Source: Oscillospiraceae bacterium
Lineage (GTDB): Bacteria; Bacillota; Clostridia; Oscillospirales; Ruminococcaceae
Assembly: GCA_017460835.1 (NCBI GenBank)
Contig: JAFUAD010000064.1
Location: 1-47,254, forward strand
DNA length: 47,254 nt
Reading direction: 5' to 3'
The notes under the pieces are model-generated. The model saw only the letters and a program-made list of their open reading frames with translations. It made no database searches and was not told where the DNA came from. Below, one piece after another: positions 1 to 47,254 of this stretch; position 1 is the stretch's first letter; every line of letters begins with the position of its first letter. The position numbers and the translations under genes were made by a program.

Positions 1-40
1 ACTGTTCTGTCACATGAATGCATTGATTTCGATTGTGCAT
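1..40 (-). CDS. 5' end of an unidentified gene (runs off the window)
   Basis: Only 13 codons are inside the window, reading M-H-N-R-N-Q-C-I-H-V-T-E-Q, too few to assign a family. The start is well supported: an ATG at 40-38 lies behind a strong purine-rich ribosome binding site (AGAAGGAGGGAG, about 46-57) and a near-consensus sigma-A promoter at 74-102 on the same strand. The gene continues to the left of the window. Confidence 0.6.
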   Translation of the reverse strand, partial: MHNRNQCIHVTEQ

Positions 41-73
41 ACGATTCTCCCTCCTTCTCTTAGAGTTTTCATC

Positions 74-102
74 ATTGTATCACAATCAAAATCAAATGTC
101 AA
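74..102 (-). promoter_or_regulatory. Sigma-A promoter of the partial leftmost gene
   Basis: On the minus strand TTGACA (102-97) and TACAAT (79-74) are separated by exactly 17 bp. The partial gene starts 34 bp further on, so it has its own promoter. Confidence 0.75.
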
Positions 103-118
103 GCCGAAATACTTTATA

Positions 119-340
119 TTATTTGATTAACAGGATGTCATGCTCTGCCGCCTTCTGATACCATGCGATCGCCTCTGCATCATCCTGCGGGACGCCGAGC
201 GCTTCTGCATATACGATGCCCAGATTGGCCTGCGCATTGGCATAGCCTTGCGCTGCCGCCGCCTGATACAATCCGATCGCTTTTTCCGTGTCCTGTAAAC
301 TCAAAATTTTTCGTATGATTTCGTGTGATTTTGAGCGCAA
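119..340 (-). pseudogene. Sel1-repeat protein fragment
   Basis: The translation contains about one and a half Sel1 (TPR-like) repeats: alternating helices with the family pattern A-x3-Y-x2-A-A-x2-G-Y-A-x-A-Q and a second W-Y-x-K-A-A unit. Sel1 proteins are helical scaffolds and usually carry several repeats. Here only about 70 codons are open, the only upstream in-frame start is a TTG without a ribosome binding site, and the N-terminal part does not resemble a Sel1 protein. It looks like the broken 3' end of a larger gene. It could be a very small real gene, but I see no translation signal. Confidence 0.45.
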
Positions 341-398
341 AACGCTTCAAAAACAGAAAAAATGCTTCCGAATACGGAAATCATTTGCAAACCTAAAC

Positions 399-444
399 AA
401 AAGAAAAAATGCCGCATTTACGCGATTTTCACGTAAACACGACA
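399..444 (-). terminator. Terminator of the tRNA operon
   Basis: Minus-strand hairpin of 13 pairs including G-U pairs (arms 444-432 and 422-410) followed by a T-rich run, 12 bp beyond the tRNA-His 3' end. Confidence 0.75.
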
Positions 445-455
445 TTTCCTTAGCG

Positions 456-530
456 GGTGGGTAGAGGGATTCGAACCCTCGGTCTTCGGGACCACAATCC
501 GACGCTTTAACCAACTAAGCTATACCCACC
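456..530 (-). tRNA. tRNA-His (GTG)
   Basis: Full cloverleaf on the minus strand. The anticodon loop TTGTGGT places GTG at 34-36, the T-loop reads TTCGAAT, and the acceptor has eight pairs with the extra G-1 opposite C73, which is diagnostic for tRNA-His. CCA is not encoded. One A-C mismatch closes the anticodon stem. It is last in the Gly-Arg-His operon. Confidence 0.93.
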
Positions 531-582
531 ATATTCAATTTATACAAAACAGAGCAGCCGCTCTGCACAGCAAGGCAAGGGA

Positions 583-656
583 CGCGCCTTAAAGGATTCG
601 AACCTTTGACTTACTGCTTAGAAGGCAGTTACTCTATCCAGCTGAGTTAAAGGCGC
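583..656 (-). tRNA. tRNA-Arg (TCT)
   Basis: Minus-strand cloverleaf with seven-pair acceptor stem GCGCCTT/AAGGCGC, anticodon loop CTTCTAA (anticodon TCT, decodes AGA) and canonical T-loop TTCGAAT. CCA is not encoded. It is the middle gene of the tRNA operon. Confidence 0.93.
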
Positions 657-665
657 ATATGGGAA

Positions 666-736
<71 letters not shown>

Positions 737-781
737 ATCTCAGGGGTGCGCAGCGCGTTCTCTTTCAGCACTGCAAGGGAT

Positions 782-810
782 ATTATAACACAGAATCGGG
801 CATTTGTCAA
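782..810 (-). promoter_or_regulatory. Perfect sigma-A promoter of the tRNA operon
   Basis: Minus strand TTGACA (810-805), 17-bp spacer, TATAAT (787-782). Matches consensus at all twelve positions, as expected for a stable-RNA operon. Confidence 0.9.
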
Positions 811-867
811 GCACTTTTTGCAAAAAATCGGCAAATGCGGAGCACAGACCCGAAAAAACCGGGGCAG

Positions 868-896
868 TTGACAGCAAAATCAAATTTTGCTATAAT
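868..896 (+). promoter_or_regulatory. Perfect sigma-A promoter with palindromic spacer
   Basis: TTGACA (868-873), 17 bp, TATAAT (891-896). The spacer is a perfect inverted repeat: 8-bp arms AGCAAAAT/ATTTTGCT at 873-880 and 884-891 around CAA. A site lying exactly between -35 and -10 suggests repressor binding. It drives the GGDEF gene 45 bp downstream. Confidence 0.88.
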
Positions 897-943
897 AAGA
901 ACGGAAAAGTCGGATGAAAATGAGGGGGAGGGACATCTGTGTG

Positions 944-2728
944 ATGAATCCGAATAACATCCCGGGCGTGCCCGGCATGGCCTGCGGGAGCGTGACAACC
1001 GATGCGCATTTTCATATGCTGTATGCGGACGCCGCTTTTTTTCACTATTTCGGTGATGACGTCATTTATTCGATTCTGCGGACGGTTCACGACGACGACA
1101 CGGAGCGGCTTGTGACGGCGGCAGCGGCGATGCAGGACGGACAGTGTGAGCAGCACGCGCTGCGGATGCGCGGGTGCAGCGGCGAATGGCGCTGGATGCT
1201 GGTGCAGCTCTCCGCGCAGGGCGAGGGTGCGCAGCGCGCGTTTCACTTCCGGATTACGGATGCCTTCCGGACGCAGCGCCTGCTGATGCAGACCATTGCG
1301 GAAAAGACCGATTATCTGTTTTATCTGAATCTGATGCGGGATATGGCGTTCCGCTACTCCTTCCGGACGCAGCACATCGAGCTGCTGAGCTTCGACTGCT
1401 GCCGCGAGGTCGTTCTGACGGATATGCGCCTTGCGGACTGGAAGGCACAGGCGATCGCCAAGGGCATGGTCGAGGCGCACGATATCCCGAAATTTGAGAA
1501 GCTGTGTGCGGAGATCGCGGCGGGCGCGACGCGCTTCCAGTGTGAGCTGGAGACGAGCGTCTGCTCGCTGGGTCAGCGGATGGAATACTGCGCATTCCGC
1601 GGCGTCACGCGCTCAGACGCGCCCGGCCGGAAAACGGTTCACGGCACGATCGGCTTTCTTCATGCGAAATATAAGAGCAAGGAGCCCGGCTGGCTGATCG
1701 AGGCGACCCGCGATGCCGCGACCGATCTGCTCGGGAAAAATGCGATCACTGCCCATGCAAAGAGCGTGCTGGCGGCGCAGCCTGCGGGCATTGTAAGTCT
1801 CGTGCTGCTGACTGTCGATGATTTCAAGGAGATTAACGACCGCTACGGCCATATGTTCGGCGATGAGGTTCTGTTCACACTGTCGCACATCCTGAAAACG
1901 GAGGTCGGCACACGCGGCGCTGCCGGACGGATCGGCGGCGGCATGTTCCTGCTGGTGCTGGAGGGCATCGCGGACGAAACAGACCTCCGCGGCATCCTGC
2001 GGGCGATTCGCACGAAATTTGAATGGGCATGGGAGAACAGCGGCGAAGCGGGACAGACCGCCGCGCATGTGACCTGCTCGATGGGCGCCGCGTGCTATCC
2101 GATCGACGCAAAGAGCTATGAAACGCTGTTCATGCAGGCGGACAAGGCGCTGTATATCGCCCGCGAGAAGGGGCATAACCGCTATGTGATCTACGATGTC
2201 AACAAGCACGGCGATGTGCAGCCGAACCGGGCGCGCTCCCTTGCCGATCTGTACGCCGTCGCGCCGACGCAGAGCAATGCCGGATTCGTGTCCGGGCTCG
2301 TGCGAAGCCTGCTGAGCGGCGGGGCAAAGCCGGAGATTGGCACCGTACTGGCGAGAATCGGCGACCAGTTCGGGCTGGACGGCATTCAGATTTTTACCGC
2401 GCCGAAGTGGAGTGTCTCGTATCAATGGGGGCATCCGTTTTCCGGAAGCGGCGAGCTGCTTGCAAAGGAGCCGTTCCGCAGCAGCTATTCGAGTGACCGC
2501 GTCTGCGTCATCGACAATATCAATGCGCTGGAGGGCGTTGCGGACGATGTGTACCGCCTGCTGGAGCAGGAGAATCTGCTCGGGACGGTGCTGTACCTCG
2601 CGGAGCAGGAGGGAGAACCCTTTGCCGTGATCTCGTTCGGCCTGTTCGGACGGTTCCGGAAGTGGAGTACCCCCGATATCGGCAGCCTGACCGTCTTAGG
2701 CGGCACCCTCGCAGCCCTCCTCCGCTGA
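944..2728 (+). CDS. PAS-like / degenerate GGDEF / GAF-like signalling protein
   Basis: Soluble protein of about 594 residues. The N-terminal third is PAS-like (sensory). The middle carries a diguanylate-cyclase fold with the substrate-site motif N-D-R-Y-G-H-x2-G-D-E near residue 305 and a conserved Y-x-A-x2-G-x-N end. The C-terminal ~150 residues look GAF-like. The signature GGDEF is G-G-G-M-F (residues 331-335) and the upstream RxxD inhibitory site is R-G-A-A, so cyclic-di-GMP synthesis is unlikely; a GTP- or nucleotide-sensing role is an inference. Start: the ribosome binding site GGAGGG (927-932) points to GTG 941 or ATG 944; an upstream in-frame ATG at 914 would lie before it. It stands alone, and repeat copy A follows 21 bp after the stop. 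Confidence 0.82.
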   Translation: MNPNNIPGVPGMACGSVTTDAHFHMLYADAAFFHYFGDDVIYSILRTVHDDDTERLVTAAAAMQDGQCEQHALRMRGCSGEWRWMLVQLSAQGEGAQRAFHFRITDAFRTQRLLMQTIAEKTDYLFYLNLMRDMAFRYSFRTQHIELLSFDCCREVVLTDMRLADWKAQAIAKGMVEAHDIPKFEKLCAEIAAGATRFQCELETSVCSLGQRMEYCAFRGVTRSDAPGRKTVHGTIGFLHAKYKSKEPGWLIEATRDAATDLLGKNAITAHAKSVLAAQPAGIVSLVLLTVDDFKEINDRYGHMFGDEVLFTLSHILKTEVGTRGAAGRIGGGMFLLVLEGIADETDLRGILRAIRTKFEWAWENSGEAGQTAAHVTCSMGAACYPIDAKSYETLFMQADKALYIAREKGHNRYVIYDVNKHGDVQPNRARSLADLYAVAPTQSNAGFVSGLVRSLLSGGAKPEIGTVLARIGDQFGLDGIQIFTAPKWSVSYQWGHPFSGSGELLAKEPFRSSYSSDRVCVIDNINALEGVADDVYRLLEQENLLGTVLYLAEQEGEPFAVISFGLFGRFRKWSTPDIGSLTVLGGTLAALLR

Positions 2729-2749
2729 CCCTCAAAAGCGGGGAAAGTT

Positions 2750-2950
2750 ATGCCCTTCAGCGATGGGCAGTGGGGGACGCCGTCCCCCACACCCCCTGCC
2801 AGAGGGATACTATCCCTCTGGACTCCCATTTCTGCTCCGCTTCAGCCCCTTTGCAAGGGGTTGAAGCGGAGCAGCAGCGGGATTCCAAAGGGACAATGTC
2901 CCTTTGGCGGGGTTTGGGGCGGAGCCCCATTACCAATCCGCCGGAGGCAC
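2750..2950 (+). repeat. Multi-hairpin dispersed repeat, copy A
   Basis: A 201-bp non-coding element, nearly identical to 22694-22894. It is a string of five hairpins: 2770-2790 (9-bp stem), 2799-2821 (10 bp), 2832-2874 (13-bp outer stem plus inner CCCCTT/AAGGGG), 2885-2907 (10 bp) and 2915-2929 (6 bp). The T2841-A2865 pair of the third stem is A-T in copy B, a compensatory change. No transposase or clear target duplication is seen. Confidence 0.85.
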
Positions 2951-3007
2951 TGCTTCTCCTCTTTTGGGGGTGAGCGGGGGGATTTGAGAGGAAGAAGGGA
3001 GAAACAG

Positions 3008-3661
3008 ATGGAGGACTGGAAGCAGGTTGTAGCGGCAAATCTTGCGGAGCAGCGAAAGGCGCGGCATCTCACGCAGGCGCAGCTTGCGGAGCAGCTTCAC
3101 TACTCTGACAAGGCAGTCTCAAAATGGGAGCGCGGCGAATCGCTGCCCGATCTTGCGGTCATGAAGCAGCTAGCGGATTTTTACGGCATTCTGATCGACG
3201 ATCTGCTGCTGACGCCGGAGCAGCGCGAAGCCCGTATGCATGCGCCGGAGCCCGCAGAGGAACCGGATGCGCCCCCGCAGAAGGAAGCCGGCACAGGCAG
3301 TGCCCGGCACAATCATCTGATCATCGCGGGCATGGCGGCGCTGCTGGTCTGGCTGATCGCCTCGATGATCTTTGTGGTACTGGACACAGCCGTTCCGGAG
3401 CTGCGCTACGGGCCGTTCCTGTTTTTGTATGCGCTGCCGGTCACGGCGGTGGTCTGTCTCGTATTCAATTCGATCTGGTTCAATCCCCGCCGGAACTATC
3501 TGATTATTTCCGTGCTGCTGTGGTCGGTGATCGGCGCGCTGTTCCTGACGCTGTACCGCTACCGCATCTGGAAGCTGTTTCTGATCGGCATTCCGGCGCA
3601 GCTCATCATCATACTCTGGTCGCGGCTCCGCCCCTCGCGGAAGGATCGCGGCGGGCAGTGA
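3008..3661 (+). CDS. Membrane-anchored XRE-family HTH regulator
   Basis: 217 residues. The first ~65 are a Cro/CI-type helix-turn-helix: an L-T-Q-x-Q-L-A helix followed by D-K-A-V-S-K-W-E-R-G, the classic recognition-helix pattern. A charged linker with many Pro, Glu and Ala follows. The C-terminal half has four hydrophobic segments (about residues 103-121, 130-154, 160-180, 184-202). DNA-binding heads tethered to membrane segments are common in Clostridia and probably sense envelope state; target genes are unknown. Start chosen at ATG 3008 behind AGGGAG. A longer frame opens inside the hairpin repeat but would translate the repeat itself. No promoter is obvious. Confidence 0.85.
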   Translation: MEDWKQVVAANLAEQRKARHLTQAQLAEQLHYSDKAVSKWERGESLPDLAVMKQLADFYGILIDDLLLTPEQREARMHAPEPAEEPDAPPQKEAGTGSARHNHLIIAGMAALLVWLIASMIFVVLDTAVPELRYGPFLFLYALPVTAVVCLVFNSIWFNPRRNYLIISVLLWSVIGALFLTLYRYRIWKLFLIGIPAQLIIILWSRLRPSRKDRGGQ

Positions 3662-3692
3662 GCATTTACGAAAATAAAGGAGATACTTGCAA

Positions 3693-4259
3693 ATGAAATG
3701 GCTGATTGCATCGGATATTCACGGCTCGGCGTATTACTGCCGCGCCCTGCTTGCCGCTTACCGCAGAGAACAGGCTGAGCGGATGCTTCTGCTCGGTGAT
3801 ATTCTCTATCACGGCCCGCGGAATGATCTGCCGCAGGAATATGACCCGAAGGCGGTCGCGGCGATGCTGAATCCGCTCGCGCAGGAGATTCTCTGCGTCC
3901 GCGGCAACTGCGACAGCGAGGTCGATCAGATGATGCTGGATTTTCCGATTCTGGCAGAATATGCGCTGATTGCGGAGGGCAGCACGCTGATTTTCGCGAC
4001 GCACGGGCATCATTACCATGCGGACGCCCTGCCGCCGCTTCATGACGGCGACATTCTGCTGCACGGGCATACGCATGTGCCGGTTTGTCAGCCCAGCGGC
4101 AATGTCATGGTGCTGAATCCGGGCTCGGTGTCCATCCCGAAGGAGGGCTCTGCACATAGCTATATGATTCTCGAAAATGGCGCATTTACATGGAAATCAC
4201 TGGGCGGTGAGCCGTACCGCACATGGCAGATAACAAAGGCGCATAAGGATGAAAATTGA
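3693..4259 (+). CDS. yfcE: YfcE-type metallophosphoesterase
   Basis: 188-residue calcineurin-like phosphoesterase of the YfcE/MJ0936 group, which hydrolyses phosphodiesters with bound metals. Visible metal ligands: D-I-H near residue 10, G-D-I at about 36, the G-N-C-D block near 76, and the late H-G-H-T-H motif near 128. Length is normal for the family. Start is ATG 3693 behind AAGGAGA (3677-3683). It begins 31 bp after the HTH gene on the same strand and is probably co-transcribed with it. The biological substrate cannot be read from sequence. Confidence 0.88.
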   Translation: MKWLIASDIHGSAYYCRALLAAYRREQAERMLLLGDILYHGPRNDLPQEYDPKAVAAMLNPLAQEILCVRGNCDSEVDQMMLDFPILAEYALIAEGSTLIFATHGHHYHADALPPLHDGDILLHGHTHVPVCQPSGNVMVLNPGSVSIPKEGSAHSYMILENGAFTWKSLGGEPYRTWQITKAHKDEN

Positions 4260-4344
4260 ACGGCTGCCGCACCCGCTGACGGTCTGCAAGCGTGCGGATG
4301 GCGGGGATACGATTATATTATATACAATTATATAGATAGTATCT

Positions 4345-4381
4345 GCGGGCGAACTGTTTGGAGCGGTTCGCCCGCATTTTT
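4345..4381 (+). terminator. Terminator after yfcE
   Basis: Ten-pair hairpin GCGGGCGAAC/GTTCGCCCGC followed by ATTTTT, 85 bp after the yfcE stop. Confidence 0.8.
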
Positions 4382-4401
4382 GCAGAATATTTCTGATTTC
4401 A

Positions 4402-4431
4402 TGCAACCTTTTTGCAGCTTCGGGAACATAG
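4402..4431 (+). promoter_or_regulatory. Possible ECF-type autoregulatory promoter
   Basis: TGCAACC (4402-4408) and ACATAG (4426-4431), 17 bp apart, lie upstream of the sigma gene. The AAC-containing -35 box without a sigma-A -10 resembles promoters read by ECF sigma factors. Assignment is by resemblance only. Confidence 0.35.
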
Positions 4432-4470
4432 ATAACAGGAGCTCCGATCAAACAGGAAGGGAGGAACATC

Positions 4471-5028
4471 ATGGAGGACGCAGACATCATCGCGCTGTAT
4501 CAGCAGCGGGACGAGCGTGCCGCCGCGGAAACAGAGAAAAAATACGGCAGCTACTGCACGCAGATCGCCCGCAGCATACTCCGCGACCCGCAGGATGTCG
4601 CCGAGACCGTCAACGAAGCGTATCTCGCGGTCTGGCAGAGCATCCCGCCGAACGAGCCGGCCTCGTTTCCCGCGTACATCGGGCGCATCACCCGGACAAT
4701 CGGCCTGAAGCGGCTCCGGACGGCATATGCGGCAAAGCGCGGCGCGGGCGAAGCGGCCGAGGCGCTCGATGAGCTCGCGGAGGTCATCCGCGGGGACGAC
4801 AACACCGAGCGCGACGTCGAGGCAAGGGAGCTGCGCGATCATCTCAACCAGTTCCTGAAGGGACTGCCCGAACCTGACCGCAGCGTTTTTGTTTGCAGAT
4901 ACTGGTATTTTGATAAGATTTCGGAAATCGCGGCGAGATTCGGATTTTCGGGGAGCAAGGTGAAATCCATGCTGCTCCGCACCAGAACCAAGCTGCGGCA
5001 AATGCTCAGAGAGGAGGACTTATTATGA
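4471..5028 (+). CDS. ECF-like sigma-70 family RNA polymerase sigma factor
   Basis: 185 residues with the two-domain layout of group 4 sigma factors. Region 2 spans about residues 20-90 (D-P-Q-D-V-A-E-T-V-N-E-A-Y followed by W-x-S). Region 4 spans about residues 125-180, with the L-P-E-P-D-R-S-V-F block and an HTH running from K-I-S-E-I-A to V-K-S-M-L-L-R-T-R. It redirects RNA polymerase to a small regulon, often for envelope stress. Start ATG 4471 has GGGAGG upstream. The stop overlaps the next ORF as ATGA, so the pair is translationally coupled, typical of sigma/anti-sigma operons. Regulon and signal are unknown. Confidence 0.88.
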   Translation: MEDADIIALYQQRDERAAAETEKKYGSYCTQIARSILRDPQDVAETVNEAYLAVWQSIPPNEPASFPAYIGRITRTIGLKRLRTAYAAKRGAGEAAEALDELAEVIRGDDNTERDVEARELRDHLNQFLKGLPEPDRSVFVCRYWYFDKISEIAARFGFSGSKVKSMLLRTRTKLRQMLREEDLL

Positions 5029-5972
5029 AACCTGAGACCTTGACCGAAGCCATCGGCATGATCGACGACGACCTGATCGTCAATGCACGGCACGCAAGAC
5101 CTGTCCGCAGAAAGCGCTTTCTGCTGCCGGGAATTGCTGCTGCGGCGGCGGTAGTCTGTCTGACGGTCGGCGCTTCCGCTGCAATCGGGCGGAATTCGCA
5201 TCTGCTGACCAGATTTTTCGGCGACAAGGGTGAAAGCGCCGTCGCAGAGGCAGCGCTGCCCGAACCGGTTGTCTACGAGAATGACAAAATGCGCCTGACC
5301 GTCGAGACCGAAATCGACGACGGCGTCCGGCATCTGATTCTGCTTTCCGGCACCACGCTCGACGGCGAGCCGTTTGACTGGCATCCGAGCGGCGCCTTTA
5401 CAAAGCTTGTCCGTGCGGACGGTTCCGCCGTGCAGTCGGCAATGGGCGGCAGCGGATTCGGCTGGAATGAAAATCGGCTCACAGCCGAGGATTATGTGAA
5501 CGATTACCCGAAATACTTTGCATATTTCATTCCCGACTGCGATCTGGAGGGGGAGCAGTGCTGGCTGACATTCACGATGTATGACGAGACGAGAGCGGAC
5601 GAAAACCCCGCAGCGGGCATCCGCATTCCGGTCAATACGAAACAGAACACCCCGCTTGTGCAGTTCACAAACGGCAGCGATACCGAATATGCACTCTCCG
5701 GATTTGAGCTGATCTCCACCGGCGCAGTGCCGTGGGGGGAGGATCCGGATTCCGATATGCTCGATGAAAACACACGCATTCTGATTCTTCGGGACGGCAC
5801 ACGCATTGCTCTGAATCAGAAGGCGGGCTCCGGGTATTATCTTTCGGATGAGACCGGGCATCAGTCCGGGATGTACCGCACCTATCTCACCGAGTTTGAC
5901 TGGGTCGATGTGTCGCAGGTCGCGGCTGTCGAAATCGACGGCAAAGTATACGAGCGGGTAACGGGCGAGTAA
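5025..5972 (+). CDS. Probable membrane anti-sigma factor (DUF4179-like)
   Basis: 315 residues: a short basic cytoplasmic N-terminus, one membrane segment at about residues 32-54 (L-P-G-I-A-A-A-A-A-V-V), and a ~260-residue extracellular domain rich in beta-strand patterns. That is the architecture of anti-sigma proteins paired with clostridial ECF-like sigma factors. Function is inferred from the ATGA overlap with the sigma gene and from topology; no zinc-binding anti-sigma motif is seen. The extracellular domain is presumably the sensor that releases the sigma factor. Confidence 0.7.
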   Translation: MKPETLTEAIGMIDDDLIVNARHARPVRRKRFLLPGIAAAAAVVCLTVGASAAIGRNSHLLTRFFGDKGESAVAEAALPEPVVYENDKMRLTVETEIDDGVRHLILLSGTTLDGEPFDWHPSGAFTKLVRADGSAVQSAMGGSGFGWNENRLTAEDYVNDYPKYFAYFIPDCDLEGEQCWLTFTMYDETRADENPAAGIRIPVNTKQNTPLVQFTNGSDTEYALSGFELISTGAVPWGEDPDSDMLDENTRILILRDGTRIALNQKAGSGYYLSDETGHQSGMYRTYLTEFDWVDVSQVAAVEIDGKVYERVTGE

Positions 5973-6002
5973 TCAAGCAAAACATTGCAACTACAAGATA
6001 GA

Positions 6003-6046
6003 AAGCACCGTCCGGCGGGGGATTCCCTGTCGGGCGGCGCTTTTTT
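6003..6046 (+). terminator. Terminator of the sigma/anti-sigma operon
   Basis: Imperfect GC-rich hairpin (AGCACCGTCCGGC pairing with GTCGGGCGGCGC) followed by TTTTTT, 31 bp after the anti-sigma stop. Confidence 0.7.
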
Positions 6047-6099
6047 CGGATTTTTCAGCTTCTGTGCGCATATAATGCACCGAAAGGACGGGATGCCGG

Positions 6100-7227
6100 A
6101 TGAAACGGATTATGTGCATGATATTATCGTGTCTGCTCACTATTTCTATGAATCTCACAGTATATGCGGACACCGCAGCGCCGCAGGACAGCACCCTCTG
6201 CACCGCGCTGATCGAGGCGCGGACGGGAATGCTGCTGCGCGGTGAGCAGAGCGACCTGCCGGTTCCGGCGGGCAGCCAGACCAAGCTGATGACGGTTCTG
6301 CTGACGGCGCAGGCGGTGGAGTCAGGGAAGCTCAGCGCGGAGGGCGTCATCCGCGTGCCGGCGGGCGCAGAGGGGGCTCCGGGCGCGACGGTCTGGCTGC
6401 GCGCCGGCGAGGAAATGACCGTCACCGACCTGCTGAAAGCGGTCATCATCGGCAATGCAAACGACGCGGCAATTGCGCTTGCCTGCGCGGTTTCCGGAAC
6501 AGAGCAGGGCTTTGTGTCAGAGATGAACGCCGAGGCGTTTTCCCTCGGCCTGCGGAATACGCGCTTTGCCGACTGCACGGGGCTCTCGCAGGAAAACATC
6601 ACAACGGCCTATGAGCTCGCGCTGCTCTCCCGCGCGCTGCTGGATTTTACATGGCTGACGCCGGTTTTTACGACATGGCGCGATTTTCTGCGCGGCGAGG
6701 AGACCGAGCTCGTGAACGAAAACCGGCTTGTCCGGAGCGATAAGGGCATCCTCGGCATGAAGGCGGGGCACGGCGATGCCTGCGGCTATACGCTCGCACT
6801 CGCGGCAGAGCGGGACGGCATGCAGTGCATCGCGGCCGTGCTGGGCTGCGGGGACGCAGATGCGCGCTTTTCGGAGGGGCGCCGCCTGCTGGAGACCGGC
6901 TTTTCGCAGTATACCGTCACGACACCGGATTTTTCTGCGGAATTCCTGCGCCCGGTGACTGTCCGGCACGGCATGTCCGCTGCCGTCTCCGCAGAGAGCG
7001 GCGCACTGCGGGCTGCGGCGGTGCCGGCGGGCGAAACGATGAGCTGCACCGTCATTTTGCCGGCCTATGTCGAGGCGCCCGTGAAGCAGGGCGATGTCAT
7101 CGGCGAGATCGCTTTTTACTGCGGTGATACGCTGCTTTATGAATCTCCCCTGACCGCCGCCGAGGATGTCCCGTACCGCGGCTTCCGGGAGACCCTCTGC
7201 CTGCTTTTGGGCAATTTGTTCAAATGA
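6100..7227 (+). CDS. D-Ala-D-Ala carboxypeptidase-like protein (PBP5/DacF family)
   Basis: 375 residues: signal peptide (about 1-23), peptidase S11 domain, and a beta-rich C-terminal domain from about residue 275 with a hydrophobic end. Such enzymes trim the terminal D-Ala from peptidoglycan stem peptides outside the membrane. Nucleophile motif S59-x-x-K62 is intact. The second motif, usually S-x-N, reads N119-A-N121, and the usual K-T-G reads K221-A-G223. The SxN deviation may be common in relatives; the KTG change is less expected and could reduce activity. A TATAAT at 6071-6076 may be its -10 box with a poor -35. Start ATG 6100 follows AAAGGACGGG. Confidence 0.85.
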
Positions 7228-7269
7228 GACTGCGGAATTTGGCAGTATTGCCAAAAAAAATAAAAGCGC

Positions 7270-7298
7270 TTGCAATCTCAGCGAAAGTATAGTAAAAT
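7270..7298 (+). promoter_or_regulatory. pgi promoter with cre-like overlap
   Basis: TTGCAA (7270-7275), 17 bp, TAAAAT (7293-7298). A sequence at 7261-7274 matches the CcpA operator TGWNANCGNTNWCA except at two fixed positions and overlaps the -35. A small hairpin (GCTCCGG/CCGGAGC, about 7352-7370) lies in the leader. Confidence 0.7.
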
Positions 7299-7405
7299 AT
7301 AGAAGTATAAGTGATACTGTTGCCTTTTCGGGAACAGTCGCTTGTGACAGCAGGCTCCGGCTCGCCCGGAGCAGGCAAATACAGAGTGTGGAGGATGTAA
7401 CAAAT

Positions 7406-8740
7406 ATGGCTTTGAAGCTGAATACAAGCTATTTGTCCGGCTTCCTCGGAGAGGACGAGCTGAAGGGAATCGCCGTTCAGGCGGAGACCGCGGCGAAGGT
7501 TCTGCACGGGAAAAGCGGACTGGGCAACGATTTCCTCGGCTGGCTGACACTTCCGACGGACTACGACAAGGAAGAATTTGCCCGCATTCAGGCAGCGGCA
7601 CAGCGCATCAAGGAGCAGGCGGATGTCCTGATCGTCATCGGAATCGGCGGCTCCTATTTAGGCGCGCGTGCAGCAATCGAGCTGCTGAAATCGCCGTTCT
7701 ATAATAATATGAAGAAGGACACCCCGGATATCTACTATGTCGGCAACAACATTTCCCCGACCTATCTGAATGAGGTGCTGTCGATCTGCGAGGGCAGAGA
7801 CCTTGCAGTCAACGTCATCTCGAAGTCCGGCACGACCACCGAGCCCGCGCTCGCCTTCCGCATCTTCAAAAAGCTGCTGGAGGACAAGTACGGCAAGGAC
7901 GAGGCGAAGAAGCGGATCTACTGCACGACCGACCGCGCACGCGGTACGCTCAAAAATCTCGCGGATGCCGAGGGCTATGAGAGCTTTGTGATCCCGGATG
8001 ACGTCGGCGGCAGATTCTCTGTCCTGACGGCTGTCGGTCTGCTCCCGATCGCGGCAGCGGGCTGCGATATCGAAAAGCTCATGGCAGGCGCAAGAGCCGC
8101 GCAGGAAGCCTACAACGCACCGTTCGCAGAGAATGACTGCTACAAGTATGCGGCAATCCGCAACATCTTCTACCGCAAGGGCAAGGCCGTGGAAATGGTC
8201 GTCAGCTACGACCCCTCTATGGCGATGATGAACGAGTGGTACAAGCAGCTCTACGGCGAATCCGAGGGCAAGGACAACAAGGGTCTGTTCCCGTCCTCCG
8301 CGATCTTCTCCACCGATTTGCACTCGATGGGCCAGTATATTCAGGACGGCGCAAGACTGCTGTTTGAGACCGTTATTGATATCAAGCAGCCGAAACAGGA
8401 TCTCTTCTTAGAGCCCGATGCGGAAAATGCCGACGGCCTGAACTTCCTGACCGGACAGAACATGAGCATCGTCAACCGCCGCGCACTGGAGGGCACCATT
8501 CTGGCACATACCGAGGGCGGCGTCCCGAATATCGTGATCGAGCTGGATGACACCGCTGAGGAATCCCTCGGCTGGCTGATCTACTTCTTCGAGAAGGCAT
8601 GCGCGGTCTCCGGCTACATGCTCGGGGTCAATCCGTTCAATCAGCCCGGCGTCGAAAGCTACAAGAAAAATATGTTCGCACTGCTCGGCAAGCCCGGCTA
8701 TGAGGACATGAAGGCGGCGCTCGAAGCAAAGCTGAGCTGA
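7406..8740 (+). CDS. pgi: Glucose-6-phosphate isomerase
   Basis: 444 residues, the length of short bacterial PGI enzymes, interconverting glucose-6-phosphate and fructose-6-phosphate in the cytoplasm. Signatures: [10 protein letters not shown] (sugar-phosphate binding), [21 protein letters not shown], and the C-terminal G-V-E-S-Y-K-K-N with the catalytic Lys. Start ATG 7406 lies behind GGAGG. The frame is open back to 7166, but that part is upstream DNA containing the promoter. It is transcribed from 7270-7298 and is separated from the next gene by 102 bp. Confidence 0.96.
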
Positions 8741-8842
8741 GGCCTGCACACTGAAAACACACGGTTCCCAAAATCCATGCAGCCTGCGGGACATTCCGCC
8801 CCGCAGACGCACGAATTTGAAATAACGAAGGGAGAATTCACT

Positions 8843-9262
8843 ATGATTCAGGTAATTACCGGTAAAAGAGGCTCCGGCAAGACGAAGATTCTGCTCGGAA
8901 TGATCGACGACGCTGTGAAGGTTTCCAACGGCGACATCATCTGCATCGAGAAATGCATGAAGCTCACATACAGCGTCAACCACAAGGTTCGCCTTGTTGA
9001 CGCAGAACGCTACAACATCAGCGGCTTTGATATGTTTTACGGCTTTGTCGCGGGCGTGCTCGCCGGCAACTACGATATCAAGGAGGTCTTTGTTGACGGC
9101 ATCCTGAAGATCGGCGGCAGAAACTATGAGGAGCTGGGCGCTCTGCTCGAAAAGCTGGACATCCTCACCGGAGACGATGTGCATATGATCTTTACCGTTT
9201 CCGAGGATAATGACAGCCTGCCGGAGGCTGTGCTCAAATACCTGATTCCGCAGGCCGATTGA
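8843..9262 (+). CDS. Small P-loop protein, function unknown
   Basis: 139 residues. A Walker A motif G-K-R-G-S-G-K-T sits at the very N-terminus (about residues 7-14), followed by a Rossmann-like alternation. The hydrophobic strand ending in E-V-F-V-D-G is the best Walker B candidate. It is far too short for an AAA or ABC ATPase and resembles the short conserved P-loop proteins of Clostridia that are often auto-annotated as twitching-motility PilT. There are no pilus genes nearby, so that name is misleading. Start ATG 8843 follows AAGGGAG. The 102-bp gap after pgi holds a GC hairpin (about 8781-8803) without a T-tract. Confidence 0.7.
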   Translation: MIQVITGKRGSGKTKILLGMIDDAVKVSNGDIICIEKCMKLTYSVNHKVRLVDAERYNISGFDMFYGFVAGVLAGNYDIKEVFVDGILKIGGRNYEELGALLEKLDILTGDDVHMIFTVSEDNDSLPEAVLKYLIPQAD

Positions 9263-9302
9263 GAATATTTTTGGCGAGAACGCCACAAATGATTCCCTGC
9301 GA

Positions 9303-9331
9303 TTGACAAAACACGGCACTTTTGGTATAAT
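9303..9331 (+). promoter_or_regulatory. Perfect sigma-A promoter of yceD-rpmF
   Basis: TTGACA (9303-9308), 17 bp, TATAAT (9326-9331), 71 bp before yceD. Full consensus fits a ribosomal-protein operon. Confidence 0.9.
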
Positions 9332-9402
9332 CTATCTGTAATGCTCTGTGCAGAAAAGGCTGCTGCCGAAAGCGCCGCGCCAGATGAAAGGCGGTGTCTC
9401 AG

Positions 9403-9897
9403 ATGCAGGAAACTGCCGCAGATTACCGGATTTCCATCCGGTCGCTGCTGCTGCGTCCCGATGAAACAAAACCTGTCTCAAAGGAAATTGATGCAGAAAC
9501 CGCAAGCTCCTACGGTCTGCCGTGTCAGGCGCCGCCGACTGTGGAAGGCTTGCTCGAAAACCGCGCGGGTGTTCTGATGTTCCGGTATACCCTGCGCTGT
9601 GTTCCGCTGCTCGAATGTGACCGCTGCCTTTCCCCTGTCACCAATCCGGTGGAGGAAACCTTCACCCATGTGATCGTAACAGAAACCGCGTCAGAGCAAA
9701 ACGACGCCGAATATCTGTTGGCACCAGACGCGATGCTGGATCTCGCAGAAGTCGCTATGACGGATCTCCGTCTGTCTCTGCCGACAAAAACACTCTGCTC
9801 CCCCGACTGCAAGGGGCTCTGCCCCGTCTGCGGACAGAACCGGAACGAGCGGGAATGCGGATGTGTCTCTGCGGATATCACACTGGATTTTCAGTAA
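9403..9897 (+). CDS. yceD: YceD family (DUF177) protein
   Basis: 164 residues. DUF177 proteins are encoded next to rpmF across bacteria and are linked to 23S rRNA accumulation. Visible features: a C-x2-C pair (E-C-D-R-C-L-S-P, about residues 69-72) and the C-terminal Cys-rich G-L-C-P-V-C-G-x-N-x8-C-x-C, probably zinc-binding and typical of the Firmicutes branch. Start ATG 9403 lies behind AAGGCGG; a GTG at 9394 is in frame but overlaps that site. It is followed 45 bp later by rpmF in the same transcript. Confidence 0.88.
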   Translation: MQETAADYRISIRSLLLRPDETKPVSKEIDAETASSYGLPCQAPPTVEGLLENRAGVLMFRYTLRCVPLLECDRCLSPVTNPVEETFTHVIVTETASEQNDAEYLLAPDAMLDLAEVAMTDLRLSLPTKTLCSPDCKGLCPVCGQNRNERECGCVSADITLDFQ

Positions 9898-9942
9898 CCC
9901 GGCAGTCGTAGGATTCTATATCAAAACAAGGAGGTGCCGACA

Positions 9943-10128
9943 ATGGCTGTACCGAAGAGAAAAACTTCCAAGGCAAGACGCAATACCCGCCGTTCTGCCG
10001 TCAGCAAGCTGGCGATGCCTGCAATGAGCAAGTGCTCCAACTGCGGCGCGTTCAAAGCGCCCCACAAGGTTTGCAAGCAGTGCGGTTATTACAATGGCGT
10101 AGCAGTGCTCAAGATCGAAGAGGACTGA
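9943..10128 (+). CDS. rpmF: 50S ribosomal protein L32
   Basis: 61 residues, the standard length. N-terminal [13 protein letters not shown] is the L32 signature, followed by a four-Cys zinc ribbon (C31-x2-C34 and C44-x2-C47), so this is the zinc-binding form. Start ATG 9943 follows AAGGAGG. It is the last gene of the yceD-rpmF operon and a terminator follows at 10153. Confidence 0.97.
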
Positions 10129-10152
10129 TCCGCAGGATCTTATGCGAATTGC

Positions 10153-10191
10153 AAAAGGGGAGAGGGACGGAAGTGTACTTCTCCCTTTTTT
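10153..10191 (+). terminator. Terminator of yceD-rpmF
   Basis: Hairpin AAAAGGGGAGA/TCTCCCTTTT with one bulged G, running into a T-tract, 24 bp after rpmF. Confidence 0.8.
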
Positions 10192-10195
10192 GTTT

Positions 10196-10295
10196 GCGGA
10201 TGTGGCGAAGGAGTAATGCGGCCGCGGGTATGAGGCCGGCTTTGTACGGCGGGATATCTTCGACGATTTCGGGGGTGCAATTCCCCTCATCCGCA
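10196..10295 (+). other. tRNA-Leu-like sequence without a canonical anticodon arm
   Basis: A perfect seven-pair acceptor GCGGATG (10196-10202) / CATCCGC (10288-10294) encloses a T-arm GGGGG/CCCCT with loop TGCAATT, one base off the usual TTCAATT. GCGGATGTGGCG and CATCCGCACC resemble the two ends of Firmicutes tRNA-Leu as I remember them. A D-arm can be drawn (GCG/TGC), but the central arm GGCC/GGCC has a 10-nt loop without U33, and the long variable region folds poorly. It may be a tRNA pseudogene or a tRNA-like RNA in the DUF512 leader. Confidence 0.5.
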
Positions 10296-10336
10296 CCCAT
10301 CACGAACCGAAAACTGATAGCCGGAGGCGGAGCGAC

Positions 10337-11644
10337 ATGATCGAAATAACGGATGTGACAGAAGGCTCTCCGGCCGCAAGAGCAGGGCTTTTGGCGGGCG
10401 ATCTGCTGATCGCGGTCAATGATACGGTGATTCACGATGTCATTGACTACCGCTTTGCCGTCACGGAGCGGAGACTGAAAATCCGCTTTCAGCGGGAGGG
10501 CGCCGAGCAGGAGATCACGCTGCATAAGCAGGAATATGACGACCCCGGGCTGGGCTTTGCGACCGCGCTGATGGACGAAAAGCGCACCTGCGGCAATCAC
10601 TGCATTTTCTGCTTTATTGACCAGAACCCGAAGGGAATGCGCGACACGATCTATTTCAAGGACGACGATGCGCGGCTTTCCTTTTTGCAGGGCAGCTATA
10701 TCACCCTGACCAACCTGACCGACGAGGATGTGGACCGGATCATCAAAATGCACCTGACAGTGAATGTTTCGGTGCATACGACCGACCCGGTTCTGCGCCG
10801 GAAAATGCTCGGAAACCGGTATGCGGGCGAATCGCTGCGGCATCTAAAGCGCATGGCGGATGCCGGCGTTTCGATGAACTGCCAGATCGTGCTCTGCCCG
10901 ACATGGAACGACGGAGACCACCTTCACAGGACGCTCGCAGACCTGTTCGGCATGGTGCCGGCGGTCGAGAGCATCGCGGTGGTTCCCTTCGGCATGACGA
11001 AATTCCGGCAGCATCTCTGCCCGATTCCCGCATTTACGCAGGAAACCGCGCGCGCTGCCGTCGAGCAGATCGAGGCGGTGCAGCGCTGGAGCCTCTCCGC
11101 GAACGGGCGGCGGATCGTCTATGCCTCCGATGAGCTCTATCTGCTCGCGGGGCTGCCGCTCCCGGAGGACGATGCATACGAGGGCTACCCGCAGTATGAA
11201 AACGGCGTCGGCATGCTGCGCTATCTGATGAATGAGTTTTACGAGGCGCTGGAGGATGCCGAATATGACGGAGAACCGCGCTTTCTGACGATTGCGACGG
11301 GGAGCGCCGCGGCGCCCTTCCTCGAAAAGATGATGCGCGATCTCGAAGAAAAATTCCCGGCAGTCCATTGCCGGGTGATAACGGTGCTCAATGATTTTTA
11401 CGGGCACTCCATTACGGTTGCGGGGCTGCTGACCTTTCAGGATCTGCTCGCGCAGCTCAAAGGGCAGGAGCTCGGCAGTGCCGTTCTGCTCTCGGAAACC
11501 TGCCTGCGGCATGACGATGTGTTCCTCGACGACAAATCCCGCGCGGATTTAGAGGCGGCGCTCGGCGTGCCGGTCATCAAGACAAAAGTAGACGGCTATG
11601 TACTGTTAGACACGGTTCTCGGGTTTTCCGACGGAACTGTGTGA
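10337..11644 (+). CDS. DUF512 radical-SAM/PDZ protein
   Basis: 435 residues: a PDZ-like domain (about 1-65, with G-S-P-A-A-R-A-G-L), then a radical-SAM-type core with C85-x3-C89-x2-C92 in the sequence C-G-N-H-C-I-F-C, which should bind a 4Fe-4S cluster, then the DUF512 C-terminal domain. The chemistry is not known for the family. Its conserved position beside der in Clostridia is repeated here and suggests a ribosome- or translation-related task. Start ATG 10337 follows GGAGGCGG. It heads the DUF512-der-plsY-gpsA operon with 36-37 bp gaps. No clear promoter lies between 10192 and 10336. Confidence 0.88.
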   Translation: MIEITDVTEGSPAARAGLLAGDLLIAVNDTVIHDVIDYRFAVTERRLKIRFQREGAEQEITLHKQEYDDPGLGFATALMDEKRTCGNHCIFCFIDQNPKGMRDTIYFKDDDARLSFLQGSYITLTNLTDEDVDRIIKMHLTVNVSVHTTDPVLRRKMLGNRYAGESLRHLKRMADAGVSMNCQIVLCPTWNDGDHLHRTLADLFGMVPAVESIAVVPFGMTKFRQHLCPIPAFTQETARAAVEQIEAVQRWSLSANGRRIVYASDELYLLAGLPLPEDDAYEGYPQYENGVGMLRYLMNEFYEALEDAEYDGEPRFLTIATGSAAAPFLEKMMRDLEEKFPAVHCRVITVLNDFYGHSITVAGLLTFQDLLAQLKGQELGSAVLLSETCLRHDDVFLDDKSRADLEAALGVPVIKTKVDGYVLLDTVLGFSDGTV

Positions 11645-11681
11645 TTGCCGGCTCATTGCCGGACGGAGAGGAGAAACCAGA

Positions 11682-13016
11682 ATGGCTTTGCCGGTTGTCG
11701 CTGTGGTCGGGCGGCCGAATGTCGGAAAATCGACCCTTTTCAATAAGCTCGTCGGGCAGCGGCTCTCGATCGTCGAGGACACGCCCGGCGTCACCAGAGA
11801 CCGCATCTACGCGAAGGCGGAGTGGTGCGGCAGGGAATTTATGGTCGTCGATACCGGCGGTATCGAGCCGAAAACCGATGACCACATGCTCGAACAGATG
11901 CGCCGGCAGGCAGAGCTCGCGATCGAGCGCGCCGACGTCATCATCCTCGTGACGGATGTCCGCGCGGGCGTTACCGCAAACGACATCGACGTCGCGGGCA
12001 TGCTGCAAAAATCCGGCAAGCCGATCGTGCTCTGCGTCAACAAATGCGATTCGGTCGGCGAGCCGCCGATGGAATTTTATGAGTTCTATAATCTCGGCCT
12101 CGGCGAGCCATACGCGGTCTCCTCGCTGCACGGCAGCGGAACCGGCGATATGCTCGACGCGGTCTGTGAGATGCTGCCGGAGGATGCCGGAACCGGCGAG
12201 GATACAGAGCGGATCGCGGTCGCGGTCATCGGAAAGCCGAATGTCGGAAAATCCAGCCTGATCAATTATCTCGCAGGCGAGGAGCGCTCCATTGTCATGG
12301 ACGAGGCCGGCACCACGCGCGATGCGATCGACCTGCCCTATGAGAATGAGACGGGAAAGTATCTCTTTATTGATACCGCGGGCATCCGCAAAAAGGCAAA
12401 AATCACCGACAATATCGAGCATTACAGCGTGCTGCGCGCATTTATGGCGGTTGACCGGGCACAGGTCGCGGTCATCGTGATCGACGCGACGACCGGCTTC
12501 ACCGAGCAGGACAGCAAGGTCGCCGGCTATGCGCATCAGCAGGGCAAGGGCTGCATCGTCTGCGTCAACAAGTGGGATCTCGTCGAGAAGGACGGCAAGA
12601 CTATGCAGGAATTCACGCAGAAGCTCGAACACGATTTCAGCTTCATGAGCTATGTGCCGTTCCTGTTTATCAGCGCGAAAACCGGGCAGCGCGTGCAGAA
12701 GCTCTTTCCGCTGATTCAGCAGGTCGCGGCAAACAATGCCGTCCGGATCACGACCGGCAAGCTGAACGATGTGCTCGCCTATGCGACCGCGCGCGTGCAG
12801 CCGCCGACCGATAAGGGCAGAAGGCTCAAGATTTACTACATGACACAGGCGGGCACACAGCCGCCGACCTTCGTGTTCTTCGTCAACCGCGCCGATCTGT
12901 TCCATTTTTCCTATCAGCGCTATCTCGAAAACCAGATCCGCGAGACCTTCGGGCTGGAGGGAACACCGGTGAAATTTGTCATCCGCGAGCGCGGAAACGA
13001 CAACGGCAGCAAGTAA
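11682..13016 (+). CDS. der: Ribosome biogenesis GTPase Der (EngA)
   Basis: 444 residues with the diagnostic tandem G-domains. The first has G-R-P-N-V-G-K-S at residues 10-17 and D-T-G-G. The second has G-K-P-N-V-G-K-S near 185 and D-T-A-G. Each has a matching N-K-x-D/N-K-W-D base-recognition motif, and a KH-like domain follows. Der acts in late assembly of the 50S subunit. Length is typical for the family. Start ATG 11682 follows GGAGAGGAG. Confidence 0.97.
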   Translation: MALPVVAVVGRPNVGKSTLFNKLVGQRLSIVEDTPGVTRDRIYAKAEWCGREFMVVDTGGIEPKTDDHMLEQMRRQAELAIERADVIILVTDVRAGVTANDIDVAGMLQKSGKPIVLCVNKCDSVGEPPMEFYEFYNLGLGEPYAVSSLHGSGTGDMLDAVCEMLPEDAGTGEDTERIAVAVIGKPNVGKSSLINYLAGEERSIVMDEAGTTRDAIDLPYENETGKYLFIDTAGIRKKAKITDNIEHYSVLRAFMAVDRAQVAVIVIDATTGFTEQDSKVAGYAHQQGKGCIVCVNKWDLVEKDGKTMQEFTQKLEHDFSFMSYVPFLFISAKTGQRVQKLFPLIQQVAANNAVRITTGKLNDVLAYATARVQPPTDKGRRLKIYYMTQAGTQPPTFVFFVNRADLFHFSYQRYLENQIRETFGLEGTPVKFVIRERGNDNGSK

Positions 13017-13053
13017 ATCTGCCGGTTCAATCAATCAGGGGTGAATTTTGATT

Positions 13054-13788
13054 ATGCAGGGAACTCTTTTAGGCTATCTCGCCAGCGTCACGATCGCGGC
13101 GCTCTGCGGCTATCTGATCGGCAGCTTCAACGGTGCGATCGTCACCGTCCGGCTGCTGAAGCACAAGGACGTCCGGAAATACGGCAGCGGAAACGCCGGG
13201 CTGACCAATGTCCTGCGCTGCTTCGGCAAGGGCTGCGGGCTTCTGACGCTCATCATTGATCTCGGCAAGGGCGCGGCGGCAATGGCGCTCGCGGAGTGGT
13301 ACGGCAAACGTCTCGGCTGGGCGCCGCTCGCAGAGGGCACCGGTGCCGCAAACAACTTCCGCTGGCTCTGCTATGTCGCGGCGATCTTCGTTGTCGCCGG
13401 GCATGTGTTCCCGGTCTGGCACGGCTTCCGCGGCGGCAAGGGCGTGCTCGTCGGCGTCAGCGTGTTCCTCGTCATCAATCCGTGGACGTTTGTGATTCTG
13501 ATGGCGATTTTCGCCGTGATCACACTCGTGAGCAAATATGTATCCCTTGCGTCCATCATCGCGACGCTCTGTGTCATCCCGACGACCTTCTTCCTCGAAC
13601 GCTTCCAGCGCGGCACCACCGCCTTTATCGCATTCTTTTACACTGTCATGATCGCGCTGCCCGCCTTCCTGATCGTTTACAGCCACCATGAGAACATCGC
13701 GCGGCTCAGAAACGGCACGGAGCGGAAAATCGGCGAAAAAAAGAAGAAGAAAAGAATAAGAAGAAAAAAGCCCGCACAATCGGAATGA
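13054..13788 (+). CDS. plsY: Acyl-phosphate:glycerol-3-phosphate acyltransferase PlsY
   Basis: 244 residues, an integral membrane enzyme making lysophosphatidate from acyl-phosphate and glycerol-3-phosphate. Family motifs: G-S-F-N-G-A in the first helix, the G-S-G-N-A-G-L-T-N loop, and G-H-V-F-P-V-W-H-G-F-R-G-G-K-G. About six hydrophobic segments. The C-terminus is a strongly basic Lys/Arg tail that lengthens it compared with the usual ~200 residues. Start ATG 13054 is ten bases after AGGGGTG; the in-frame TTG at 13048 is too close. The next gene, gpsA, makes its substrate. Confidence 0.95.
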   Translation: MQGTLLGYLASVTIAALCGYLIGSFNGAIVTVRLLKHKDVRKYGSGNAGLTNVLRCFGKGCGLLTLIIDLGKGAAAMALAEWYGKRLGWAPLAEGTGAANNFRWLCYVAAIFVVAGHVFPVWHGFRGGKGVLVGVSVFLVINPWTFVILMAIFAVITLVSKYVSLASIIATLCVIPTTFFLERFQRGTTAFIAFFYTVMIALPAFLIVYSHHENIARLRNGTERKIGEKKKKKRIRRKKPAQSE

Positions 13789-13824
13789 TCCGCATCAGCG
13801 GAAAACATAACGGAGGTATCTGAC

Positions 13825-14823
13825 ATGGCAAACATAACGGTTCTCGGCGGCGGCTTCGGCACCGCTCTCGCCGTCATGCTCTACACGACACAGGAGCATG
13901 AAATCACGATCTGGAGCGCGATTCCGGAGGAAATCGAGGCAATGCGCCGCGACGGAGAGCAGAAGGAAAAGCTGCCGGGCGTGAAAATCCCGAACGGCAT
14001 TTCCCTGACGACCGATCTTGCGGTCATCGACAACAGCGACCTTGTTTTGTTCGCAATTCCCTCGGCATATGTGCGCGACACCTGCAAAAAGGTTGCGCCG
14101 CACCTAAAGCCCGGCACCGTGATCCTCAATGCCGGAAAGGGCATCGAGGAGGACACCTTCAAGCTCATGAGCACAGTCTTTGCAGAGGAGCTGCCGCAGG
14201 GCACCTATGTCGTCCTGACAGGCCCCTCCCATGCGGAGGAGGTCGGCAGAAACATCCCGACCAGCGTGGTCGCGGCGTCATCGAGCGCAACGGCTGCCTA
14301 TCTGGTGCAGGAGTGGTTCAGCTCCCCGACCTTCCGCGTCTATATCAATGACGACGTGACCGGCTGCGAGCTCGGCGGCGCGCTGAAAAATGTCATCGCG
14401 CTCTGCGCCGGCATTTCCGACGGCCTCGGCTACGGCGACAATACGAAGGCGATGCTGATGACCCGCGGGCTGCATGAGATCGAGCGGCTCGGGCAGGCAC
14501 TCGGCTCCAGAACGAATACCTTTGCCGGCCTGACCGGACTCGGCGACCTCATCGTCACCTGTACGAGCATGCACTCCCGCAACCGCCGCGCCGGAATGCT
14601 CATCGGACAGGGCGTGAATCCCGCCGATGCCGTCGCGCAGGTCGGTACTGTCGAGGGCTATTACTGCTGCCACGCCGCCTACGGTCTGGCTATGCGCTAT
14701 GATGTCGAAATGCCGATCACCGAGGCGCTCTACCGCGTGCTCTATGAGGAAGCGGATGTCCGTGAGGCCGTCCAGACACTCCTCGACAGACCCAAGCGCC
14801 ATGAATACGAAAAGCTGAACTGA
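13825..14823 (+). CDS. gpsA: NAD(P)-dependent glycerol-3-phosphate dehydrogenase
   Basis: 332 residues. Reduces dihydroxyacetone phosphate to sn-glycerol-3-phosphate, feeding PlsY. The family block L-G-G-A-L-K-N-V-I-A-L-C-A-G with the catalytic Lys and the G-L-T-G-L-G-D-L motif are intact. The N-terminal nucleotide loop reads V-L-G-G-G-F-G-T-A, one residue shorter than the usual G-x-G-x2-G; whether this alters cofactor binding is unknown. Last gene of the DUF512-der-plsY-gpsA operon. Confidence 0.95.
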   Translation: MANITVLGGGFGTALAVMLYTTQEHEITIWSAIPEEIEAMRRDGEQKEKLPGVKIPNGISLTTDLAVIDNSDLVLFAIPSAYVRDTCKKVAPHLKPGTVILNAGKGIEEDTFKLMSTVFAEELPQGTYVVLTGPSHAEEVGRNIPTSVVAASSSATAAYLVQEWFSSPTFRVYINDDVTGCELGGALKNVIALCAGISDGLGYGDNTKAMLMTRGLHEIERLGQALGSRTNTFAGLTGLGDLIVTCTSMHSRNRRAGMLIGQGVNPADAVAQVGTVEGYYCCHAAYGLAMRYDVEMPITEALYRVLYEEADVREAVQTLLDRPKRHEYEKLN

Positions 14824-14852
14824 TCGCGCGCTCAGCCTTTCTTGATAACAAA

Positions 14853-14880
14853 AGCCGCACGGATTCATTTCCGTGCGGCT
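14853..14880. terminator. Bidirectional terminator between gpsA and the tautomerase gene
   Basis: Ten-pair hairpin AGCCGCACGG/CCGTGCGGCT. The minus-strand side continues TTTTGTT; the plus side is less T-rich (CAGTCTTTGT). It serves two convergent operons. Confidence 0.75.
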
Positions 14881-14967
14881 CAGTCTTTGTATAAAGGTAT
14901 CGCTTCGCGATGATTTTGAAAGAGCAGCGCCCATTATCAATCCATCGGAGATACATCTAGATTCTTC

Positions 14968-15195
14968 TCAGAATTGCTGCTCGCCCTCGAGAATCAGCAT
15001 TTTGTCTGCCTGCGGATCAATCTCCTGCTCCTTGACGGTTTTCTGCCACACATCGGGCTCATAGGATTCGATCCTGACGGTCACGGCAGAGCGCGGGCAG
15101 CCCCACTTTTCCGTGAAAACGCGGGTAATCTCCTCGGCGACCTCTTTCTGGATCGCGGGATCCTTCGGATACGCTTTTACAACAATATACGGCAT
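14968..15195 (-). CDS. 4-oxalocrotonate tautomerase family protein
   Basis: 75 residues. After Met removal it begins P-Y-I-V-V-K-A-Y-P, giving the catalytic N-terminal proline of tautomerases. The rest follows the beta-alpha-beta fold, with a helix around K-E-V-A-E-E-I and an arginine at R-S-A-V-T-V-R-I. The physiological substrate is not predictable. Start: ATG at 15195, seven bases after GGAGG; the in-frame ATG at 15201 touches that site and would bury the proline. It lies 17 bp after the MurL-like gene in the same direction and is probably co-transcribed. Confidence 0.85.
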   Translation of the reverse strand: MPYIVVKAYPKDPAIQKEVAEEITRVFTEKWGCPRSAVTVRIESYEPDVWQKTVKEQEIDPQADKMLILEGEQQF

Positions 15196-15212
15196 GATCA
15201 TCCCTCCTTTCG

Positions 15213-16640
15213 TTATGATTGAAATGCATCAACACATTCGCGCCTTACCAGCTCTGCAAGCGCCGGCGGCAGATTGTGCCGGTCGTCCCATTCTCCGCCG
15301 AAGGCCTCCGCCTCACCGGCATACTGCGCATACAGCGGGGATTCCTGATACTCCCGCAGCAGCAGCGGCAGTGCATTGCGGTTCCGCTTCACGGCAAGGC
15401 ACAGCGCGATATTGACCTCGTGCCGGCTGCCGACGCACTCAAAGGGCTTATTCGGCAGCGCCCCGCAGAGCTCCTGCAAAATGGGGCGCATCTCAGGTAA
15501 ATTGAACAAATCGGAGCCCAGCAGCCGGACGATCTCGGCATAGGGCAGGAACGGCGAGAGAATTACGGCGACAAACAGGCATTTCGCGCAGTGTCCGCAC
15601 CATTTGTCCTGCTTCGCGCCGGCATTGCAGCTCCGGAAGATCTCGTGATACGCGGTCGGGAGCAATGCGAAATAGCGCGCGATCTGGAATTCCGTCAGCG
15701 GACGCAGCAGCGAGAAATACTGCACGCCGCAGCGGAGATATTTCTGCTCATATTCGTAGAAATCCCGCTCAAACTGATAGCTCTTGGAATACTGATGGTT
15801 GACCTCCGCCTCGGAGACAGTCGATTCGCTTGCCGAGGATTCGTTCGAGAGGACAACGGTTTTCAGCCCGTTGAGATAGGCGGTCAGCACCGCCGAAAAC
15901 GCGACAATCGCCGAAAACGGCGTGTGTCCGTTCAGATAGCCCTCCTTGTTGAGCCGCAGCATGTTGGGGTCGAGCGTGCGCTTTGGTTCGAGGATGCGCT
16001 CCTTCGGGATGCCGGCGAGAATCGCCGCTTTCTCGGAGGAATCGCGGTGATTGATCTGATAGGCATAGGCTTCGCCGAGCCGGTTTTTCAGCAGATTCAG
16101 CGTGACGATCGAGTCCTTGCCGCCGCCGACCGGAATCAGCAGACCCGAAAGCTTTGTGCGCTGTGCCGGCTTTTCGGGATTTGTCCGGAACGTGTCGTGT
16201 TCGGGGGCGTAGGTAAACTGCATGAAGCTGTCAATATCCGTTTCGATGCCGTTGCGGTAGAAGAATTCGCCGAGGCCGCCGAAATAGAGCCGCTTCCACC
16301 AGTCCTCCTGCTCTTTGTCTATCAGATCCTCACAGAGCCGAACCTTCGGCGGACAGGCGAGCTTCCAGTAGGAGATCAGCTCCGCCATGCCGAGCGAAAA
16401 GACCAGCCGCCAGAATCCGGGGTCACAGTGAATCCCGTCCGGATATCTCAGGTGCAGACCGTTCTGCTTCGCGTACGGGGTTTTGCAGGGAATCTCCCAG
16501 TGCGGGCGGAATACCTCCTCGCCGAGCCTGAAGAAATAATCAATGGCCAGCACAGGATCATCTTCGGTCTCAATGACGGTAAGGTCGATATCCCGGAACT
16601 CAAATTCCGGATACTTCTGACGAAGTTCGTCAAATGTCAT
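15213..16640 (-). CDS. murL: MurL-like UDP-MurNAc-L-Ala-L-Glu epimerase candidate
   Basis: 475 residues with a PP-loop ATP-binding motif P-V-G-G-G-K-D-S (170-177), an N-terminal beta-rich domain, an S-Y-W-K-L-A block, G-L-G-E-F-F-Y-R-N (122-130), V-N-H-Q-Y-S-K-S, Y-F-S-L-L-R-P-L-T-E and a late W-C-G-H-C-A-K-C. This combination matches what I recall of MurL, described in Xanthomonas, which uses ATP to epimerise the terminal L-Glu of UDP-MurNAc-L-Ala-L-Glu to D-Glu, bypassing free D-Glu. Assignment is from motifs only; another PP-loop enzyme is possible. Start ATG 16640 follows GGAG. No mur genes are adjacent. Confidence 0.72.
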   Translation of the reverse strand: MTFDELRQKYPEFEFRDIDLTVIETEDDPVLAIDYFFRLGEEVFRPHWEIPCKTPYAKQNGLHLRYPDGIHCDPGFWRLVFSLGMAELISYWKLACPPKVRLCEDLIDKEQEDWWKRLYFGGLGEFFYRNGIETDIDSFMQFTYAPEHDTFRTNPEKPAQRTKLSGLLIPVGGGKDSIVTLNLLKNRLGEAYAYQINHRDSSEKAAILAGIPKERILEPKRTLDPNMLRLNKEGYLNGHTPFSAIVAFSAVLTAYLNGLKTVVLSNESSASESTVSEAEVNHQYSKSYQFERDFYEYEQKYLRCGVQYFSLLRPLTEFQIARYFALLPTAYHEIFRSCNAGAKQDKWCGHCAKCLFVAVILSPFLPYAEIVRLLGSDLFNLPEMRPILQELCGALPNKPFECVGSRHEVNIALCLAVKRNRNALPLLLREYQESPLYAQYAGEAEAFGGEWDDRHNLPPALAELVRRECVDAFQS

Positions 16641-16668
16641 AGAATCGCTCCGTTCATAGAATAGGGGG

Positions 16669-16700
16669 AATGCGCAGCTCCGGTGATGGCACTGCGCATT
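16669..16700. other. Hairpin between transketolase and murL-like gene
   Basis: Nine-pair inverted repeat AATGCGCAG/CTGCGCATT with a 14-nt loop and no clear T-tract on the minus strand. It may attenuate or process the transcript between the two genes. A full stop is less likely. Confidence 0.4.
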
Positions 16701-16709
16701 TCACAGTGA

Positions 16710-17657
16710 TTATTTTGCCTTGATTGCCTCGCGGACAACCTCTGCGATATGCTCTGCGGAGAGGCCGAACTGCTTGAGCAGATCGACAGCCGGGCCGGAA
16801 TGACCGAAGGTATCGTTGACGCCGATTCTGCGTACCGGAACCGGGCATGCCTCACAGACAGCCTCCGCGACGGCAGAGCCGAGCCCGCCGATGACGCTGT
16901 GCTCCTCCGCGGTCACGATCGTGCCGGTTTCCTGTGCCGCCTTCACGATCAGCTCCTTGTCGAGCGGCTTGATCGTGTGGATGTTGATGACGCGGACGGA
17001 AATGCCCTCCGCCGCGAGTGTTTCCGCAGCGATCAGCGCCTCATTGACCATAAGGCCGGTCGCGGCCACGGTCACATCGCTGCCCTCGCGCAGCGTCACG
17101 CCCTTGCCGAGCTCGAATTTGTATGTTGCCGGGTCATTGATGACCGGGACAGCCAGTCTGCCGAAGCGGCAGTAAACGGGGCCGTCGTGCTGAATCGCAG
17201 CCTCAACCGCAGCCTTTGCCTCGGTATCGTCTGCGGGATTGATGACCGTCATGCCGGGAATTGTGCGCATCAGCGCGATATCCTCGCAGCACTGGTGCGT
17301 CGCGCCGTCCTCACCGACGGAAATACCGGCGTGTGTCGCACCGATCTTCACATTCAGATGCGGATAGCCGATGCTGTTGCGGACGATCTCATAGGCTCTG
17401 CCCGCCGCGAACATCGCAAAGGAGGAGGCAAAGGGAATCATGCCCGCCGCCGCAAGACCCGCCGCGACGCCCATCATATTTGCCTCTGCAATGCCGCAGT
17501 CATAGAAGCGGTCGGCATATGCCTTCTTGAACATGCCGGTCTTGGTCGCAGCCGCAAGGTCTGCATCCAGCACGATCAGATTTTCATATTTCTCAGCCAG
17601 CGCAACGAGTGCTTCACCGTAGCTTTCGCGCGTTGCCTTTTTGATGATCTCACTCAT
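16710..17657 (-). CDS. Transketolase, C-terminal subunit
   Basis: 315 residues covering the pyrimidine-binding and C-terminal domains of transketolase. Includes the G-I-A-E-A-N-M block (pyrimidine-side Glu), the G-E-D-G-A-T-H-Q motif and a transketolase C domain from about residue 190. With the upstream subunit it forms the thiamine-diphosphate enzyme that moves two-carbon ketol units in the pentose phosphate pathway. The ATG lies 3 bp after the stop of the N-terminal subunit, so translation is coupled. Split transketolases are normal in many Firmicutes and archaea, so this is not a frameshifted gene. Confidence 0.93.
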   Translation of the reverse strand: MSEIIKKATRESYGEALVALAEKYENLIVLDADLAAATKTGMFKKAYADRFYDCGIAEANMMGVAAGLAAAGMIPFASSFAMFAAGRAYEIVRNSIGYPHLNVKIGATHAGISVGEDGATHQCCEDIALMRTIPGMTVINPADDTEAKAAVEAAIQHDGPVYCRFGRLAVPVINDPATYKFELGKGVTLREGSDVTVAATGLMVNEALIAAETLAAEGISVRVINIHTIKPLDKELIVKAAQETGTIVTAEEHSVIGGLGSAVAEAVCEACPVPVRRIGVNDTFGHSGPAVDLLKQFGLSAEHIAEVVREAIKAK

Positions 17658-17660
17658 TGC

Positions 17661-18500
17661 TCAAGCCTCCAATTCTTTCAGCGCTGCCTTCAGCTCTGCC
17701 ATTGCCTTCTCATACTGCTCGGTATTCGGCGCAGTGCCGTGCCAGCCGACCTGATTCTCCATAAAGGAGACGCCCTTGCCCTTTGTGCTGTGCTGAATCA
17801 GCGCGACGGGCTGCCCGCTGATCTTCTCCGCCTCGCGGAATGCGCGGTCGATGTCGTCGAAATCGTGCGCATCCATTTCGATCACATGCCAGCCGAATGC
17901 GCGGAATTTATCCGGAATCGGCTCCGGCGAGCAGACCTCTGAGATTTTTCCGTCGATCTGGAGCCCGTTGTTGTCGATGATCGCGGTGAGGTTATCGAGC
18001 TTGTAGTGTGCCGCGAACATCGCAGCCTCCCAGACCTGCCCCTCCTCGATCTCGCCGTCGCCGAGAATCGCGTAAACGCGGTAGCTGTCATTGCGGTGCT
18101 TGCCGGCGAGCGCCATGCCGCAGGCCGCGGAGATGCCCTGTCCCAGCGAGCCGCTGCTCATGTCAATGCCCGGAATCGTGATGCAGGGGTGACCCTGAAG
18201 CCGTGCGCCGATGTGGCGGAGCGTCTGCATTTCCTCCATCTGGAAGAAGCCGCGCTCGGCCAGCGTCGCATAGAGTGCCGGTGCGGTGTGTCCCTTCGAG
18301 AGCACGAGCCGGTCACGCTCTGCAAAATCGGGCTGATCCGGATAAACATGCATTCTGGTAAAGTACAGATAGGTCAGGACATCCGCGATCGAGAGCGACC
18401 CGCCCGGATGCCCGGATTTCGCGTGATACACGCCCTCAATGATGCCCATGCGGATATGGGCTGCATGAATCCGGAGCTGCTTTTTCAGCATTTCGTCCAT
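17661..18500 (-). CDS. Transketolase, N-terminal (thiamine pyrophosphate-binding) subunit
   Basis: 279 residues matching the first half of transketolase: H-P-G-G-S-L near residue 31, S-K-G-H-T-A-P-A near 69, and the thiamine-diphosphate motif G-D-G-E-I-E-E-G-Q-x-W-E-A (Gly-Asp-Gly followed by the metal-binding Asn in N-N-G-L-Q). It binds the cofactor diphosphate and magnesium while the partner subunit supplies the pyrimidine-side Glu. Start ATG 18500 follows AGGAAG. First gene of the minus-strand operon, transcribed from 18545-18573. Confidence 0.94.
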   Translation of the reverse strand: MDEMLKKQLRIHAAHIRMGIIEGVYHAKSGHPGGSLSIADVLTYLYFTRMHVYPDQPDFAERDRLVLSKGHTAPALYATLAERGFFQMEEMQTLRHIGARLQGHPCITIPGIDMSSGSLGQGISAACGMALAGKHRNDSYRVYAILGDGEIEEGQVWEAAMFAAHYKLDNLTAIIDNNGLQIDGKISEVCSPEPIPDKFRAFGWHVIEMDAHDFDDIDRAFREAEKISGQPVALIQHSTKGKGVSFMENQVGWHGTAPNTEQYEKAMAELKAALKELEA

Positions 18501-18544
18501 TATGGTTCATCTTCCTTTCTGTGCTGATGCACATGACTGAGTAT

Positions 18545-18573
18545 ATTATACCACATTATGCGTAAAAACGCAA
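18545..18573 (-). promoter_or_regulatory. Sigma-A promoter of the transketolase operon
   Basis: Minus strand TTGCGT (18573-18568), 17 bp, TATAAT (18550-18545), 44 bp before the transketolase start. It is divergent from the TerB-like gene promoter. Confidence 0.8.
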
Positions 18574-18632
18574 TGGGCGCGGGAGAAAAAAGCACCGGTT
18601 CAGCGCTCCGCCCTTTTTTCGCGCAAAAAGGC

Positions 18633-18661
18633 TTGCATTTTTTGGGGGATTATGGTATACT
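18633..18661 (+). promoter_or_regulatory. Sigma-A promoter of the TerB-like gene
   Basis: TTGCAT (18633-18638), 17 bp, TATACT (18656-18661), 61 bp before the start codon. Confidence 0.75.
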
Positions 18662-18722
18662 AGAAAAAGCGGCGGGAAACCCCTGCTGCCGGACGAATTT
18701 TTAGAAAGGAAGGGATTACCCG

Positions 18723-19172
18723 ATGCTTTTTTTGCATGAATTTGAACGAATTGAGGCAGAGGCCTTTCTGACACTTGCTGCGGATCTGATCGAAGAGGAC
18801 GGCATTGTGACTGCCGGCGAGGACGAGCTTCTGGATGAATACGCTGCTGCACTGGGCGTCATCGGCTTTACGTTTGATGCTGCGGCAGTTGCGGCTGCGC
18901 GCGATACAATGGCACAGCTCAACGAGGTCAGCAAGCGGAAGGTATATATGGAGCTGTATGCATTTGCGCTGAGCGACGGCATTGAGACGCCGGAGGAGCG
19001 CCGCGCACTCAATGAGCTCTGTGATGCGCTGGAGCTGAATGCAGCGATCTGCAAGCGGCTGGAGGCATGCGCGGATGATCTCTTTACCGTATATGACGAG
19101 ATCGAGGATGTGCTCGGTGCAGAGCCGTCTCCGGTTGTGGTCACAAACGAGCTGCCGGAGGCAGCGGAATAA
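18723..19172 (+). CDS. TerB-like helical protein
   Basis: 149 residues, acidic and almost entirely helical. Two similar halves each contain an acidic D/E-D-G-x-x-T/E pattern (E-E-D-G-I-V-T and S-D-G-I-E-T-P-E-E), as in TerB-like (tellurite-resistance TerB superfamily) proteins, which may bind metal through these acidic loops. No other ter genes are near, so tellurite resistance should not be assumed. It is a single-gene unit with its own promoter and terminator. Start ATG 18723 follows GAAAGGAAGGG. Confidence 0.65.
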   Translation: MLFLHEFERIEAEAFLTLAADLIEEDGIVTAGEDELLDEYAAALGVIGFTFDAAAVAAARDTMAQLNEVSKRKVYMELYAFALSDGIETPEERRALNELCDALELNAAICKRLEACADDLFTVYDEIEDVLGAEPSPVVVTNELPEAAE

Positions 19173-19196
19173 CCCGCAGACGAAACCCAAAACAGC

Positions 19197-19222
19197 GCCC
19201 GGCCGTTCCGATACGGCCGGGC
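19197..19222 (+). terminator. Terminator of the TerB-like gene
   Basis: Ten-pair GC hairpin GCCCGGCCGT/ACGGCCGGGC with a 6-nt loop. The tail is only weakly T-rich (ACTTTC). Confidence 0.65.
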
Positions 19223-19269
19223 ACTTTCGGCTTCCGGGGGAAAAGCATGCGTTTTTTCGCATTCTCCCA

Positions 19270-19298
19270 TTGCCTTTTTTGACTTTATGTGGTATAAT
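19270..19298 (+). promoter_or_regulatory. Sigma-A promoter of the yfhO-NUDIX operon
   Basis: TTGCCT (19270-19275), 17 bp, TATAAT (19293-19298), 47 bp before the start codon. Confidence 0.78.
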
Positions 19299-19345
19299 AG
19301 AACTATCGTTCACTGCACAGCGCTCAGGAGAGGAGGAATCATCTG

Positions 19346-22102
19346 ATGGGCAAGCGCAAAAGACGCACGGTTTATCCGCTTTCCGAGCGGCGGGAATCCT
19401 ATTTGCAGGTATTTCTGATCGCCTTCGGAATCATGATGCTGATTATGCTGCCGGTCATGATTTTTACAAAGGGATACTTTATCTATTACGGCGATTTTAA
19501 TTCGCAGCAGCTTCCGTTTTACTATCTTGCGCACAAATCGGTCGTAAACGGCGATTTCGGCTGGAACTGGCAGACGGATCTCGGCACAAACTTCATCGGC
19601 TCCTATTCGTTTTATCTGCTGGGGAGCCCGTTCTTCTGGCTGACGGTTCCCTTCCCGCAGGAGATGGTGCTCTATCTGATGCCCTACCTGCTCGCCCTGA
19701 AGCACGCCTTTGCCGCGCTGACGGCCTATGCCTATATCCGGCGCTTTGTCCGGAGCCGGCATGCGGCGCTGATCGGCGGCCTGCTTTATGCGTTCTCCGG
19801 CTTCCAGCTCTATAATATTTTCTTCAACCATTTTCAGGATGTGACCGCGTTCTTCCCGCTCCTGCTGATCGCAATGGAGCAGCGCGTCAACGAAAACCGC
19901 AGGGGCGTCCTCGCGGTTTCGGTCGCCTTCATGGCAATCCTCAACTACTATTTCTTCACCGGGCAGGCGGTATTTCTCGTACTGTATTTCATTGTCCGGT
20001 GCCCTTGCAAGGATTTCAACGCCTCGCTGCGCAAATTCTTCAGCATTGCGCTGGAATCGGTCATCGGCGTGCTGATCGCATGCTTCATGCTGCTGCCCTC
20101 CGCCCTCGCAATCTATGAGAATTACCGCGTCAAGAAGTATCTCTGGGGCATGGACATGGTCGCGTACTACGACCGCACACGCCTCTGGCGCATCGTGCAG
20201 AGCTTCTTCATGCTGCCGGATGTCCCCGCAAGACCCAATCTGTTCCAGTCCGATTACGGCAAGTGGTCGTCGATGGGCGGATATCTGCCGATGTTCTCGA
20301 TGGCGGGCGTTATCGCCTTCCTCTCGCAGAAGCGCAAGCACTGGGCAAGCCGCCTGACGGTCATCTGCATCATCTGCGCGTTTATCCCCGTGCTGAACTC
20401 GATGTTCTATATGTTCAATGCATCCTATTATGCGCGCTGGTATTATATGCCGCTGCTGATTATGGCGATGATGACGGCATATGCCCTCGACAACCCGAAA
20501 ATCAAATGGCGCGGCGGCATCATCACCTGCGGCATCTTCCTCGCGGCATTCGGCGTCATCTCGCTGCTGCCGACACGCGATAAAAAGGAGAAGGTTCACT
20601 TCTTCGAGTTTGCGAAATTCAGCTGGTACTTCTGGCTGTCGCTCGGCCTCTGTGCGATCATGCTGTATTTTGCCGTGCTGATTCTGCTGATGCGGAAAAA
20701 GGGCAGAAAATTCTACCGGTTCGCGATCGGCGCAACGGTCTTCTGCTGCCTGTGCTCCGGATGCAGCATGGTCTATTTCGGCATCGGGCTCGGCGCTTGG
20801 CCGACTGCCTATGTCAATACCGCGATCAAAGGCGGAGACAAGATCACGCTGGAGGACGAACCCCAGCAGTTCTACCGCATTGATATTTCAAAGGATTACG
20901 ACAATTATCCGATGTTCTGGGGCTATTCCAATATGCGCTGCTTCCACAGCATCGTGCCGGTCTCGACGATGGACTTCTACGACGCCGTGGACGTCACCCG
21001 CGATGTCGCCTCGCGCGCGGAGCCGAAAAATTATGCGCTGCGCGAGATGTTCAGCGTGAAATATTACTTTGACAAGGTCGTGGCCGGCGAGAACGGCAAT
21101 GCCGCCGATACGCCGGAAACACTGGAGGAAATGCCGAGCTTCCGGTATCTCAAGCGCGAAAACGGCTTCAATATCTATGAGAATGAAGCCTATATTCCGA
21201 TGGGGATTGCATATGATAGCTATATCCCCGAGTCTGCACTCGATGCGGTATCGACCATGACGAGAGAGAAGCTGATGCTCTCGGCACTCGGCATGAGCGA
21301 GAAGCAGATCGAAAAATACCGCGATATCCTGACAGAGCTGCCGCCCGCCGAGCGCGCCGCGAAAAAAGACACCGTCTTTGCGGAATACTGCAAGGAGCGC
21401 GCGGCGCAGACCTGCTCCGTATTCAATTACGGCTCCGACGGCTTCAACGCGCAGATCACGCTTGAAAAGCCGGAGATGGTCTTTTTCAGCGTGCCCTATG
21501 AATCCGGCTGGGAGGCATGGGTCAACGGCAGAAAGGTCGATGTCGAGCGCGTCAATTACGGCTTTATGGCAGTGCGCTGCGAGGCAGGGAGCAATCAGAT
21601 CGAATTCACCTATGAAACGCCCGGCCTGCGCATCGGCGCAATTCTCTCGATCTGCGGCATCGGGCTGCTGATGCTGTATCTGATCTGGACACTGGCCGCA
21701 GAGCGCGGCGCGCGTAGCAGCACCGCAGCACGGCCGTTCTGCTATGACTATGAGCCGTATACCGGCATTCCGGAGCATGACCTGTATCTCCGCTATGCTG
21801 CGGCAAAGCATCCGGAGCCGGAGCCCTATTACCCGCCGCTGCCGGACGAGGAACCGGAAATCCCGGAGGAACCGGAAATCCCGGAGGAGCCGGATCAGCC
21901 GGAGGAACCCGCTGCACTGCCGGAGAACCCGGATACTCCGGAAACCCCGGAGCCTGCGGAGGCGGCACCGGCGGAGCCCCTGCCCGAGCCCTTGCCTGAG
22001 CAGGAAGCGCCGGAGCAGACGGCTTCTGCCGAACCCGATGCCGGCTTGCATGATACCGAGCCCGATACAGAGGAAAAGGAGGCTTCCGATGATGAAGCAT
22101 GA
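19346..22102 (+). CDS. YfhO-family multi-membrane protein with acidic Pro-rich tail
   Basis: 918 residues. The N-terminal ~470 hold about a dozen membrane segments with the YfhO/GT-C pattern: first helix, then Y-G-D-F-N-S-Q-Q-L-P carrying the conserved acidic residue of GT-C glycosyltransferases. Next comes an extracellular beta-rich domain (about 500-750), one more membrane segment, then ~120 cytoplasmic residues of Pro-Glu repeats (P-E-I-P-E-E units) ending in an Asp/Glu cluster. YfhO proteins are linked to glycosylation of lipoteichoic acid or other surface glycans. The tail is not a normal part of the family. The stop overlaps the NUDIX gene. Confidence 0.82.
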   Translation: MGKRKRRTVYPLSERRESYLQVFLIAFGIMMLIMLPVMIFTKGYFIYYGDFNSQQLPFYYLAHKSVVNGDFGWNWQTDLGTNFIGSYSFYLLGSPFFWLTVPFPQEMVLYLMPYLLALKHAFAALTAYAYIRRFVRSRHAALIGGLLYAFSGFQLYNIFFNHFQDVTAFFPLLLIAMEQRVNENRRGVLAVSVAFMAILNYYFFTGQAVFLVLYFIVRCPCKDFNASLRKFFSIALESVIGVLIACFMLLPSALAIYENYRVKKYLWGMDMVAYYDRTRLWRIVQSFFMLPDVPARPNLFQSDYGKWSSMGGYLPMFSMAGVIAFLSQKRKHWASRLTVICIICAFIPVLNSMFYMFNASYYARWYYMPLLIMAMMTAYALDNPKIKWRGGIITCGIFLAAFGVISLLPTRDKKEKVHFFEFAKFSWYFWLSLGLCAIMLYFAVLILLMRKKGRKFYRFAIGATVFCCLCSGCSMVYFGIGLGAWPTAYVNTAIKGGDKITLEDEPQQFYRIDISKDYDNYPMFWGYSNMRCFHSIVPVSTMDFYDAVDVTRDVASRAEPKNYALREMFSVKYYFDKVVAGENGNAADTPETLEEMPSFRYLKRENGFNIYENEAYIPMGIAYDSYIPESALDAVSTMTREKLMLSALGMSEKQIEKYRDILTELPPAERAAKKDTVFAEYCKERAAQTCSVFNYGSDGFNAQITLEKPEMVFFSVPYESGWEAWVNGRKVDVERVNYGFMAVRCEAGSNQIEFTYETPGLRIGAILSICGIGLLMLYLIWTLAAERGARSSTAARPFCYDYEPYTGIPEHDLYLRYAAAKHPEPEPYYPPLPDEEPEIPEEPEIPEEPDQPEEPAALPENPDTPETPEPAEAAPAEPLPEPLPEQEAPEQTASAEPDAGLHDTEPDTEEKEASDDEA

Positions 22103-22658
22103 CAGCACTCCGCAGCATTTGCATGAGGAAAAGCTCAGCAGCGAGGAGATTTATGACGGAAAGATTCTGCATGTCACGCGCGACACGGTTCGCCTTGAGG
22201 ACGGAACCGAGGCGCTGCGCGAGGTCGTGCATCATCCCGGCGGGGCATGCGTTGTCCCGCTGACGGATGAGGGCGATGTGCTGATGGTGCGGCAGTTCCG
22301 CTATCCCCACGGCAGGGAAACCCTCGAAATCCCCGCGGGAAAGCTCGAATACGGCGAAAACCCGGAAATCTGTGCGGTCCGCGAGCTGAAGGAGGAGGTC
22401 GGGGCGGTCTCCGGCAGGATCGAATCACTCGGCTGCCTGTATCCGACCCCTGCCTATGACAAGGAGGTCATTCACATGTACCTCGCGCGCGAGCTGACGC
22501 TGACCAATCAGCAGGCGCTTGACAGCGACGAATTCCTCGATGTCATCCGGATGCCGCTGAAAGAGGCGGTTGAGATGGTCATGCGGGATGAACTGCCGGA
22601 CGCGAAAACGCAGATCGCACTGCTGAAAACCGCGCGCCTCCTCGAAACTCCCATTTAG
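22089..22658 (+). CDS. NUDIX hydrolase, ADP-ribose pyrophosphatase type
   Basis: 189 residues with a complete NUDIX box: G84, E90, R98-E99-L100, E102-E103 and G105, matching G-x5-E-x7-R-E-U-x-E-E-x-G-U. The preceding R-Q-F-R-Y-P and following Y-P-T-P-A-Y are typical of ADP-ribose pyrophosphatases, which cleave ADP-ribose to AMP and ribose-5-phosphate. Start: AGGAGG (22077-22082) serves ATG 22089 or 22092; both overlap the end of the yfhO-like gene, so translation is coupled. No terminator follows except repeat copy B. Confidence 0.92.
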   Translation: MMKHDSTPQHLHEEKLSSEEIYDGKILHVTRDTVRLEDGTEALREVVHHPGGACVVPLTDEGDVLMVRQFRYPHGRETLEIPAGKLEYGENPEICAVRELKEEVGAVSGRIESLGCLYPTPAYDKEVIHMYLARELTLTNQQALDSDEFLDVIRMPLKEAVEMVMRDELPDAKTQIALLKTARLLETPI

Positions 22659-22693
22659 GCATGGCGTTTCCGGCAGTAAATTAGAATTTGTCG

Positions 22694-22894
22694 ATGCTTT
22701 CAGCGATGGGCAGTGGGGGACGCCGTCCCCCACACCCCCCTGCCAGAGGGATACTATCCCTCTGGACTCCCATTGCTGCTCCGCATCAGCCCCTCTGCAA
22801 GGGGTTGATGCGGAGCAGTATCGGGATTCCAAAGGGACAATGTCCCTTTGGCGGGGTTTGGGGCGGAGCCCCATTTCCGATCCGCCGGAGGCAC
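22694..22894 (+). repeat. Multi-hairpin dispersed repeat, copy B
   Basis: 201 bp matching copy A (2750-2950) with scattered substitutions and a one-base indel. Hairpins 1, 2, 4 and 5 are identical in sequence. The third has GCATCA/TGATGC where copy A has GCTTCA/TGAAGC, so base pairing is preserved by paired changes (A22785-T22809). It lies 35 bp after the NUDIX stop in the same orientation. Confidence 0.85.
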
Positions 22895-22953
22895 CTATAA
22901 ATTCCTAGTTGCTGCGGGAACACCATGCCTGAAAGGGAATCTCGCAAGGGGCG

Positions 22954-22984
22954 AAAAAAGCCGCCCGGCTCATAACCGGGCGGC
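22954..22984 (-). terminator. Terminator of spoVG
   Basis: Minus-strand hairpin of nine or more pairs (GCCGCCCGG/CCGGGCGGC) followed by TTTTTT. Confidence 0.85.
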
Positions 22985-22997
22985 GTGCAAACGAGCA

Positions 22998-23345
22998 TTA
23001 TGCTTCTGTTTCTTCTGCGGGTGCTGCTTCGGCAGCGGGAGCCTGCTCGGGCTCCTTATTGCTCCGGTAATCGGCTTCCGCCTGCATCAGGGCAACCTGC
23101 CGCTGATAGGCCTCGACGATCTGGGTCTCAAAGAACTGGCGCGCAGAAGCGGTGATCGGGTGGACGATGTCGCGGAAAATACCTGCCTCGTCCTGCCGGC
23201 TCGGCATGGCGACAAACAGTCTGTTTTCCCCCTGCACGACCTTGATATCATGAACCGCCAGCATCTGATCCAGTGTGATGGATACAATTGCACGCAGCCG
23301 CCCTTCCGGAAACATTTTGCGAATTTTCAGATCTGTGATTTCCAT
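22998..23345 (-). CDS. spoVG: SpoVG regulator
   Basis: 115 residues. N-terminus M-E-I-T-D-L-K-I-R-K and the central L-F-V-A-M-P-S-R family block are diagnostic; then H-P-I-T, and a variable C-terminal tail rich in Ala and Glu. SpoVG is a small nucleic-acid-binding protein affecting sporulation, cell division and surface properties. Start ATG 23345 has AAGGAAGGA upstream. It is divergent from murC across 261 bp. No convincing -35/-10 pair for spoVG was found there. It ends in its own terminator. Confidence 0.94.
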   Translation of the reverse strand: MEITDLKIRKMFPEGRLRAIVSITLDQMLAVHDIKVVQGENRLFVAMPSRQDEAGIFRDIVHPITASARQFFETQIVEAYQRQVALMQAEADYRSNKEPEQAPAAEAAPAEETEA

Positions 23346-23503
23346 GGGAGTAATCCTTCCTTTCTGATTGCACAGCCGTCTGAGCGGCGATGCAAATTAC
23401 CCGGTTTTTTCTATGCGGCGCGGCGGATGCGAGAGATGCCGAACCGGTACGGCTCTATCATAGCACGGAATTGTGTTCGTTTTGTGAATATTTCATGTGC
23501 GTT

Positions 23504-23533
23504 TTGAAGAAACATGTATATTTCAAAGATAAT
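23504..23533 (+). promoter_or_regulatory. Probable murC operon promoter
   Basis: TTGAAG (23504-23509), 18 bp, GATAAT (23528-23533) in an AT-rich stretch (23458-23570) of the spoVG/murC divergent region. Moderate consensus match; alternatives cannot be excluded. Confidence 0.45.
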
Positions 23534-23606
23534 ATGCATTTTTCAGGGGATTTTTTGTATATATACACGCGGCAGAGCGGAAGCAATGCCGGAAAGGATG
23601 ATGAGG

Positions 23607-25031
23607 ATGAACGAAAAATTAGAGGGCAGGAAGCATATCCATATGATCGGCATTGGCGGCAGCGGGATGTACCCGCTCGCACAGGTGCTGCATGCAAAGG
23701 GATATTATCTGACCGGCTCGGACAACAATGAGACCGACACGCTTGCGGCGGTCCGGGCGCTGGGAATTCCGGTGCAGCTCGGGCAGCGCGCAGAGAACCT
23801 CGGCGACGCCGATCTGGTTGTGTATTCTGCGGCGATCGCGAAGACGAACCCGGAGCGTGCCGCCGCAGAGCAGAGCGGCATCGCGGTCATGGAGCGGAGC
23901 GAGCTGCTGGGAATTGTCTCCGAATGGTACAGCGAGGCGGTCTGCATCGCCGGCACGCACGGCAAGACGACGACCTCCTCCATGCTCGCGCAGATTCTCT
24001 TTACGGCGGGGATCGACCTCTCTGCCGTCATCGGCGGAAAGCTGCCGGCAATCGGCGGCAGCGGCAGAGCGGGCAGCAGCGAGGTGTTCGTCTGCGAGGC
24101 CTGCGAATATGTGGACACATTCCTGCATCTTTCCCCCGATATCGCCGTGATCCTGAACATCGACGAGGATCATATGGAGTATTTCCACACGCTGGAAAAT
24201 CTGAAGGCGTCCTTTACGAAATTTGCGATGAAATCCAGCAGATATGTGCTTTATAACGGCGACGACGCCAATACCTGCGATGCAATGGCAAGCGTCACCG
24301 GCAAGGAGATGATCCGCTTCGGCACCGGCGCGGACTGCGAATGGCGCGCCGCTGACATTACGCATACCGCGCAGCAGCAGACCGTGTTCACGGTCTGGCA
24401 CGGGAGCGAGCGGCTCGGCGAGATCACACTGCTGATTCCGGGCGTGCACAATGTTCTGAATGCGCTTTCCGCGATTGCCGCGGCGCATCTTGTCGGGCTC
24501 GATTTTGCACAGTGTCAGGCGGGACTGCTCGCCTTCCACGGGGCAAAGCGCCGCTTTGATGTCCATGCGCACTGCGGCGGGATCACCGTCGCGGACGACT
24601 ACGGCCACCACCCCGCGGAGATCGCCGCGACCCTGAAGGCGGCAAAGGCAATGCCCTACCGCCGGGTCATCGCGGTGCATCAGCCCTTCACCTATACCCG
24701 CACCGCGCGTCTGCTCGATGACTTCGCCGAGGCGCTCCGCATTGCGGATATCGTCGCGCTGACCGATATCATGGGCGGCAGAGAGCTGAACACCGACGGC
24801 ATTTTCACGCGGATGCTCGCGGAGAAGATTCCCGGCTGCATCTGGTTCCCGCAGGATGAATCCGTGCCGGACCCCGATGATACAAGAAAATATCAGAATT
24901 TCGATGCCGTCTGCGATGCAGTCTGCAAGATCGCACAGCCCGGCGACCTCATCATCACGCTTGGCTGCGGCGACGTCAACAAGCTCTCGAAGCAGATCGC
25001 AGACACGCTGCAATCGCGCGAGAATCTGTAA
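23607..25031 (+). CDS. murC: UDP-N-acetylmuramate-L-alanine ligase
   Basis: 474 residues, the usual Mur ligase length, adding L-Ala to UDP-MurNAc in the cytoplasm. Domain 1 opens H-M-I-G-I-G-G-S-G-M-Y. The ATP site is G-T-H-G-K-T-T-T near residue 115. N-I-D-E-D-H and the late A-D-D-Y-G-H-H-P motif typify MurC. Start ATG 23607 lies nine bases after GGAAAGG; several earlier in-frame ATGs (23586, 23598, 23601) are worse placed. It leads murC-lexA-zapA-U32 and probably the two genes beyond. Confidence 0.95.
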   Translation: MNEKLEGRKHIHMIGIGGSGMYPLAQVLHAKGYYLTGSDNNETDTLAAVRALGIPVQLGQRAENLGDADLVVYSAAIAKTNPERAAAEQSGIAVMERSELLGIVSEWYSEAVCIAGTHGKTTTSSMLAQILFTAGIDLSAVIGGKLPAIGGSGRAGSSEVFVCEACEYVDTFLHLSPDIAVILNIDEDHMEYFHTLENLKASFTKFAMKSSRYVLYNGDDANTCDAMASVTGKEMIRFGTGADCEWRAADITHTAQQQTVFTVWHGSERLGEITLLIPGVHNVLNALSAIAAAHLVGLDFAQCQAGLLAFHGAKRRFDVHAHCGGITVADDYGHHPAEIAATLKAAKAMPYRRVIAVHQPFTYTRTARLLDDFAEALRIADIVALTDIMGGRELNTDGIFTRMLAEKIPGCIWFPQDESVPDPDDTRKYQNFDAVCDAVCKIAQPGDLIITLGCGDVNKLSKQIADTLQSRENL

Positions 25032-25046
25032 AAAAGAGGTGCCGAT

Positions 25047-25631
25047 ATGCTGAACGAACAGGCGAAAGCCATTTACGCTTATATCCGGGACCGCATCGGG
25101 GACGGCTATGCCCCGACTGTCCGGGAGATCTGCGCGGCGCTGGATATCCGCTCGACCTCGACCGTTCACCGGTATATCAAGATTCTGGTGGATGAGGGGC
25201 TGCTGGATAAAATGGATAACCAGAACCGCGCCATCCGGCTGCACGGGCACAATACGCGCAGCGTTCCGCTGATCGGAACCGTCACGGCGGGGCAGCCGAT
25301 CACGGCGATCGAAAACATCGAGGATTATATCAGCTATGTGCCGGACCGCCATTTCAGCGGGGAGCTGTTCGCGCTGCGCATCCGCGGCGAGAGCATGATC
25401 AAGGCCGGCATCCTCGACGGAGATATCGTCATCGTGCAGCAGTGCGATTTCGTCGAAAACGGCGAGATCGCGGTCGTGCTGGTGCATGAGGACGAGGCGA
25501 CAGTCAAGCGCTTCTACAAGGAAAACGGCGGGTACAGGCTCCAGCCGGAAAATGACACAATGGAACCGATCTTTGTCAGGGAAGCCGCCGTGCTCGGCAA
25601 GGTCGTCGGCCTGATCCGGTATCTGCAATAA
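25047..25631 (+). CDS. lexA: LexA repressor
   Basis: 194 residues. A winged HTH (about 1-65, S-T-S-T-V-H-R-Y recognition helix) is joined to the S24 latent peptidase domain. Self-cleavage bond A81-G82, catalytic S116 (G-E-S-M) and K154 (A-T-V-K-R-F) are all in place. It represses SOS genes until RecA filaments trigger cleavage. It sits 15 bp after murC, an unusual partner. No Firmicutes SOS box (GAAC-N4-GTTC) is seen just upstream, so autoregulation is not evident here. Start ATG 25047 follows AAAGAGGTG. Confidence 0.94.
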   Translation: MLNEQAKAIYAYIRDRIGDGYAPTVREICAALDIRSTSTVHRYIKILVDEGLLDKMDNQNRAIRLHGHNTRSVPLIGTVTAGQPITAIENIEDYISYVPDRHFSGELFALRIRGESMIKAGILDGDIVIVQQCDFVENGEIAVVLVHEDEATVKRFYKENGGYRLQPENDTMEPIFVREAAVLGKVVGLIRYLQ

Positions 25632-25648
25632 GGAAAGGAAGAAAAGCT

Positions 25649-26170
25649 ATGAAACAACGTGTAAAAGTCGTGCTCTGCGGAAAGGAATACGCCCTTCAGA
25701 CGGAGGATGCACCGAGCTATGTCTATCAGCTCGCAAAATCGCTGGAAAAGAGAATTTCCGATATTACCGAGAATAATCCGCGTATTTCCGCGCATTCCGC
25801 TGTTATGATGGTCGCGCTTTCCACAATGGATGAGCTGACCAAGGCGAACAACAGCGTCGAGGTGATCCGCTCACAGGTCAAGGAGTATGTCGATGAGGCA
25901 GGAAAGGCGCGTCTGGAGCGCGATGCCGCGCTGCGGGAGATCGACGTCCTGAAGGCGAAGATCGAGCAGCTTGAGAATCTCAATAAGCTCAGGGAGCTGA
26001 AGGAGAGCATTCAGTCTGACGAGACCGAGACCAAAAAGAAGAAGAAAAAGACAGCGCCCGCTGCCGAGGCTCCCGCAGCCGCGGAGACCCCTGCGGCAGA
26101 CGGTGCGGATGCCCCGGCGGATGACGATGAGGGCGGAAAGCAGCTTTCCCTGACCGAAACGGAGGCATGA
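25649..26170 (+). CDS. zapA: Cell division protein ZapA
   Basis: 173 residues. The N-terminal ~95 match ZapA (V-x-V-x-L-C-G-K-E-Y, then H-S-A-V-M-M-V-A-L), followed by a coiled coil to about residue 125, a Lys run and an acidic Ala/Pro tail. ZapA cross-links FtsZ filaments at the division ring. The tail makes it longer than the usual 85-110 residues. Start ATG 25649 follows AAGGAAAGGAAG. The stop overlaps the U32 gene as ATGA. Confidence 0.9.
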   Translation: MKQRVKVVLCGKEYALQTEDAPSYVYQLAKSLEKRISDITENNPRISAHSAVMMVALSTMDELTKANNSVEVIRSQVKEYVDEAGKARLERDAALREIDVLKAKIEQLENLNKLRELKESIQSDETETKKKKKKTAPAAEAPAAAETPAADGADAPADDDEGGKQLSLTETEA

Positions 26171-28245
26171 TATCCGCAAGGCCGGAGCTGCTTGCACCTG
26201 CGGGCAGCCCCGAAGCGCTGACTGCGGCACTGCGCTGCGGCGCGGATGCCGTGTATCTCGGCGCAAAGCAGTTTTCTGCGCGGGCAAATGCCGAAAATTT
26301 TGATGCGGACGGGATGAAGGCCGCCGCGGATGCATGTCATCTCGCCGGCGCAAGGCTCTATCTTGCCGTCAATACGCTGATTTTTGACAGCGAATTTTCT
26401 GCGCTGGATGCCCTGCTTGAGACCGCTGCGGCGGTCGGGGCAGACGGCTGCATCGTGCAGGATCTCGGCGCGGCGGTATACATGCACAGGCGCCTGCCGA
26501 CCCTGCGGCTGCATGCCTCCACGCAATTGACGATTCATACGCCCGCCGGCGTGCAGCTCGCGAAGCAGGCGGGCTTTCGGCGTATTGTCACGGCGCGGGA
26601 GCTCTCCCGCGGACAGCTCGCTGCGGTCTGCCGCGAGGCGGCGCGCTGTGAGATCGAGGTCGAGGCATTCGTACACGGGGCGCACTGTATGTGCGTTTCC
26701 GGGCAGTGCTTCATGTCCGCGGCGATGGGCGGACGCTCGGCGAACCGCGGCTGCTGCGCACAGCCCTGCCGGCTGCCCTTTTCGGCGGATGACAGCCGGC
26801 GCGGCGCCTGCGCACTCTCACTGAAAGATCTGTCGCTGGTGACGCATCTCTCGGAAATGTGCGAAATCGGCGTACATTCGCTGAAAATCGAGGGGCGCAT
26901 GAAGCGCCCGGAATATGTTGCTGCCGCGGTGACGGCATGCCGCGATGCGCTCGACGGGAGGCCGCCCGCGCTCGATACGCTCCGTGCGGTTTTTTCGCGC
27001 AGCGGCTTTACGGACGGCTATTTCACCGGCAGCCGGGCCGACATGTTCGGGACGCGGCAGAAGGAGGATGTGACGGCGGCACAGACAGTTCTCGCGCCGC
27101 TGCGGGAATCCTACCGGAAGCCGCGCAAAACCGCCTGTCTGCGGGCGCATTATACCCTGCGCGCCGATGAACCCGCCGCACTGACCGTTTCGGACGGTTT
27201 AGGGCACAGCGTGACGGTTCGCGGGGAGATTCCGCAGCGCGCGGAGACCCGCCCGACCGCTCTGCCGCAGCTCACCCAGAGCTTCTCAAAGCTCGGGGAT
27301 ACTATATATAATGCCGGAGAGGTGACCGCTGAGACCGGGGACGGGCTGATGCTGCCCGCCGCGGCGCTCAATGCCATGCGCAGGGAGGCCGCCGCGGAGA
27401 TGGATGCATGCATCATCCGCGCAAACACCCCGGTGCATCGGCTGATGCCGGCGCCCCCGCTTCCTGCTGCCTGGCAGACTGCGCCGCAGCCGGAATTCCG
27501 CTTGCAGATCCGGCGGCTCGGTCAGCTTCGGGAGCTTGGTTCATTCGCTGATCGCATCGCGTGGCTGCTCCTGCCGCTTCCGCTCGCAGAGGAGGCGCTT
27601 GCGCAGAGCCCGTTTCCGGCTTCGCGCTGCATTTTACTGGCGCCGCGATTTGTCTGCGACGAGGAGAAAATCGCGCAAATGCTGGAAAATGCAAGGGCGC
27701 TTGGCTACCGGCATCTCGGTGTGCAGCAGCCGGGCGATCTCGCCCTCGGCAGGCGGCTCGGCTTCACATTGCACGGCACACTCGGCATGCACGCGGCAAA
27801 CAGCCTTGCCTGCGCCGCACTCGCTGACCTCGGGCTGACCGATCTTCTGCTGAGCCCTGAGCTGTCGCGCAGGGAGCTCCCGGCATCCCCGGTGCCGGCG
27901 GGCATTTTTGCATACGGCAGGCTGCCGCTGATGCTGACGCGGAACTGTCCGGTCAAGGCGCAGGTCGGCTGCGCAAAATGCAGGCATATGCTGACGGACC
28001 GCAGGGGTGCGGCGGTTTACACGGACTGCACGCGCTGCACCGAAGCGCCGGACTATGCCGAGCTGTTCAATTCTGCCGCCGTCTGGCTTGCAGACCGCCC
28101 GGAGGCCTATGTCCGTGCGGGCTATGCGCTGCTCGCGATGACCGATGAAACGCCGGAGCGCGTGCGCGAAATCGCCGCTGCATATCTCGACGGCGTACCG
28201 TGCTCAAAGCCCGAACGCTACACAAGAGGGCTCGTGCTATCCTGA
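26167..28245 (+). CDS. U32 family protein (RlhA/collagenase-like, with DUF3656)
   Basis: 692 residues. The N-terminal U32 domain begins E-L-L-A-P-A-G-S-P-E-A-L, the family hallmark, and has the Cys-rich segment with C-M-C, G-Q-C and G-C-C-x-Q-P-C (about 178-200) that binds an iron-sulfur cluster in U32 proteins. The K-I-E-G-R-M-K-R-P-E-Y signature follows near residue 240. The second half resembles DUF3656 and ends with a second Cys cluster. Relatives such as RlhA hydroxylate 23S rRNA, so peptidase annotations may mislead. The zapA-U32 pairing is common in Firmicutes. The ATG overlaps zapA. Confidence 0.9.
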   Translation: MISARPELLAPAGSPEALTAALRCGADAVYLGAKQFSARANAENFDADGMKAAADACHLAGARLYLAVNTLIFDSEFSALDALLETAAAVGADGCIVQDLGAAVYMHRRLPTLRLHASTQLTIHTPAGVQLAKQAGFRRIVTARELSRGQLAAVCREAARCEIEVEAFVHGAHCMCVSGQCFMSAAMGGRSANRGCCAQPCRLPFSADDSRRGACALSLKDLSLVTHLSEMCEIGVHSLKIEGRMKRPEYVAAAVTACRDALDGRPPALDTLRAVFSRSGFTDGYFTGSRADMFGTRQKEDVTAAQTVLAPLRESYRKPRKTACLRAHYTLRADEPAALTVSDGLGHSVTVRGEIPQRAETRPTALPQLTQSFSKLGDTIYNAGEVTAETGDGLMLPAAALNAMRREAAAEMDACIIRANTPVHRLMPAPPLPAAWQTAPQPEFRLQIRRLGQLRELGSFADRIAWLLLPLPLAEEALAQSPFPASRCILLAPRFVCDEEKIAQMLENARALGYRHLGVQQPGDLALGRRLGFTLHGTLGMHAANSLACAALADLGLTDLLLSPELSRRELPASPVPAGIFAYGRLPLMLTRNCPVKAQVGCAKCRHMLTDRRGAAVYTDCTRCTEAPDYAELFNSAAVWLADRPEAYVRAGYALLAMTDETPERVREIAAAYLDGVPCSKPERYTRGLVLS

Positions 28246-28273
28246 GCGGGATGCCGGAAGGAGGGTGCTTTTT

Positions 28274-28708
28274 ATGCAAAAGAAATGCAAAATACTCTTT
28301 GCCATTTTGCCGCTGATTGCCATGACTGCGGCAAGCGGTACCTTCATCAGAAGTCTCTTTTACAATTTTCACAATGATACCGTGCCGCTGTTTTCAATCG
28401 GGATTTCGTTTGTTCTGGCGATGATCTGTCTGGTGCTGCTGTTTTTTACGGTTCTCTGCGCGGTGCTGTATCTCGGCATCGGCAAAAATCCGCCCGGAAA
28501 CAGAGACAAAGCATCTCTGCTCGCATCTGCGTGCATTTTGAATCTGGGCTTCGGCATATTCTGTGCCATAAGCAAGCAGTCGCATTTTGTCACAATCACA
28601 GTCTATCTGCTTCTGACATCGTTGTGCTTTGCACTTTCTTATGCATTTTCCCGCCGGGAACAGCAAATTCCCGGCAATCATGAAAAAACGGAGGATTCTT
28701 CTCAATGA
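28274..28708 (+). CDS. Small four-helix membrane protein, unknown function
   Basis: 144 residues with four hydrophobic segments (about 8-30, 38-70, 82-100, 105-125) and a short charged C-terminus. No family recognised. Start ATG 28274 lies behind GGAGGG. It begins 28 bp after the U32 gene and overlaps the esterase gene as ATGA, so it is part of the same transcript. Composition is slightly more AT-rich than its neighbours. Confidence 0.65.
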   Translation: MQKKCKILFAILPLIAMTAASGTFIRSLFYNFHNDTVPLFSIGISFVLAMICLVLLFFTVLCAVLYLGIGKNPPGNRDKASLLASACILNLGFGIFCAISKQSHFVTITVYLLLTSLCFALSYAFSRREQQIPGNHEKTEDSSQ

Positions 28709-30264
28709 GAGCTGCTGCAATTTTCAGCGACCGCATGGTGCTGCAACGCGAAAAGCCGATCGCCGTCTGGGGCGACGGAAGGGACGGCAAACGGGTCACG
28801 GTCACGCTCGGCGGACAGAGCGACTCGTGCATCATCCGCGATGGGAAATGGTCGGTCACGCTGCCGCCGATGCCCGCTGCCGAGGGTCTGACCATGACAA
28901 TCCGGAGCGGCGCGGTCTGCATCACATTCCGTGAGATCGCGGTCGGCGAGGTCTGGCTCTGCGGCGGACAGAGCAATATGGAATTTGAGATCAAGGACGA
29001 GAAGCGCGGCGCGGAGCTCCTCCGCAGCCTGACGCCGGACTGCGGCGTGCGCTTTTACTATACGCCGAAGCAGCGCATCATCGACGGGAGCTTTGATGCG
29101 GTCGAGCGCAACACCGGCTGGGGGTATGCCGATCCGCAGGGCTCCCGCGCATGGTCGGCGGTCGGGCTGTATTTCGCACTGGAAATCGCGAAGAAGCTCG
29201 GCGTGACCGTCGGGCTGATCGGCTGCAACTGGGGCGGAACCTCCGCATCGGTCTGGGTCTCCCGCGATGTGCTGGAGCAGAACGCGGCGACCCGTCCGTA
29301 CCTTGACGACTATGACAAGGCGATGGAGGGCAAGACCGACGAGCAGGCGATCGCGGAATTCGACGAATACATCGCCTATCAGGATGTGTGGTGGGTGCGC
29401 TATTCCGAGCTGATGCAGGAGCACCCGGAGACCACATGGGAGGATGCGCAGAAAATCGTCGGAGAATCGCGCTATCCGGGGCCGATGGGGCCGAAGAACG
29501 AATGCAGGCCGTGCGGCAGCTATGAGACGATGCTGCGGCGCGTCTGCCCGTATACGCTGCGCGGATTCCTTTATTATCAGGGCGAATCGGACGATCACCG
29601 CCCCGATGCCTATGAAACGCTGCTGACGGCGCTGATCGACTGCTGGCGGCGCGACTGGGGCGATCCCGAGCTGCCGTTCCTCAATGTGCAGCTTCCGATG
29701 TTCCGCTATGCGCACGACCCGGATTACAAGCACTGGTGCAGAATCCGCGAGGCGCAGGACAGGGTATACCGCAAGATGAAAAATACGGGGCTTGCCGTCC
29801 TGACCGATTGCGGCGAGCTCGACAATATCCACCCGACGGACAAGGCGCCGGTCGGGCACCGGCTCGCGCTTCAGGCGCTTTATCATGTTTACCGCAGGCT
29901 CTCCGCAGAGGAGGCGTGTGCGCCGATGTACCGCAGCAGCTATGCCTCCGGGAGCAGCTTTACGGTTCTGCTGCAAAATGCACACGGCGGCTTCCGGCTG
30001 ACCGGCGAGCCGGCAGGCTTTGAGCTTGCGGGCACAGACGGCGTCTTCTATCCGGCGGTTCCGGTTTTCGGGAAAAACCGCATCACCCTCACCGCTCCGG
30101 AGGTGCAGGAGCCCATGTATGCGCGGTATGCATGGACAAACTACGCGGAGGTTTCCGTTTTCGGCATGAACGGTCTGCCGCTCGCGCCCTTCCGCACCGA
30201 TTGCTTCACAGAGGAGCAGACAGCAGACACGGAAAAGAAAAACGCCCCCTCTGCTTCGATGTAA
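28705..30264 (+). CDS. Sialate O-acetylesterase-like SGNH hydrolase
   Basis: 519 residues of the SASA/SIAE esterase family, which removes O-acetyl groups from sialic acids or other glycans. Nucleophile S90 in G-G-Q-S-N-M-E, the Y-Y-Q-G-E-S-D block, and catalytic D373-x-x-H376 (D-N-I-H-P-T-D-K) are intact. There is no signal peptide or membrane segment, so it acts in the cytoplasm on imported sugars, or its substrate differs. Start ATG 28705 overlaps the preceding membrane protein gene. Last gene before the strong terminator at 30347. Confidence 0.88.
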   Translation: MRAAAIFSDRMVLQREKPIAVWGDGRDGKRVTVTLGGQSDSCIIRDGKWSVTLPPMPAAEGLTMTIRSGAVCITFREIAVGEVWLCGGQSNMEFEIKDEKRGAELLRSLTPDCGVRFYYTPKQRIIDGSFDAVERNTGWGYADPQGSRAWSAVGLYFALEIAKKLGVTVGLIGCNWGGTSASVWVSRDVLEQNAATRPYLDDYDKAMEGKTDEQAIAEFDEYIAYQDVWWVRYSELMQEHPETTWEDAQKIVGESRYPGPMGPKNECRPCGSYETMLRRVCPYTLRGFLYYQGESDDHRPDAYETLLTALIDCWRRDWGDPELPFLNVQLPMFRYAHDPDYKHWCRIREAQDRVYRKMKNTGLAVLTDCGELDNIHPTDKAPVGHRLALQALYHVYRRLSAEEACAPMYRSSYASGSSFTVLLQNAHGGFRLTGEPAGFELAGTDGVFYPAVPVFGKNRITLTAPEVQEPMYARYAWTNYAEVSVFGMNGLPLAPFRTDCFTEEQTADTEKKNAPSASM

Positions 30265-30346
30265 TTTGCGGAGTTCGGATCATATTGCACTGATATTATA
30301 ATCAGATTTCCGCCGTGATGTGCATTATAATTATGCAGAATCACGG

Positions 30347-30395
30347 GTGCATTTTGCCGCGATTTTTGATTTTCCGGCAAAATGCACTTTTTTTT
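30347..30395 (+). terminator. Strong terminator after the murC-esterase operon
   Basis: Thirteen-pair hairpin GTGCATTTTGCCG/CGGCAAAATGCAC followed by eight T. A second hairpin (30313-30346; CCGTGAT/ATCACGG with a nested TGCAT/ATGCA) stands directly before it. Confidence 0.92.
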
Positions 30396-30447
30396 GCCGG
30401 AATCGGTCTCTCAACATCTGCTTTTTACCGTAAAAGCCCAAAAAAGA

Positions 30448-30476
30448 TTGACAGAACGCACAAAACGGGTTATAAT
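30448..30476 (+). promoter_or_regulatory. Perfect sigma-A promoter of the Dlt-like operon
   Basis: TTGACA (30448-30453), 17 bp, TATAAT (30471-30476), full consensus, 61 bp before the first gene. No other promoter is obvious inside the operon. Confidence 0.9.
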
Positions 30477-30537
30477 AAAATGTACGACTGTATCAATTCA
30501 AACGGATATTTTCATCTCGAAAGGGAAGGCTTTTGCT

Positions 30538-32034
30538 ATGAAACGGTCACGATCTGTTCAATCATCATCCGGGAGTAAATTCAAGCGGACCGCGTTTGCC
30601 CTCGTCGGCAGCGCAATTCTGCTCGGCCTTTGCGCAGTCCTGATCACCATGATCTTCACGGGCGGCAATTCCATCAACGCGCAGACAAGCGTGCTCGATT
30701 ACGCAAAGAGCGAGCTGACAATCTGGAACGGTGAGCCGCTCCCGACCGCTGACGATTTTCTCAATGACAACACGCGTTCACTGGTCGATTCCGCACGGTA
30801 TCTCGTCGTGCCGGGAACGGACTCCGGCGATCAGAATATCGCAATTCTGATGCAGCTCGGAGACGGCACCACCAGAACCGAAAATGCCGTTCTGACGATC
30901 CGCGAGCCGGTCATCACATGGGAGCTCGGTACCGCGGCAACCTCCGCTGAGCTGCTCGGCGAGGAGTATTCCGATGCCGTGCTGTCCGTTTCGCTCTCCG
31001 ATATCAAGGCGGTCGGCTCCTATGACATCACAGTCCGCACACACGGCAAGGAGCTGCCCTTCACGCTCGTTGCACAGGACACCACGGCGCCTGTCGTCAA
31101 GATCTATGACACGCTGAGCTTCTATGTGCATCAGGAGATCTCCGCAAAGGATTTCGTGGAATCCTGCGAGGATCTCTCTGCGGTCGAATATCACTTCTCC
31201 GAGGAGCCCACCACCATGCTTCAGGGCACCTATTCGACACAGCTCATCGTCACCGATGCCAGCGGCAACAGCACGACCTGTGAGATCACCTATGCCGTCA
31301 GCGGCGACGGCGAGCCGCCTGTCATCAGCGGCGTTACCGATATGACAACCATCGTCGGCATTCCGGTCAGCTATCTGCACGGCGTGACGGCAAATGATAC
31401 GCACGACGGCGAGGTCGCGGTCACTGCGAAGGAGCAGGAGGGCTTCAGCCTTCGCAAGGCGGGCGATTACACCGTGACATTCTCCGCACAGGACGAGGCG
31501 GGCAATGTCGCAACTGAGACTGCAACGCTGCACGTTCTCCCCTCGATCGACGAGGATGTGATCGAGCAGATCACCGAGGACGATGTGCTCCGCATGGGCG
31601 ACTATATCGTGCAGTCCATTGACCACGAGGGCGACACCTCCCGTCAGTACCTCCGCAAGCTCTACAACTATGTACAGGGGCATATGGTCTATCACGGCTC
31701 CAGCCAGCGCTACGAGTGGTATCAGTCCGCTGCGGTCGCGCTCTATCAGGGCTACGGCGACTGCCGCAATTACTACGGCTTCGGCCGCCTGCTGCTCACC
31801 TGCGCAGGCTTTGAGAATATGATGGTCGAGAAGGTCAAGCCCTATGAGGGCGCAACGAACCACTACTGGAGCCTCGTCAATGTGGACGGCGCATGGTATC
31901 ACTTCGACACCACGCCGCGCTATAAGGTCTCCGATTTCTTCCTCTGGACCGATGCCCAGATGGACGCATTCTCCGCGAAGAATAATCAATGCTTCAACCG
32001 CGACAAGAGCCTCTATCCGGCAACACCGGAATAA
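30538..32034 (+). CDS. Membrane-anchored transglutaminase-like protein with Ig-like domains
   Basis: 498 residues: cytoplasmic basic start, membrane anchor at about 21-43, two or three beta-sandwich (Ig/cadherin-like) repeats between about 110 and 345 (D-A-S-G-N-S and D-E-A-G-N-V turns), then a transglutaminase-like domain with a complete triad C409 (Y-G-D-C-R-N), H442 (T-N-H-Y-W) and D457 (H-F-D-T-T-P). Bacterial members may be proteases, transamidases or peptidoglycan-acting. The active domain faces outward. First gene of the Dlt-like operon, so it may act on the same surface polymer or its carrier protein. Start ATG 30538 follows AGGGAAGG. Confidence 0.82.
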   Translation: MKRSRSVQSSSGSKFKRTAFALVGSAILLGLCAVLITMIFTGGNSINAQTSVLDYAKSELTIWNGEPLPTADDFLNDNTRSLVDSARYLVVPGTDSGDQNIAILMQLGDGTTRTENAVLTIREPVITWELGTAATSAELLGEEYSDAVLSVSLSDIKAVGSYDITVRTHGKELPFTLVAQDTTAPVVKIYDTLSFYVHQEISAKDFVESCEDLSAVEYHFSEEPTTMLQGTYSTQLIVTDASGNSTTCEITYAVSGDGEPPVISGVTDMTTIVGIPVSYLHGVTANDTHDGEVAVTAKEQEGFSLRKAGDYTVTFSAQDEAGNVATETATLHVLPSIDEDVIEQITEDDVLRMGDYIVQSIDHEGDTSRQYLRKLYNYVQGHMVYHGSSQRYEWYQSAAVALYQGYGDCRNYYGFGRLLLTCAGFENMMVEKVKPYEGATNHYWSLVNVDGAWYHFDTTPRYKVSDFFLWTDAQMDAFSAKNNQCFNRDKSLYPATPE

Positions 32035-32056
32035 CTGCAGAAGGAATATGCAAAAA

Positions 32057-32758
32057 ATGAAGAAAAAGCTCGGAATCATCGGCGGTCTCGGCCCGATGGC
32101 GTCTGCTCTGTTTTTGCAGATTCTGACCGCGCAGACGGATGCCGGCCGCGATCAGGAGCATCTGGAGGCGCTGCTTTACAGCCGCCCGCAGACGCCGGAC
32201 AGAACCGCGTTTCTGCTCGGAAAATCGCAGGACAACCCCCTGCCGGTCATGCTGGATTCCGGCAGACAGCTTGAAAATATGGGCTGTGATGTGCTCGTCA
32301 TCCCCTGTATGACGGCCTACGGCTTTTACGATCAGCTCAAAACCGCATTTCAGGCGGAGCTGATCAACCCGATCACCGAAAGCGCCCGCGTCCTCAAAGC
32401 GCGGGGCTGCAAGGCGGTCGGCATCATGGCAACGGACGGCACTTTGCAGGTCGGCACCTTCCAGAAGGCGCTGGCCGCTGAGGGCATCCGCCCCGTGATT
32501 CCCGACAGCGGGAATCAGCGGGAGGTCATGAGCCTGATCTATGACGATGTGAAATCCGGAAAGGATGCGGATATGGAGCGGTTCCATGCCGTCGCGCACT
32601 CGATGCGCGCACAGGGCGCCGAATGCGTCATCCTCGGCTGTACGGAGCTCTCGGTCATCAACTACCGGCACGAGATCGGACACGGCTTCCTCGATGCAAT
32701 GGAGGTTCTGGCACAGTGTGCGATCACCGCGTGCGGATATCAGGTGAAACAATCATAA
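32057..32758 (+). CDS. Aspartate/glutamate racemase family enzyme
   Basis: 233 residues. Begins K-L-G-I-I-G-G-L-G-P-M-A, the family start. Both catalytic cysteines are present: C84 in I-P-C-M-T-A-Y and C195 in L-G-C-T-E-L. The usual C-N-T of the first site is C-M-T and the following His is Tyr, so substrate choice may differ from Asp or Glu. Cofactor-independent racemases of this family act on free amino acids in the cytoplasm. It lies 22 bp after the transglutaminase-like gene and 15 bp before the adenylation gene, suggesting it supplies the D-form of the amino acid used by the operon. Start could also be ATG 32048. Confidence 0.85.
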   Translation: MKKKLGIIGGLGPMASALFLQILTAQTDAGRDQEHLEALLYSRPQTPDRTAFLLGKSQDNPLPVMLDSGRQLENMGCDVLVIPCMTAYGFYDQLKTAFQAELINPITESARVLKARGCKAVGIMATDGTLQVGTFQKALAAEGIRPVIPDSGNQREVMSLIYDDVKSGKDADMERFHAVAHSMRAQGAECVILGCTELSVINYRHEIGHGFLDAMEVLAQCAITACGYQVKQS

Positions 32759-32773
32759 AAAGAAGGTTGCAAC

Positions 32774-34285
32774 ATGCAGACGAATGTACTCGAATATCTC
32801 GAACAGACACTGCCCCGCGTGCCGGAGAAAACGGCCTTTGCTGACGATAACATGCAGCTCACGTTTTCTCAGGTCTCGCAGAATGCCCGTGCGATCGGCT
32901 CAGCGCTGCACGCGGACGGGCTGTACGGCAAACCGGTCGTGGTGTTCATGGAGAAATCACCCGCGGCGATCAACGCCTTTTTCGGCGTGATTTATGCGGG
33001 CTGCTATTATGTCCCGCTGGATGTCGAAATGCCCGCGTTCCGGATCGAAATGATCCTTCAGCAGCTAAAGCCCCGCGCCGTCATCTGCGATGCGGTGACA
33101 AAGCCGCAGCTCCCGCAGTTCGGCTATACCGGCAAAACCTATCTGTTCGATGATGTCATCAGCACGGAGATTGATGATGCGGCGCTCGCGGAGATCCGCG
33201 CAAAGCAGCTCGATATTGACCCGATCTATATTGTGTTCACCTCCGGCTCGACCGGCGTGCCGAAGGGCATTCTCGCCTGCCACCGCTCGGTCATCGACTA
33301 CATCGAAAACCTCTCCGAGACACTCGGATTCAACGAAGAAACCGTATTCGGCAACCAGACGCCGCTCTATTTCGACGCCTGCCTCAAGGAGCTCTACCCG
33401 ACGCTGAAATTCGGCGCGACCACATGGCTGGTGCCGAAGCAGTGCTTCTCGTTCCCGATTCAGCTCGTCGAATACCTGAACGCGCATAAGATCAACACCG
33501 TCTGCTGGGTGGTCTCGGCGCTGACAATGATCTCCGCGACCGGCACCTTCAAGACGGTGAAGCCGGAAACGCTGCACACGATCGCATTCGGCAGCGAGGT
33601 CTTTCCGGTCAAGCAGTTCAAGCGCTGGCGCGAGGTTCTGCCGGAGGCGAAGTTCACGAACCTCTACGGCCCGACTGAGGCAACCGGCATGAGCTGCTTC
33701 TATCATGTCAACCGCGATTTCGAGGAGACCGACGCCATTCCGATCGGCAGACCCTTCCGGAATACCGGCATCATCCTGCTCGATGAAAACAACAAGGAGG
33801 CTGCCTTCGGGGAGCCCGGTGAAATCTGCATCCGCGGAACCTGCCTGACGATGGGCTATTTCGGGCAGCCGGACAAGACCGCCGAGGTCTTTACGCAGAA
33901 TCCGCTGCAAACGCGCTTCCCGGAGCTGATCTACCGCACCGGCGATATCGCGCATTACAATGAGGACGGCGATCTGGTCTTTGTTTCGCGCAAGGATTAC
34001 CAGATCAAGCACATGGGACACCGCATCGAGCTCGGCGAGATCGAGATCAACTGCGGGCTGTATGACGGCGTCGAGGCAGTGGGCTGCATCTACGACAAGG
34101 TCAAGGGCAAGATCGTGCTGTTCTATACGGGCAAGGTAGAAAAATCCGAGCTCGCCGCGTACCTCAAGGAGCGCCTGCCGCGCTACATGCAGCCGAACAA
34201 AATCCGGCAGCTCGACGAGATGCCGCACACCCCGAACGGCAAGCTCGACCGCAAGGCACTGACCGCAATCTACGAGGGAGAGTAA
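32774..34285 (+). CDS. DltA-like amino acid adenylation enzyme
   Basis: 503 residues, the length of a stand-alone adenylation enzyme such as DltA. Activates an amino acid with ATP and loads it on a carrier protein. Core motifs: T-S-G-S-T-G-V-P-K-G (156-165), Y-G-P-T-E-A-T, Y-R-T-G-D, and the catalytic Lys in P-N-G-K-L-D-R-K (K490). The amino-group Asp is kept (F-D201). The Cys that selects D-Ala in DltA (F-C-G-E) aligns with G273 in F-G-S-E, so D-alanine cannot be assumed. The partner carrier is the next gene. Start ATG 32774 follows AGAAGG. Confidence 0.9.
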   Translation: MQTNVLEYLEQTLPRVPEKTAFADDNMQLTFSQVSQNARAIGSALHADGLYGKPVVVFMEKSPAAINAFFGVIYAGCYYVPLDVEMPAFRIEMILQQLKPRAVICDAVTKPQLPQFGYTGKTYLFDDVISTEIDDAALAEIRAKQLDIDPIYIVFTSGSTGVPKGILACHRSVIDYIENLSETLGFNEETVFGNQTPLYFDACLKELYPTLKFGATTWLVPKQCFSFPIQLVEYLNAHKINTVCWVVSALTMISATGTFKTVKPETLHTIAFGSEVFPVKQFKRWREVLPEAKFTNLYGPTEATGMSCFYHVNRDFEETDAIPIGRPFRNTGIILLDENNKEAAFGEPGEICIRGTCLTMGYFGQPDKTAEVFTQNPLQTRFPELIYRTGDIAHYNEDGDLVFVSRKDYQIKHMGHRIELGEIEINCGLYDGVEAVGCIYDKVKGKIVLFYTGKVEKSELAAYLKERLPRYMQPNKIRQLDEMPHTPNGKLDRKALTAIYEGE

Positions 34286-34312
34286 ATTCCAAGAAAAAGG
34301 AGAAAACCTGTC

Positions 34313-34552
34313 ATGAGTGAAACACTGAGCACCATTATTGAGATTCTTCAGGATCTGCACGAGGATGTGGATTTTGAGTCTGAGGACAAGCTGATCGACA
34401 AGAAAATCCTCGATTCCTTCGATATCGTGACCCTGATCTCGGAGCTGAGCAACGAGTTCGATATCACGATCCCGGCGGACAAGATCATCCCGGAGAACTT
34501 CAATTCCGCACAGGCTCTTGCCAATATGGTCGAGGAGCTTGAGGACGAGTAA
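34313..34552 (+). CDS. Acyl carrier protein (DltC-like)
   Basis: 79 residues, acidic and helical. The phosphopantetheine attachment serine is in L-D-S-F-D-I-V (Ser near residue 35), preceded by the K-L-I-D-K-K-I-L loop. DltC carriers have this short form. It would carry the amino acid activated by the adjacent adenylation enzyme to the membrane O-acyltransferase. The stop shares one base with the MBOAT ATG (TAATG), giving tight coupling. Start ATG 34313 follows AAAAAGGAG. Confidence 0.92.
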   Translation: MSETLSTIIEILQDLHEDVDFESEDKLIDKKILDSFDIVTLISELSNEFDITIPADKIIPENFNSAQALANMVEELEDE

Positions 34553-36144
34553 TGCTGTTTACCGATTCGATCTTTGTGATCGGGCTGATTCTGCTCTGTA
34601 TCATCTATTTTCTTGTTCCGAAGCGGTTTCGCTGGATGCTGCTGCTCGCCGGCAGCATCGGCTTTTATGCCTATTCGGGGCCGCTCAACCTGATCTATAT
34701 GGCGGTCACCGCGCTCAGTACCTATCTGATTACCCTCAGAATGGAGAAAATGGCGGCGGCTGCAAAGGAAACGGTCGCGGCGCATAAATCGGAATGGAGC
34801 AGGGACGAGAAAAAGGCCTTCAAGGAAAAGGCGAAGTCAAAGCGGTTCCGCTGGCTGGTGCTCTGCCTTGTGCTGAATTTCGGGATGCTCGCCGTTGTGA
34901 AATACGGCGCATTCACGCTGCGCAATATCAATACGGTCATCGGCTGGTTCGGCGGGAGCAAACGCCTCCCGGTCAAACACTTCCTGCTGCCGATGGGCAT
35001 GTCCTTCTATCTGTTCCAGACAATGGGCTATGCCATTGATGTGTACCGCGAAAAGTACCCGGCGGAGAAGAATTTTGCGCGGCTCGGACTGTTCGTGTCC
35101 TTCTTCCCGCAGCTCATTCAGGGCCCGATCAGCCGCTATGACGATCTCGCAAAGGGGCTCTATGCCGGAAACGGCTATGACCCGAAGCGCGTGACGCTCG
35201 GCGTGCAGCGCATTCTCTGGGGCTATTTCAAAAAGGTCTGTCTTGCGGACCGCGTCATGCCCGCCGTCACCGCGCTGATCTCCAACACCGACCAGCATCA
35301 GGGCATGTATGTCCTGATGGGCATTCTGTATTACACGCTCCGCATTTACGCGGATTTCACCGGCGGCATTGATATCACAATCGGCATCGGGCAGGTGCTC
35401 GGCATTCCGATCACGGAAAACTTCAACCGCCCGTTCTTCTCGAAGAATATCACCGAATACTGGCGGCGCTGGCATATCACGCTCGGTACATGGTTCAAGG
35501 ATTACCTGTTCTATCCGATCAGCGTGTGTCAGCCGATGCTGAAGCTCTCCAAATGGAGCAGAGAGAAGCTCGGCAAGAATGTCGGCAAGTACCTGCCGGT
35601 CTATGTCTCCACGATCGCAGTCTGGTTCGTGACCGGTCTCTGGCACGGCGCTGCGTGGAATTTCATCGTCTGGGGTCTGATGAACGCGGTCGTCATCCTG
35701 ATCTCCGAGCGCCTGACCCCGCTCTACAACAAATTCCACAAGAAATATGCGTGGAGCAATACCCGTGCATATGACGGCTTTATGGCGCTGCGCACCACCT
35801 TCCTGATGGGACTGCTGCGCATGTTCGACTGCTATCTCGATGTGCCGCTGACCTTTAAGATGTTCGGCACGATGTTCTATAAATGGAATCCGCAGATCCT
35901 CTGGGACGGCAGCCTGATGAAGCTGGGTCTGTCGAAGCCGGATTACCTCGTGCTCGGCGTCGGCATCGTGCTGCTCTTTACGGCAAGTATGCTGGGGCGG
36001 CGCGGGAGCGTCCGCGAGCGGCTCTATGACAAGTCAAAGCTCCTGAGCTGCTGCATGACCGTGGCGCTTTTGCTGATCGTCGTTGTCTTCGGCGCATACG
36101 GCATCGGCTACGATTCCAGCCAGTTCATCTATAATCAGTTCTGA
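34552..36144 (+). CDS. MBOAT family membrane O-acyltransferase (DltB/AlgI-like)
   Basis: 530 residues with about ten or more membrane segments. The MBOAT catalytic His is H365 in T-G-L-W-H-G-A-A-W-N, and the family block F-F-P-Q-L-I-Q-G-P-I-S-R-Y is present. It moves an acyl group from a cytosolic thioester across the membrane to a surface polymer. It is longer than typical DltB (~400), with a charged cytoplasmic insert at about residues 64-102 and extra C-terminal helices, closer to AlgI in size. The carrier-protein gene upstream favours an aminoacyl donor over acetyl. Confidence 0.9.
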   Translation: MLFTDSIFVIGLILLCIIYFLVPKRFRWMLLLAGSIGFYAYSGPLNLIYMAVTALSTYLITLRMEKMAAAAKETVAAHKSEWSRDEKKAFKEKAKSKRFRWLVLCLVLNFGMLAVVKYGAFTLRNINTVIGWFGGSKRLPVKHFLLPMGMSFYLFQTMGYAIDVYREKYPAEKNFARLGLFVSFFPQLIQGPISRYDDLAKGLYAGNGYDPKRVTLGVQRILWGYFKKVCLADRVMPAVTALISNTDQHQGMYVLMGILYYTLRIYADFTGGIDITIGIGQVLGIPITENFNRPFFSKNITEYWRRWHITLGTWFKDYLFYPISVCQPMLKLSKWSREKLGKNVGKYLPVYVSTIAVWFVTGLWHGAAWNFIVWGLMNAVVILISERLTPLYNKFHKKYAWSNTRAYDGFMALRTTFLMGLLRMFDCYLDVPLTFKMFGTMFYKWNPQILWDGSLMKLGLSKPDYLVLGVGIVLLFTASMLGRRGSVRERLYDKSKLLSCCMTVALLLIVVVFGAYGIGYDSSQFIYNQF

Positions 36145-36169
36145 TTGATTCTTTAGGGGAGTCACCCAA

Positions 36170-37234
36170 ATGGGAAAGAAAAAACGCATTTTTGCCGGGC
36201 TCGCGACCGTGACCTCCGCGGTGGTTCTGCTTGCCGCAGTGCAGCGGTTGCTCCAGCCCAAATATATGTCCGATGTCGTAGAGGGCAACCTGATCGCCTC
36301 CTATTACGACACCGGAAAGGATCACGATGTGCTGTTCATCGGAGACTGCGAGTGCTACGAGAATTTCTCGCCGGTCGAAATGTGGCGGGATTACGGCATT
36401 TCCAGTACGATCCGCGGCTCTGCGCAGCAGCTCATCTGGCAGTCCTATTATCTGCTGGAGGATACCCTCCGCTATGAAAAGCCGGATGTGGTCGTGTTCA
36501 ATGTGCTCTCGATGAAATACGGCGAGCCGCAGAGCGAAGCCTATAACCGCATGTCCATCGAAGGCATGCGCTGGTCGAAATCGAAGGTAAACTGCATCAA
36601 GGCCTCCATGACAGAGGAGGAGAGCTTCCTCTCCTATGTGTTCCCGATCCTGCGGTATCACAGCCGCTGGAGCGAGCTGACCGCCGATGACTTCAAATAT
36701 TACTTCGGGGCAGAGCCGAATTTCTTTTCCGGCTATTACCTCCGCGCCGATGCAAAGCCCGCGGAAAATGTGCCGAAGGGCACGCCGCTGATCGACTACT
36801 CCTTCAGCGAAAACTGCTGGAATTACCTCGACAAAATGATGTCGCTCTGCGCGGAAAACAACATTCAGCTTGTGCTGATCAAGGCGCCCTCCCTTTACCC
36901 CTACTGGTATGAGGAATGGGATGAGCAGATCACGGAATATGCGGAGAAATATCATCTTCCGTATATCAATTTCCTCGATCCGTCGATTCAGGAGCAGACC
37001 GGGATTGATTATGCGGCCGATACCTACGACGGCGGCCTGCATCTGAATGTATACGGCGCAGAAAAGCTCTCCAGATGGTTCGGGGCATATCTCGCAGAGC
37101 GCTATGATCTCAGGGACCGCAGCGGCGAGAGCAAGCTGGCCGCCGAATGGGACGAGATCTGCGCGCGCTATGATGCCGAGATCGCACGGCAGCTCAAAAA
37201 TTTAGAGCAATACGGCAATGTCAAGGGCGAATGA
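36170..37234 (+). CDS. DltD-like SGNH-fold protein with Cys at the nucleophile position
   Basis: 354 residues: one N-terminal membrane segment (about 8-27) and an extracellular SGNH-like domain. Block I reads L-F-I-G-D-C-E (57-61): the serine of the usual G-D-S is C60. Block II resembles R-G-S-A-Q-Q and the late acid/His pair is D287/H291 in Y-D-G-G-L-H-L-N. It fills the DltD position after the MBOAT gene, 25 bp downstream. DltD and AlgJ/X-type partners finish polymer transfer outside the membrane. The Cys may form a thioester intermediate or mark a non-catalytic protein. Start ATG 36170 follows AGGGGAG. Confidence 0.8.
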   Translation: MGKKKRIFAGLATVTSAVVLLAAVQRLLQPKYMSDVVEGNLIASYYDTGKDHDVLFIGDCECYENFSPVEMWRDYGISSTIRGSAQQLIWQSYYLLEDTLRYEKPDVVVFNVLSMKYGEPQSEAYNRMSIEGMRWSKSKVNCIKASMTEEESFLSYVFPILRYHSRWSELTADDFKYYFGAEPNFFSGYYLRADAKPAENVPKGTPLIDYSFSENCWNYLDKMMSLCAENNIQLVLIKAPSLYPYWYEEWDEQITEYAEKYHLPYINFLDPSIQEQTGIDYAADTYDGGLHLNVYGAEKLSRWFGAYLAERYDLRDRSGESKLAAEWDEICARYDAEIARQLKNLEQYGNVKGE

Positions 37235-37287
37235 CCGCCCTTTGCATAGAAACAGTTTTTGATTTACGGGAAAGGATGTTTTCAGCT

Positions 37288-37923
37288 ATGAACAAGAAAA
37301 TCGTTTGCGCGGCACTCTCTGCCATGCTGCTCTGCGGGCTGACCGCATGCGGCGGCGATGACAGCAGCACTGCCGCTTCCTCCTCTGCCGCAGAAAGCAG
37401 CGCAGCCGCCGCACCGGATGCCTCCTCCGCAGCGGACACCCCCGCAGATTCCACCGGCGATACACCGGCAGAGAGCTCCGATGCAGCACCGCAGGGGACC
37501 GTGCAGATCTCCTTTGACTATGTTGCAAACGGCGTGACCCTTGAGGTCGGCAAAGAGGCAGACGGCGTCATCGCGGCGCTCGGCACCTACGACAGTATGT
37601 ATGAGGCACCGTCCTGCGCCTTCACCGGCACGAGCAACTACTATGTTTACGGCGGCCTTCAGGTCGTCACCTATCCGGATGAGCACGACCAGAGCCTGAA
37701 TCTGCTCTATGAGGTCGATCTGCTCGATGACACCGTCGCGACCAACGAGGGCATCCGCGTCGGCAATACCTATGACGATATTGTGGCAAAATACGGCACG
37801 CCCGATCAGGAGACCGCAGTATTTGCGATGTATAAGACAGAAGGAAAGGCCGTCCAGTTCTTCTTTGACAAGACCAACCCGGACGTCATCTCCGAGATCG
37901 TGTATACGGTCATTCTGGTTTAA
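37288..37923 (+). CDS. Secreted lipoprotein, unknown function
   Basis: 211 residues: signal peptide ending in lipobox L-T-A-C (Cys near residue 20), a ~55-residue Ser/Ala/Pro/Asp linker, then a ~135-residue domain beginning V-Q-I-S-F-D-Y. No family recognised; the fold is predicted beta-rich with an I-V-A-K-Y-G-T-P motif seen in small SmpA/OmlA-like lipoproteins. Last gene of the Dlt-like operon, 53 bp after the SGNH gene and just before a terminator hairpin. Start ATG 37288 follows AAAGGATG; the frame is open further upstream but lacks a ribosome binding site. Confidence 0.8.
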   Translation: MNKKIVCAALSAMLLCGLTACGGDDSSTAASSSAAESSAAAAPDASSAADTPADSTGDTPAESSDAAPQGTVQISFDYVANGVTLEVGKEADGVIAALGTYDSMYEAPSCAFTGTSNYYVYGGLQVVTYPDEHDQSLNLLYEVDLLDDTVATNEGIRVGNTYDDIVAKYGTPDQETAVFAMYKTEGKAVQFFFDKTNPDVISEIVYTVILV

Positions 37924-37930
37924 GGCAAAA

Positions 37931-37965
37931 AACCGCGGAGGCTGCATCGGGCAGCTTCCGCGGTT
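37931..37965 (+). terminator. Terminator-like hairpin closing the Dlt-like operon
   Basis: AACCGCGGA-G-GCTGC pairing with GCAGC-T-TCCGCGGTT (14 pairs, one internal mismatch), starting 7 bp after the stop. No T-tract, so termination may be partial. Confidence 0.6.
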
Positions 37966-38008
37966 CTCAGAGATACATATAAAAATTAAAAAATAAAGAG
38001 GGATTGTT

Positions 38009-38845
38009 ATGGGATTATTCGGAAAGAAACCAAGTGCGGACAAAATCAAATACCGCAGACCTGACCGCGTTGAGCGCGGAGAATTCCGCAAGCAGGAGAT
38101 CGCAGAGCTCAGTATGCCGGATACCGTCCGGATCATCGGCGAAAGCGGCTTCCGCGAGTGCCGGAGCCTGAAGCGCGCCGAGCTCTCCAATACGCTTTGC
38201 GAGATCGGCGCCTATGCCTTCCGCGACTGCGATATGCTCGAAAATATCGTGATGCCCGGCGAGATGCGCTACCCGGACGGCTCCAGCGGCCTGCTCGGCA
38301 TCGGCTGCTTCGAGGGCTGCGGCCTGCTCCGCGAGATCGTCATTCCCGAGGGCGTTTCCGTCATCGGCGCGAACGCCTTTCACAACTGTGCCGCGCTGGA
38401 AACCGTCACGCTGCCCCGCTCGCTGCATGCGATCCGCAGCGGTGCATTCTCCGGCTGCGCGCGCCTCAAAACACTGAACATGCCGGTTGTGCCCGAGCTG
38501 ATCGCGCAGGATGCCTTCCGCGATACGCCCTGTGAAAAGCAGATCGCGGCGGTGCGCAAGCCGGTGCTGACCATAATGCACACCTCCTCCTTCGGGCTGC
38601 CGGAGATTTTCCAGTTCTCAGCCGTGCCGCGCATGATCGGCACAGAGCAGACCGAGGGCAACATGACCATTGTGCTCGATGATGTCGATGCATCGCGCAT
38701 CTGCTTCCGGATCACGGCGTATAAGCACGCCGGCGGCAGCCATGTCGTGCCCGCCGGAACCGCTGCCAGACTGTTCTATGAGGAATATGACTGCGCCGGA
38801 AAGACCGGCATGCAGAAGGAAGAGCTGGTCGCCTCTTATCGGTGA
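38009..38845 (+). CDS. BspA-type leucine-rich repeat protein (cytoplasmic)
   Basis: 278 residues. Residues about 30-175 hold five LRR_5 (BspA-like) units with the recurring I-G-x-x-A-F-x-x-C-x-x-L-x-x-I/V pattern (A-F-R-D-C, C-F-E-G-C, A-F-H-N-C, A-F-S-G-C). The last ~90 residues are a different, beta-rich segment. No signal peptide or anchor, unlike many BspA surface proteins, so it is probably a cytosolic binding scaffold. Start ATG 38009 follows AAAGAGGG. It may be read from the upstream operon by read-through of the weak 37931 hairpin. Confidence 0.78.
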   Translation: MGLFGKKPSADKIKYRRPDRVERGEFRKQEIAELSMPDTVRIIGESGFRECRSLKRAELSNTLCEIGAYAFRDCDMLENIVMPGEMRYPDGSSGLLGIGCFEGCGLLREIVIPEGVSVIGANAFHNCAALETVTLPRSLHAIRSGAFSGCARLKTLNMPVVPELIAQDAFRDTPCEKQIAAVRKPVLTIMHTSSFGLPEIFQFSAVPRMIGTEQTEGNMTIVLDDVDASRICFRITAYKHAGGSHVVPAGTAARLFYEEYDCAGKTGMQKEELVASYR

Positions 38846-38897
38846 GAATCACAAAAGCAGCACGAAAGGCGCTTGGAAGTTTTTGCCGCGCTTTTTA

Positions 38898-38936
38898 AGC
38901 CCCCGCGGATTCGTTCCGCGGGGGCTCGTTTTATTT
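38898..38936 (+). terminator. Terminator after the LRR gene
   Basis: Twelve-pair hairpin AGCCCCCGCGGA/TCCGCGGGGGCT followed by CGTTTTATTTT. Its stem is the same as at 40047-40074. Confidence 0.85.
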
Positions 38937-39251
38937 TGCCGATTCTGCAAAAATATGCAGTATTTTCGCTGCACGCATCTGATTCTCAGGTGTCAGCGTC
39001 CGGAATAATTCGATGATTTCTTCGTCCGGCGATGTGATCTCTGTACCGTTCACAATATAATCTGTTGTGACAGAGAGTGCTGCTGCGATTTTTCGCAGCG
39101 TTGTCACGGTCATGTTCTTTTTCCCTTTTTCAATATCTGCAAGAAACTGCACGGAAATATCCGCCGCTTCTGCTAAGCGCTCTCTGGTAAGCCGCTGTGC
39201 CTTTCGCAAGCTCAGAATTCTGTTCCCTGTTTCAGCATACGGATAATCCAT
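38931..39251 (-). CDS. XRE-family HTH regulator (low-GC cassette)
   Basis: 106 residues. A Cro/CI HTH at about 10-65: L-R-K-A-Q-R-L-T-R-E-R-L-A-E-A-A followed by S-V-Q-F-L-A-D-I-E-K-G-K. The short C-terminal helix region could dimerise. It is divergent from the secreted-protein gene at 39364 and may control it through the inverted repeat at 39286-39307. Start chosen at ATG 39251, nine bases after GAGG; a GTG at 39260 and ATG at 39257 are in frame but too close. Its 3' end touches the tail of the terminator at 38898-38936. Confidence 0.85.
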   Translation of the reverse strand: MDYPYAETGNRILSLRKAQRLTRERLAEAADISVQFLADIEKGKKNMTVTTLRKIAAALSVTTDYIVNGTEITSPDEEIIELFRTLTPENQMRAAKILHIFAESAK

Positions 39252-39285
39252 TTCCATCACCTCTGGATATAGTATAACCGAAACA

Positions 39286-39307
39286 AAAGATATATAAAAT
39301 CATCTTT
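39286..39307. promoter_or_regulatory. Candidate operator between the HTH gene and the secreted-protein gene
   Basis: Inverted repeat AAAGAT-N10-ATCTTT in the divergent region, ending six bases before the -35 at 39313. Placement suits a repressor such as the adjacent XRE protein. Short AT-rich arms make chance possible. Confidence 0.35.
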
Positions 39308-39312
39308 AGATA

Positions 39313-39341
39313 TTGACAAAAAGAAACTATTGTTGTATAAT
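39313..39341 (+). promoter_or_regulatory. Perfect sigma-A promoter of the AT-rich secreted-protein gene
   Basis: TTGACA (39313-39318), 17 bp, TATAAT (39336-39341), full consensus, followed by AAGGAGGGG and the ATG at 39364. The untranslated leader is very short. Confidence 0.9.
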
Positions 39342-39363
39342 GGCGATTAAGGAGGGGATTGTC

Positions 39364-40014
39364 ATGAAAAATAGGAAAGTAATTGCATTGCTCACTGCAC
39401 TAATTATTTTTGCGGGTGTGTTGGTTTTTGCGGGTGTGTTGCTGAGCGGGTTCTGGAGCGCAGAACATAAGCTGACAACTGACGAGAAGCTTGTGTACGA
39501 TGCACTTCTGAAAGCTGCGAAAGAGACGGGTAATTCAAAGCCTCTGACAGTTTATTCATGTTCAAATATTATTGATATCACAGAGAATAATAAGACTGAG
39601 ATGATGTTGAAATATTTTTGCAAGGATGGAAAATATTACGGCGGTCACGTTCGTACAGATAGCAAATATGTTTTGATTGCAACTAATTATTCCGATGATG
39701 TTCAGTTGCTTTGCGTAGAGGATCGTACTGGTACAAAGGTGTATGATGATGGAACGATTCTTGAAAGTGACTATGGGAAATTAGCTGATTATTCATGGGA
39801 TGATAACAAACCCAATCCTTTCGATTACACAACAACAGAAGAATATAATCTTGCTGTCGCTATACATAATTATGCAAATGCAATAACAGAAGCGGAGGTA
39901 TATGAAGAATATGCTCACAAATTGGCATATTCAGGAAGGTATTGGATTACAGATTCCGGCGATATCAATATAGACCATTTGAATGAAGCATTACAGGAGC
40001 ATTGGAATAATTAA
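39364..40014 (+). CDS. AT-rich membrane-anchored or secreted protein, unknown
   Basis: 216 residues: an N-terminal hydrophobic segment at about 7-29 (signal anchor; G-V-L-V-F-A-G-V-L-L), then a soluble extracellular domain with no family I recognise. Base composition and codon choice (many AAT, TAT, ATT, GAA) are clearly more AT-rich than all neighbours, which suggests acquisition from another genome. It is divergent from an XRE regulator and both lie between two terminators with the same stem. Start ATG 39364 follows AAGGAGGGG. Confidence 0.75.
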   Translation: MKNRKVIALLTALIIFAGVLVFAGVLLSGFWSAEHKLTTDEKLVYDALLKAAKETGNSKPLTVYSCSNIIDITENNKTEMMLKYFCKDGKYYGGHVRTDSKYVLIATNYSDDVQLLCVEDRTGTKVYDDGTILESDYGKLADYSWDDNKPNPFDYTTTEEYNLAVAIHNYANAITEAEVYEEYAHKLAYSGRYWITDSGDINIDHLNEALQEHWNN

Positions 40015-40046
40015 GGACTTTACCATATAAAAGTGGCAAAGAAAAG

Positions 40047-40080
40047 GCCCCCGCGGAATCAAATCCGCGGGGGCTATATT
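40047..40080. terminator. Bidirectional terminator, same stem as 38898
   Basis: Eleven-pair hairpin GCCCCCGCGGA/TCCGCGGGGGC. Plus-strand tail TATATTTCT, minus-strand tail CTTTTCTTTG. It serves the AT-rich gene and the convergent ABC operon. Confidence 0.82.
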
Positions 40081-40088
40081 TCTGTGAC

Positions 40089-40847
40089 TCAAAGCGGCAG
40101 ATCCTTTTTCCGGAAGACAAGCTGCCCGACTGTGAACGCCGCGAGTGCAATGACTGCGGGGAAGATCAGCTTCTGCACCCAGTCGCTGTTTTTGAACAGC
40201 ACGGACTGATAATCATAGAAGCTGACGATCGTGAGATACTTGAACTTATCCAGACCGCTGACGCCCAGTCTGCCGAACATCGCGAGCATATTGGCGAGAA
40301 TGTTGACGCCGATGAAGGTTCCGCTCAGCCCGATCGAATACTTCGTCGAGCTGAAAATGCCGGAGAACATGAAGCACACTGCTGCAAGCGCGATGCAGAC
40401 CATCAGCGCCGAGAGATTGACCTGAAGAATCATTTTGCTTGTCAGGTCGCCGCTCAGCATCGTATAGCCGAAGGTCGCGAGCGAGACGGGATTTGCGCGG
40501 TTGACCAGCAGATGCGCGCCCGTCTGGATGCCGAACATCAGAATCAGCGAATTGACGAGGTAAAATGCCTGCGTGACCGTCACGGTACTTCGCTTGACCG
40601 GCGTCGAGAGCACATAGGCCATCGAGCCGCGGTCTACCTGTGAGGCAAGGAGCTTGTTTGCGGTGACGAGAACGTAAATCCCCGGCAGAATGGTGGTCAT
40701 CATGCCGTAGAAAATCTGGAACAGCAGCGAGCGGGTCATATCCAGCGTCGAGAACTGGATGCAGAGCAAGGTCATGACGCCGGTCATGCTTCCCCACATC
40801 ACGGAATTGGATTTGACGGACTGCTTCAATAACGGGAAACTAAGCAC
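40089..40847 (-). CDS. ABC-2 type transporter permease
   Basis: 252 residues with six hydrophobic segments in ABC-2 permease layout: early helix near L-L-C-I-Q-F, an R-G-S-M-A-Y-V-L-S-T-P-V-K-R cytoplasmic block typical of ABC-2 permeases, and a final helix before K-K-D-L-P-L. It works with one or both ATPases encoded just upstream. The start (40847) overlaps the end of the second ATPase by 8 bp. Exported substrate unknown; placement beside a two-component system suggests peptide-antibiotic or envelope-stress export. Confidence 0.85.
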   Translation of the reverse strand: MLSFPLLKQSVKSNSVMWGSMTGVMTLLCIQFSTLDMTRSLLFQIFYGMMTTILPGIYVLVTANKLLASQVDRGSMAYVLSTPVKRSTVTVTQAFYLVNSLILMFGIQTGAHLLVNRANPVSLATFGYTMLSGDLTSKMILQVNLSALMVCIALAAVCFMFSGIFSSTKYSIGLSGTFIGVNILANMLAMFGRLGVSGLDKFKYLTIVSFYDYQSVLFKNSDWVQKLIFPAVIALAAFTVGQLVFRKKDLPL

Positions 40848-41754
40848 TGATTTTTCCTCCCTTTTCGATCATTTCGGTGTAGCGGTCTTCGAGTGTGAAC
40901 GGGCGGTATTTCATATACCGCATATCGTAATTGCCGATCTCGCGGAACAGCCCGCTGACGGACTGCTCCGGAATCTCAACGTCCATGTGCAGATGCGCAG
41001 GATTTGCGCGGGCGATGCGGAAAGCGGTCGCAGCGGCAAAGCTGTCGAAGTCGTCCTGCGTTTTGAAGCCGAGCCGGTAGCGCTGCGGCAGCGTCTCCGT
41101 CATGCTGTGCATGTCCGCAAGGTCGATCTGCCTGCCGTTTTCGATAAAGAGAACGCGGTCGGCGGTATCGTCGAGCTCCTTGAAAATGTGCGTGGACATC
41201 AGAACCGTTGTGCCGCGCGCTTTTTCCTCCAGAATCAGCTCGATCAGCGCATCCCGCATGAGCGGGTCAAGGCCGGTGCTCGGCTCATCGAGCAGCAGCA
41301 CCTCCGGGCGGGACATGAATGCCGCAACCAGTGCGGTTTTCTGCTTCATGCCCTTGCTCATGCGCCGGAGCGAGGCGTCGGTATCGAGCTTAAAGAGATT
41401 GACCAGTCTGCTGATATATTCGCGGTCCTTGAGCCCCATGAACTCCGCCTGAATCTTCAGGAAGCTCGTGCCGGTGCCGACGTCGGGGAAGTCGATCTCG
41501 CCGGGCACATAGCCGACATGCTGCATGATTTCCCTTGCATGCTTCCGGCAGTCGAGCCCCATGATGCCGCAGCTCCCGCTGTCGGGATTCAGAAAGCCCA
41601 TCAGGTGCCGGAGCGTTGTGGTCTTGCCGGAGCCGTTTGTACCGACGATTCCGAAGACCTCGCCGCGCTTCACGGAAAAATCGAAGCCGAAGATGCCCCT
41701 GCCGTTTCCGTAATCCTTTGTCAGCCCGCTGACCTTGATGATCTCATCAGGCAT
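40840..41754 (-). CDS. ABC transporter ATP-binding protein (second)
   Basis: 304 residues. Walker A G-T-N-G-S-G-K-T-T (about 38-46), signature M-S-K-G-M-K-Q-K (degenerate from LSGGQ), Walker B L-L-L-D-E-P-S-T-G-L-D-P and switch His in S-T-H-I-F. The ~85-residue C-terminal extension is typical of ABC-2 exporter ATPases. It overlaps both neighbours by 8 bp. About equally long and clearly homologous to the first ATPase, so the pair may form a heterodimer or have arisen by duplication. Start ATG 41754 follows GGAGG. Confidence 0.9.
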   Translation of the reverse strand: MPDEIIKVSGLTKDYGNGRGIFGFDFSVKRGEVFGIVGTNGSGKTTTLRHLMGFLNPDSGSCGIMGLDCRKHAREIMQHVGYVPGEIDFPDVGTGTSFLKIQAEFMGLKDREYISRLVNLFKLDTDASLRRMSKGMKQKTALVAAFMSRPEVLLLDEPSTGLDPLMRDALIELILEEKARGTTVLMSTHIFKELDDTADRVLFIENGRQIDLADMHSMTETLPQRYRLGFKTQDDFDSFAAATAFRIARANPAHLHMDVEIPEQSVSGLFREIGNYDMRYMKYRPFTLEDRYTEMIEKGGKISA

Positions 41755-42664
41755 ATCCCACACCTCCGAATGTCCGGTCGTTCTTGTAAAAATGCATGAA
41801 GTACTCCTCCAGCGTGACGGAATGCTCCGCGAAGGATTTGATCCGGAACCGCTTGATCGCGGCAATGAACCGGTTGATATCGCGGTCATCGACGACCACT
41901 GCGCATTTAAGGCTGCTGCGGTCGCGGAGCTGAAAGTCCAGCTCCGATCTGCCGAACTCTGTGAACGACTCCGCATCGTCGAATTCCACGGTCATGATGT
42001 TGTGCAGCCCGTGTCTTGCCTCCGCCGCCGTGACCGTCGAGACCAGCCTGCCGTCCTTGATGATCGCGATTCTGTCGCAGAGCGCCTCGACCTCGCTGAA
42101 AATGTGGCTGGAGAGCAGGATCGTCTTGCCGCGCTCCTTTTCCTCGCGGATGAACCCGATGAACTCCTCCTGCATGACCGGGTCAAGGCCGCTGGTCGGT
42201 TCATCGAGCAGCAGGATGTCCGGGTCGTTCATGAACGCCGTTACGACTGCGAGCTTGCGCTTTTCGCCGATGCTCATGCGCTTCACCGGCCCCGAGGGGT
42301 CGAGCTGGAAGCGGTCGAGCAGGTATCTGACGCGCGCATCGCTGCGGCTTTTTTTCATGCCCTGCATCATTTTGATGAACTGCTCACCGCTGAGTCCCTC
42401 CGGGAGCGCGACCTCGCCGGGAAGATACCCGACGGCCTCCATGACCCTGCTGTACTGCTTTGTGCAGCTCATGCCGTTGATCTCGGCGGTTCCGCTCTGC
42501 GGCTTCGAGAAGCCCATCAGATGCCGCATCGTCGTGGATTTCCCTGCGCCGTTCGGCCCTAAGAATCCGAGCGTTTCGCCGTCCTTTACCGTAAAGCTGA
42601 CATCGAACACCCCGCGGCCGTGGCCGTAATCGTGTGTCAGTCCGCTGACCTTGATCTCACTCAT
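41747..42664 (-). CDS. ABC transporter ATP-binding protein (first)
   Basis: 305 residues. Walker A G-P-N-G-A-G-K-S-T, signature M-S-I-G-E-K-R-K, Walker B L-L-L-D-E-P-T-S-G-L-D-P and switch S-S-H-I-F. The N-terminus V-S-G-L-T-H-D-Y-G-H-G-R-G mirrors the second ATPase (V-S-G-L-T-K-D-Y-G-N-G-R-G). Start ATG 42664 follows AAAGGAGG. It is first in a three-gene operon (ATPase-ATPase-permease) with 8-bp overlaps. A TATAAT -10 lies at 42706-42701 with a poor -35, overlapped by 11-bp repeats that suggest activation by the divergent response regulator. Confidence 0.9.
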   Translation of the reverse strand: MSEIKVSGLTHDYGHGRGVFDVSFTVKDGETLGFLGPNGAGKSTTMRHLMGFSKPQSGTAEINGMSCTKQYSRVMEAVGYLPGEVALPEGLSGEQFIKMMQGMKKSRSDARVRYLLDRFQLDPSGPVKRMSIGEKRKLAVVTAFMNDPDILLLDEPTSGLDPVMQEEFIGFIREEKERGKTILLSSHIFSEVEALCDRIAIIKDGRLVSTVTAAEARHGLHNIMTVEFDDAESFTEFGRSELDFQLRDRSSLKCAVVVDDRDINRFIAAIKRFRIKSFAEHSVTLEEYFMHFYKNDRTFGGVGYA

Positions 42665-42700
42665 GTTCGTGACCTCCTTTTGTGTTCCTGTGATGGTTGT

Positions 42701-42752
42701 ATTATAGCGCGCTGTTGTTTGCGAGTTGTTTGCGAAATGTTTGAGAATTGTT
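42701..42752 (-). promoter_or_regulatory. ABC operon promoter with 11-bp phased direct repeats
   Basis: Minus-strand TATAAT at 42706-42701 has no good -35. Upstream, on the plus strand, GTTTGCGA (42717-42724), GTTTGCGA (42728-42735), GTTTGAGA (42739-42746) and a partial GTT (42750-42752) recur every 11 bp, one helical turn, the spacing used by OmpR/PhoB-family regulators. The first two units cover the expected -35 position. Confidence 0.65.
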
Positions 42753-42768
42753 AAAACGCAAAAACCGA

Positions 42769-42797
42769 TTGCAATTGTGCTTGCGGCATGATATAAT
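42769..42797 (+). promoter_or_regulatory. Sigma-A promoter of the two-component operon
   Basis: TTGCAA (42769-42774), 17 bp, TATAAT (42792-42797). The inverted-repeat element begins at the last base of the -10, so transcription starts inside it. Confidence 0.8.
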
Positions 42798-42875
42798 ATA
42801 GGTAACACCGCACAGAGCTGGTGGTGCAGATGTGCCGCCAAGCCGTCAGGCGGGCTTTGTGCGGTGTTGCCTATA
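42797..42875 (+). repeat. Short MITE-like inverted-repeat element, copy 1
   Basis: 79 bp with 22-bp imperfect terminal inverted repeats (TATAGGTAACACCGCACA at left, its complement at 42854-42875, two mismatches) and an inner CCGCC/GGCGG hairpin. Same family as 47097-47254. It lies between the -10 and the ribosome binding site of the response-regulator gene, so its RNA hairpin heads that transcript. Confidence 0.82.
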
Positions 42876-42902
42876 GGTATCACAGCAAGGGAGGCGCCCG
42901 TT

Positions 42903-43574
42903 ATGGTGAAAATACTGGTGGTTGAGGATGAAAAGGAGCTGAATGAGACGGTCTGCAAATTCCTGAATCTCAACGGCTTTGAGGCCGTCGGCGCCCTGAG
43001 CGCGGCCGAGGGCTACGATGCAATGTACGGAACGGATTTTGACCTCATCATCTCGGATATCATGATGCCGCGGATCGACGGCTTTGCGTTTGCGGAGACC
43101 GTCCGCGGGCTGAATCAGGAGATTCCGATTCTGTTTATGACCGCGAAGGACGACATGCGCTCAAAGGAGCGCGGCTATCAGCTCGGCATCGACGATTATC
43201 TGGTCAAGCCCGTCAATCTCGATGAGCTGCTGCTGAAGCTCGGGGCGATCATGCGCAGGGCGAAGATCAGCAGCAGCAAGCAGCTTACGGTCGGGAAGCT
43301 CACGATGAACGAGGACGAGCAGAGCTGCGTCTATGACGGCGAGGAGATCGCCCTGACCGTGCGCGAATTCAATCTGCTCTATAAGCTGCTGTCCAATCCC
43401 CGCAAGACCTTCACCCGCTCGCAGCTCATGAACGAGTTCTGGGATATCGAGGCGACCTCCGGGCTGCGCTCGGTCGATGTGTATATGCGGAAGCTGCGCG
43501 AGAAATTTGAGGGCTGCGATGATTTTGAGATCGTCACGGTTCACGGGCTCGGCTACAAGGCGGTGCTGAAGTGA
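42903..43574 (+). CDS. OmpR-family response regulator
   Basis: 223 residues. Receiver domain with acidic pocket E8-D9, phospho-acceptor D52 in I-S-D-I-M-M-P, Thr in M-T-A-K, and Lys in V-K-P-V-N. C-terminal winged helix from about 130, with S-V-D-V-Y-M-R-K-L-R-E-K and the end V-H-G-L-G-Y-K. It is phosphorylated by the kinase encoded next (GTGA overlap) and probably acts on the divergent ABC operon through the 11-bp repeats. Start ATG 42903 follows AAGGGAGG, 11 bp after the inverted-repeat element. Confidence 0.95.
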   Translation: MVKILVVEDEKELNETVCKFLNLNGFEAVGALSAAEGYDAMYGTDFDLIISDIMMPRIDGFAFAETVRGLNQEIPILFMTAKDDMRSKERGYQLGIDDYLVKPVNLDELLLKLGAIMRRAKISSSKQLTVGKLTMNEDEQSCVYDGEEIALTVREFNLLYKLLSNPRKTFTRSQLMNEFWDIEATSGLRSVDVYMRKLREKFEGCDDFEIVTVHGLGYKAVLK

Positions 43575-44635
43575 ACGGGAAATGGCGCAGCAGACTGCTG
43601 AATCTGCTGGAATATCTCGGCATTCTGTTCTTTATCTCATTTGTGCTGACGGCGTCGTTCGTGCTGTTCTTCCAGTGGGTCGAAATTCCGGAGAAAACGA
43701 TCCGGCAGAGCGCGGTCATCACTTTCTGCAATGCGATGTTCATTGCGTTCCTCGTCTGGCTGATCGACAGGCTGCGCAAGCGCTTTTCGGTAGACCGCCC
43801 TGTCCGGCGCATCTCCGAGGGGCTCGAACGGCTCTGCCGGGGCGATTTCTCCGCGCGCATCAAGCCGTTTTCCGATCCGCTCGGCAACAACCGGTACAAT
43901 ATCATCATCGCGCAGATCAATAAAATGGCGGATGAGCTCTCCGGCGTCGAGACGCTTCGCACCGATTTCGTATCGAATGTGTCGCATGAGATGAAAACGC
44001 CGCTTGCGGTGATTCAGAATTATGCCGCACTGCTGCGCGCACCGAACCTACCGGACACCGACCGGATCGCCTATGCGGAATCGGTGACGGACGCGACGAA
44101 GCGCCTCGCCGCGCTGATTACCAATATCTTAAAGCTCAATAAGCTCGAAAACCAGCAGATTTTCCCGGAGGCGCAGCAGTATAACCTGAGCGAGCAGGTC
44201 TGCGCGTGCCTGCTGGAATTCGAGAGTGTATGGGAGAAAAAGGAGATTGAGATCGAAACCGATATCGACGAGGATGTGATTGTTACCGCAGACCCGGAGC
44301 TGCTGAGCCTCGTCTGGAGCAATCTGTTCTCGAATGCGCTCAAATTCACGGAAGCGGGCGGAACGGTCCGCGTCGCGGTGAAACGGCAGGGGAGCGGTGC
44401 CGCGGTCAGCGTGTCCGATACCGGCTGCGGCATCGACAGCGAGACCGGAAAGCATATCTTCGACAAATTCTATCAGGGCGACACCTCCCATGCCGCACGC
44501 GGAAACGGTCTGGGGCTCGCGCTGGTGAAGCGGATCATTGACATCACAGACGGCGAGATCGCGGTGCAGTCCGAGGTCGGAAAGGGCAGTACCTTTACCG
44601 TCACCGTAAAGGGCGCAGACGATGCGATGGCTTAA
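43571..44635 (+). CDS. Sensor histidine kinase
   Basis: 354 residues. Two membrane helices (about 14-34 and 47-65) with only a ~12-residue outer loop, so it lacks an extracellular sensor domain and probably senses within the membrane or through a transporter. HAMP-like segment 72-98, phospho-acceptor H139 in V-S-H-E-M-K-T-P-L, then the HATPase boxes N-L-F-S-N-A, D-T-G-C-G-I and G-N-G-L-G-L-A. GTG start overlaps the response regulator stop. Partner ABC operon lies divergently, a layout like BceRS/BceAB-type detoxification modules. Confidence 0.94.
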   Translation: MNGKWRSRLLNLLEYLGILFFISFVLTASFVLFFQWVEIPEKTIRQSAVITFCNAMFIAFLVWLIDRLRKRFSVDRPVRRISEGLERLCRGDFSARIKPFSDPLGNNRYNIIIAQINKMADELSGVETLRTDFVSNVSHEMKTPLAVIQNYAALLRAPNLPDTDRIAYAESVTDATKRLAALITNILKLNKLENQQIFPEAQQYNLSEQVCACLLEFESVWEKKEIEIETDIDEDVIVTADPELLSLVWSNLFSNALKFTEAGGTVRVAVKRQGSGAAVSVSDTGCGIDSETGKHIFDKFYQGDTSHAARGNGLGLALVKRIIDITDGEIAVQSEVGKGSTFTVTVKGADDAMA

Positions 44636-45569
44636 CGCGCTGCTCCGGCCGCCGGTTCGGGTCATTCTGATTACCGATCTCATCGCGGCGCCTGCTGTCA
44701 TTTTCGCGCTGAACAGGCTGGATTCGCAGCATCCGCTGGCACTTGCCGCCTACCTGCTCTCCGCCTATGCACTGACCGTGACGGTCATCAGCTTCAGACG
44801 GATCATCCGGCGGCTCCGCATCCTGCTTGCCGGCGACGAGCTCGCGGTTATCCGGAGCATCAAGGCGGAGATACGGAAGCACAAATACACCCGCCTCTAC
44901 CTCGAAAGCCGCGAATTCCGCGCCGAGGCAGGGCTCTATGCCGGCCTTGCGGTCAATCTGCTCTATGCCGCATTCAAGGGCGTGACCGGTGCGCTGGCCG
45001 GTTCGCCGTGGCTTGGGTCGATGGGGATTTACTATCTGTTTCTCGGCACGATCCGCTTTGCGCTGATGCGCGGAGTGCGCAGGGCGCCCGGCGGCAGCAC
45101 CGCCGCAGTCAAGCTGCATGAATACCGGGTGTACCGGCGCTGCGGCATCCGGATGCTCGGGCTCAATCTTGCAGTCGCGGGCATGGCTGTGCAGATGATC
45201 CGGCAGAACAAGGCGAACGATTATACGCGGGTGACGGTCATCATTACGGCGGCGTATACCTTTTACAGCTTCATTCTTTCGTTGTATAACGCGGTATCCT
45301 TCCGCAAACGGGACAACGCCATTCTTTCCGCCGCAAAGAATCTTGCACTGACCGGCGCCTGTATCTCGATGCTGTCGCTGCAAACATCCATGCTGCATGT
45401 ATTCGGGAGCGGTGAGGATCCCCGCTTCCGCAGAACGATGAATTCGGTCACGAGCGCCACAGTGATCGCGGCAGTGCTCTGCATTGCGATTGCCATGATC
45501 GTGACCGGAACCAAAAAATCCGCGTATTACCTGAGAAAATCAGAGGAGGAGAACCATGAGCGAGGATAA
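44622..45569 (+). CDS. Multi-pass membrane protein, unknown
   Basis: 315 residues with about seven or eight hydrophobic segments, e.g. V-I-L-I-T-D-L-I-A-A-P, L-A-A-Y-L-L-S-A-Y, a hydrophobic pair at about 125-150, and a last helix before K-K-S-A-Y-Y-L. A basic cytoplasmic loop follows helix 2. No family recognised. The ATG overlaps the kinase gene by 14 bp and its end overlaps the next gene, so it belongs to the two-component operon and may be a signalling or target partner. Confidence 0.75.
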   Translation: MRWLNALLRPPVRVILITDLIAAPAVIFALNRLDSQHPLALAAYLLSAYALTVTVISFRRIIRRLRILLAGDELAVIRSIKAEIRKHKYTRLYLESREFRAEAGLYAGLAVNLLYAAFKGVTGALAGSPWLGSMGIYYLFLGTIRFALMRGVRRAPGGSTAAVKLHEYRVYRRCGIRMLGLNLAVAGMAVQMIRQNKANDYTRVTVIITAAYTFYSFILSLYNAVSFRKRDNAILSAAKNLALTGACISMLSLQTSMLHVFGSGEDPRFRRTMNSVTSATVIAAVLCIAIAMIVTGTKKSAYYLRKSEEENHERG

Positions 45570-45930
45570 ATTCACATTCCGCTACGCGCCTGCGCGCATC
45601 AGCGAGGCGGACCGGATCGCCGAGAAATACCGCGGGACGGATACCGCGCCGGACAGCGATCTGGAGCGGCTGAAGCGCCTTGACCGGCAGGCGGAGCGCC
45701 CCGGCACCTTCGCGGGCATCGCAGTCGGTCTGATCGGCGTGCTGATTCTCGGAACCGGGCTGAGCCTCGTGCTGAGCTTTCATCATCTGATTGCCGGGCT
45801 TCTTGTCGGGGTCATCGGGCTGGTGATCGCCGGCATCGCAACACCGGTCAGCAAAGCGGTGACAAAGCGCAGCCGATTGCGCTACCGGGATGAAATCCTC
45901 GCGCTCCACGAGAAAATCAAAAACGGCTGA
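45556..45930 (+). CDS. Small two-helix membrane protein
   Basis: 124 residues: a charged N-terminal half (about 1-50), two adjacent membrane helices (about 53-75 and 77-95, Gly/Leu/Ile/Val-rich), then a basic helical C-terminus. Both ends are probably cytoplasmic. No family recognised. It overlaps the previous gene by 14 bp and ends the two-component operon before the terminator at 45955. Confidence 0.75.
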   Translation: MSEDKFTFRYAPARISEADRIAEKYRGTDTAPDSDLERLKRLDRQAERPGTFAGIAVGLIGVLILGTGLSLVLSFHHLIAGLLVGVIGLVIAGIATPVSKAVTKRSRLRYRDEILALHEKIKNG

Positions 45931-45954
45931 CCGCGTATTACAGGGGAATATGAA

Positions 45955-45995
45955 AAGCCAAGCGAATGCAGGAAAACCGTGCATTCGCTTAGCTT
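45955..45995. terminator. Bidirectional terminator between the two-component operon and the MBL gene
   Basis: Fifteen-pair hairpin with one mismatch (AAGC-C-AAGCGAATGCA / TGCATTCGCTT-A-GCTT). T-rich on both exits (TTATTG plus strand, TTTTC minus strand). Confidence 0.88.
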
Positions 45996-47075
45996 TTATT
46001 GATATTCTCTCCACCATCTTATCTGGTGCATCGCTGCTTCCTCGACGGAAACGGTTTCGCACAGATACGGCGTCAGTGTCATGAGCCCGCAGGCCTCTGC
46101 CGCGCGGACAAACCGCTCCGGCGGGTCATCCCATGCGTGATCTGACAGCACAAATGCGCCCCAGTGTACCGGCATGGCGCATTTCGCCCCCAGAATCTCC
46201 GCAGCCTTTACGGATTCCTCCGGGAACAGATGCCCGAAATGCCAGCGGCGGTTATACTGCCCGCACTCCATCAGCGCAAGCTCCATTTTGCCGAAGCGCC
46301 GCCGGATTTCGGCGAAATGCCCGCCGAAGCCGCCGTCTCCGCTGACGAAAATCTGCCGCCGCCCCAAGCGCAGAACATAGCCGCACCACTGTGTCCGGTT
46401 CTGGTCGATCAGGCGCCTGCCGGAAAAATGCCGCGTCGGGCAGCAGGCGATCTGCACGCCGCCGAGCGTACACTCCTCCCACCACGCCATTCTGCAAATC
46501 TTCTCCGGCGCGATTCCCCAGCGCAGCAGATGCGTTTCCGTGCCGAGCGGTACGACATAATGCCGCACCTTGCTGTCCAGCGCCCGGATCGTCTGCGGGT
46601 CGAGGTGATCGTGATGATCGTGGGTGAGCAGCAGAATTTCGATCTCCGGCAGCTCATGCGGCTGCACAGAGGGATGCGAAAAGCGCTTCGGGCCGAGCCA
46701 TTGCAGCGGAAAGCAGCGTTCGCTGAACATCGGGTCGATCAGCACATTTTTGCCGCCTGCCTGAAGCAATACGCCCGAGTGCCCGAACCATGTGACGCGC
46801 AGGCCGTCGTTTTCGCGGAAATCAGGCTGTGATACGGGCAGCGCATCGCGCGGGACGGTGCGCTTTTCGGAGACACGGATATCCTTGCATCCGGAATCGA
46901 GCTCCCATTTTTCCGGATACCGGAACTGTTTTCCGTCAAATTGCGGATTCCGGCGGCGGTAGGCCGCGCGGTCGCTGCGCGAGGGCATCCCGCCGAATGC
47001 CGGATACCACCGCAGAAACGCGAAGATTCCGGCAAATGCCGCAGCAGCGGTGAGGATTGTTTTGTTCGCGGACAT
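45996..47075 (-). CDS. MBL-fold metallohydrolase (UlaG/NAPE-PLD-like)
   Basis: 359 residues. N-terminal hydrophobic segment (about 6-24, signal anchor), then a metallo-beta-lactamase fold with W-F-G-H-S, the zinc motif T-H-D-H-H-D-H-L-D, a later C-x-T-R-H-F-S-G, and M-P-V-H-W-G-A-F near the end. The W-F-G-H-S start and M-P-V-H-W block match the UlaG/NAPE-PLD-like (RomA) subgroup, whose substrates include lipids and lactones; the true substrate is unknown. Start ATG 47075 follows AAGGGGGC. Its leader contains the inverted-repeat element from 47097. Single gene, ending in a shared terminator. Confidence 0.88.
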   Translation of the reverse strand: MSANKTILTAAAAFAGIFAFLRWYPAFGGMPSRSDRAAYRRRNPQFDGKQFRYPEKWELDSGCKDIRVSEKRTVPRDALPVSQPDFRENDGLRVTWFGHSGVLLQAGGKNVLIDPMFSERCFPLQWLGPKRFSHPSVQPHELPEIEILLLTHDHHDHLDPQTIRALDSKVRHYVVPLGTETHLLRWGIAPEKICRMAWWEECTLGGVQIACCPTRHFSGRRLIDQNRTQWCGYVLRLGRRQIFVSGDGGFGGHFAEIRRRFGKMELALMECGQYNRRWHFGHLFPEESVKAAEILGAKCAMPVHWGAFVLSDHAWDDPPERFVRAAEACGLMTLTPYLCETVSVEEAAMHQIRWWREYQ

Positions 47076-47096
47076 AAATCAGCCCCCTTTTTTGTT

Positions 47097-47254
47097 TAGG
47101 TAACACCGCACAAAGCTGGTGGTGCAGATGCGCAGTCAGATCTTTCGTCAGATTGTATGAAAACGACGCCGCTGGGCTGTCGCCCAGCAAGGAGTTTTCA
47201 TGCAAGATGACGGAAAAGCTGCAAGCAGATGCGCCGCCAAGCCGTCAGGCGGGC
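47097..47254 (+). repeat. MITE-like inverted-repeat element, copy 2 (long form, truncated by the window)
   Basis: Starts TAGGTAACACCGCACAAAGC like copy 1 and ends with the same inner CCGCC/GGCGG hairpin at the window edge. The right terminal repeat should lie just outside. A 101-bp block (47131-47231) absent from copy 1 is flanked by GCAGATGCG direct repeats (47124-47132 and 47225-47233). That block is itself an imperfect hairpin (TATGAAAAC/GTTTTCATG arms and GCTGGGC/GCCCAGC core). Confidence 0.78.

Follow-up and report, generated by a model that had tools for sequence, protein, structure and literature searches.

The window (the whole stretch of DNA analyzed, 47,254 nucleotides of contig JAFUAD010000064.1 from an Oscillospiraceae bacterium) contains a seven-gene operon that, judging from its sequence, may well encode a Dlt-like cassette for transmembrane aminoacylation that uses an acidic D-amino acid, with D-aspartate as the likeliest candidate (D-glutamate and D-cysteate being others). 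In the proposed pathway, the racemase (RAC) would convert the L-form of the amino acid into the D-form, which the adenylation enzyme (ADE) would adenylate and load onto the carrier protein (ACP). The MBOAT transferase would move it from the carrier to the tyrosine of its own C-terminal FIYNQF on the outer side, and Cys60 of the SGNH protein would accept it as a thioester (the Ser of DltD forms an ester). The SGNH protein, the transglutaminase-like protein (TG) and the lipoprotein (LIP) would then hand it to an acceptor on the outer surface. We infer the identity of the amino acid and of its acceptor, the individual chemical steps and the roles of TG and LIP; the racemase residues, a pocket lysine and the asparagine synthase present in some cassettes would fit an acidic substrate.

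The initial annotation had described a perfect promoter, seven genes on one strand no more than 53 bp apart, and a hairpin at the end, all of which are borne out by the coordinates (Table 1); neighboring genes overlap by 1 base at the closest and are separated by 53 bp at the widest. Promoter-like sites are no commoner in the window than by chance (five, against a mean of 4.3 in shuffled sequences), so the argument for the promoter rests on its perfect match and not on the class of site. The hairpin has no T-run and was absent from the terminator scan, and it is thus not a textbook intrinsic terminator. The TG start given is one choice within a longer open reading frame (ORF) beginning at 30382.

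Table 1. Features of the operon, with positions in the window
Feature	Coordinates	Strand	Evidence and remarks
Sigma-70-like promoter, TTGACA-17-TATAAT	30448..30476	+	12/12 consensus matches
TG, transglutaminase-like	30538..32034	+	Pfam PF01841 (1.1e-8) and Ig-like families; triad alignment
RAC, cofactor-independent Asp/Glu-type racemase	about 32057..32758	+	TIGR00035, NF052483; start also possible at 32049
ADE, stand-alone amino-acid adenylation enzyme	32774..34285	+	TIGR01733, 331 bits
ACP, carrier protein	34313..34552	+	PF00550; DSF phosphopantetheine site
MBOAT, DltB-like transferase	34552..36144	+	PF03062; His365; C-terminal FIYNQF
SGNH-family protein	36170..37234	+	GDC...D/H motifs and relatives; Cys60, Asp287/His291
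LIP, lipoprotein	37288..37923	+	lipobox LTAC; one Cys (110) after the lipobox
Hairpin ending the operon	37931..37965	+	inverted repeat, 15-bp arms; -29.9 kcal/mol, z -6.4

The gene set recurs in Oscillospiraceae and Lachnospiraceae, as found with the best 80 matches of the genome scan for relatives. Cuneatibacter sp. NSJ-177 carries all seven genes and Pseudobutyrivibrio ruminis DSM 9787 six, without the lipoprotein; ADE identity is 80 to 95% in members of the window's genus and about 50 to 66% in further relatives with the set. This conservation rules out a chance neighborhood. Close relatives without the racemase and TG genes, which the initial annotation had named, together with clear D-Ala specificity of the enzyme, as the finding that would speak for an ordinary dlt operon, were not what we encountered, the set being kept in the clade. 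The neighborhood comparison that it had suggested revealed two associations: the racemase tracks the ADE pocket code, and a cysteine in the SGNH protein tracks the TG gene. On this comparative evidence, the cassette is divided into a predicted donor module, formed by the adenylation enzyme and a tailoring enzyme (racemase, decarboxylase, or neither), and a predicted acceptor module, formed by the MBOAT and the SGNH protein (in its Cys form with TG and LIP); the racemase thus belongs to the donor half, and TG, LIP and Cys-SGNH to the acceptor half. The two predicted modules are, from the trees, recombined at least twice. On the MBOAT tree there is a single change in Cys-SGNH, and the numbers of changes on the ADE and MBOAT trees, which include loci cut by contig ends, were 9 and 5 for TG, 13 and 10 for LIP, 6 and 8 for RAC and 6 and 9 for PLP. 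These trees come from quick searches without a mixture model and are unrooted, giving no direction of exchange; L083 is a fragment and L077, L105, L156 and L072 are long branches. Locus counts here and below are not phylogenetically independent.

The name of the SGNH protein is based on its GDC...D/H motifs and on related proteins, since it matched Pfam Lipase_GDSL_2 weakly (19.5 bits, cut-off of 32.9) and had no NCBIfam match. Its Cys60 lies in the GDC motif in place of the nucleophile Ser, and the same replacement was found in 47 of the 86 SGNH rows, the other 39 having Ser. A TG gene (at least 100 bits) adjoins 42 of the 47 Cys rows and none of the 39 Ser rows, while LIP is near 37 of the 47; some of the 10 absences are at contig ends, and LIP is truly absent next to the SGNH gene in four Pseudobutyrivibrio loci. 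The MBOAT has the catalytic His365, and its terminal FIYNQF fits the FXYXXF of MBOAT-SGNH acyltransferase pairs, described as an acyl-shuttle motif (PMC12148441); a motif of this type ends 43 of the 45 MBOATs paired with Cys-SGNH. TG scored 35.8 bits against PF01841 (cut-off of 23) and is probably anchored in the membrane, with Ig-like domains in addition to the transglutaminase-like one. Its triad, Cys409/His442/Asp457 (codons at 31762, 31861 and 31906), is identical in all 51 aligned TG rows, and LIP Cys110 (codon at 37615) in all 24 aligned LIP rows. Comparing the sequences of SGNH, LIP and TG with those of solved structures was of no help, the LIP matches being weak or located on the signal peptide and linker. 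At the end of the stretch examined for locus L115 is another Cys-SGNH, accompanied by a lipoprotein.

A doubtful extension of the proposed pathway is an outer thiol relay, in which the amino acid would pass from the MBOAT tyrosine to SGNH Cys60 and then to the TG cysteine or LIP Cys110. The thioester energy would be kept outside the membrane, and the acidic D-amino acid would end amide-bound to an amine (of peptidoglycan or protein) and not as a teichoic ester; the free thiols could stay reduced in strict anaerobes. Alternatively, TG might be a peptidase or hydrolase acting on a surface protein, with a chemistry unrelated to aminoacyl transfer, so that the pathway would consist of the donor and MBOAT/SGNH genes. 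Transglutaminase-like folds include proteases, and Ig-like domains occur in many surface proteins. However, TG stays with the Cys-SGNH despite differing donor genes and its triad is invariant, and we consider a separate hydrolase rather unlikely.

Within the donor module, RAC scored 204 bits against TIGR00035 (cut-off of 93), and its Cys84, Cys195, Arg49 and Lys166 align with C82, C194, R48 and K164 of the Asp racemase 1jfl. We take R48 and K164 to be functional residues there; a literature search on their roles found nothing. The four residues are shared by 33 of the 34 aligned rows and intact in all 33 cassette racemases, the odd row being a MurI-type enzyme located 5 kb away in L139 (omitted from the pocket-code tally below, although still labeled as a racemase in the locus survey, trees and change counts). 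RAC also reached 195 bits against the CuyB cysteate racemase model NF052483 (cut-off of 190), as did four others of the eight cassette racemases scanned (L053 with 200.7 bits, L087, L094 and L100), while L104, L123 and L124 fell below. Naming the amino acid from this match was dropped, as five of eight is not decisive.

The ADE pocket code, with positions numbered by motif, is DAKWAGLGMK; a literature search for a ten-letter adenylation code gave no match. Its Lys205 corresponds to pocket position 239, occupied by Lys or Arg in 91 of the 112 adenylation loci compared; we assume a charge of this kind to be a mark of acidic substrates. A racemase accompanied this code and its close variants (DAKW[AVC]) in 33 of 47 loci and none of the 65 with other codes. 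Codes ending in CNK were found with a LysA/BtrK-like decarboxylase (22 of 32 loci, against 0 of 47 for DAKW). An asparagine synthase was nearby in 6/47 DAKW, 0/32 CNK and 0/4 IARW loci and in 2/29 with other codes.

The same distribution bears on the possibility that an L- or neutral amino acid is used and that the role of the racemase lies in general metabolism (such as D-Glu supply for peptidoglycan), its place in the operon being due to chance or co-regulation. Among 30 genomes of the genus, none had a second PF01177 protein, so they have no MurI and RAC is the sole racemase of this kind where present, which is a point in favor of a general role. The racemase is also missing near 14 of the 47 DAKW loci. 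In 11 of 13 tested genomes of such loci, a TIGR00035 protein over the cut-off was found (in L115 it is the cassette's own, separated by a contig end), with none in L117 and L120 and a base rate of 90/297 genomes in the window's family. Both genomes that combine a CNK code with a decarboxylase and TG (L155 and L159) carry a TIGR00035 protein as well. Some members may therefore depend on a different racemase or work with an L-amino acid. Against a general role, PF01177 proteins are entirely absent from 13 of the 30 genus genomes; all 17 with the racemase have ADE (16 on the same contig, with the genes within 1.3 kb), and 12 of the 30 have neither. This restriction to ADE-bearing genomes makes a general D-Glu supply unlikely for the genus, and such a role would not explain why the racemase is missing near every one of the 65 non-DAKW loci, so that we give this alternative little credence.

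We judge it similarly improbable that this is an ordinary dlt operon belonging to a divergent lineage and having the racemase and TG as neighbors or as an alternative D-Ala supply. The core activities are identical, as the Dlt pathway (DltA-DltC-DltX-DltB-DltD; D-alanylation of teichoic acids) also has an adenylation enzyme, a carrier, a WHG-His MBOAT and an SGNH protein, and DltA, DltC and DltB were among the best-scoring named models for ADE, ACP and MBOAT. A separate classical dlt operon, for which the initial annotation had proposed a search, did not appear: no DltA or DltB was over the cut-off in this genome (88% complete) and no DltA in the 30 genus genomes (the best, from G314, reached 418/560 bits), so D-alanylation could be the task of the cassette. 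A cofactor-independent racemase by itself is, in principle, compatible with D-Ala. However, in profile searches the scores were about half of the equivalog cut-offs or less: 268 bits for ADE against DltA TIGR01734 (559.85), 38 for ACP against DltC NF003464 (68) and 140 for MBOAT against TIGR04091 (375). The view of the cassette as Dlt-like yet not an ordinary dlt operon thus stands, and so do the altered gate residue (Gly at ADE 273, where DltA presumably has Cys) and the Cys-SGNH. There is also no room for a DltX gene within the operon, the shuttle tyrosine being on the MBOAT, whereas Dlt has it on DltX, and the SGNH nucleophile is Cys instead of Ser. Moreover, the cassette adds its own TG, LIP and Asp-type racemase, the latter limited to one pocket-code group. 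With regard to lipoteichoic acid as a possible acceptor, three PF00884 matches, candidates for an LTA synthase, were found in the genome; of two put to NCBIfam, one was a partial match to LtaS (84.5 of 970 bits) and the second had no match.

Other known systems share parts of this arrangement. PatA/PatB-type pairs (peptidoglycan O-acetylation) have the same C-terminal FXYXXF on the MBOAT and are said to employ acyl-CoA without a carrier protein (PMC12148441), whereas the cassette has both carrier and adenylation enzyme. A carrier protein (Dlt) and an MBOAT-fused shuttle (Pat and others) are alternatives in the published systems compared, and the cassette family has both. In Lactococcus lactis, an Asp racemase, a D-Asp ligase and AsnH serve the D-Asp cross-bridges of the peptidoglycan (PMC4155827); RacD-AslA-AsnH likewise places an Asp racemase beside an activating enzyme and includes an asparagine synthase, as some cassettes do, but AslA is an ATP-grasp ligase, whereas the cassette would rely on adenylation, a carrier protein and passage through the membrane. 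BtrI/BtrK from butirosin synthesis, like the exosortase-A ligase/decarboxylase set (TIGR03098/TIGR03099), combine a carrier with an alanine-racemase-fold decarboxylase, like the sister cassettes, whereas the window's cassette has a racemase in its place. No earlier description of such a cassette was found in the open-licence PMC literature.

Members of the cassette family are joined to various amino-acid modules, some with a racemase, some with a decarboxylase and others with neither; in one branch the Cys nucleophile is tied to a transglutaminase-like partner. If the proposed pathway is correct, gut and rumen anaerobes would put amino acids other than D-Ala on their surfaces, with a bearing on surface charge, cationic-peptide resistance and host recognition; the thiol relay, if true, would represent a novel type of extracytoplasmic aminoacylation in which the amino-acid modules can be exchanged. 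As named strains (Cuneatibacter sp. NSJ-177 and P. ruminis DSM 9787) carry the cassette, it is directly testable.

A scan of viral contigs gave 12 loci, one of them L048 again and the other 11 at 38% identity or less. Around 42 DAKW loci (the window and those outside its genus), 199 further ORFs of at least 120 amino acids contained no family present in more than four loci. One family in four loci, including the window, looks ABC ATPase-like by eye, and a leucine-rich-repeat gene downstream recurs within the window's genus.

All seven genes of the operon described in the initial annotation (TG, transglutaminase-like; RAC, racemase; ADE, adenylation enzyme; ACP, carrier; MBOAT; SGNH protein; LIP, lipoprotein), with its perfect promoter, short gaps and hairpin, were found in the window sequence, and its domain assignments agreed with a Pfam domain search, the SGNH protein being assigned by motif and not by Pfam. 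ADE relatives (E value of 1e-40 or better) were present in 74 of the 297 genomes sampled from the window's family, many being NRPS modules judging from open frames. We compared 35 stretches around these matches (31 with at least 330 bits besides the window and 4 weaker), one IMG/VR contig and the best 80 named loci among the matches listed in GTDB species genomes. This neighborhood comparison, which included RAC and TG, bore out the proposed set, as all seven genes appeared in the window's order in five of five genus members of that locus sample. Seven further members showed the same set as far as their contigs extend. In the genus members L248 and L250, RAC is located between TG and ADE, and the contig of L249 ends within ADE. 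The cassette is real, conserved and modular. Among the best 80 GTDB loci of the matches listed, the family reaches Lachnospiraceae; Pseudobutyrivibrio ruminis DSM 9787 (L100) has a cassette without LIP, and Cuneatibacter sp. NSJ-177 (L094) has all seven genes and a second TG. Gene order is not fixed, three loci (L053, L054 and L090) having ACP-MBOAT-SGNH-AsnB-TG-RAC-ADE-LIP. Our searches of the open-licence PMC literature listed no such cassette.

The cassette putatively works like Dlt. However, the window ADE scored 268 bits with the DltA profile (560 needed), ACP 38 bits with DltC (68 needed) and MBOAT 140 bits with DltB (375 needed), and its SGNH protein lacks the catalytic Ser of the classical pathway, so the cassette is not placed in that pathway. 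The check for a separate classical dlt operon, suggested earlier, gave no protein reaching the DltA or DltB cutoff in the window's assembly (2.98 Mb, 88% complete, the window being contig C46). The DltA cutoff was reached in none of 30 genus genomes, the nearest protein scoring 418 bits (genome G314).

Pocket codes, taken from an alignment of ADE rows, were available for 112 of the 114 loci left after removing 3 duplicates from 117. A racemase was nearby in 33 of the 47 loci with DAKW[AVC] codes, and a decarboxylase in none; codes ending in CNK (32 loci) had a decarboxylase in 22 and no racemase, all four IARW loci had a decarboxylase, and the 29 loci with other codes had neither enzyme (Fisher P = 1e-17 for the racemase-code association, ignoring relatedness of loci). 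The decarboxylase of these sister cassettes is LysA-like (TIGR01048, 172 to 201 bits in three proteins scanned, cutoff of 298), resembling BtrK of butirosin, which shares fold and clade with LysA and acts on a glutamyl carrier protein (excerpt of PMC7857480). A single PF01177 protein was detected in 17 of the 30 genus genomes, all with ADE; both genes share a contig, at most 1.3 kb apart, in 16, and are on different contigs in G320. Twelve genomes lacked both proteins, and the only one with ADE but no PF01177 protein (G318) is 58% complete. None of these 30 genomes (the window's own and 29 others) yielded a second PF01177 protein, and hence none a MurI-type glutamate racemase; their peptidoglycan D-Glu would have to come from elsewhere. 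Four sister cassettes (L065, L068, L070 and L074) with code IARWCSQASK have the decarboxylase between ACP and MBOAT and lack the Asp that we take to hold the alpha-amine; perhaps these cassettes activate the side-chain carboxyl, and the decarboxylase acts on the carrier-bound amino acid. In six minimal ADE-ACP-MBOAT-SGNH cassettes (L060, L066, L067, L072, L136 and L162; codes SM[TSL]W.ALDIK) the first position is likewise not Asp.

The SGNH nucleophile position was Cys in 47 of 86 rows and Ser in 39. TG (at least 100 bits, at most 9 kb away) was near SGNH in 42 of the 47 Cys rows versus none of the Ser rows, with a 23-bit match at the Ser locus L147, and LIP (at least 100 bits) in 37 versus none, with weak matches at three Ser rows. 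Five Cys rows had no TG. The contigs of L103 and L125 start within the cassette, and L110 has TG in the locus but SGNH 4 kb past MBOAT. The other two belong to L115: for the first, the cassette's contig starts at ADE, while TG and the racemase adjoin each other at the end of another contig of that genome; the second (see table) is at the end of the retrieved stretch, a few kilobases from a full cassette. The TG catalytic triad was whole in 51 of 51 aligned rows, and the LIP Cys identical in 24 of 24. Two related lipoproteins close to the cassette of L049 lack this Cys, as does one in L099, but a distant lipoprotein of L147 contains it.

ADE and MBOAT trees, built from 87 loci, revealed recombination between a donor module (ADE and tailoring enzyme) and an acceptor module (MBOAT, SGNH, TG and LIP). 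The DAKW code required one change on the ADE tree versus four on the MBOAT tree, and the SGNH Cys one on the MBOAT tree versus four on the ADE tree. In L155 and L159, ADE nests on starred branches within the CNK clade, and MBOAT within the window-type clade (with L125, support 98); L083 is placed likewise with lower support. All three have the decarboxylase and no racemase, and match the window in having Cys-SGNH, TG and LIP. In L137 and L143 the acceptor set is joined to yet another code, with neither tailoring enzyme. L236 and L080, both from genome G133, look like a further recombined case spread over two contigs.

The window MBOAT ends in FIYNQF. In Dlt, by contrast, the FXYXXF shuttle is carried by a separate protein, DltX, while other MBOAT-SGNH systems have a fused shuttle as here but are reported to use acyl-CoA (both from an excerpt of PMC12148441). 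Of 87 MBOATs encoded at ADE loci, 78 terminate in the fused motif, counting either F or Y as its final residue. The other nine comprise seven, all of Ser type, with Pro replacing the first Phe, and those of L118 and L120, which depart in other ways. Transfer from a Tyr ester to Cys would retain acyl-transfer energy, in contrast to a Ser ester, and would thereby allow amide formation.

Aligned to archaeal Asp racemase, all 33 cassette racemases kept the residues matching C82, C194, R48 and K164, the roles of the last two in the archaeal enzyme being assumed. Lys205 in the window ADE pocket also counts for an acidic substrate, on our presumed reading of the code. Asparagine synthase was near 6 of the 47 DAKW[AVC] loci and also near 2 of the 29 with other codes; RacD-AslA-AsnH is a precedent (excerpt of PMC4155827). 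These features suggest an acidic amino acid, but not with certainty, because 14 of the 47 DAKW[AVC] loci have no racemase nearby. A TIGR00035 protein over the cutoff was found somewhere in 11 of 13 tested genomes of such loci (that of L115 is the cassette's own) versus 90 of the 297 family genomes, a rough comparison since the 13 were not drawn from that sample. The genome search also detected one in the L155 and L159 genomes and none in those of L137 and L143.

A cassette was also seen on a contig filed as viral (L048), either viral cargo or misfiled host DNA. Judging from sequence start, the gene immediately upstream of the window operon also occurs at L049; L052, another member of the genus, did not show it upstream. 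Starts similar to that of the downstream gene lie close to the cassette in L049, L052, L250, L251, L252 and L254.

Coordinates of features in the window and two compared loci
Location	Positions	Strand	Feature
Window	28705-30264		Sialate O-acetylesterase-like gene (PF03629)
Window	38009-38845		Leucine-rich-repeat protein gene
L115	7623-9290	minus	Second Cys-SGNH gene, lipoprotein beside it
L048 (IMG/VR UViG 3300022753_002859)	4596-10834		TG-ADE-ACP-MBOAT-SGNH(Cys)-LIP, no racemase
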